Origin: a virus
Reading direction: 5' to 3' (one strand)
IMG/VR virus record: IMGVR_UViG_3300025450_000090
Span: 1-29,469 of that record
Length of the DNA stretch: 29,469 nt
The stretch's first letter is position 1; each line of letters starts with the position of its first letter. The notes below the pieces were generated by a model. The model did not search any database. It was not told where the DNA came from and worked only from the letters and a program-made list of their open reading frames with translations. Shown in pieces: positions 1-29,469 of this stretch. Both the position numbers and the translations under genes were made by a program.

Positions 1-188
1 TCTAATACCGCTTCAATTTCTTGCAGTTGATTAAAGCGTTGTTCTGTTTCGCCTGGCAAATTGCTCAAGGCCTTTTCAACATTACCACGAATTTTAACGT
101 CAGCTTTAGCTGCATTAAGTTCGCCTTCATAATAATCAATAAAGGCTGGGATTTCTCCCAAATCTGCTACTATTCGATTATACCACAT
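1..188 (-). CDS. uvsY: Probable UvsY-like recombination mediator, C-terminus cut off by window edge
   Basis: An open frame starts with ATG at 188 and runs without a stop to base 1, so only the first 62 or so residues are present. The segment is strongly helical and charged. It begins MWYNRIVADL and includes a LPGETEQRFNQLQEIEA stretch that I associate from memory with UvsY of marine T4-like phages. In T4, UvsY helps UvsX displace gp32 from single-stranded DNA. Its start overlaps the stop of the upstream radical SAM gene by 11 nt, so it is the next gene of the same minus-strand operon that carries uvsX. The family call rests on this short segment and the context, so it is moderate. Confidence 0.55.
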   Translation of the reverse strand, partial: MWYNRIVADLGEIPAFIDYYEGELNAAKADVKIRGNVEKALSNLPGETEQRFNQLQEIEAVL

Positions 189-1425
189 TGTCTAATACCT
201 CAGTAAGCCATGGAAAAGTTGTACGCCATGATTGGTTTCTACGTCTGTCTAATTCATCTAAGTATGTACGCAATTTAACTATTTCATTTAGATTTTTGTC
301 TGCAGATGTAACCTGCGACTTTATACCTGCCATGTATTTCTTTGCTTCTTCCAGCGACCAATCACCAGTGGGCATGGCCGACAGTATAGCGTCAAAATGC
401 TGTGCAAAATAATTCCTACCAAAGATGTCGGGATTCAAATAGGACGGTTCTGTTACTGTCATAAAATATTGTCCAATTTTTCTTGTTTGCCTCTGTTGGT
501 TAACATACTTAATTAATTCAACTGTCGACGGAATTGAAAGTGCCGATAGAGTTTGATTTACATTTAACGTAATCCAACGCTCACTGACTAAAAATTCAAA
601 ATTTTTGCGCCACTGCTCTAAATCAAGTCCATGTCTAATATACTCTTGCTCTGCACCCCAACAATCAATGCTGGCAGTTAAATCAAATCTCTTAATTTTT
701 CTTTTACTTACTAAATCTTTAATTCTGTAAATTTGCTGTTTAAACTTCTCTGGATCTATCATTAGGTTACTTACAATGTTAAATTCCAGATCTGCATTAA
801 CACGATTATACAAGAAATCTAAACAAATGTCAAATTGTTGTTGATAAAATGGTTCCCCACCTAATATATGTAATCTGCGTATGGTTGAATAATTATCATC
901 CATCCATTGCCAAAACTTTTCGGTTATCTCGCTGAATCTATTGTGTTTTGTTGTGTAGTTGTCAATTACCAACCCATTCTTTTCAAATCGTCCAAACTTT
1001 TTATTTTCGTGTTGTATTTTACTACTGAATACATCTGAACAATAGATACAGCTCATATTACACACGTTGTCAAAATATACTTCAACAATCCTGGGAGTCA
1101 CAGTAACAGCATGTGGGTCATGGTCTAATTCTGGCGGAGTTAAATCCGGAATCTGTAGATGTAACATACGATCACTTGATCCACCTGCGTCTTCAATTTT
1201 ACGACAGTACTCGCATCCACCTGCAGGCCACTGGCCATCGAGCATGAGTTCTCTATCGGCAATCTTTTTTGGTGTGTTATGAAACGATTTAAAATCGTCT
1301 ACATCAAAGTCAGTTTTGCCAACCCTATGGCAACTATTAGTTGTGCCATTGTATAGATAAACCGTACTCCAAGTCCATTTAAGTTGGCAGGCGGTTTCTG
1401 TTTTAATTGGAAAATACTTATTCAT
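178..1425 (-). CDS. Radical SAM protein with N-terminal twitch/SPASM-like domain (paralogue A)
   Basis: A 415-residue protein. The radical SAM [4Fe-4S] motif CNMSCIYC is at C122/C126/C129, followed by the SAM-contacting LGGEPF strand. Ahead of the core, C13, C32, C71 and C74 form a C-x18-C...C-x2-C set that probably holds an auxiliary cluster. This matches proteins with an N-terminal twitch domain, a permuted relative of the usual C-terminal SPASM domain. The C-terminus carries a LDELDRRRN motif also seen in its paralogues. Such enzymes use a 5'-deoxyadenosyl radical; the substrate here is unknown. The start overlaps the previous gene by 8 nt, implying translational coupling. The fold and family are secure; a peptide, nucleotide or sugar substrate cannot be chosen from sequence. 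Confidence 0.85.
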   Translation of the reverse strand: MNKYFPIKTETACQLKWTWSTVYLYNGTTNSCHRVGKTDFDVDDFKSFHNTPKKIADRELMLDGQWPAGGCEYCRKIEDAGGSSDRMLHLQIPDLTPPELDHDPHAVTVTPRIVEVYFDNVCNMSCIYCSDVFSSKIQHENKKFGRFEKNGLVIDNYTTKHNRFSEITEKFWQWMDDNYSTIRRLHILGGEPFYQQQFDICLDFLYNRVNADLEFNIVSNLMIDPEKFKQQIYRIKDLVSKRKIKRFDLTASIDCWGAEQEYIRHGLDLEQWRKNFEFLVSERWITLNVNQTLSALSIPSTVELIKYVNQQRQTRKIGQYFMTVTEPSYLNPDIFGRNYFAQHFDAILSAMPTGDWSLEEAKKYMAGIKSQVTSADKNLNEIVKLRTYLDELDRRRNQSWRTTFPWLTEVLDNVV

Positions 1426-2533
1426 TGATCCAGTTGATAAAATGATTGGGGAATATTGATAAATTTATATTTCTACGGTGAGCAAATTCATTTACGTATG
1501 CTTTTAGTTTTGTTCGTTGTTCTACAGTTGGCTCTACTTGTAGAGTTTGCTCAACTCCTGTTAATTTGGAATACAAATCTTTACTAACAGGGTCCAGTAC
1601 GCTGGCACTTAGATAATCTGGATCTGTACATAAATTGACAATATCTCGGGCGGTACCAAACTCTTGTCGGAATTGGTCGAGCCCGTGGATAGTTAAATTA
1701 CTAACCACTGTACAAAATCTATAATTAAATCTTTTTTGTATTAATTCTAAATTACTTAAAAAATTGGCCCAGGTATTTCCGTAACGGTTAAACTCGTAAA
1801 ATTTATCTGTATTCTCAGCACTGATTGTAAATGTCACTGTGTCAGGCAAGGTATCTAATATTCGTTCTAATCTTTTTGTATCGACACCGAGTCCAGTGAA
1901 TATATCCACAGGGCCATGTAAACTATCAACTAACTCGGCCAGGCCATTGTATAAGAACGGCTCTCCACCAGTAATTTCAATTTGCTGGGCTGTTTTAATA
2001 TTACGCAACTCGTCAACAATTAACTGATAGCTGTCGCTGGACTTAATTGCTCGTTGCCCTAACTTTAGCACAATCTTGTCATTGTTATTGATACGATAGC
2101 GTTCCTCGTCTAAATAAGGGCCGTTGGTGTCAATATCACGCAACCAGGCTGTACTATATTGTTTACAACAATAGCTACAGGTTAAATTACAATCACTGCC
2201 TAAATTAATGTGTAGTGTAGTAGGATCTGCTGTTGTGTGAGTCTGCTGGTCAGACCCCATTGATGTTCTACGACTTGGTAGGCCAGCACGTTCGGCACGC
2301 CAACAAGTATCTTCGCAACTGGCCACCGGAAGACCGTTGAGCATCTGCTCACGTTCTTTTTGTAGGGTAGGAGTATTAAATAGTTGCCCAGGATTAGATC
2401 GTAGCCAGGCTAAATCAATTTTTTCAGGAGTAGCCGCACAGCAAGAAGCCATAGAGCGGCGTTCGGGCTCTATGGTCAACCACCAAAACTTTTGAGAACA
2501 ATAATACTGATTCTCAATAATCGTCTTCGACAT
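1418..2533 (-). CDS. Radical SAM protein with N-terminal twitch/SPASM-like domain (paralogue B)
   Basis: A 371-residue paralogue of the neighbouring gene. The radical SAM motif CNLTCSYC is at C115/C119/C122, with one extra adjacent cysteine (C123). The GGEPF motif follows in EITGGEPFLYNG. N-terminal auxiliary cysteines are C12, C31, C32, C73 and C77. The last pair has three rather than two residues between cysteines, and C31/C32 are adjacent, so cluster ligation may differ from paralogue A. The C-terminal end has the family-like EFAHRRN motif. It overlaps the 76-residue upstream gene by 20 nt and the downstream paralogue by 8 nt. The two proteins are diverged, so they probably act on different substrates or steps rather than being a recent duplication. 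The substrate is unknown. Confidence 0.83.
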   Translation of the reverse strand: MSKTIIENQYYCSQKFWWLTIEPERRSMASCCAATPEKIDLAWLRSNPGQLFNTPTLQKEREQMLNGLPVASCEDTCWRAERAGLPSRRTSMGSDQQTHTTADPTTLHINLGSDCNLTCSYCCKQYSTAWLRDIDTNGPYLDEERYRINNNDKIVLKLGQRAIKSSDSYQLIVDELRNIKTAQQIEITGGEPFLYNGLAELVDSLHGPVDIFTGLGVDTKRLERILDTLPDTVTFTISAENTDKFYEFNRYGNTWANFLSNLELIQKRFNYRFCTVVSNLTIHGLDQFRQEFGTARDIVNLCTDPDYLSASVLDPVSKDLYSKLTGVEQTLQVEPTVEQRTKLKAYVNEFAHRRNINLSIFPNHFINWINE

Positions 2534-2744
2534 CCTCTTCTTCGTCTTCGTCCTCTGATGTATACTCTTTCATAGCACGTTTTAATATGCTATCAGTAGT
2601 ACCAAACTCTTTGAGTTCCTGGTCGCCTAACATATCAACCATAACACTCATTAAGTTATCAGCGGCTTCTTGACGGTCCTTTTGAGGAATATATTGTTTT
2701 AAGATTATATATACTTCGCTTAATACGTCAACATCGATACTCAT
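2514..2744 (-). CDS. Small acidic protein downstream of uvsX, function unknown
   Basis: A 76-residue protein with a helical N-terminal two thirds (VLSEVYIILKQYIPQKDR and onward) and a very acidic tail made almost only of Glu and Asp after residue 62. Its start overlaps the uvsX stop by 4 nt, so it is very likely co-translated with the recombinase. I recall similar small proteins beside uvsX in marine T4-like phages, so it is probably a conserved core companion, not part of the radical SAM cargo. An acidic tail of this kind could contact a DNA-binding protein or mimic DNA, but that is inference. No catalytic motif is visible. It is too long and lacks the small-residue core expected of a typical modified-peptide precursor. 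Confidence 0.7.
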   Translation of the reverse strand: MSIDVDVLSEVYIILKQYIPQKDRQEAADNLMSVMVDMLGDQELKEFGTTDSILKRAMKEYTSEDEDEEEDVEDDY

Positions 2745-3856
2745 TCTGTAACTTCCTCTTTTTTAGATTTTTTAACAGATGGTGTCGCTTCTTCGATTTC
2801 TTCAACTACTTCTTCCACTGCGTCTTTGTGTGGATTGTTTACAAAATCGGCCATGATTTTATCCAATGAACTGTCTTCATTACGTTCCCATGCTTTACGG
2901 AACTGTTTAATAACAGTACCATCTGCCAGAGTGTATTTAAGACTATTTCCATCTTTTTGCAACAACCCCTTGCCTTCAAACAAGTCTACCAAACCTGAGT
3001 ATGGATTCATACCTGTTTCGTAAGGAATTTTAATTTGTACTGATTCAAAAGGTTTAGCATAGCGTGTTTTCATAATTTTACAAGCGGCACGAATACCTTT
3101 AACTTCTGAAATCTTATTACCTTCGTCGTCCTCTTTTAACTTTAATTTACGCATAGCTACAACAATACTGGAAGCGTAGATAAAGCCCTGTCCACCTGAG
3201 ATCTTATCATCAGGATCAAACATGTCTTGACTTGCATAGGTGTGGTTTGTACAGATTAAACCAATATTTAAACTACCAAACATATTTACACAGTTACGAA
3301 CAAGTGCTGTAAGTGCTTTAGGCTTACGACCCATGTCACCTTTTAAGTCACCTGCTTCGAACTGATTAACATCTGTTGGAGTAAGCATCATACCTAACGA
3401 GTCTAATACAAATAAAACCTTGGGACGTTGATCTTCTGGCAATGCTTTATATTCTTTAGTAAAGTCATTAATAAGTTTAGCAACGTCGTCGATCATTGCC
3501 ACGTTAAGTTTAAGCAATTTGTCCTCAGAAGTGTCAACCCCAAGTGCTTTTAACCATGGCTCATCAAGTGCGTTTTCTGTATCGACTAAAATAACATAAA
3601 TGCCTTGTTCTTGTGCATTCTTAATTAAGTTACCTGAACAAATAAATGATTTACCTGCGCCAGACTCTCCAGCAAATACAGTAACTTTACCGAGCGGAAC
3701 ACCTTTGTGAAAGTCGCCGCTGATTAGATAGTTAAGAGCATAGTTGTTTGTTGAGATCCAGTCAGTTGGATCTGTAAATCCTACGCTAATGCCATCAATG
3801 CTTTTAGTGATACTTTTGCGAAACTTTGATACGTCAAATGGTTTAGTAATTGCCAT
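2741..3856 (-). CDS. uvsX: UvsX, RecA-like recombinase
   Basis: A 371-residue RecA/RAD51-superfamily ATPase that forms filaments on single-stranded DNA and drives strand exchange for recombination-dependent replication and repair. Walker A is GESGAGKS at residues 63-70. Walker B is VLFVLDSLG at about 147-155. The VDTENALDEPW segment corresponds to the catalytic Glu region, and an ISGGQGFIYASS stretch fits the DNA-binding loop. Length is close to T4 UvsX (about 390 residues). A good ribosome-binding site (AAGGAAAT) precedes ATG 3856. The C-terminus is Lys/Glu-rich, which is common in this family. It sits in the middle of the operon with radical SAM genes on both sides, an unusual setting for a core replication gene. 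Confidence 0.95.
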   Translation of the reverse strand: MAITKPFDVSKFRKSITKSIDGISVGFTDPTDWISTNNYALNYLISGDFHKGVPLGKVTVFAGESGAGKSFICSGNLIKNAQEQGIYVILVDTENALDEPWLKALGVDTSEDKLLKLNVAMIDDVAKLINDFTKEYKALPEDQRPKVLFVLDSLGMMLTPTDVNQFEAGDLKGDMGRKPKALTALVRNCVNMFGSLNIGLICTNHTYASQDMFDPDDKISGGQGFIYASSIVVAMRKLKLKEDDEGNKISEVKGIRAACKIMKTRYAKPFESVQIKIPYETGMNPYSGLVDLFEGKGLLQKDGNSLKYTLADGTVIKQFRKAWERNEDSSLDKIMADFVNNPHKDAVEEVVEEIEEATPSVKKSKKEEVTE

Positions 3857-3858
3857 GA

Positions 3859-5016
3859 TTAATTTCCTTCTTTAAGTTTATATAATTCTGTAAAAATTTT
3901 ACTGCTATCTAAATTACGTCTTGCATCTATCTCCGACAAACGTTGCCAAAACGTTTTCATATCTTTAGTAAAAGGACTACGAATATGTGCTAACAAATTT
4001 CTGTATCCATCCTCTAATAAGAATCCGGGTTTATCTGCAATACGTTTATTCAATTTTTCTTCAACTAAGTTTAGCACAGATTCTGGTAAATGTCTACAGT
4101 CAATCCACTCAGGTTCCACGATTGTGGTTAAAACAAAAGCGTTTGGGTGAAAATCTTGTGCCATAAAATAGTCGATACAATCGAAAACAGAAAAAGTATT
4201 GAGTATACACCAAACCATATTAAATGTAATCTTGTGTGGCAGTTGTTTGATTGTTTCTAAATTTTTTAGAAAATCCTGCCAAGAACTACCATAGCGTGTG
4301 TATTCAAATTCTTTATCTAAATTTTCTATGCTCACAGTCCAGTGTACATTTTTAAATTGGCAAAGCAACTCAAGTACATTGGTGTCTGTGGAACTTAAAT
4401 TAGTGTTTATCCTAATATTGACCTCAGGATTTTTTTCTAATAGGATTTCTAATAATTGCTCGTTCTCTTTAATAAGCATAGGTTCGCCACCGGCCAGATA
4501 AACATTTTTAATTTGGTGTGCGTTATTAAAAATATATTCTTTTAATTGTTTGAATTTTTCATCTGGAACTCGATCTATCTTTACACCTAACTCGCTGGCC
4601 CATTTACTGCTAAACACAGGAAAACAATAAACGCAGGCAAAGTTACAGGTATTGCGCCAACGTACATCAATTTGATTTAGATTAAAGTTGGTAGGATCGT
4701 CGTATAGCGTTGGATCGACTGATCTAAGTTCTTTCATATAATAAATTCTACTGCTAACAATATCGTGTGATGTTTTATTTTCTTCTAAATTATAACAGTA
4801 TCCGCAACTTGTAGGTTTTTCGCGATTTATTATTTGTTGTTTGATCTTTGTGTTTATTTCGCCAGTCATTACTTGTTCGATCGTATTTTCGCGAACGTTG
4901 CCAATCACATCGTAAGCACAGATACAATTTTTAACATTACCATCGGGCATGACTACAAAGCCGGTCCAGGGCAACGGGCAAAATGCTTTATTAGTTAAAA
5001 TATCTTTAGGTGTCAT
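3859..5016 (-). CDS. Radical SAM protein with N-terminal twitch/SPASM-like domain (paralogue C)
   Basis: A 385-residue protein, the most canonical of the four paralogues. The N-terminal domain starts AFCPLPWTGFVVMPDGNVKN and has cysteines C13, C31, C33, C71 and C74. That pattern of C-x-LPW, a PDG turn, then C-x-C and CGYC looks like a SPASM/twitch cluster domain moved to the N-terminus. The radical SAM motif CNFACVYC lies at C124/C128/C131, and GGEPM follows in VYLAGGEPMLI. The C-terminal LSEIDARRN motif matches the other paralogues. The gene ends 2 nt before uvsX, with the uvsX ribosome-binding site inside its 3' end, and overlaps the upstream dehydrogenase by 4 nt. The enzyme class is secure; the substrate is not known. 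Confidence 0.87.
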   Translation of the reverse strand: MTPKDILTNKAFCPLPWTGFVVMPDGNVKNCICAYDVIGNVRENTIEQVMTGEINTKIKQQIINREKPTSCGYCYNLEENKTSHDIVSSRIYYMKELRSVDPTLYDDPTNFNLNQIDVRWRNTCNFACVYCFPVFSSKWASELGVKIDRVPDEKFKQLKEYIFNNAHQIKNVYLAGGEPMLIKENEQLLEILLEKNPEVNIRINTNLSSTDTNVLELLCQFKNVHWTVSIENLDKEFEYTRYGSSWQDFLKNLETIKQLPHKITFNMVWCILNTFSVFDCIDYFMAQDFHPNAFVLTTIVEPEWIDCRHLPESVLNLVEEKLNKRIADKPGFLLEDGYRNLLAHIRSPFTKDMKTFWQRLSEIDARRNLDSSKIFTELYKLKEGN

Positions 5017-5522
5017 TGTGATCCTAAACTTATATCAGGAATAGTTAATCCGTTTGCTTCGGCCATTTTAAAAACACTAACTAACACTCTTGCCCATGTT
5101 GCTGGATCGGCACCTGGTATATTATCGTGTGTTGCTACTTGTCCAGGACGTACTAATGTGATACGTGGGCCATCGATGGTTCTTAATTGTTTTACCGCTT
5201 CTTCAAGTGCCACTTTTTGTAAACGGTATTCATCTAAACTATTAGTAGATGTATGTTGAGTTAACATAGTGCTAATAACCATAATATGTTTGTTGGTTTT
5301 GTGCCAACGTCGAGCCACTTCAAATAATAATTCAGTCTGTGCGAACCCGGCCTGTGCATTGTTAATAAACATATCACAAGGTTCGATCATGTCTGCCGCT
5401 TTAGGAATATTACGTATATTATTACCCTCGCGGCGACTAATACCGATTATTTCGTTTCCCCAGTAGGCTTCGGCAAGTGCAGCGCCAATGCCGGCTGTGT
5501 GTCCTGTAATTGCTATTTTCAT
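5013..5522 (-). CDS. Short-chain dehydrogenase/reductase (SDR)
   Basis: A 169-residue NAD(P)-dependent oxidoreductase with a Rossmann fold. Visible motifs are the cofactor loop TGHTAGIG (residues 6-13), the NNA strand end at 54-56, a catalytic-region Ser (S84) and the active-site YRLQK (Y99, K103) with the usual Y-x3-K spacing. At 169 residues it is shorter than most SDRs (about 250), so the substrate-binding region is reduced. It overlaps both neighbours by 4 nt (ATGA), between a radical SAM gene and a small 2OG-oxygenase-like fragment. An oxidation or reduction step in the same pathway as those genes is likely but inferred. The substrate is unknown. Confidence 0.85.
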   Translation of the reverse strand: MKIAITGHTAGIGAALAEAYWGNEIIGISRREGNNIRNIPKAADMIEPCDMFINNAQAGFAQTELLFEVARRWHKTNKHIMVISTMLTQHTSTNSLDEYRLQKVALEEAVKQLRTIDGPRITLVRPGQVATHDNIPGADPATWARVLVSVFKMAEANGLTIPDISLGSQ

Positions 5523-5713
5523 TTTAGTAGGTGTATTGGATCATTTTTAAATGTAAAACTTGCTATGACTCTTGGTGTGATTGCAGGATCTATTTTAATT
5601 ACTGAATGTGCTAATCTTGAATTAAACACTACCGGTTTTGATAAATTATGTAATTCTGCTATTAATTCTAAATCTATGTCCTGGCATTCTAATTCTAAAA
5701 AAGGTTTTAACAT
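5519..5713 (-). CDS. 64-residue protein resembling the C-terminal half of a 2OG-Fe(II) dioxygenase
   Basis: A short ORF fused into the operon by overlaps on both sides (TAATG with the upstream gene, ATGA with the SDR). The segment VVFNSRLAHSVIKIDPAI then PRVIASFTF looks like the last strands of a double-stranded beta-helix dioxygenase. H36 would be the distal iron ligand, and R48, 12 residues later, the 2-oxoglutarate-binding Arg. The full 2OG oxygenase at 8323-8895 has the same H...R spacing of 12. The H-x-D half of the active site is absent, so on its own it should not bind iron normally. It may be a decayed remnant, a partner subunit, or an unrelated small protein. The homology is my visual alignment only. 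Confidence 0.5.
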   Translation of the reverse strand: MLKPFLELECQDIDLELIAELHNLSKPVVFNSRLAHSVIKIDPAITPRVIASFTFKNDPIHLLK

Positions 5714-6594
5714 TATATATTTCTTAACCGCTTTTGTTCTTGTATATAGTTGTTAATACTGGTCTGATCTGTATTGCCAACTTCTAATACTGCTGGCTCC
5801 TTAAGATAAGCATAGCCATGATCAATACCGTGCTCTTGAGCAAATGCCTGGATGGCAGGTAAATTATTGACATTTAATACGCTGACAGTTGTCCATAAAT
5901 TTAATTTAACAGGCATAGTTTTATATTGCATTAGGTTTTTATAAAAGGTGTCCCAACGAATAGGCCAGCGCATAAATTCAAATACTTCGCCAATGCCGTC
6001 ACAGCTTGCGGTAACTGTAACTTCAATACCACGCTCGGCAATGGCAGTTAATTCTTCTAATACTATATTACAATTTGTATTAAGTCTAAGTGTGCGAAGA
6101 TTGGGTGGTAAGTTGTCTAATATCTTTTTATAATTTTTACTGTAACTTGGCTCGCCACCGTTGATATCTAAGTGGCGAATACGTTCTTGCGGTAATGCCC
6201 AATATCCACGACTATTGTCTACTATGGGAAACGTTTTGCCATGCAATGAACCAATGCGTGTACTACACTCTGGACTACAGGTTTGACAGGCTGCATTACA
6301 AACATTATCTAAAACCCCACCAACCTGCAGATAATCTTTTTGTGTTTCTAATGTGTCCACGGCAATAGCGTGTATTCTTATACTACTGGGAGTTTTTTGT
6401 TCAACTTCTTTACAGCGTATACATTCTGCCGGCCATGTGCCAAATTTAAAAAGTTCTTTTACATTAGCTAACCAACTACTGCCGTCCATATCTGCCAATG
6501 AGTTATAACGTGGAGCATTGACCATATGGCCGCACCGACTAACTGTGTTGTCGGGATTGAATCTTACAAAATGGTCTAATCGAGGACAGTACAT
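5713..6594 (-). CDS. Radical SAM protein with N-terminal twitch/SPASM-like domain (paralogue D, short)
   Basis: A 293-residue protein, the smallest of the four. The radical SAM motif CNAACQTC is at C99/C103/C106, with a further Cys at C110. The SAM-binding LDINGGEPSY follows. N-terminal auxiliary cysteines C3, C21, C58 and C61 keep the C-x17-C...C-x2-C pattern. Tyr in the third position of the usual CxxxCxYC core is replaced by Thr. Compared with paralogues A-C it lacks roughly 80-120 residues, mostly in the C-terminal third, but it keeps a reduced QKRLRN end. It may therefore be a minimal active form or partly degenerate. It overlaps the sulfotransferase gene by 19 nt. The substrate is unknown. 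Confidence 0.8.
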   Translation of the reverse strand: MYCPRLDHFVRFNPDNTVSRCGHMVNAPRYNSLADMDGSSWLANVKELFKFGTWPAECIRCKEVEQKTPSSIRIHAIAVDTLETQKDYLQVGGVLDNVCNAACQTCSPECSTRIGSLHGKTFPIVDNSRGYWALPQERIRHLDINGGEPSYSKNYKKILDNLPPNLRTLRLNTNCNIVLEELTAIAERGIEVTVTASCDGIGEVFEFMRWPIRWDTFYKNLMQYKTMPVKLNLWTTVSVLNVNNLPAIQAFAQEHGIDHGYAYLKEPAVLEVGNTDQTSINNYIQEQKRLRNI

Positions 6595-7193
6595 AAACCC
6601 TTGTTTCTTTGAATAACTTCTTGGTATAAGTCAGAGTATTTAACTTTTATATGTGCCAGTATCTCTGTAAATTTGGCTGTTTGTCCAACAAAGTCTTCGG
6701 TTAATACTTTATCTAACTGTAAATAATACCATAACTTATTGTTTGATTTAAAATAGTCTGTTAGTGTTTCGTCACGTGCTAATACATTCCACGTTAATTC
6801 TGTCGCGTTGCTTAGTTCGGTCCAAGGTACAATAGTAATCCAAGGATTATTAGTTTGTCTAACTAAGTTAACTAACCAATGGAACTGTAGGGCAAAATGT
6901 CTATCTAAGAACAAGTATTGATCTATCATTGTCAATGCTGTTGCACGATCCAAATGAGGATTGTTTTTTAGATAGGTTTGTACTCCACTGACATAACGTT
7001 CAAAAGGTTCACGTACATATACCTGTACCTGTGCCACCCGAGTTTGTAATTGATCTCGGGGAACTAATTCTGGATGGTCGGCTCTAAGACTGCTGGAACC
7101 ATTTTTAAATATTGGATAGATCAGCTGGCCATTCTTACCGACAAGTATTTCACACTCATCGGGAAAGAGGATGGGATCTAAATAACTCAGCAT
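6576..7193 (-). CDS. Sulfotransferase family protein (PAPS-dependent, carbohydrate type)
   Basis: A 205-residue protein with the two signatures of PAPS-binding sulfotransferases: a 5'-phosphosulfate loop PIFKNGSSSL (residues 27-36) and a 3'-phosphate motif VREPFERYVSGV (60-71), as in membrane-type carbohydrate sulfotransferases. These enzymes move sulfate from PAPS to a hydroxyl, often on a glycan. I placed the start at ATG 7193. A longer frame from TTG 7232 would translate through the gp32 terminator hairpin and is unlikely. The ATG lies 2 bases beyond the terminator U-tract with no clear ribosome-binding site, so expression may depend on read-through or a promoter I cannot see. It overlaps the next radical SAM gene by 19 nt. 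The acceptor molecule is unknown. Confidence 0.75.
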   Translation of the reverse strand: MLSYLDPILFPDECEILVGKNGQLIYPIFKNGSSSLRADHPELVPRDQLQTRVAQVQVYVREPFERYVSGVQTYLKNNPHLDRATALTMIDQYLFLDRHFALQFHWLVNLVRQTNNPWITIVPWTELSNATELTWNVLARDETLTDYFKSNNKLWYYLQLDKVLTEDFVGQTAKFTEILAHIKVKYSDLYQEVIQRNKGLCTVLD

Positions 7194-7195
7194 AG

Positions 7196-7224
7196 AAAAA
7201 GGGTAGGGACCGTAAGCCCTACCC
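7196..7224 (-). terminator. Intrinsic terminator after gp32
   Basis: On the minus strand, GGGTAGGG and its complement CCCTACCC (8 bp, 8-nt loop) are followed directly by five T residues. The hairpin begins 12 nt beyond the gp32 stop codon. T4 gene 32 is also followed by a terminator. It separates gp32 from the recombination and radical SAM operon, whose first start codon is just past the T-run. Confidence 0.85.
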
Positions 7225-7235
7225 AGACACAAGCA

Positions 7236-8210
7236 TTATTGCGTTTTACGGTTTCTGATCATTGCCAGAATGTCTTCGGCACGTTGACTGCTTGGTTTAG
7301 CTTCAGCGGCCGGAGCGGCTACTGGGGCTGTTGGAGCAGGTGTGTCATCTTCATCTGGTTCTACTACTGCGGCTGGAGCAGGTGTGCTCGTAGCTGCTGC
7401 TGGTTTAGCGTTAGGTGTATCCAAACCGTATGGTTTGTAATAAGCACCCCATTTGTCTGCATCATATGGTTGACCATCAACTGATGCTTCAAACATTTCT
7501 TTGATAACTTTAAGTTCTGTTTCGCTTGGTTGCTTTGGCAAGAAGTCTGACAAATTGTGTAAGCCAAATTCTTCAATTGCTGCAGCTTCGTCTGCTGTTA
7601 ATGCAGATTCTTTACGCGACCATGTACTGGTGTTGTAGTCTGCATAACCACCTTTGCTGGTTTTCTTGATATTAAAATCAAGACCCGCTTGGTAATCTGT
7701 TGGCAAGTTTTCCATTTCTGGATCCATTAGTGCGTTCTTGATCAAATTAAAGATCTGTGGGCTAATAACAAATCTACGAATTGGGTTTGATGGAGTCTTA
7801 TCATCGCCAAGTGGATTCTCGCGAACAAAGCCTTGGAACAAATAACTACGTTTCTTCCAATACTTACGACCCATTTCTTCTAAGTTAGGATCTTTAAACC
7901 ATGTACGCACTTCTGCTAAAATTGGACATGCTTGTCCATACATTTCAACACAAGGTACTTGTACAACCACTGGCTTCGAATCTGCTTGGCCTTTTACGCC
8001 AGCAAATGGCAGCTTGATCATTGCACGTTCAACCCAAAAGAATGAATTGCTTGCGTTACCGTCTGGTAAAAATCTTACTCTTGCTGTGGTGTTTTCTGCG
8101 ATGTTCCAGTGTGCGTAAATTGCATTATCGCCCTGGCTTTGTGATTCGCCGGTTTTACGGCCTTCTGATGCTTGTAACTTTGCTCTAATTTCTGCTAATG
8201 TCATTGCCAT
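7236..8210 (-). CDS. 32: gp32, single-stranded DNA-binding protein
   Basis: A 324-residue protein matching marine T4-like gp32 in its core: HWNIAENTTARVRFLPDG, then VPCVEMYGQACPIL and a YLFQGFVREN strand of the OB-fold. C87 and C95 lie in the region of the T4 zinc site, though spacing differs. It coats single-stranded DNA during replication, recombination and repair and works with UvsX and UvsY, encoded downstream. Residues from about 263 to 310 are a Pro/Ala/Glu/Asp-rich linker with an acidic VEPDEDDTP patch. The C-terminus (AEDILAMIRNRKTQ) is not acidic as in T4. The start is fixed by a strong AAAGGAAA ribosome-binding site. It has its own promoter and terminator. Confidence 0.88.
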   Translation of the reverse strand: MAMTLAEIRAKLQASEGRKTGESQSQGDNAIYAHWNIAENTTARVRFLPDGNASNSFFWVERAMIKLPFAGVKGQADSKPVVVQVPCVEMYGQACPILAEVRTWFKDPNLEEMGRKYWKKRSYLFQGFVRENPLGDDKTPSNPIRRFVISPQIFNLIKNALMDPEMENLPTDYQAGLDFNIKKTSKGGYADYNTSTWSRKESALTADEAAAIEEFGLHNLSDFLPKQPSETELKVIKEMFEASVDGQPYDADKWGAYYKPYGLDTPNAKPAAATSTPAPAAVVEPDEDDTPAPTAPVAAPAAEAKPSSQRAEDILAMIRNRKTQ

Positions 8211-8273
8211 GATAAGTTTCCTTTATAATAAGATGGTCTTTAAATTTGCCTGGATATACGCAAGCACAAGGCT

Positions 8274-8303
8274 ATTGTATAACATATATATTTATGATGT
8301 CAA
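8274..8303 (-). promoter_or_regulatory. Sigma70-like promoter for gp32
   Basis: On the minus strand, a perfect -35 TTGACA (8303-8298) is followed after 18 nt by -10 TACAAT (8279-8274, 5 of 6 matches). It leaves a leader of about 60 nt before the gp32 start. Host RNA polymerase could use it early in infection. Confidence 0.75.
8289..8296 (-). promoter_or_regulatory. Possible late-type octamer inside the gp32 sigma70 spacer
   Basis: CATAAATA on the minus strand differs by one base from the T4 late promoter TATAAATA and lies inside the spacer of the sigma70-like promoter. If used, gp32 would have overlapping early and late promoters. AT-richness makes chance occurrence possible. Confidence 0.35.
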
Positions 8304-8322
8304 TGAATTTTTGTAAATTAAT

Positions 8323-8895
8323 TTACCGAACCAAATATTCGTTAAAAATAGTATAGCTGGTAAGGCGATATGAGTTTTCGGGCACTTTGTTTAATAGTCC
8401 GTGCCACTGTAATGGTTGACTGCCGTCGGGATTCAATCCGTTTAACATAACATATCCAGAATTAGGACGGAACGGAAAATCATATCTTATGTCTGTGCGG
8501 CTTTTTGAATTGTAAAACTTTGTACCTAATGTTTCGTTGTCAGCATGCCAAAATAGTTGCATGGTAGCAGGTAGATGCCCGTCTGTGTGTATAGGAACAA
8601 AAAATGTAGGTTCGTCTACCCACCAAGATGTATTAATATAGTCTGCATTGGCTACGGTGATGCCACAGGCTTCTTCAACTTGCCGATATGTATTTTTTAA
8701 TTCTTGGGTAGCTTGTTGTAGTAAAGGATTGTTACTAAAATTAATTGATCTACGTAACCACATTTCTTGCCCATCCTGATCATTCCAGGGCAAATTAATC
8801 CAGTCTTGATGTAATATTTCGTCAACCAGATCCAACGGTAGAACATCTTCTACCAAAAACAATCTGTTGGTATTGTCTACAGAAGTTATTTTCAT
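8323..8895 (-). CDS. 2OG-Fe(II) dioxygenase family protein
   Basis: A 190-residue protein with the pattern of 2-oxoglutarate/Fe(II) dioxygenases: H103-T-D105 (in VPIHTDGH), distal H165 (LQWHG) and R177 for the 2-oxoglutarate carboxylate, on a predicted double-stranded beta-helix. Such enzymes hydroxylate proteins, nucleic acids or small molecules. Many T4-like phages from water carry members of this broad group with unknown targets. It ends about 110 nt upstream of gp32 on the same strand and starts 3 nt after the 499-residue gene. It could act with the radical SAM, SDR and sulfotransferase cluster, but a promoter and terminator separate them, so this is conjecture. Confidence 0.75.
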   Translation of the reverse strand: MKITSVDNTNRLFLVEDVLPLDLVDEILHQDWINLPWNDQDGQEMWLRRSINFSNNPLLQQATQELKNTYRQVEEACGITVANADYINTSWWVDEPTFFVPIHTDGHLPATMQLFWHADNETLGTKFYNSKSRTDIRYDFPFRPNSGYVMLNGLNPDGSQPLQWHGLLNKVPENSYRLTSYTIFNEYLVR

Positions 8896-8898
8896 TGA

Positions 8899-10398
8899 TT
8901 ATTTTTTAATGCCGGCCAAACTTCGAATAAAGTCTAAAGGGTCTGCTGATTCGGCAGCTGGTTTAATAGCACTTGGATCTTGTGTGCTGGCACCATATGC
9001 TTGATTAGTAGCAATATCTTGTTGCTGTTGTTGTAGTGCTTGGTCTTGTGCTGCCAACGGTGATTGGTCTTGAGTATACTGTGGATTATACTTTTCTGCC
9101 AGATCTGGGTAACCGTGATCGTGTAACCACTCAACTACGTCCATTTTGCAATCAGCATCTGGACCTTCTTGTTCTGCTCGTGCGGAGATTTTATCGTATA
9201 GTTCGTCGTCGCCGATGATATTGTATAGTTGTCCTATTGCATCATCGCCGTGATCTCCAACACGTAATGTTGGCTTACTCATTACTTTATCTAATTCTTT
9301 ATTGTCAATATCATCGTCTGGTGCAGCCCAGGTACCTTCGGTAACTTCGTGGGCCCACGATTCAAATTCTTCTGCCATTGCATTTTCTTGACGAGCTTTT
9401 TGATTTTTGTAAGCACGATATACATATGGTAGTGCTTCGTCAAATTTATCGTTGTAAACTTTTTTAACAAAACGTTCACGTAATGCTGCAACATCCACAT
9501 CTTCTTCAATGTCTGACATAGGCATATAGCATTCTTTATAGCTATCGTAACCTCGACGTCCACCAATGTGACGTAATTGATTTTTTAATTCTGAATAGTG
9601 TTGTACTGCGGCCTGCGCCATTTGACTTGTTTCTGCATCTTCAAATTGACGACGTTTAGCTTCGCGAACAAAATGACTCATTGCAGACATTTCACTAACC
9701 ATGCCACAAATACCTTCGCCCAATTCGTCATCAATGCGTCCGCCTTGACTGCAATGTTGTGCCATTGCACGAGCACCGTGTAGGTTTTTAAATGGTAATA
9801 AGAAGCGTTCACCTAAGTGTGTTTCAATGAATACAGCATCTACATTACGACTACGAGCGCCACGTTTAGTTTCATCAACATTATCACTGTGACGAACAAT
9901 AATTCTAACAGGACCACATTCTTGGTAACTGCTACGGCTTGTGCCAAACATACGACTTTCTGAAACTGTAATTTCATCAGCCGAATATGTTGAATCTGCT
10001 TTGGATTGCTGTTTAATATCTTTTAACTGTAAATTGCTCTTGGCAATATCACGTGCATCAAAACCTAATAGGTTGCGTTTGGCAAATCCACGTAGGCTTT
10101 GTAAAAATTTGTACCAATCATGTTCTGCGGAAGTTTCGCCGTCGTCATTTTCATCATCAATTCGTTTGATACGATCGACAATGTTTGTACTATAGTAGAC
10201 TTTTAAACTTGCTTCGTCAATCAAGCTCACTGTAATATTGCCAACTTTACGGCCGTCGACTTCGTAGTCAAAGTTAATGAATCTGGCTTTTTCTGGATCA
10301 GTGGTGGCTTTAGATTTTTCGTCGCCCAAATTAACATTGTCAAATCTGGTACGAATTTTGTCAAAAAGTGCTGAGGCTATATTTTCAATTTCACGCAT
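8899..10398 (-). CDS. Conserved 499-residue phage protein, function unknown (virion-associated?)
   Basis: The N-terminal half contains ordered beta/alpha sequence (INFDYEVDGRKVGNITVSL, then WYKFLQSLRGFAKRNLLGFD). A central part with YGTSRSSYQ-type residues (seen as FGTSRSSYQECG) leads into LPFKNLHGARAMAQHCSQGG. After residue 330 it becomes low complexity and Glu/Asp-rich, with a poly-Gln run near 440-450, and ends DPLDFIRSLAGIKK. I recall proteins of this type as conserved hypotheticals in marine T4-like phages but cannot assign a role. The terminal LAGI motif recurs in three other places in this window. It sits between gp17 and the dioxygenase. It has no portal or capsid hallmarks that I can see. 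Confidence 0.8.
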   Translation of the reverse strand: MREIENIASALFDKIRTRFDNVNLGDEKSKATTDPEKARFINFDYEVDGRKVGNITVSLIDEASLKVYYSTNIVDRIKRIDDENDDGETSAEHDWYKFLQSLRGFAKRNLLGFDARDIAKSNLQLKDIKQQSKADSTYSADEITVSESRMFGTSRSSYQECGPVRIIVRHSDNVDETKRGARSRNVDAVFIETHLGERFLLPFKNLHGARAMAQHCSQGGRIDDELGEGICGMVSEMSAMSHFVREAKRRQFEDAETSQMAQAAVQHYSELKNQLRHIGGRRGYDSYKECYMPMSDIEEDVDVAALRERFVKKVYNDKFDEALPYVYRAYKNQKARQENAMAEEFESWAHEVTEGTWAAPDDDIDNKELDKVMSKPTLRVGDHGDDAIGQLYNIIGDDELYDKISARAEQEGPDADCKMDVVEWLHDHGYPDLAEKYNPQYTQDQSPLAAQDQALQQQQQDIATNQAYGASTQDPSAIKPAAESADPLDFIRSLAGIKK

Positions 10399-10408
10399 AG
10401 TAATGTAT

Positions 10409-11974
10409 TTAGCTGACCATTATAAACGGCATAGGGTCTATTGTTTCGTCTTGTGTACGCAAACGATCATCAATTGTAGCATCAAATCCCTGTATAACCT
10501 GTATCATACGCACAGCCAATATCATTGCCATAACTAAGTCGTCTGTTTCGCCTATTTTAGCCGCAAAACTTGTGCCATGAGCTACAAATGTTTTAAGTTC
10601 GCTGATTATATTTTTGCTGGCTAAAGTTAATTTTTTAGTTTCTATCCAGTTTTTCAATTTGCTACAAGCAGCAATTTTGCTTTTATTTGTTGTAGTAAAT
10701 CCTTTGCGGTACATTCTACTGTGTCCTGTGCGTATAGGCTCGCTTAAGAAGTACCCATGTATATTTTCTTCGCCAATATGACTGACCTCTATTAGAGCTG
10801 CTTCGCCCAGGGTATTATTTTCTACGCTGTAGTATATGTCTGCGTCGGCGCCAACACAATCATACAAATATTGATTAATTTCTTGCAATATTCTTGTTTG
10901 TCTTTGTATAGAAGTTTTATTGTGTTGCCATTCGCCGACTTGCATCATACTTGGCAATTCAATGATCTGTATAGCAGCAGGGTCTCCGCCTGTGCCCAAA
11001 CTTGGATCCCAGGCAACAGCATATATGTTACCGTTTTTGGGCTTTTTATACCAACGTACCTGCCCTTGTCGTTCAATTGGATCGATGCCGGCTAACTCAA
11101 TCAATGTTGTAGGATTAATCAGTGTTTCGTCATAGATCAAAAATTCACAGCCGTGTTCACGTCTAAAACGTTCTTCACCGATACGGCCAATTTCTTCTTG
11201 TTTCCACTGTTCGTCGCGGTCTGGGTGTTCATCCCAACTTGCTTGGTATGGTTTAAATCCATTGATGCCCAGGTCTGTTTCGTTGCCAAATTCATCAACG
11301 TTTTTGTTGGCCTGTTTCCAGATTAACGCAAACTGATCTTCGTCTGAGTTTGGAGTTGATGTAATAATAGCTTTACCACCAGTGCTTAGTGTAGGAGAAA
11401 TAGAAGTCCAGAATTCTTTGGCAATAGTGGGTCTTACGAATGCAAACTCGTCACAGTATAGTAGTGTAATAGACATACCACGACCTGTTGTTTCTGTTGT
11501 TGTTTGACTAACAATACGTGATCCGTTTTCAAATTCTATACTGCCTTTGTTGTAGCTGGTGCTACCGGCACGTATAAAGTCCGGGCACAGTTCATATGCA
11601 TAACGAATACGTTGCATAATTTCCTGTGCGCCTGTATATTTGTGTGCGGCGATTAGAATAGTTGAATCTGGATGAAACATAGCATACCATAACAAGTAGC
11701 CCGCGGCACTGGTTGTTTTGCCCGTTTGTCTTGGCATTAGACTCACAGAGAATCTATAATTGTGATATGTATGTATTAGTTTCTTTTGATACTCAAATGG
11801 ATGATACAGCATTTTACCCTTGGTAGGATGCTGGATGTAAAAATAATGATCCATGAAGTATGCCGGGCCCGTGACAGGATCGGCACACTTTGCAAATTCT
11901 ATAATTTGCTGTTCTGTGTAGCTTTCCTTTCGGTTAGCGGGTTTAACTAATACGCCTTCTAAACTTTTAGCCAT
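10409..11974 (-). CDS. 17: gp17, terminase large subunit
   Basis: A 521-residue packaging motor. The ATPase domain has a Walker A variant PRQTGKTT (residues 81-88), Walker B LLYCDEFA with the catalytic Glu (171-178) and the coupling motif ITSTPNS (204-210). The C-terminal RNase H-like nuclease shows D323 (AVAWDPSLG), E385 (YYSVENN) and the D478/D479 pair (GETDDLV). It cuts concatemeric DNA and pumps it into the prohead through the portal, with gp16 (15674-16159). Length is slightly below T4 gp17 (610), mainly at the ends. No strong ribosome-binding site is visible before ATG 11974. The gene is divergent from an HNH gene 30 nt away. Confidence 0.95.
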   Translation of the reverse strand: MAKSLEGVLVKPANRKESYTEQQIIEFAKCADPVTGPAYFMDHYFYIQHPTKGKMLYHPFEYQKKLIHTYHNYRFSVSLMPRQTGKTTSAAGYLLWYAMFHPDSTILIAAHKYTGAQEIMQRIRYAYELCPDFIRAGSTSYNKGSIEFENGSRIVSQTTTETTGRGMSITLLYCDEFAFVRPTIAKEFWTSISPTLSTGGKAIITSTPNSDEDQFALIWKQANKNVDEFGNETDLGINGFKPYQASWDEHPDRDEQWKQEEIGRIGEERFRREHGCEFLIYDETLINPTTLIELAGIDPIERQGQVRWYKKPKNGNIYAVAWDPSLGTGGDPAAIQIIELPSMMQVGEWQHNKTSIQRQTRILQEINQYLYDCVGADADIYYSVENNTLGEAALIEVSHIGEENIHGYFLSEPIRTGHSRMYRKGFTTTNKSKIAACSKLKNWIETKKLTLASKNIISELKTFVAHGTSFAAKIGETDDLVMAMILAVRMIQVIQGFDATIDDRLRTQDETIDPMPFIMVS

Positions 11975-12004
11975 TTGTAATAATTACTCATATAAGTATA
12001 TTTA

Positions 12005-12532
12005 ATGTCAGACACACTACTACTAAATTCTAATTACGAGCCAATTAGTGTATTACCTTTAAGTGTTATTAATTGGCAACACGCTATCAAACTAATGTAT
12101 CTGGGCCGCGTTCACGTGCTTGAAACATACCCAAATTGGATAGTACACTCAGAACGTTTAGCCTTAAATGTTCCCAGCGTCTGCGTGACTAAAGATTACT
12201 TCCATTACAAAAAGTCTGTTAAGTTTAGCCGTTATAACTTGTACATGCGCGATTTGTTTAAATGCCAATACTGCGAAGATGTTTTTGACTACGAAGAACT
12301 AACAATCGATCATGTCGTTCCGCGAAGTGCTGGCGGCAAGACTGTCTGGACTAACTGTGTAACCAGTTGTAAGGCCTGCAATCATCATAAAGGCAGTAAA
12401 TTAATTAAACCTAAAATTGCTCCATATCGTCCCGATTATTATTCGTTGGTTAGTAAATGGAAAACAATGCCATTTACTGTCAAGGATGAAGCGTGGAACA
12501 AATATTTGGGAGTGTTAAAGGCTGTTGCCTAA
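12005..12532 (+). CDS. HNH endonuclease
   Basis: A 175-residue protein with a classic HNH nuclease core: zinc CxxC at C87/C90 (FKCQYC), the catalytic DH pair D102-H103 in IDHVVPRSAGG, N117 (WTNCVTSC) and a second zinc pair C122/C125 followed by NHHKG. The N-terminal 80 residues (LLLNSNYEPISVLPLSVINW and onward) match the usual extension of this HNH type. It is transcribed against all neighbours and sits between gp17 and a structural-type gene, as free-standing phage endonucleases often do; it might be mobile. Its 3' end overlaps the opposing gene by 4 nt. A TATAAGTA box lies just upstream at 11991-11998, but the spacing to the ATG is very short. Confidence 0.88.
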   Translation: MSDTLLLNSNYEPISVLPLSVINWQHAIKLMYLGRVHVLETYPNWIVHSERLALNVPSVCVTKDYFHYKKSVKFSRYNLYMRDLFKCQYCEDVFDYEELTIDHVVPRSAGGKTVWTNCVTSCKACNHHKGSKLIKPKIAPYRPDYYSLVSKWKTMPFTVKDEAWNKYLGVLKAVA

Positions 12533-12918
12533 TCTTTCCAACGGTTAATGTCACGAGCTACTCGAGGAGCAGGTGCATCACCAATTGGCTTTTCGCCTGT
12601 TAAGTAAGGCTTAGAGAACCATAGTCTGAACCACTCTGGACTACCAGGTTGTATGTGGTTCTCTTTTTCCATCTTGCGTTTTTCCATGCCAGTGATACTT
12701 ATATTACTGCCCACTGGACTCATTGATGCTTGATCGGAACTGTTTGGTGTGTCTATTGCAGGGTCATGTCCGCCAGCACTATAGTAGTCCTCAAACAAAC
12801 CACTAAGTCCGGCTAACTTACGCAACTCTGCTAAATCTTTTGAATCCATAATAGCATCAGCTTCACCTGTTTCACCTGGTGAGACAAAGTCCGCTGATGT
12901 TATTCGATATTCTTTCAT
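12529..12918 (-). CDS. Small LAGL-motif protein, function unknown
   Basis: A 129-residue, mostly disordered-looking protein. It contains SKDLAELRKLAGLSGLFEDY, sharing the L-x2-LAG(L/I) motif with neighbouring proteins. A more ordered C-terminal segment has PGSPEWFRLWFSKPYLTGEKP, which resembles a recurrent segment of aquatic phage proteins that I cannot name. It overlaps the upstream 130-residue gene by 4 nt and shares its 3' end with the opposing HNH gene. It belongs to the packaging and virion gene group by position. No catalytic motif is visible. Confidence 0.65.
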   Translation of the reverse strand: MKEYRITSADFVSPGETGEADAIMDSKDLAELRKLAGLSGLFEDYYSAGGHDPAIDTPNSSDQASMSPVGSNISITGMEKRKMEKENHIQPGSPEWFRLWFSKPYLTGEKPIGDAPAPRVARDINRWKD

Positions 12919-13307
12919 TTTTTTGTACGTACACGCACAGGACTAACTTTGTGTACTGTGTCAACTTCTGTTGATCCATCTGGTGTTAGCTTGGTATGAT
13001 TAGCTTCCCAACCAAATGCTTTAGCGGCTTGATCAAGTATAGCACGTTCGCCTTCGCTGTAGGCAGCAGCAATCAAACTTTGACCATTTGGGCCATCTTT
13101 GTTTGGCTCATGTTCATATTTGCCATCGCCAGCACCACCTAAAAAGTAGGCAGCAAAACGCCAAGGATGATATGGACTTGAGTTATCTAACTTATGATGA
13201 CTACGTAGGCCTGGAGTTGCCGATTGATGGCTATCGGGGATACCATCGTTGTTAGCATCATCACCAACTTGGCTTTTACTTTCAAAGATGATATCTTTTA
13301 TTTTCAT
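12915..13307 (-). CDS. Small protein with a DxNxDG-type loop, function unknown
   Basis: A 130-residue protein. Near the N-terminus, DDANNDGIPDSHQ has the spacing of Asp-rich calcium-binding loops (as in thrombospondin type-3 repeats), so Ca binding is possible but unproven. The middle holds an aromatic segment YHPWRFAAYFLGGAGDGKY and a helix containing SEGERAILDQAAKAFGWE. It overlaps both flanking genes by 4 nt, in an operon with two other LAG-motif proteins. It could be a virion protein, given the setting. I do not recognise the family. Confidence 0.65.
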   Translation of the reverse strand: MKIKDIIFESKSQVGDDANNDGIPDSHQSATPGLRSHHKLDNSSPYHPWRFAAYFLGGAGDGKYEHEPNKDGPNGQSLIAAAYSEGERAILDQAAKAFGWEANHTKLTPDGSTEVDTVHKVSPVRVRTKK

Positions 13308-15001
13308 TTTTGAATTTTGATGCTTTCGTATTGTTTCATCAAACTACGGCTTAATGATTCCATTGGGTTGTCGCTAAAGCGAGCAGCACCATTTTTGCTC
13401 ATTTTCTTTTCTTTACCAGCAACTTCACCGTCGCCACCTTTTAACATCACATCAGCATCTTCAATTTCTTCTTCTGGTGTGTTATCTAATTTAGCTGGCT
13501 CTTCAAAATCTGTATCGCCATAGTCTTTGCCTTCGGTAGCAATACCAGCCAATGAAGCAATATCTTTTAATGTAGTTACGCTTTCTTTAACTGGATATTC
13601 TTTGCCGTCAACTTCAAAGCTATCTTTGTGTTGCATTTTGGCTTTAGCTAATGCACCGCTAAACTCATTGCCTTCGTTACATGCACATGGTTTAGCATTG
13701 CAAGTAGGGCAAGTGCCTTCGTCTAAGTTTGAAGTATCTTTGTATGTTTTACCATCCAAATCAAATTCATCACCTTTTTCAGTCTTGGCTAATTTACCAG
13801 TAAACGCATTGCCCTCATCGGCAATTTTTAAACCGGCTAATTTAGCTAATTCATTTAATTCTGATTCCATTGTTACGTCCTCGCCAATGTCTGAGTCATG
13901 ACTAATACCAGTATCTCTGGCAAGTTTAGCCAATCCTTCACGTGAACTTATGTTGTCTGCTTTAACAGCGTCAAGGTCACCTTGTTTAATCATCCAATCT
14001 GCATCACCTGTTGCTTTACGTTGGTAAGCAGGGATCTGCATTTTCTGTTGTGGAGTAAATGCTTCGTCTGTTGTTAACTCTTGATTCAATCGATCTGAGA
14101 TCCATTCGTATGGGTCGCCGGTACGTGCTTTGGCTGTACCATATGGCATTTCACCATTGTCCAAATAGTAATCATACAAAGCATGATACAGATCTTCATC
14201 CATATCGTGTCCTTGTTCAAACTGTTTAACTTCGTGTTTGAAACGATTTAAAATATGTTCTAATGTTTCGCCGCTTTCATCAATCATACGGCCTTCCATG
14301 ATAGCATTAAAGCGTTGTGCTAATTTGCTTTCGCTGGCACTCTGCGCTTTACCTTTAACTTTGTCCTTGCCTTTATCAGCTTTGGCCTTGTCGTGTGCTT
14401 TATCACTTACACGACCAAATAAATCATGTGGCATCTTGTGTTTGCTTGAGAAAGGTAACTTGTCGCTGGACTTTTCACCTTCAGCTTTTTTAGGACGACC
14501 GCGTGTTTTCTTTTCGCCTTTGTCTTTTTTAGACTTCTTGCTGTCTTTATCGTCCTCATCATCGCCGGTAAAGTCTTTGGACTTGTAGTATTCTGTACCA
14601 TATGTACCGGTGTGTTTTTTATCTTCATCCATATGTTCGTGTTCGCAAGAACAACTTTCCATTGGCATGCCACATTCCATACATTCTTCTGCGTTAATCT
14701 TTTTACCAATTTCGTGTGCCTTGGTAACAACTTTCTTTGGCAAGTCGTGTGCAGGAGTTTGTTCAATGCCGGCCTTTTTCTTAGCAACTGCCATGCCAAC
14801 AGCAAAAGGATTTTTTGCTTTCTCTGTAGCAAATGCTTCAGCCAATTTGGCTTCAATACGTGCTACACCTTCTTTAACACTACCACGTGCTTCTACGTTT
14901 TCGTAGACCTTGGCTGGTTGTTGAATTGGTTCTTGTTTAGGAGCCAACGCCTCTAAAGTTTCAAGAATATTATAAATGTTGTTAGAGTTATTGTTGCTCA
15001 C
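13304..15001 (-). CDS. Long charged multi-domain protein with Cys clusters, AT-hook-like motif and internal repeats
   Basis: A 565-residue protein, starting with GTG at 15001, with several low-complexity regions. Features in order: a helical N-terminus; a Cys cluster C107-x2-C110-x6-C117-x-C119 followed by HEH; a Lys/Asp/Glu-rich stretch including an AT-hook-like TRGRPKK (166-172); an ordered middle with YHALYDYYLDNGEMPYG (271-287); a LAKLAGL motif (385-391); repeat copy 1 (396-420); a second Cys cluster C431-x2-C434-x4-C439-x-C441; repeat copy 2 (443-469); and SLAGI (483-487). Such proteins occur in aquatic T4-like phages, and I suspect a virion or scaffold role. The AT-hook and Cys clusters suggest contact with DNA. 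The function is unknown. Confidence 0.7.
   Translation of the reverse strand: MSNNNSNNIYNILETLEALAPKQEPIQQPAKVYENVEARGSVKEGVARIEAKLAEAFATEKAKNPFAVGMAVAKKKAGIEQTPAHDLPKKVVTKAHEIGKKINAEECMECGMPMESCSCEHEHMDEDKKHTGTYGTEYYKSKDFTGDDEDDKDSKKSKKDKGEKKTRGRPKKAEGEKSSDKLPFSSKHKMPHDLFGRVSDKAHDKAKADKGKDKVKGKAQSASESKLAQRFNAIMEGRMIDESGETLEHILNRFKHEVKQFEQGHDMDEDLYHALYDYYLDNGEMPYGTAKARTGDPYEWISDRLNQELTTDEAFTPQQKMQIPAYQRKATGDADWMIKQGDLDAVKADNISSREGLAKLARDTGISHDSDIGEDVTMESELNELAKLAGLKIADEGNAFTGKLAKTEKGDEFDLDGKTYKDTSNLDEGTCPTCNAKPCACNEGNEFSGALAKAKMQHKDSFEVDGKEYPVKESVTTLKDIASLAGIATEGKDYGDTDFEEPAKLDNTPEEEIEDADVMLKGGDGEVAGKEKKMSKNGAARFSDNPMESLSRSLMKQYESIKIQK
13595..13816 (-). repeat. Tandem protein repeat EGNxFxGxLAK...DGKxY (two copies)
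   Basis: Two imperfect copies of a 25-27 residue unit, at residues 396-420 (EGNAFTGKLAK, then DLDGKTY) and 443-469 (EGNEFSGALAKAK, then EVDGKEY). They are separated by a small Cys cluster. Each copy lies near an LAG(L/I) motif, the first just after one and the second just before one. The match is at protein level; the DNA copies are diverged, so the duplication is old. Confidence 0.7.
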
Positions 15002-15003
15002 GA

Positions 15004-15639
15004 TTAACGGCCCTTCATTGGATTAGATACTGCTTGTTTGTTTGTGCCAACTGGACTTGTATCGCCTGTTGGTAAATCATTTGTAGTCTGACCTTTTTTG
15101 CCTACAAATATTTTATCAGCGTTTGTGTCATTGCCGCTGACTTCAAAATTCTTACTTAAATTTTTAGCGTCGCTTAATTCTTTAATTAAACTTGCAACAC
15201 GACCTTGGCCTACTAACTCTTGTGAACCTGGTTCGTCTTTTAATTCTGGGTTATTGATAATAGGACCATCTTCGCCTTGGCTAACAATCTTGGCTTCTAC
15301 TTCATCTTCTTGCAAGTATTGATCATTAGTGTATACAAATACACAATCAGATTTAATCTGAGCACGGTTAATAACCAACTGACGAATTTGTTCGCAGATA
15401 GTTGGATACTTAACAGCTACGTCAATGATGCAACATTCGCATGGGCCCAACTTACCAAATTCGCGATGTTCTTGAATTGGTAAATTTTTTGGCTTACTAA
15501 TTGTTTCAACTTGATACGCATCAATAGCATCTGTAATACGTGCTAACATGTCAGCATCTACGTTACAATTAGCAATTTTAATTTTGAACTCAAACAGCTT
15601 GCCTGATTCAAAAAAGTAAGATTGAAAATTTTTAATCAT
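15004..15639 (-). CDS. Conserved 211-residue phage protein, function unknown (virion-associated?)
   Basis: The N-terminal 110 residues look like a compact alpha/beta domain: FEFKIKIANCNVDADMLARI, then KPKNLPIQEHREF, a strand CECCIIDVAVKYPT and a helix EQIRQLVINRAQI. The remainder is disordered and Gly/Asp/Asn-rich, ending NTNADKIF then SPVGTNKQAVSNPMKGR. I recall similar proteins as conserved hypotheticals among aquatic T4-like phages, near structural genes. The CECC cysteines may have a metal or redox role. A late-type octamer lies 22-29 nt upstream of its ATG, which fits late, virion-related expression. The gene is followed within 2 nt by the 565-residue gene. Confidence 0.7.
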   Translation of the reverse strand: MIKNFQSYFFESGKLFEFKIKIANCNVDADMLARITDAIDAYQVETISKPKNLPIQEHREFGKLGPCECCIIDVAVKYPTICEQIRQLVINRAQIKSDCVFVYTNDQYLQEDEVEAKIVSQGEDGPIINNPELKDEPGSQELVGQGRVASLIKELSDAKNLSKNFEVSGNDTNADKIFVGKKGQTTNDLPTGDTSPVGTNKQAVSNPMKGR

Positions 15640-15660
15640 AATAATAGGTCCTATATGGTA

Positions 15661-15668
15661 TATTTATG
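15661..15668 (-). promoter_or_regulatory. Late-type promoter octamer for the 15004-15639 gene
   Basis: CATAAATA on the minus strand, one mismatch from T4 late TATAAATA, followed by TACC. It lies about 22 nt upstream of ATG 15639, the same distance as the octamers before gp19, gp13 and the tube initiator. Confidence 0.55.
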
Positions 15669-15673
15669 CGTGT

Positions 15674-16159
15674 TTATTTCTTTTGGCTGGCAAGTATCTG
15701 TGCTAAAAGTGCATTACGGTCTAATACAACACCTTTGCCCTCTACCGGCTCGTCTTCGCCGGTATTATTATCTTTGGCAATTTGGTGATCTAATTTGGCC
15801 TTGGCTAATTGTAACTGTACCATTTTTAGCTTTTTATCTAACTTGGCAGTTTTAGCTGTAATTGCATGCCCCATCATGTTGCTGGCTGTTTGTAATATAA
15901 CACCGGCAAAACGTGGATCTACATTCATACCTAAATCCATTAGGTCTTCTGCTTTGCTCTGTGCTAATTTTGCTAATTCGTCTAATTCGTTATCACCGGT
16001 CTCCAAGTCCCTAACACCAGGCAATGCGGCATCAATTTTGTCGATTGCGGAGTCAACTTGGGTGATAATATCGCGGTTTTCGGCAACTAAGGCCTGCGAT
16101 TCTTCCACAGTGGTATTCTCACTGGGTAAGTTAAAGAGATCTTCTAATTTTTTAGTCAT
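15674..16159 (-). CDS. 16: gp16-like terminase small subunit
   Basis: A 161-residue helical protein; T4 gp16 is 164. The central helices, DLMDLGMNVDPRFAGVILQT and then NMMGHAITAKTAKLDKKLK, match the DSPRHMEVFATLM... layout of T4 gp16. The C-terminus carries a predicted helix (NALLAQILASQKK) after a Gly-rich linker, again as in gp16. The small subunit forms rings, regulates gp17 ATPase and picks DNA for packaging. The call depends on similarity of pattern and on the company of gp17 and gp4, not on a unique motif. A late-type octamer precedes it. Confidence 0.7.
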   Translation of the reverse strand: MTKKLEDLFNLPSENTTVEESQALVAENRDIITQVDSAIDKIDAALPGVRDLETGDNELDELAKLAQSKAEDLMDLGMNVDPRFAGVILQTASNMMGHAITAKTAKLDKKLKMVQLQLAKAKLDHQIAKDNNTGEDEPVEGKGVVLDRNALLAQILASQKK

Positions 16160-16165
16160 ACCAAT

Positions 16166-16173
16166 ATTTATTG
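16166..16173 (-). promoter_or_regulatory. Late-type promoter octamer for gp16
   Basis: AATAAATA on the minus strand, one mismatch from TATAAATA, within the symmetric CCAATAAATATTGG. It overlaps the stop codon of gp4. The distance to ATG 16159 is only 6 nt, much shorter than at other genes, so the transcript would be leaderless or this is chance. Confidence 0.3.
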
Positions 16174-16605
16174 GCGTGACCCCTGGGCAAACATATCTTT
16201 TTCAGTTACAACTCGAAACTTTAAATTATTGGCTTTACAATAGGCATTGGCTGCTTGCCATTTACACATGTTAAGAATAGCGGCTGCTTGGGCACGTTTA
16301 TTATTGCCGGCAGCTTCTAATGTAGTTTCATGTGCTGGTTTAATTTCTATAAGCTCTGCATGTTGTTGGCCCTTGGAGTCAACATATACCATAAAAAAAT
16401 CAGGTACATAAATGGTATTTTTGTTAGTAAACGGATTACGATAGTTGATGTGTATAGCTTCGTTTGCCCACTGTAATATTGCAGGGTTGTTGTCGCAAAA
16501 ACGCATAAACGTATGTTCCCAACTTGAACGATAATGCGGGGTCTTTTTGCCTACATATTTTTCAGGGTTTAATAATTGATAAAAGCCGTTGGCGTATTTG
16601 CTCAT
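16168..16605 (-). CDS. 4: gp4-like head completion protein, PD-(D/E)XK nuclease fold
   Basis: A 145-residue protein. It shows YRSSWEHTFMRF (E30), the metal-binding VPDFF (D69) and the strand LIEIKP (E87, K89), the arrangement of PD-(D/E)XK nucleases of the TnsA-like type. T4 gp4 (also called gp50/65) acts at head completion after DNA packaging and is 150 residues. The KTPHYRSSWE segment is typical of this family. It overlaps the upstream 124-residue gene by 4 nt. Its placement near gp16 and the tube-initiator gene fits aquatic T4-like gene order. Confidence 0.85.
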   Translation of the reverse strand: MSKYANGFYQLLNPEKYVGKKTPHYRSSWEHTFMRFCDNNPAILQWANEAIHINYRNPFTNKNTIYVPDFFMVYVDSKGQQHAELIEIKPAHETTLEAAGNNKRAQAAAILNMCKWQAANAYCKANNLKFRVVTEKDMFAQGSRQ

Positions 16606-16976
16606 GCTAAAATTGAACGTTGAATATATTTGTTTAAGATTGGTTCGTTACGAACAGCTAAAAAGCTGGTCCCAACTCGATTTAAATTTAAAAATGTTGT
16701 TAGATATAAAGTAAGATCACCCTTAGGCAAACGAGTAAACTGTTGTAATGTTTGCATAGGATCAATTTGCTGTGCAATACTTGTATAGATAACCGCACTG
16801 GCTAAAAGCTCTGCCGCAGCACGATTGCCGTCGGTTTGACGTTCAAAATAACCAATGATTGCATCTTCTTGGTTAGAGCCGATGGTACCAAGATTAGTAG
16901 TTAGATTGTTAAAATATTGTTTTGTGGTACTACCATTGTTAATAGTAACGGCAGATAAGTTTTGTACAGTAGACAT
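16602..16976 (-). CDS. Conserved 124-residue phage protein, function unknown
   Basis: A small, mostly helical protein. Its segment AAAELLASAVIYTSIAQQID followed by LPKGDLTLYLTTFLNLNRVGTS is one I recall from marine T4-like phages, where it lies beside gp4 and the tail tube initiator genes. No catalytic motif is seen. The start at ATG 16976 has a clear ribosome-binding site (AAAGGATT). The conserved position among structural genes suggests a virion or assembly protein. It overlaps gp4 by 4 nt. Confidence 0.75.
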   Translation of the reverse strand: MSTVQNLSAVTINNGSTTKQYFNNLTTNLGTIGSNQEDAIIGYFERQTDGNRAAAELLASAVIYTSIAQQIDPMQTLQQFTRLPKGDLTLYLTTFLNLNRVGTSFLAVRNEPILNKYIQRSILA

Positions 16977-16988
16977 TTATTGAATCCT

Positions 16989-18455
16989 TTAAATTGACCA
17001 ATCACCAGTAGGTGCGTCGCCGGAATCTGCCACTGGACTAAATGCCGACTGAATTGAGTCTGCGGCACTACTTGCTAATGAGCCCACTTCAGTTGCTCCG
17101 CTGGCAATCAGGTCTTGAGCCTGACTTATGCCAGTACTGATAAATCCACTGGCTGCATTAATTCCCCCGTTAATAGCTGAATTAATAGCACCGCCTGCTA
17201 ACCCAGTGATTGAATTTAATGTACTACCAAGTGGGTTTCCGTAGCCAGCAATAGACAGACCATTACTGCTTGCGCCTCCGCCAAAGTTAAAATTGGCTGC
17301 GCCCGGTGCAGAAAATTGACTATCAATGCTGGGTATCTGTGAAGGGTCTGTACCTTGGAGGTAATAGGGACTACTACCAGCACTTCCGCTGTTGCCGCCG
17401 CCTAATAGACCAATGATACCTGCTCCACCGCCTAACGATTGTTCTACAGCACCCACTACCGTTGGTACTGTTAAGTTCTTAAGTGGATTATTACCTTTAG
17501 ATATACCCAAGGCAATCTGATTTAGTAATCCGCCAATGCCACTATTAGCACCTGCACCAGTGCCAGTAAATGGAATACGGCCGCCTGGTAATTGAACATC
17601 ACCCGTCTTGGGTTGTGTTCCGGTTAAGCCACCAACAATGGTTCCAAGTGTTCCGCCAAGACCGGCGCCACCTGTTAGAGAATCAACCAATGAACCGGCC
17701 AGACTTGGGATACCCAATGGGCTTGGTGTACTATCATAGTGTAACTGTGCAAAGTCTGTGTCTTGTCCAGATTCAATGGTACCGTAGTTGTATAAAACTG
17801 TTTCGTAGGACACAGTCATTGTGTGTTCCATTGTACCGGCATCACCAGAATTTTGGTGTTGACCGTGTTGGAAGGCTGTAATAGTAGGATTGATTAATAC
17901 GTATTCTGTAAACTGTCGTTGATGCAAACTGTACATGCGAATACGCTGTAGTAATCTATCGGCACCTGTATTAGATCTTGTAAAGGTTGACGGAGTAAAA
18001 CCCCAGTCGGCCGTTTGTATTGCATTATATTTTGTTGCTTGTAAATATTTTTCTGGTGTATAATCGCTGTCTCTATAGTAGTAACTCATGTAGTCATACC
18101 AGAGATCTCTGATAACATCCGAACTGTCATCATGGAAGGTAATTGTTACAGGATCGTACTTGATTTTATTTTGAACAATGTTAGGACGATTATAGGCATT
18201 GAGTGTTTTGGTATCAATGGTATACTTTGGTAACTGCATGGTTTTTACCAACATACCTGCTTCTAAAATTTCTGTTGCTGGTAGTCGAGTAATAGCCGGG
18301 TTGATGTCAAAGGCCACATGGAATAAAAATCCCATCTTTGGCGCAAGTCTATAGTTGCCATCAACAAATATTTTACTGGCGTGATTCCAGCCCTTGACAT
18401 AATTGCCCAGGCCAGTGCCTTGATATACTTGTTGGAAAAAATCGCCGAATGCCAC
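16989..18455 (-). CDS. Baseplate tail-tube initiator-like protein (gp48/gp54 type)
   Basis: A 488-residue protein starting with GTG (AAGGAT ribosome-binding site 7 nt before). Residues 1-240 carry a tail-tube type fold: MQLPKYTIDTKTLNAYNRPN followed by a VTITFHDDSSDVIRDLWYDY strand-helix, as in gp19 and the tube-like domains of T4 gp48 and gp54. These proteins sit on the baseplate hub and start tube polymerisation. From about 240 on it is Gly/Ser/Ala-rich low complexity (GGGAGIIGLLGGG and similar), unlike T4, and probably flexible. It is directly downstream of the gp19 terminator and under its own late-type promoter. Which of gp48 or gp54 it is cannot be decided from sequence alone. Confidence 0.7.
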   Translation of the reverse strand: MAFGDFFQQVYQGTGLGNYVKGWNHASKIFVDGNYRLAPKMGFLFHVAFDINPAITRLPATEILEAGMLVKTMQLPKYTIDTKTLNAYNRPNIVQNKIKYDPVTITFHDDSSDVIRDLWYDYMSYYYRDSDYTPEKYLQATKYNAIQTADWGFTPSTFTRSNTGADRLLQRIRMYSLHQRQFTEYVLINPTITAFQHGQHQNSGDAGTMEHTMTVSYETVLYNYGTIESGQDTDFAQLHYDSTPSPLGIPSLAGSLVDSLTGGAGLGGTLGTIVGGLTGTQPKTGDVQLPGGRIPFTGTGAGANSGIGGLLNQIALGISKGNNPLKNLTVPTVVGAVEQSLGGGAGIIGLLGGGNSGSAGSSPYYLQGTDPSQIPSIDSQFSAPGAANFNFGGGASSNGLSIAGYGNPLGSTLNSITGLAGGAINSAINGGINAASGFISTGISQAQDLIASGATEVGSLASSAADSIQSAFSPVADSGDAPTGDWSI

Positions 18456-18477
18456 AGAGCTATCCTTATTATATTAA

Positions 18478-18485
18478 TATTTATG
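18478..18485 (-). promoter_or_regulatory. Late-type promoter octamer for the tube initiator
   Basis: CATAAATA on the minus strand, one mismatch from T4 late TATAAATA, about 23 nt upstream of the GTG start and only 5 nt past the T-run of the gp19 terminator. Confidence 0.55.
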
Positions 18486-18490
18486 CTCAT

Positions 18491-18515
18491 AAAAAAGCCC
18501 GGATAAATCCGGGCT
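18491..18515 (-). terminator. Intrinsic terminator after tail tube gp19
   Basis: On the minus strand, a stem of AGCCCGGA against TCCGGGCT (8 bp, TTTA tetraloop) is followed by a run of Ts. It lies about 25 nt beyond the gp19 stop. It is the strongest GC-rich hairpin of the intergenic regions. Confidence 0.9.
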
Positions 18516-18540
18516 GTTGTTACCAAAAGTTTCTTCTGGA

Positions 18541-19161
18541 TTAGCCTGTGATAGCACCAATTGTTTGACCAACCAATGTACCAACACCAACTCCAGTTGG
18601 GCTTTGTATCGCATTATCATAACGAATTGTTAATGCAATCATTGCCGCTTCATTTGTACCATAGTTCATGTCACCATAGTCAACTGTCTGAATAAAGCAA
18701 CCAGCCAATTCCCAAGATTCAAGAACGGTTGGTCCATTGCTACCATTGTTAGTAGCGTTACCACCGTCAAGCATGTCGTAGTACATGATAAATTTGTAGT
18801 CAACACCAGAGCTTGCTGACGCTTGCTCTAAGAAGTCAAACTGTTTCTGTACTTGTTCGCCAACCATTTGTGCAATGTTGTTACCAGCATCGTCACGTAG
18901 ATTAACTGTAATTGTTTGCCATTCTGGCTTACCTTGTAAGTATACTTTACTGTTGTATACATCAATAGGAATTTCTGCAAACTGTACGCTTGGACGTTTA
19001 ATGTCTACTACCTGTTTTGTTAGTTCTACTAATTTGCTTGTAGTTACACCAAAATTGGCAAAAGTTGCGCGGAAGCGGAACTTTAATTTAGGCATTAACA
19101 GACCCTGGTTTGTTACACCACTAATAGGTACTGTAAAGTTACTTGCTGATGCGTATGCCAT
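18541..19161 (-). CDS. 19: gp19, tail tube protein
   Basis: A 206-residue protein. It has the tail-tube family arrangement: an N-terminal KLKFRFRATFANFG strand, then VVDIKRPSVQFAEIPIDVYN and the characteristic QTITVNLRDDAGNNIAQM. The C-terminal half ends with strands such as MIALTIRYDNAIQSP. It forms the inner tube around which gp18 polymerises. T4 gp19 is 163 residues, so this one has about 40 extra, mostly in the middle and C-terminus. A strong AGGAGAG ribosome-binding site precedes ATG 19161. It lies directly downstream of gp18, as in T4, and has its own late-type octamer and a terminator. Confidence 0.88.
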   Translation of the reverse strand: MAYASASNFTVPISGVTNQGLLMPKLKFRFRATFANFGVTTSKLVELTKQVVDIKRPSVQFAEIPIDVYNSKVYLQGKPEWQTITVNLRDDAGNNIAQMVGEQVQKQFDFLEQASASSGVDYKFIMYYDMLDGGNATNNGSNGPTVLESWELAGCFIQTVDYGDMNYGTNEAAMIALTIRYDNAIQSPTGVGVGTLVGQTIGAITG

Positions 19162-19182
19162 ATAATTCTCTCCTGTTATTCT

Positions 19183-19190
19183 TATTTATC
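19183..19190 (-). promoter_or_regulatory. Late-type promoter octamer for gp19
   Basis: GATAAATA on the minus strand, one mismatch from T4 late TATAAATA, 22 nt upstream of ATG 19161 and just downstream of the gp18 stop codon. It would allow tube protein to be made in excess of sheath. Confidence 0.55.
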
Positions 19191-19193
19191 TAT

Positions 19194-22100
19194 TTAGGCT
19201 TTACCTGAAGTTGGGTTAACTAAACGAATTGGGATATAGATAAACTCGATAGCCTTAGTAGGTGCAATCGCAATATCAATATATAATTGGTTTTGTGCGA
19301 TAACATTTGGTGGATTGTTACTTGTATCACAAACTACTACATAGTCGTAAATACCACGTTTGCTTACTAAATCGTTTAAGGCATTTGAAATAACTGCGCC
19401 AACTTGATCACGTGTAATCTTATCGTTTGGCTCAAACAAGAAGCCGTTTGTTGCTGTTGATAAGAGTGTACGGATGTAGTTTACTAAGCGAGATACGTTT
19501 ACACGATCCATTGATTCTGCAATTGGATCACGTGTCTTCTGACCCCAAACAACTAAACCAGTTCCTGGTAGAATTGTAATTGGGTTAATCTTTAACTGAT
19601 ACAATGCATCACGTAGACCTTGATTTACACCAGTGCGATGGAACTCGCCTGTTTTGTAATCAACATAACCTAAGTCAGTTGCATTGTCAACTAAACCACG
19701 ACGTAAACCTGCTGGAGCAAACCATGGATATGCCAAGTTGTCGTTGTGTAAGTATGTACGCAGAGCGATGTGGCTTGGTGGAACCATGATTGTGTTACCA
19801 GACAAATCTGTGCTTAACGCACTTGGCCAGTAAACCGCGCAATATGGATCATCTGTTGGTAAGCCGTCACCGTTTGTGTCGTTACTCCAGTTGTTTAGAT
19901 CAACTACATTAGTGCTCAACGACATTGGTGTATCACCAATGATGAACGCTGTGTTTTTGCGATCGTTGTTTAGAGCAACCATGTTAGTAATCAACTCTGG
20001 GTAACCAGGTGCTGCTAACAAGCTAAATCCAAATTGATCTTCACGAATTTGTGTATTGGCTTCAACTGCGGCATTCATTGCAGAAACAATTAAATGACGT
20101 TGTGCATAGTGACCAGCATTTGGGCTACCATCATTTTTCAAGCCACTTGCTGTTACCCAAGAAGCACTTTGCAATGGTGACCAGTATGCTGCCATATCTG
20201 GAGGTGTGTTACCTGTGTTGCTACTTTGGCTGGAAACATAAATTGTTGAGCCATAGTAAACTTTATCACCGTAGTTGTATGTTGTTGTAGAGCTATAGTC
20301 GTTAACCATGAATGATTCTGCGTTGAAGTAGTTAGCTACATAACGCTTGACATTGTAACCCGAACGACGTGTGTTAAACAATAGAACACCACGTGGATAT
20401 AGTTCTGGGTTAGGTGCGTCTAAATCAACATAGTTACTGTATAGCAATGATGCTACTGGATCTTCAGTGTTAACTGCTGGATCTGTTGTACCACCGTTTG
20501 TAGTGCCGCTGGTTAAGCCGCTTAATGCGCCATCCCAACGTGCATCAGCAAATACAATACCATTAACGCTTAGTGCATCGCTGTTGTCAATTGCTACCCA
20601 AGTTGTACCGTTCCAACGGTTCATCTTAGGCCAATTTTCTAAATCGCTTGTGTCTAACCACAAGTCACCTGGTACTAACGGACTTGTTCCGTTGCTTTGT
20701 GTAGTTGGTGCTGTGAATTCAACAATAACACCATTGGCGTCTGTACGAGTTAAGTTATAACCACGTGCATCTGCACTTAATGTTTTGTAGCCAACCCATT
20801 TTGTACCTGTGTTGATCATAACATCAACAATAGTAGGATCGCTGTAGTACCATAATGTACCATCTGCAGGATCTGCTACTGGTAAATCAATGTTAGGTTC
20901 ATACATTAATGCTGAGAAGCCAGATAAAATACGAACTACGTTTGTAGAATCGTTACCACCATAGCTTCTAACACCTTCAACTGCTGATGTGAAACCAGCC
21001 AAGTATGGCAAGTTTGGTTGACCAGCAATCTTAGACATAATAATTGTACCACCAGCCAAGTGTTTAACTGTAATAGTACCTGTACTGCTGTTTACTGAAG
21101 CAGTAATGTAGCCTTGTAAACCGCTACCAGGTGTACCAACAGCAGCTTGGATGCCTGATACAAAAGAAGCAGCAGTTGCAGCAGAAACTGTTACAGTTAC
21201 AGTAGTAAATGTATTTGTTCCTGGTGTTGTTGCTTTTAATGTAAATGTACCAGTGCTTGAACCAAATCCTGGAGTTACACCAGTAATAGCCAATTCACCA
21301 GGCATGCTTCTAACCATTGGTGTAAAGCCAGCAATACCTAAATTGTCTGTTGTTGCATCATATGTGTTTTGGTCTTCGTATACAAATAATGTACCAACAC
21401 CAATTTGTGAACCACCACCAACGTCTAAATCGCTAATGGCATTTCCTTCACTTGTATCTGCTACAGCAGCCTGTGTAGTCCATGTATCAGTAGTTGCGTT
21501 GTATTTCTTAAAGACTAAGTTTGAGCCACCGCCCAATTTACCAGACTTTAGCCATACTGCGCCGTTGGCTTGTGGTGCTGAATCGTTCATTGTCCAAGCA
21601 GGTACACCAGCATAGTTGCTGAATTGAATCTGTGGAGCATAGAATCTGTAGGTACCATTGGATACGAATTGTGCTGGGGTAATAATACCAGCTTGTACCC
21701 ATAAAGAGTTTGAAACTACGGTTGCTGCTTCAACGATTGATAATACACCAGTACCACTGCTGGCAAGATCGTTAGCAAACAAACATAGCTTGCTGTCTCT
21801 CTTAGCAGCCTTAACACCTGCAATCGCAAGACCGTTGATACTGCTTATAACAGAGTCAATGTTTGTAGTTGTTAAAGTAATTGTAGTTCCGTTGATACTA
21901 CCGCCAGTTGCTACAGTATTTGTAAATGTAGGATTTGAAACTGAGCCGGTTGCCACTGGCAAATCGTTTTGCCATTCTTTAGAACCTACTAATTTCCATG
22001 CATTGTCTGAACCTTTGTGATATACTCTATTGTTGTATGCACCAGCTGTGTTAGGTGTTGTAACAATAGCATATTGTCCAACTGCACCAATGCTGTTCTT

Positions 22101-22673
22101 TGGCTTTGGTTCTGCTGCTAATGTAATTGCTGTACCATTGTAAATGGCTGTAGCATCTGCTGTGTCTACGTCACCTGCAGATGTAATTAAAATTGGCTGT
22201 TGGTTTGTAAAGCTCTGTGTATCAGCTGACCACTCATAGATACCCCATGTAGTGTCTGCTAAATCTAACCAATATGTACCGTCCATAACTTTACCTGTTG
22301 GACGTACACTTGTTCCGTGTAAAGCGTTTAGATCGATGTCAGCACGAATAGCATATAGTTGGTTGCCCAAGCCCAATGCTGAGTAAGCTGCCATTAAACC
22401 ATATTCGTTTAGTTCATTACCATGCAATGGTGTGCCAGCCGAACTTTGTAAGAATGTTGGATAACCAAGTGCCGTGATCAAATCACGTTGACTTGTAAAT
22501 ATTTGCAGTTTGTCTGCGTTAGCTTTTGTTGTACCTGTAGCTACTGTACCACTTGGATTTAATTTGTCTTGTGCTGTAGCAAGAACGACAAGAGGTACTG
22601 TACCAATTGCTGATGATACGTACTGGCTCTGGTCTGTTACTGTTATGCTTACGCCTGGGGATACTAATGCCAT
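19194..22673 (-). CDS. 18: gp18, contractile tail sheath protein (oversized)
   Basis: A 1159-residue sheath; T4 gp18 is 659. The N-terminus MALVSPGVSITVTDQSQYVS and the C-terminal region are canonical. Signature segments include LRRGLVDNATDLGYVDYKTG, then NPITILPGTGLVVWGQKTR and SRLVNYIRTLLSTATNGFLF. The sheath surrounds the gp19 tube and contracts to drive injection. The extra length is in the middle (about 125-850): several beta-rich inserts with a G-x-x-WL...W motif near 131-160, 371-402, 604-630 and 668-695, a Thr-rich beta domain at about 460-550, and a carbohydrate-binding-like module at 794-835. These would be displayed on the tail surface. A strong AAAGGAA ribosome-binding site and a perfect late octamer precede it. 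Confidence 0.92.
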   Translation of the reverse strand: MALVSPGVSITVTDQSQYVSSAIGTVPLVVLATAQDKLNPSGTVATGTTKANADKLQIFTSQRDLITALGYPTFLQSSAGTPLHGNELNEYGLMAAYSALGLGNQLYAIRADIDLNALHGTSVRPTGKVMDGTYWLDLADTTWGIYEWSADTQSFTNQQPILITSAGDVDTADATAIYNGTAITLAAEPKPKNSIGAVGQYAIVTTPNTAGAYNNRVYHKGSDNAWKLVGSKEWQNDLPVATGSVSNPTFTNTVATGGSINGTTITLTTTNIDSVISSINGLAIAGVKAAKRDSKLCLFANDLASSGTGVLSIVEAATVVSNSLWVQAGIITPAQFVSNGTYRFYAPQIQFSNYAGVPAWTMNDSAPQANGAVWLKSGKLGGGSNLVFKKYNATTDTWTTQAAVADTSEGNAISDLDVGGGSQIGVGTLFVYEDQNTYDATTDNLGIAGFTPMVRSMPGELAITGVTPGFGSSTGTFTLKATTPGTNTFTTVTVTVSAATAASFVSGIQAAVGTPGSGLQGYITASVNSSTGTITVKHLAGGTIIMSKIAGQPNLPYLAGFTSAVEGVRSYGGNDSTNVVRILSGFSALMYEPNIDLPVADPADGTLWYYSDPTIVDVMINTGTKWVGYKTLSADARGYNLTRTDANGVIVEFTAPTTQSNGTSPLVPGDLWLDTSDLENWPKMNRWNGTTWVAIDNSDALSVNGIVFADARWDGALSGLTSGTTNGGTTDPAVNTEDPVASLLYSNYVDLDAPNPELYPRGVLLFNTRRSGYNVKRYVANYFNAESFMVNDYSSTTTYNYGDKVYYGSTIYVSSQSSNTGNTPPDMAAYWSPLQSASWVTASGLKNDGSPNAGHYAQRHLIVSAMNAAVEANTQIREDQFGFSLLAAPGYPELITNMVALNNDRKNTAFIIGDTPMSLSTNVVDLNNWSNDTNGDGLPTDDPYCAVYWPSALSTDLSGNTIMVPPSHIALRTYLHNDNLAYPWFAPAGLRRGLVDNATDLGYVDYKTGEFHRTGVNQGLRDALYQLKINPITILPGTGLVVWGQKTRDPIAESMDRVNVSRLVNYIRTLLSTATNGFLFEPNDKITRDQVGAVISNALNDLVSKRGIYDYVVVCDTSNNPPNVIAQNQLYIDIAIAPTKAIEFIYIPIRLVNPTSGKA
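20169..20294 (-). other. CBM5/12-like module inside the sheath gene
   Basis: Residues 794-835 of gp18 read TTTYNYGDKVYYGSTIYVSS followed by SSNTGNTPPDMAAYW. This has the aromatic, GD-x-V, Y-x-G-x-x-Y, G-x-x-P and final W pattern of small chitin/cellulose-binding (CBM5/12-type) modules. It is a visual match only. If right, the tail surface carries a glycan-binding domain. Confidence 0.5.
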
Positions 22674-22694
22674 AGTAATGTTCCTTTTAAATAC

Positions 22695-22724
22695 TTGTTA
22701 TTGATATTTATATGTATTGATAAT
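22695..22724 (+). promoter_or_regulatory. Possible sigma70-like promoter for the zinc-ribbon/HNH-like gene
   Basis: TTGTTA (22695-22700, 4 of 6), 18-nt spacer, then GATAAT (22719-22724, 5 of 6) in a TTGATAAT context. It points to the plus-strand gene at 22774. It overlaps the late octamer of gp18 on the other strand. Confidence 0.4.
22705..22712 (-). promoter_or_regulatory. Late promoter for gp18 (perfect TATAAATA)
   Basis: TATAAATA on the minus strand, an exact match to the T4 late promoter consensus, 32 nt upstream of the gp18 ATG with an AAAGGAA ribosome-binding site in between. Confidence 0.75.
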
Positions 22725-22773
22725 TTTTGGGTGGTTATGATGCCCTTTGCAAAGGTTTGTGGGTAAATACACC

Positions 22774-23124
22774 ATGTCAGAACGTAAATTATGCCCTACT
22801 TGTAACCAAAGACCTGTTGCTATTAATTATCGCAAAGGATTGGTAACGCACTACCGATCACATTGTGACGTATGTAATCGAAAAGGCAAGAGAGTACGTA
22901 TAGCACCACCAGCCTGGCATCGAGCTGGATATACTAAAAAGACCGTTTGCGAAAGATGTGGGTTTAAAGCAAAACACCCAGAACAACTGGGTGTATTTTA
23001 TGTAGACGGAAATTTAAAAAACAACAACTGGCTTAATTTAAAAACTATATGTTTAAACTGTCAGCAAGAGGTTTATAAATCCCGGTTGAGCTGGAAGCCG
23101 GCGCCGCTTGCACCAGATTTTTAA
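22774..23124 (+). CDS. Zinc-ribbon/HNH-like protein
   Basis: A 116-residue protein from ATG 22774; a longer frame from TTG 22747 is less likely. It has four CxxC pairs: C7/C10, C31/C34, C59/C62 and C93/C96. The end of the third and the fourth frame an HNH-like core, FYVDGNLKNNNWLNLKTICL. I recall this family in marine T4-like phages near gp1 and gp18. The first catalytic His of a normal HNH (HHIDG) appears as Tyr/Val here, and the final His of the motif is Gln, so nuclease activity may be lost. It is transcribed against its neighbours and its 3' end overlaps the gp1 kinase gene by 80 bp. Confidence 0.75.
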   Translation: MSERKLCPTCNQRPVAINYRKGLVTHYRSHCDVCNRKGKRVRIAPPAWHRAGYTKKTVCERCGFKAKHPEQLGVFYVDGNLKNNNWLNLKTICLNCQQEVYKSRLSWKPAPLAPDF

Positions 23125-23716
23125 TGTTAGTATACAGCTCTTCAATAGTACCGTTGTTGTCAATTTCATAATCAAACTCTGTACCAATCCAAGCAGTTTC
23201 GCTAACGTGTACATCAGGATATGCTGTTTTCATATTATCAAAGCCACCAAGATTTGATTCAACTGCTAAGTCGTACCACTCGGGTAACGGGCCACGTTTA
23301 ACCCAGACAATTCGTCCGCCAGCACGACGAATACTTTGAATTTCGTTGGGGAATCTAACATCGCTAATAACAGTATTATCGCTACGACGACTTAGGCGAG
23401 CTTCTAAAGCAGCAATCCAAATATCATCATGGAACGCTTTACGACAAACTTCGGTGCCCCAATATTGTAAGACCCAACGTGGGGTTAGGCCAGGCATGTT
23501 GAGTCGATTAGCCCACCATGGATCCACTTGTTCGCGCCAGGCCCTGGCTTCGGGAGTGCGGCCTTCGAGTAGCTCTCGGTCCCAGCCAAATACAGCGGCC
23601 ACTGCATCTTTAAGTGTGCCAGCAAAGCTATCACGTCTATAGCCATGGAAACCAACCAAGTAGTCAGCAATAGTGTCTTTACCTGAACCAATAAACCCGC
23701 AAACGCCGATGATCAT
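23045..23716 (-). CDS. 1: gp1-like deoxynucleoside monophosphate kinase
   Basis: A 223-residue kinase that phosphorylates dNMPs to dNDPs for phage DNA synthesis. The P-loop GFIGSGKDT is at residues 7-15, with a YLVGFHGYRRDSFAG segment after it. VISDVRFPNEIQSIRRAGG is the characteristic Asp-Arg-Phe-Pro motif of phage dNMP kinases. The start at ATG 23716 puts the P-loop near the N-terminus as usual. A longer frame from 23770 would run through the terminator hairpin. The C-terminal tail (QAAPASSSTGIYKPLADSLNI) is encoded in the region overlapping the opposing gene, so it may be a late addition. No strong ribosome-binding site is visible. Confidence 0.85.
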   Translation of the reverse strand: MIIGVCGFIGSGKDTIADYLVGFHGYRRDSFAGTLKDAVAAVFGWDRELLEGRTPEARAWREQVDPWWANRLNMPGLTPRWVLQYWGTEVCRKAFHDDIWIAALEARLSRRSDNTVISDVRFPNEIQSIRRAGGRIVWVKRGPLPEWYDLAVESNLGGFDNMKTAYPDVHVSETAWIGTEFDYEIDNNGTIEELYTNIKNLVQAAPASSSTGIYKPLADSLNI

Positions 23717-23741
23717 AAAAAAGCCCTCTGTTATAAGGGCT
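23717..23741 (-). terminator. Intrinsic terminator between gp13 and gp1, probably bidirectional
   Basis: AGCCCT and AGGGCT form a 6-bp stem with an 8-nt loop. On the minus strand it is followed by a run of Ts that ends directly at the gp1 ATG. On the plus strand TATTTTT follows, so it might work both ways. Confidence 0.7.
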
Positions 23742-23770
23742 ATTTTTACATAATTTTTGAATAATGTCAA

Positions 23771-24700
23771 CTATCCAGTTATCCAAGTTAATGGTTGGCT
23801 ACCATCAACGTACTGGCGTAACTCATTTTCTAATGTTTCCATTTCAGCATTGGCTTCTTGTTTGAGAGCATCACCGTTTAGGCTTGTACCGCCTTGTGGT
23901 CCGGCAATTTGAGCAAACTTACTACGTGCTTCGCCAATGATACGTTTACAGAAACTATATGCGTACTCTTGGATCCAAGGGAAAGCATAAGTGTCGCTAA
24001 AAATCATTTGATCCGGTTTGGTATTGTAAATCCAAAGTAGCACAGATTCATATGGGTTTTGACCAGCGTCGTTTGTATTACCAGCATAACCATGTGGCAT
24101 CTTGCGAACGATGGTTAATTTTTTAGTAGTTGGGTTAAATGTAAAGTTCATAAAGCCACCAAACATACGCATGGCTAACTTTTGATAGTCAACAAACAAT
24201 TCGTAGTTGGTTAATCCGCCTACACGACCAGCTACCAACATATAAGTGTTTAAGTAGCCCGATGCAAATGGTTCAAATTGGCTTGCTGTTGTTCCTGTAA
24301 CGCTGCCGATACCACGACGGAAACAAGCACGAACGTTTTGAATTTCTGGCGGTAGTATATACTCTTGTGTTTCTGGCAATAGGTCCAGGAACGCATAACT
24401 TTCTTCTACAGAGTTCTGAGCACGTTGGCGATATTTAACCAACGCTTGCTTGATACCCATCTCGTAGTGTTCTTTATCTAACTCAACATCAACAATGCCA
24501 TCACCTAAACGCATACGAATGTAGTCGGTAATTTCAGCACGTTTAGCATCGCTTGTAGGAAGAGAGTTTGGATCAAACTGTATAGGACCCGGACCTGTTC
24601 CTGCATTAGGGTCGTAAAGACTTTTCGTTGGTAAGCTACCAAACGCTGTTAAGTTACTGTCTTTTTGGGGTGTGGTATTTGGAATACTGTATTCAGCCAT
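23771..24700 (-). CDS. 13: gp13-like neck protein
   Basis: A 309-residue head-tail neck protein, the same size as T4 gp13. Recognisable segments are EITDYIRMRLGDGIVDVELD, then LLPETQEYILPPEI and GRVGGLTNYELFVDYQ, and the C-terminal ETLENELRQYVDGSQP. These match the neck protein of aquatic T4-like phages as I recall it. gp13 and gp14 form the collar ring between portal and tail in T4. Here gp13 is on the opposite strand to gp14 and gp15 and separated by three genes. An exact late octamer lies 21 nt before ATG 24700. Confidence 0.72.
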   Translation of the reverse strand: MAEYSIPNTTPQKDSNLTAFGSLPTKSLYDPNAGTGPGPIQFDPNSLPTSDAKRAEITDYIRMRLGDGIVDVELDKEHYEMGIKQALVKYRQRAQNSVEESYAFLDLLPETQEYILPPEIQNVRACFRRGIGSVTGTTASQFEPFASGYLNTYMLVAGRVGGLTNYELFVDYQKLAMRMFGGFMNFTFNPTTKKLTIVRKMPHGYAGNTNDAGQNPYESVLLWIYNTKPDQMIFSDTYAFPWIQEYAYSFCKRIIGEARSKFAQIAGPQGGTSLNGDALKQEANAEMETLENELRQYVDGSQPLTWITG

Positions 24701-24720
24701 TGTATTAGTCCGTTATACAG

Positions 24721-24728
24721 TATTTATA
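24721..24728 (-). promoter_or_regulatory. Late promoter for gp13 (TATAAATACT)
   Basis: TATAAATA followed by CT on the minus strand, a match to the extended T4 late consensus. It is 21 nt upstream of ATG 24700. It is the best late promoter in the window. Confidence 0.8.
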
Positions 24729-24730
24729 TA

Positions 24731-25897
24731 TCATGCTGTCTTAAGCAATACTACGTCTGCACTAATACGCCCGTTGAGCTTGGTTTCTGTAGCTTTGATA
24801 CCATCCATAAACTTGCGTAATTCTACCTTGGTAGCCTTGGTAAACTCACGCAACTTTTCTTCGGGTTTACGAAGTGTTTTAGTAATGGATTTATGTTCGT
24901 CATAGCCAGTGATTGTGGTACCTTTAACACTCAATGGCCCTTGTAGGCTATCTGCAATATATTTGCCCAGCTTACGGGTTTTAACATTGTAAACCCAAAG
25001 TTCTTGTGCGCCAACAATATCTGCTGGATTAACTGAAACAATTTTAAGCGACTTGTCTTCTTTGGCGTATTTGAGTTTGGCAACTTGCTTTTCTTTGCTT
25101 ACGCTACGTGGAGCACGAACTTTCTTAGTAGCTTTCTTGACACCACGATACTGAATAATATCATTCAGGATTTGATCAATAAAAGTAAAGATACGCTTGA
25201 AGTCAGCGGCTTTGTAGTGGCTGTAACCTTCAACCAACTGTTCGTCTTGTTTTTCAAATGCCGCTTTAAGCTCGTTAAAACGATCTTGAAACAATACTTC
25301 GTACTTGCTCAGTTGACTCTGCGGAACATTATTAGCAACCAAGAAGTCATAGGGTTTAAATTGATACTTAGGGTTAGCAATAAACTCGTCGTAGTGTCCT
25401 TCGAGTTCGCCAATGGTTTCACTGGTTTTTTCATTCAAACGGTCTTGAATAGTAGGAACGTAGGCCTTGGGCTTTTCTTCTACTACCACTTCTTCGGGCA
25501 CAGAAAATTTAATAGCACGTTCAATTGCAGAATCAATATAAGTGATGTGCTCGGCCAACAACGGCATACCTTGGCGGTGTGCCATAATCAAACTACAAAC
25601 TGTCATTTCTGTAGCACGGTCTGGGCTACGTTCATAGAGTTTAACTTCTTCTTTGGTGAACTCATGATTGTTTTTCAACCACTCAACTACATATTTTTTA
25701 AGATCTTTTTGATTGTAAAAATAATTGTAGTAGTAAAAACTTTGGCGTAGATGATGCTCGAACTGCTCTTTGGGCATGGCCAGGGCACGTTCGGTGTCCC
25801 AGGCCGGTTCGCTGCCAGTGTACTTTTCATCACCAAACAGCGGATTACGAGTTGCTCGTACTTTTGCTTTTACTGCTTTACCATTAAGTTTGACCAT
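24731..25897 (-). CDS. Conserved 388-residue phage protein, function unknown
   Basis: A Lys/Glu-rich protein starting MVKLNGKAVKAKVRATRNP. The N-terminal half is helical with an aromatic run FYYYNYFYNQKDLKKYVVEW and a conserved-looking ERSPDRATEMTVCSLI. A middle helical part (GYSHYKAADFKRIFTFIDQI) is followed by a basic stretch KKATKKVRAPR and a beta-rich C-terminus (ELWVYNVKTRKLGKYIAD). The C-terminal half has the look of a nucleic-acid or virion protein. I recall the same N-terminus in marine T4-like phages without an assigned role. It overlaps the downstream end of the exonuclease gene by 14 nt and ends about 30 nt before gp13. Confidence 0.75.
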   Translation of the reverse strand: MVKLNGKAVKAKVRATRNPLFGDEKYTGSEPAWDTERALAMPKEQFEHHLRQSFYYYNYFYNQKDLKKYVVEWLKNNHEFTKEEVKLYERSPDRATEMTVCSLIMAHRQGMPLLAEHITYIDSAIERAIKFSVPEEVVVEEKPKAYVPTIQDRLNEKTSETIGELEGHYDEFIANPKYQFKPYDFLVANNVPQSQLSKYEVLFQDRFNELKAAFEKQDEQLVEGYSHYKAADFKRIFTFIDQILNDIIQYRGVKKATKKVRAPRSVSKEKQVAKLKYAKEDKSLKIVSVNPADIVGAQELWVYNVKTRKLGKYIADSLQGPLSVKGTTITGYDEHKSITKTLRKPEEKLREFTKATKVELRKFMDGIKATETKLNGRISADVVLLKTA

Positions 25898-26390
25898 GTC
25901 TTTCCCTTACTAAAGGTTTATATGCAAATCTGTTTCCATGTGCATCATACAATGCCATGTGCTGTCGCCAGCCAATTGTGTCTCTCTCCAACCAAAACCA
26001 ATCCAGTGCTTGTTTATCTAAGTCGCCCCAGATATTCATAGCCCGGATGTTACCAAACAATTCTTCTTCTGGTAGTAATTGTAACATATTTGCCATTAGA
26101 TGCCAATCGGTATTGTAATCAAAGCAAATGGTTACTATAGTACTTTCGTAGTACTTTAGCCACTCGTTAAGTTCTTTTGCAATCGAATAATAATTACCCA
26201 CAATACGATTAGGGTGTTTGCCCAATAAAGGTAATACTATTTCTTTAACAAAATCACTACAAACTTCTTGCCTGTACTGGGTACTTTCTGCATAAAATTC
26301 CCTACCATTTTCGTCAACTAATCCAATGGATATTAAGTCGCACTCTGATTCAGGAAAATCTGTAAATTCTGTATCCAAAAATATCAACAT
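25884..26390 (-). CDS. DEDDh-type 3'-5' exonuclease
   Basis: A 168-residue protein from ATG 26390; a TTG start 6 nt earlier is less likely. It contains ExoI DTE (D6-T-E8 in LIFLDTEF), ExoII around CFDYNTDWHLM, and ExoIII HMALYDAHGN, with His five residues before Asp as in the DEDDh class. Members of the Rv2179c-like and T4 DexA groups degrade RNA or single-stranded DNA from the 3' end. The size and lack of extra domains favour the small Rv2179c-like exoribonuclease type, which is a family-level inference. It has its own near-consensus promoter. The 3' end overlaps the following gene by 14 nt. Confidence 0.8.
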   Translation of the reverse strand: MLIFLDTEFTDFPESECDLISIGLVDENGREFYAESTQYRQEVCSDFVKEIVLPLLGKHPNRIVGNYYSIAKELNEWLKYYESTIVTICFDYNTDWHLMANMLQLLPEEELFGNIRAMNIWGDLDKQALDWFWLERDTIGWRQHMALYDAHGNRFAYKPLVRERHGQT

Positions 26391-26395
26391 AAACA

Positions 26396-26424
26396 ATTAT
26401 AACAGTTTGGGAATATTTAGTCAA
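26396..26424 (-). promoter_or_regulatory. Near-consensus sigma70 promoter for the exonuclease
   Basis: On the minus strand: -35 TTGACT (26424-26419), 17-nt spacer, extended -10 TGTTATAAT with TATAAT exact (26401-26396). Only 5 nt separate the -10 box from ATG 26390, so the transcript would start at or next to the start codon. Confidence 0.8.
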
Positions 26425-26430
26425 CCAAAG

Positions 26431-26446
26431 GTTAGTGGGCACTAAC
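26431..26446 (-). terminator. Possible weak terminator or stem-loop after the 85-residue gene
   Basis: GTTAGT and ACTAAC form a 6-bp stem with a 4-nt loop overlapping the gene's stop codon. On the minus strand it is followed by CTTTGG, not a T-run. It might separate this gene from the exonuclease promoter, but the tail is poor. Confidence 0.3.
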
Positions 26447-26699
26447 TTATTAATGTAGCAAATGTCAGGTACGATTCCAGTAAATGTAATCCGTCTTTTA
26501 ATGCAGTTTCTAACTCTATGTATTTTACCGTTTTTTTGCCCAGTCTACGGCAAACGACATCTTCTTTACTCATGTCTTGCCATATGATGCTACAATTTTT
26601 CCAAATTTTTTTAAGATCATTGATCTTTTCTTGATCCATTGGCAAACGGATAATTTGAAAAAAAGCTTCGTCTAAACGGTGTTTAATATCCATGTCCAT
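26442..26699 (-). CDS. 85-residue early protein, function unknown
   Basis: A small, Lys-rich helical protein (LDEAFFQIIRLPMDQEKIND, then CRRLGKKTVKYIELETALKD). I do not recognise the family. It starts with ATG 26699 or ATG 26693 (MDMD); the promoter makes the first plausible as a leaderless start. It lies directly downstream of an exact TATAAT -10 box and upstream of the exonuclease gene, both on the minus strand, suggesting early expression. It is divergent from gp14. Its size and early promoter fit a small host-takeover type protein, but this is speculation. Confidence 0.6.
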   Translation of the reverse strand: MDMDIKHRLDEAFFQIIRLPMDQEKINDLKKIWKNCSIIWQDMSKEDVVCRRLGKKTVKYIELETALKDGLHLLESYLTFATLIS

Positions 26700-26705
26700 T
26701 TTGCT

Positions 26706-26734
26706 ATTATATGATAAAATCCATTACAAGTCAA
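26706..26734 (-). promoter_or_regulatory. Near-consensus sigma70 promoter for the 85-residue gene
   Basis: On the minus strand: -35 TTGACT (26734-26729, 5 of 6), 17-nt spacer, -10 TATAAT exact (26711-26706). Only 6 nt lie between the -10 box and ATG 26699. Confidence 0.8.
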
Positions 26735-26737
26735 ATC

Positions 26738-26745
26738 CATAAATA
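26738..26745 (+). promoter_or_regulatory. Late-type promoter for gp14
   Basis: CATAAATA followed by CTAC on the plus strand, matching the T4 late extended consensus TATAAATACTAT at all but two positions. It is 19 nt upstream of ATG 26765, with an AGGA ribosome-binding site between. It lies next to the opposing sigma70 promoter at 26706-26734. Confidence 0.65.
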
Positions 26746-26764
26746 CTACAATATAGGATTAGCT

Positions 26765-28120
26765 ATGCCACGTTTAAGCCTTTGGAAAGACGGTCAACAC
26801 ACAAACGATTTTAAATTTTTCGATCGCAGAATTTCGGAAATGTTTACCGTTGGCGGCACAGGTATTTTGCTTCACAAGTATTTAGGCGTTAATGCTCAAG
26901 GACTGCAACTTACAACAAATTCTGCCCAATTAACGGCAAACAATGTTTTAACTTTTCCAAGCACCAGCTCTGTTAACTTAGGCGATACAGTTACCGGATC
27001 TGGCATTCCAGCAAATACCCGAGTCATTGCCAAAGATGCTTCTACAGTAACTTTAAGTGCCAATACCGCAGCTGTTGTTGGTATGGGTGTTACTGTTGGA
27101 TTTAGTGCCGATGCTACTCAACCCAGTTATACAAATCAAAGCGAACAAAATATTCAAGACTTGTTATGGACTGAAAACCGAGATCGCAAATACGACAGAG
27201 ATGTTTACAAAATGCGTGGTATCTACCAACGTGGTGACCAAGACTTTGATCTAACACAATTTGGTTTATTCCTGGCCACTGGCACTTTGTTTATGGTATT
27301 TCATTTACGTGACATGGTAGACATGATTGGTCGTAAACTAATGGCCGGCGATGTACTTGAATTAGAACACCTTAAAGATTATGACGCACTTAATCAAGAT
27401 GTACCAGCTGCGTTAAAAAGATATTATGTAGTAAGTGATGGATCATTTGCCAGCGAAGGCTTTACTCCAACTTGGTGGCCACATTTATGGCGTGTTAAAC
27501 TTAATCCATTAGTAGATAGCCAAGAGTACAAAGATATTCTTAACAATATCATGGCTGGCAATAGTAACACACCAATTGGTCAAATTTTAAGTACATTAGA
27601 TACTAACTTAGCCATTAATGATGCTGTTATTGCACAAGCTACTCAAAATGTTCCTCAGTCAGGATACGATACCAGTACATTCTATGACCAAATAGGTATA
27701 GAAATATCTGCTAAACCTACTACAGCCGACGATGGACTTGATCGGGCTGATGAAGTACACGACACAGCCGACGAAGGATATAAATCCCCTACAGCACCAC
27801 TACCCGGGTATGTTGCAGGAGGTGCCTTTGCACCCAATGGTTTACCAATGGGAGTTGGCATTGTCTTCCCAGTAGCGCCAGGCGAAGGCGACTTCTTCCT
27901 ACGCACAGACTATCTACCAAATCGAGTATTTAGATTTGATGGCCGTAGATGGGTAACTTACAATGATGTACAGCGTACAAGCCTAACGCAAGGTGCCGGT
28001 AATAATACTTTAATTGGTACGTTTGTAAATGATACTAAGACCTGGACTACTGTTGATGGTGTTACTATGCCAGAACGTCAGAGTCTAAGTCAGGCACTTA
28101 AACCCAAGGCAGATAATTAA
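26765..28120 (+). CDS. 14: gp14-like neck protein
   Basis: A 451-residue structural protein. The start is ATG 26765, which has an AGGA ribosome-binding site and a late promoter; a frame start at 26711 lies upstream of that promoter. A core segment, DRKYDRDVYKMRGIYQRGDQ then GRKLMAGDVLELEHLKDYD and the WWPHLWRVKLNPLVDSQEY block, resembles proteins I recall as neck or head-tail joining proteins of aquatic T4-like phages. It is followed by gp15, as in the T4 order 13-14-15. Residues about 44-117 look like an inserted Ig-like beta domain. The C-terminus has a GDFFLRTDYLPNRVFRFDG and RRW motif also seen in gp18. T4 gp14 is only 256 residues, so the call is tentative. Confidence 0.55.
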   Translation: MPRLSLWKDGQHTNDFKFFDRRISEMFTVGGTGILLHKYLGVNAQGLQLTTNSAQLTANNVLTFPSTSSVNLGDTVTGSGIPANTRVIAKDASTVTLSANTAAVVGMGVTVGFSADATQPSYTNQSEQNIQDLLWTENRDRKYDRDVYKMRGIYQRGDQDFDLTQFGLFLATGTLFMVFHLRDMVDMIGRKLMAGDVLELEHLKDYDALNQDVPAALKRYYVVSDGSFASEGFTPTWWPHLWRVKLNPLVDSQEYKDILNNIMAGNSNTPIGQILSTLDTNLAINDAVIAQATQNVPQSGYDTSTFYDQIGIEISAKPTTADDGLDRADEVHDTADEGYKSPTAPLPGYVAGGAFAPNGLPMGVGIVFPVAPGEGDFFLRTDYLPNRVFRFDGRRWVTYNDVQRTSLTQGAGNNTLIGTFVNDTKTWTTVDGVTMPERQSLSQALKPKADN

Positions 28121-29469
28121 TGACCGCACCAAGTAACTATTTCTATGATGGACAGATTCGACGTTTCATTAGTCAGTTTATTCGCATGGTTTCAAATTTC
28201 TATGTAGAATTTGGAGCTGACAGCAACGGCAACGTAACCTATCAACGTGTACCTGTTATGTATGGTGATCCAAGTCGACAGGCTTCACAAATTATCCGTG
28301 GTAACAGCGAGAATACACTAAATGCTGTGCCGGCAATGAGTGTTTACATTGATACGTTAAACTATGATCAAACTCGTTTACAAGATCCAAGTTTAGTACA
28401 GAGTATGCAAATTCAACAACGTAGCTTTGATCCAGTTACCGGAACATATGGTACAACAAAAGGACAAGCATTTACAATTGAACGTGTAATGCCTGCTCCT
28501 TATAAGTTAGGATTAAAATTAGATATTTGGACCAGCAACACAGAACAAAAATTACAGTTAATTGAGCAACTTAGTCAATTGTTTAATCCAGCAATGGAGA
28601 TACAAAGCACTGACAACTATGTTGACTGGACCAGTTTAAGCTACACTCTATTAACTGATATTAACTGGACCAGCAGATCAGTTCCCACAGGCGGCGAAGA
28701 GCCAATTGATGTTGCTACACTAAAATTTGATTTGCCAATTTGGTTATCTACCAGCACTAAAATTAAAAGACTTGGGGTTATCCAACAAACTATGTCGTCA
28801 TTTTATAATGCTGACGATTTGGTTAATCTTGATTTTAGTCTACTGTCTCCGCAACATTTGGTAACCAGCGTTGGTGGGTATGGTGTATTACTAACCAGTA
28901 GTGAGATGAGTGGTACTACATACTATACCTTACGTTTATTAAAACAGTCAGACGTACAAACAGAAAATTACACAGCAAACAATAAGTGGGATTTATTATT
29001 CAGCCAATATCCCAATTTTAAATCGGGCAGTAGTGAAATCAGATTACTACAATCTAACGGATACGAAATTGTTGGAACGGTATCTGTTAATCCAACTGAT
29101 CCGTATGTACTGTTGTATTCCCCAGATCCAAGAACTATACCAGCAAATACCTTGAGCCCGGTCAATGCCATTATTAACCCCAGAAACGTCAATACCAACG
29201 ATTATGATCATATAAACGGACTTACATTATTAACTCCTGCATCTGGTACTACCTATTTGTTATTAGACGATATTGGTAGCTTTAGTAATCCACAAGGCGC
29301 GGTGGGCTGGAGAGGGGCAGATGGTAAAGATTTGGTAGCCCACGCTAACGATATTATACAATATAATGGTTCGCATTGGGTAATAGTATTTGACAGCCGA
29401 CTCGTTAATCAAGTACAATATGTAACAAACCTGACAACAGGAATTCAATACTTATGGGAAAACGGACAA
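28120..29469 (+). CDS. 15: gp15 tail sheath stabilizer/completion protein, C-terminus off window
   Basis: An open frame of 450 codons runs to the window edge without a stop. It starts ATG 28120 in the TAATG overlap with gp14. The N-terminus (NYFYDGQIRRFISQFIRMVS, then VTYQRVPVMYG) and the middle (MPAPYKLGLKLDIWTSNTEQ, then LFNPAMEIQSTDNYVDW) match T4 gp15 FGYFYNSSFRRY and YELSIFTRYEDDMFQIVEQI in layout. gp15 caps the completed tail, stabilises the sheath and binds the head. T4 gp15 is 272 residues; here a C-terminal extension (after about 235) is at least 200 residues long and contains a module like those in gp18 (IIQYNGSHWVIVFDS). Confidence 0.82.
   Translation, partial: MTAPSNYFYDGQIRRFISQFIRMVSNFYVEFGADSNGNVTYQRVPVMYGDPSRQASQIIRGNSENTLNAVPAMSVYIDTLNYDQTRLQDPSLVQSMQIQQRSFDPVTGTYGTTKGQAFTIERVMPAPYKLGLKLDIWTSNTEQKLQLIEQLSQLFNPAMEIQSTDNYVDWTSLSYTLLTDINWTSRSVPTGGEEPIDVATLKFDLPIWLSTSTKIKRLGVIQQTMSSFYNADDLVNLDFSLLSPQHLVTSVGGYGVLLTSSEMSGTTYYTLRLLKQSDVQTENYTANNKWDLLFSQYPNFKSGSSEIRLLQSNGYEIVGTVSVNPTDPYVLLYSPDPRTIPANTLSPVNAIINPRNVNTNDYDHINGLTLLTPASGTTYLLLDDIGSFSNPQGAVGWRGADGKDLVAHANDIIQYNGSHWVIVFDSRLVNQVQYVTNLTTGIQYLWENGQ

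Follow-up and report, generated by a model that had tools for sequence, protein, structure and literature searches.

A cargo cassette with radical SAM, SDR-like and sulfotransferase-like genes between gp32 and uvsX, and further N-twitch paralogues between uvsX and uvsY, in a jumbo-type phage

The window, i.e. the whole stretch of 29,469 nucleotides analysed here (positions 1 to 29,469 of the IMG/VR virus record IMGVR_UViG_3300025450_000090), includes cargo genes within the recombination block of a jumbo-type phage. The genes described between positions 3 and 8895 all lie on the minus strand. The block itself comprises a gp32-type single-strand DNA binding protein (7236..8210; phrog_1192, 9.5e-67), the uvsX recombinase (2741..3856; phrog_97, 1.4e-68), whose product shares 59–70% identity with the UvsX proteins in the 40 top-ranking phage records, and a gene for a uvsY-like recombination mediator (3..188), which is truncated where the contig ends. 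The gp32-uvsX interval (slot 1, with gp32 as its left edge) holds a sulfotransferase-like protein (6576..7232, start probably near 7193), the radical SAM enzyme D (5713..6594), a 64-aa remnant resembling Fe/2OG oxygenases (5519..5713), a short SDR-like oxidoreductase (169 aa, 5013..5522) and the radical SAM enzyme C (3859..5016). The uvsX-uvsY interval (slot 2) is filled by the radical SAM enzymes A (178..1425) and B (1418..2533), and uvsX is followed by a small acidic protein of 76 aa (2514..2744), which has no family match in the NCBIfam, Pfam and PHROG searches, occurs with and without cargo, and has homologs in cassette-free loci and in the cultured phage Phosso. Each of the genes A–D overlaps or almost abuts its neighbors. 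The sequence-only reading had placed these four genes correctly and recognized uvsX; its suggestion that the next gene is probably uvsY is borne out by the sibling contig L163, 99.9% identical across positions 1–5507 of the window, whose full-length copy matches the UvsY-like family phrog_231 (4.1e-15). The sulfotransferase-like and SDR-like genes and the oxygenase-like remnant of the operon had escaped it.

NF033640 (N_Twi_rSAM; curated cut-off of 170 bits for the whole protein) is the best NCBIfam model for all four enzymes, in agreement with their earlier assignment as diverged N-twitch paralogues. A (6e-73, 246 bits) and C (5.4e-73, 246 bits) score above the cut-off, while B (1.4e-45, 156 bits) and D (1.6e-38, 133 bits), for which it is by far the best model, score below it and are therefore labelled only as N-twitch-like. 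The proteins form separate deep clades, B, C and D being 26%, 23% and 27% identical to A, respectively. The core family PF04055 (gathering score 29.5) matches C (64.1 bits) and B (36.7 bits); A and D are not among the matches at E 0.01, A reaching 15.4 bits in a genome scan. The CxxxCxxC triplet, the GGEP motif and the upstream cysteine set (C-x17/18-C ... C-x2/3-C), all pointed out from the sequence alone, are present in A, B, C and D, and the seven cysteines are invariant in all aligned orthologs (C 12/12, D 10/10, A 8/8, B 6/6). The description of NF033640, which shares with our proteins the cysteine set before CxxxCxxC, names no function, substrate or cassette; more generally, the libraries searched assign no function to the N-twitch family, of which single phage contigs carry up to 12 members.

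The cysteine set precedes the radical SAM core in all four enzymes, in contrast to the SPASM/twitch domain as described in PMC9012708, which is C-terminal to the core. In C, the SPASM model PF13186 matches residues 13–74 (29.2 bits, cut-off 21.5), ahead of the core at 122–268; this model does not match A, B or D at E 0.01. In a set of 17 diverse N-twitch proteins, 11 match it at E 0.1 or better. The first four cysteines of SPASM/twitch domains are given as CX9-15GX4C ... CX2C in PMC6231123, and this pattern is found in C (C13-x12-G26-x4-C31, C71xxC74) and in A (C13-x13-G27-x4-C32, C71xxC74). The motif glycine is conserved in at least 90% of the orthologs of D (G16) and replaced by N16 in the window copy, while B lacks it and has Cx3C in place of Cx2C. 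Judged from these patterns, the N-terminal domain is a predicted SPASM/twitch domain and, since it is N-terminal, the domain order is permuted.

When the N-terminal domain of C was compared alone with the profiles of solved structures, the best, marginal match was BtrN, the 2-deoxy-scyllo-inosamine dehydrogenase (E 0.036, four cysteines aligned), followed by a second BtrN row (E 0.13) and two unrelated rows (E 0.34 and 0.88); the whole chain of C gave E 6e-4 against BtrN, yet no single stretch passed. BtrN oxidizes an aminocyclitol and uses a four-cysteine auxiliary cluster, according to PMC9012708; its twitch domain is C-terminal, whereas that of C is permuted to the N-terminus. The search with D retrieved only SkfB, across the core. 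The best whole-model matches of the predicted structure of C include SuiB, SkfB and anSME, and AprD4 appears in its fold list at rank 47 (6fd2, Z 8.2).

As PMC6231123 describes SPASM/twitch domains in sactisynthases and other peptide-modifying enzymes, and the fold suits peptide maturases equally well, the four enzymes might act on a ribosomal peptide or on a virion or host protein, with the sulfotransferase-like protein acting on tyrosine or on a modified side chain. We regard this as unlikely. The match to the core fold, shared with numerous radical SAM enzymes, has no discriminating power, and the cassette genes in the window operon overlap or almost abut, with no gap for a precursor-peptide gene, which in turn favors a sugar as the substrate. 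The 76-aa reading frame is present without the cassette and thus is not its precursor, and the N-terminal residues are SPASM-like, so that there is no room at that end for a leader-binding domain.

Viperin-like nucleotide chemistry or counter-defense, in which the enzymes would synthesize or break down a small molecule with a signalling or antiviral role, seems quite improbable. C does score 38.7 bits against the viperin model, but the cut-off of this model is 180 bits, only the core matches, and MoaA scores slightly higher (40.2 bits). It would suit this reading that the island VPK566_0302-0314 of the cultured Vibrio phage K566, which carries N-twitch genes, replaced an ancestral anti-defense island, as stated in PMC12028318. 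A sulfotransferase-like partner would be unexpected in such a pathway. In a search of 50,697 phage records at 1e-5, C matches only the Vibrio phages K566 and K567, and nothing matches A, B or D. The nearest homolog of C in K566 is 25% identical to it, over 65% of C. Bacterial relatives of C were found at 2 loci, both in Bdellovibrionota MAGs (one scan with patterns from C orthologs).

The sulfotransferase-like protein has no Pfam or PHROG match, and in the solved-structure profile search neither its family nor the YDEP...IDGDN family had a match at E 1. In the comparison of its predicted structure (pLDDT 92), all 13 chains with Z of at least 5 are heparan-type sulfotransferases, the match being a weak one (best Z 5.7, below the level of 8 given in the tool's own note; Foldseek E 0.15). 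KNGSSS- and RDPxxRxxSG-type motifs are conserved in the family: K29, N30, R60, R65 and G69 are invariant in 41 rows, S33, S34, P62 and S68 nearly so, and we take these residues to be the PAPS 5'-phosphosulfate loop and the 3'-phosphate motif. The SDR-like protein shows weak SDR matches; Y99 and K103 are invariant in 12/12 sequences, and the ortholog from L010 passes the adh_short cut-off (26.9 vs 26.6 bits), while the window copy has no adh_short match at E 0.01. The oxygenase-like gene encodes 157–189 aa in the seven relatives aligned, as compared to 64 aa in the window, where the HxD half of the HxD...H pattern, presumably the metal triad of an Fe/2OG oxygenase, has been deleted; by this alignment the window gene is an internally deleted remnant. 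The siblings L084 and L085 have a different version of the oxygenase-like gene, which likewise carries a deletion. Both patterns of the family occur in 36 of the 48 rows listed, window and siblings included; the L033 protein has no Pfam or PHROG match, and the family profile gave only two chance-level rows against solved structures.

The order sulfotransferase-like gene, D, optional oxygenase-like gene, SDR, C between gp32 and uvsX recurs beyond the window, in a large number of uncultured phages of large size. Loci were sampled in three scans, each represented by the best 80 of 556–599 confirmed stretches (for two scans these totals are at least the numbers given). The cassette (sulfotransferase-like gene, D, SDR and C) is present in 8 of 70 loci sampled through uvsX. 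With C or D as the query it is present in 109 of 113 loci, where its frequency is not a population frequency because these loci were picked for carrying D or C. Several of the latter come from a single contig or are nearly identical to each other, and three D matches counted in the tally (L190, L195 and L196) have only 98 bits; after merging by a shared exact 300-mer, which reduced the 113 loci to 84 groups and the 70 to 67, the cassette remains in 82 of the 84. Among 51 dereplicated loci (from 70 full loci), the pairwise distances of D, SDR and C are intercorrelated (r 0.56–0.62), more closely than those of D (0.40) or C (0.46) are with uvsX. Median dN/dS values, calculated from pairs with dS 0.2–1.2 only, are 0.091 for C, 0.093 for D, 0.119 for SDR, 0.131 for gp32 and 0.067 for uvsX, i.e. 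selection on C and D is about as strong as on gp32. C and D thus belong to one heritable cassette. The additional paralogues A and B occupy the second slot.

Most of the 70 loci sampled through uvsX have these slots empty or occupied by other genes, in line with the proposal that cargo was inserted repeatedly into a recombination block. The other proposal, a functional tie to recombination, was rejected as the main reading because 62 of the 70 loci lack the cassette, gp32 (confirmed by profile) directly precedes uvsX in the cultured relatives Phosso, Atu_ph07 and GAP32, and paralogues occur elsewhere. Specifically, contig G001 has A-type genes at a distance of ~160 kb from uvsX and a gene related to C (37% identical) that does not adjoin uvsX, and tandem arrays of 5–6 N-twitch genes are found away from uvsX in G002 and G003. 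The sequence-only reading had named such a scatter of single genes, with no link to recombination genes, as evidence against it; this applies in part to A and to the C-related gene of G001, whereas in all mapped loci the orthologs of C and D are neighbors of gp32 or uvsX. The radical SAM enzymes are hence cargo and not recombination genes.

The same distribution bears on the idea that phage DNA or nucleotides are the target of the pathway, through a hypermodified base or its glycosylation, in connection with the replication and recombination genes. A deoxynucleotide monophosphate kinase domain at 23045-23770 (PF21448), a thymidylate-synthase-family gene in G002 and K566 and the position between gp32, uvsX and uvsY would suit it, but the cassette is dispensed with at most uvsX loci, as counted above, N-twitch arrays are found elsewhere, and the thymidylate-synthase-family gene is present in only 2/5 records. 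Genes of this family are common in bacteria. Its presence is indecisive, and positive evidence for DNA modification, suggested earlier, was not found. We give this possibility little weight. The other earlier suggestion, a new modification pathway, is conceivable, and the neighboring genes are a better fit to a sugar than to DNA as its target.

The number of enzymes, four in one operon, had been called unusual. The count stands, but the four largest related contigs carry 8–12 N-twitch enzymes each (the next two 1 and 0), and the T4-like contig TARA_ERS488813_N000010 is reported to have 12 radical SAM genes and an A-type Fe-S carrier (PMC5332604, in the section on this contig, which does not describe the cassette or the N-twitch domain order). 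A-type Fe-S carriers are also encoded in G001, G002 and G004. The island of K566 (PMC12028318) likewise has N-twitch genes in among glycosyltransferases, with four N-twitch matches alternating with two genes of family GT8 and one GT4-like gene that scores below threshold. Variable radical SAM gene cassettes are likewise described, in a region with glycosyltransferases, for the host-recognition cluster of pelagimyophages (PMC7029224); likened by this description, both systems are variable phage cargo, but the pelagimyophage cassettes lie among structural genes and ours between gp32 and uvsX.

The explanation we favor, with a confidence somewhat short of even and by analogy to known enzymes, is that the cassette and the N-twitch enzymes may tailor a sugar, possibly a sulfated one, for a virion or cell-surface glycan. 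Each radical SAM enzyme would cleave SAM at the CxxxCxxC cluster, and the 5'-deoxyadenosyl radical would take hydrogen from the carbinol carbon of a sugar-type substrate, with the predicted four-cysteine cluster of the permuted N-terminal twitch domain accepting an electron. The product could be a ketone, as with BtrN, or a keto-deoxy sugar, as with AprD4. The SDR may then reduce the ketone, as AprD3 does for AprD4, the oxygenase, where intact, may hydroxylate, and the sulfotransferase-like protein may add sulfate. A heptose-type nucleotidyltransferase and nearby glycosyltransferases would activate the tailored sugar and transfer it to the virion or cell-surface glycan, which could alter receptors or recognition by defense systems. 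AprD4, a radical SAM diol dehydratase, acts with the reductase AprD3 on a sugar (PMC5461906), and the likeness lies in a radical SAM gene beside a reductase-type gene; the similarity is one of fold only, and here two radical SAM enzymes are accompanied by a sulfotransferase-like gene.

The partner genes, i.e. the glycan-sulfotransferase-like protein (a weak match) and the SDR, the glycosyltransferases of K566, and the genes downstream of uvsY in L163 speak for tailoring of a sugar. In L163, uvsY is followed by a methyltransferase and a fusion of a cytidylyltransferase with a mannose-6-phosphate-isomerase cupin; the fusion is the heptose-type nucleotidyltransferase, matching the heptose 1-P adenylyltransferases (phrog_7878, 6e-26). 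The marginal match to BtrN, the peptide maturases SuiB and SkfB among the best whole-model matches of C, the weak sulfotransferase match, the remnant state of the window oxygenase and the deviant cysteine motif of B count against it, as do two neighborhood tests that failed. Nucleotide-sugar genes (epimerase, DegT) were found within 10 kb of N-twitch loci in 6/18 cases (3.95 expected, P 0.17), with P 0.18 at 5 kb and a borderline 9/18 (P 0.045) at 15 kb; gene by gene, the count was 6/35 within 10 kb (7.31 expected, P 0.69), with P 0.54 and 0.15 at 5 and 15 kb. This test covered hand-compiled positions in G001–G003 and left out G004 (no other listed gene), G005 and G006, N-twitch rows below 110 bits, the second fragment of DegT in G001, the epimerase rows resembling the cassette SDR (G003:9602 and G004:109088), and G002:220296, which resembles it in size and score. 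A nucleotidyltransferase/GT8 block follows uvsY in 16 of 25 loci with the cassette and in 17 of 26 without it (Fisher P 1; loci with more than 3.5 kb after uvsY only). G003, G004 and K566 together have four GT8 genes, each no more than 3 kb away from an N-twitch gene (P 0.0015 by rotation), in a post hoc test of 4 genes in 3 records set after K566 had been seen; no GT8 gene was found in G001 or G002. A GT2 search of 8 records gave one gene over the cut-off, which the closest N-twitch gene approaches to ~6.5 kb, and one below.

A broader reading, which we find rather doubtful, is that permuted-twitch paralogues, up to ~12 per genome, allow a lineage of large, uncultured phages to build and vary novel sulfated, deoxy or epimerized sugars on the surface of the phage or the host. 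The gp32-uvsX cassette would then be the conserved core, the uvsX-uvsY slot and the tandem arrays the variable part, and radical chemistry would help in receptor or defense evasion; some phages would run a multi-step, radical-based biosynthesis during infection. As the cassette is conserved and has reductase-like and sulfotransferase-like partners, the substrate class can be put to the test, and N-twitch genes are available in cultured Vibrio phages. A description of the cassette was not found in the literature by title, abstract start or terms, in a search with most subscription journals and all preprints outside its reach.

Upstream of gp32, the gene at 8323..8895 may encode a second Fe/2OG oxygenase, judging by eye from an H.D...H...R pattern; it has no Pfam or PHROG match, and homologs are present in L009, L024, L051 and L244.

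The genes read on the minus strand of the window, a virus record of 29,469 bases, from 8210 to 3, are gp32, a sulfotransferase-like gene, D, a 64-aa remnant, an SDR-like gene, C, uvsX, a gene for a 76-aa protein, B, A and the start of uvsY, with operon neighbours overlapping by 1–20 bases or spaced by 2–3 bases. The sequence-only reading had placed four N-twitch radical SAM paralogues around uvsX, and this was correct: NF033640 (N_Twi_rSAM) is the top NCBIfam model for A (178–1425), B (1418–2533), C (3859–5016) and D (5713–6594), scoring above its cut-off of 170 bits for A and C (246 bits each) and below it for B (156) and D (133), and seven cysteines are invariant among the aligned orthologues of C (12/12), D (10/10), A (8/8) and B (6/6). 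The uvsX and gp32 products match phrog_97 and phrog_1192, respectively, and uvsY was identified from the full-length copy in a sibling contig, which matches phrog_231. The closest relatives of the window uvsX are those of phages Phosso, Atu_ph07, XbC2, CBB and GAP32 (records of 359–490 kb); in Phosso, Atu_ph07 and GAP32, gp32 is the gene preceding uvsX. Elsewhere the window encodes a large tail sheath protein (1159 aa, 19194–22673, phrog_10581), an HNH endonuclease adjoining terL on the opposite strand (12005–12532), found also in many relatives, and a deoxynucleotide monophosphate kinase domain (23045–23770, PF21448).

The four paralogues are the visible edge of a larger phenomenon: the C and D genes form part of a conserved cargo cassette under purifying selection, located in the gp32–uvsX slot of uncultured large phages. 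Among the uvsX-sampled loci (the best 80 of 556–599 confirmed stretches, picked without regard to radical SAM genes), 70 contained both gp32 and uvsX. The sulfotransferase-like gene, D, SDR and C occurred together in 8 of these 70, five of them with an oxygenase-like gene; the other 62 carried SDR alone (3), the sulfotransferase-like gene alone (1) or no cassette gene (58), and in 42/70 the interval held no ORF longer than about 110 aa. Sampling for D or C (again the best 80 of 556–599 per sampling) yielded 113 loci with gp32 and uvsX, of which 109 had all four genes, 3 had no recognised sulfotransferase-like gene (their D matches being weak) and 1 had no SDR; after merging by shared exact 300-mers, all four genes were present in 82 of 84 groups. 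C and D were both found in 113/113 of these loci, though the sampling required D or C. The uvsX–uvsY slot contained A, B or C-like genes in 14/70 uvsX-sampled and 33/92 D/C-sampled loci (best 80 of 556–599 per sampling), nine of these slots showing B then A, as in the window. Further cargo of the two slots comprises other radical SAM proteins, and the uvsX–uvsY slot of one relative (L005:2630–4180) encodes a radical SAM protein whose B12-binding match falls below threshold. An amidinotransferase-like protein, recognised by eye and having no Pfam match, lies in the gp32–uvsX interval of another relative (L079:1080–2261).

Median dN/dS values are 0.091 for C, 0.093 for D, 0.119 for SDR, 0.195 for the sulfotransferase-like gene and 0.207 for the oxygenase-like gene, with 0.084 for A and 0.147 for B (8 pairs each) and 0.131 and 0.067 for the flanking gp32 and uvsX. 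Across 51 dereplicated loci, the distances of D, SDR and C intercorrelate (0.56–0.62) more strongly than those of D or C with uvsX (0.40 and 0.46; gp32–uvsX, 0.85), which fits a module that would stay together and sometimes be swapped between flanks. However, the SDR–uvsX correlation (0.61) does not fit an exchanged module, nor does the sulfotransferase-like gene, which correlates with gp32 (0.67) and uvsX (0.66) and only at 0.28 with D. In a 55-row tree (quick method, several long branches flagged), a fully supported branch sets each of C, D and B apart from all other rows, and the A rows cluster with two A-type genes that lie about 160 kb from uvsX in the 261-kb contig G001.

The oxygenase-like family shows both the HxD...P and the F-N/H-S/A...H patterns in 36/48 assigned rows. 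The window copy (5519–5713) keeps 64 residues and is missing the HxD half, and two siblings (L084:7843–8148 and L085:4275–4580), whose DNA is 99.5–99.9% identical to the window on both sides of the gene, carry a different, less deleted copy with the second histidine also replaced. Because the two deletion states come from separate assemblies, genuine decay in progress is likelier than an assembly fault. A recognised oxygenase-like gene is absent from 84/117 four-gene loci (best 80 of 556–599 per sampling), so that the predicted oxygenase step is optional. A possible second Fe/2OG oxygenase, based on a pattern seen by eye only, is encoded upstream of gp32 (8323–8895); its homologues in other contigs include two directly after an N-twitch gene (L244 and L051).

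In C, residues 13–74 match Pfam SPASM at 29.2 bits against a cut-off of 21.5, and the radical SAM core follows at residues 122–268; the auxiliary domain thus precedes the core, opposite to the C-terminal position given for it in PMC9012708. SPASM was matched at E 0.1 or better by 11/17 diverse N-twitch proteins (best 9e-13; positions known for C alone). Comparison of the C profile with solved structures identified BtrN, 2-deoxy-scyllo-inosamine dehydrogenase, with whole-chain E-values of 6e-4 and 9e-4 (best stretch C 12–86 on BtrN 168–248), no individual stretch passing by itself; for the N-terminal domain alone BtrN was again at the top, with four cysteines all aligned, but only at E 0.036 and 0.13. 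Judged from these profiles, a SPASM/twitch domain in C, which would bind an auxiliary cluster, is well supported, but no particular closeness to BtrN. For C, the AlphaFold model (pLDDT 79.6, pTM 0.79) is weakest at 83–92, 120–127 and 133–136, around the core cysteine loop. Its top solved matches are SuiB (Z 11.3), BlsE (10.8) and MoaA (10.2); among viral models, almost all full-length matches, with TM reaching 0.81, are uncultured-phage radical SAM proteins, and there is a looser match in Vibrio phage KVP40 (TMq 0.57).

The best of several readings is that the cassette may make a sugar-type product. One pointer is the SDR adjoining C, an arrangement like that of AprD3 with AprD4 (PMC5461906). 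A second is the sulfotransferase-like model (pLDDT 92): all 13 chains with Z of 5 or more are heparan-type sulfotransferases, although the matches are weak (Z 5.7, Foldseek E 0.15). The operon continuation also points to sugars: in the sibling L163, 99.9% identical over window 1–5507, uvsY is followed by a short ORF and then, at 6019–7489, by a methyltransferase and a cytidylyltransferase/mannose-6-phosphate-isomerase cupin fusion (heptose-type nucleotidyltransferase). L131:12510–14728, downstream of uvsY, encodes a methyltransferase, a heptose-type nucleotidyltransferase/cupin fusion and GT8. In the cultured Vibrio phage K566 (L254:8962–17749), two GT8 genes and a sub-threshold GT4-like gene lie in among N-twitch matches of 202, 154, 193 and 142 bits, which offers a tractable system with N-twitch genes among glycosyltransferases. 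According to its authors, the K566 island VPK566_0302–0314 replaces an anti-defence island and brings a glycosyltransferase gene and lipid A genes; the term 'radical SAM' was not found in the portion of that paper's text consulted (PMC12028318).

Against a sugar-type product, epimerase/DegT genes were not clearly nearer N-twitch loci than rotation predicts (6/18 within 10 kb, P 0.17; 9/18 within 15 kb, P 0.045; counted by gene, 6/35 within 10 kb, P 0.69), and the post-uvsY nucleotidyltransferase/GT8 block is independent of the cassette (16/25 with, 17/26 without). All four GT8 genes tested lie within 3 kb of an N-twitch gene (P 0.0015), but the test was post hoc and 2 of the 4 belong to that block. 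Peptide maturases match the whole C model as well as sugar enzymes do. These results thus leave the sugar reading short of established.

The radical SAM genes of the cassette belong to a family that has expanded in phages and to which the family libraries searched assign no function. NF033640 matched at E 0.001 in 21 of the 25 larger related contigs searched, above its cut-off in 20. Matches above 110 bits numbered 12 in G002 (357 kb), 11 in G001 (261 kb), 12 in G003 (183 kb) and 8 in G004 (148 kb), the four largest contigs, with 1 and 0 in the next two in size (G005 and G006) and none in G008, G023 and G024. High copy number alone is not new, since PMC5332604 already describes a T4-like contig with twelve radical SAM genes. 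Tandem N-twitch arrays comprise five genes in G002 and six in G003 (L238:7203–13750 and L239:6575–15961), both with a carbamoyltransferase nearby (Pfam-tested in G002, read by eye in G003), and the G003 array also lies near a gene whose product matches arginine deiminase below threshold. A-type Fe-S carriers were found in 3/5 records tested (G001, G002 and G004). SGNH-like and amidinotransferase-like genes were also noticed by eye beside the arrays. In two Bdellovibrionota MAGs, radical SAM genes of the N-twitch type are clustered with radical SAM genes of other kinds (L252:9176–14143 and L253:4247–13091), and L252 encodes a YDEP...IDGDN protein (35% identity) common to the phage arrays.
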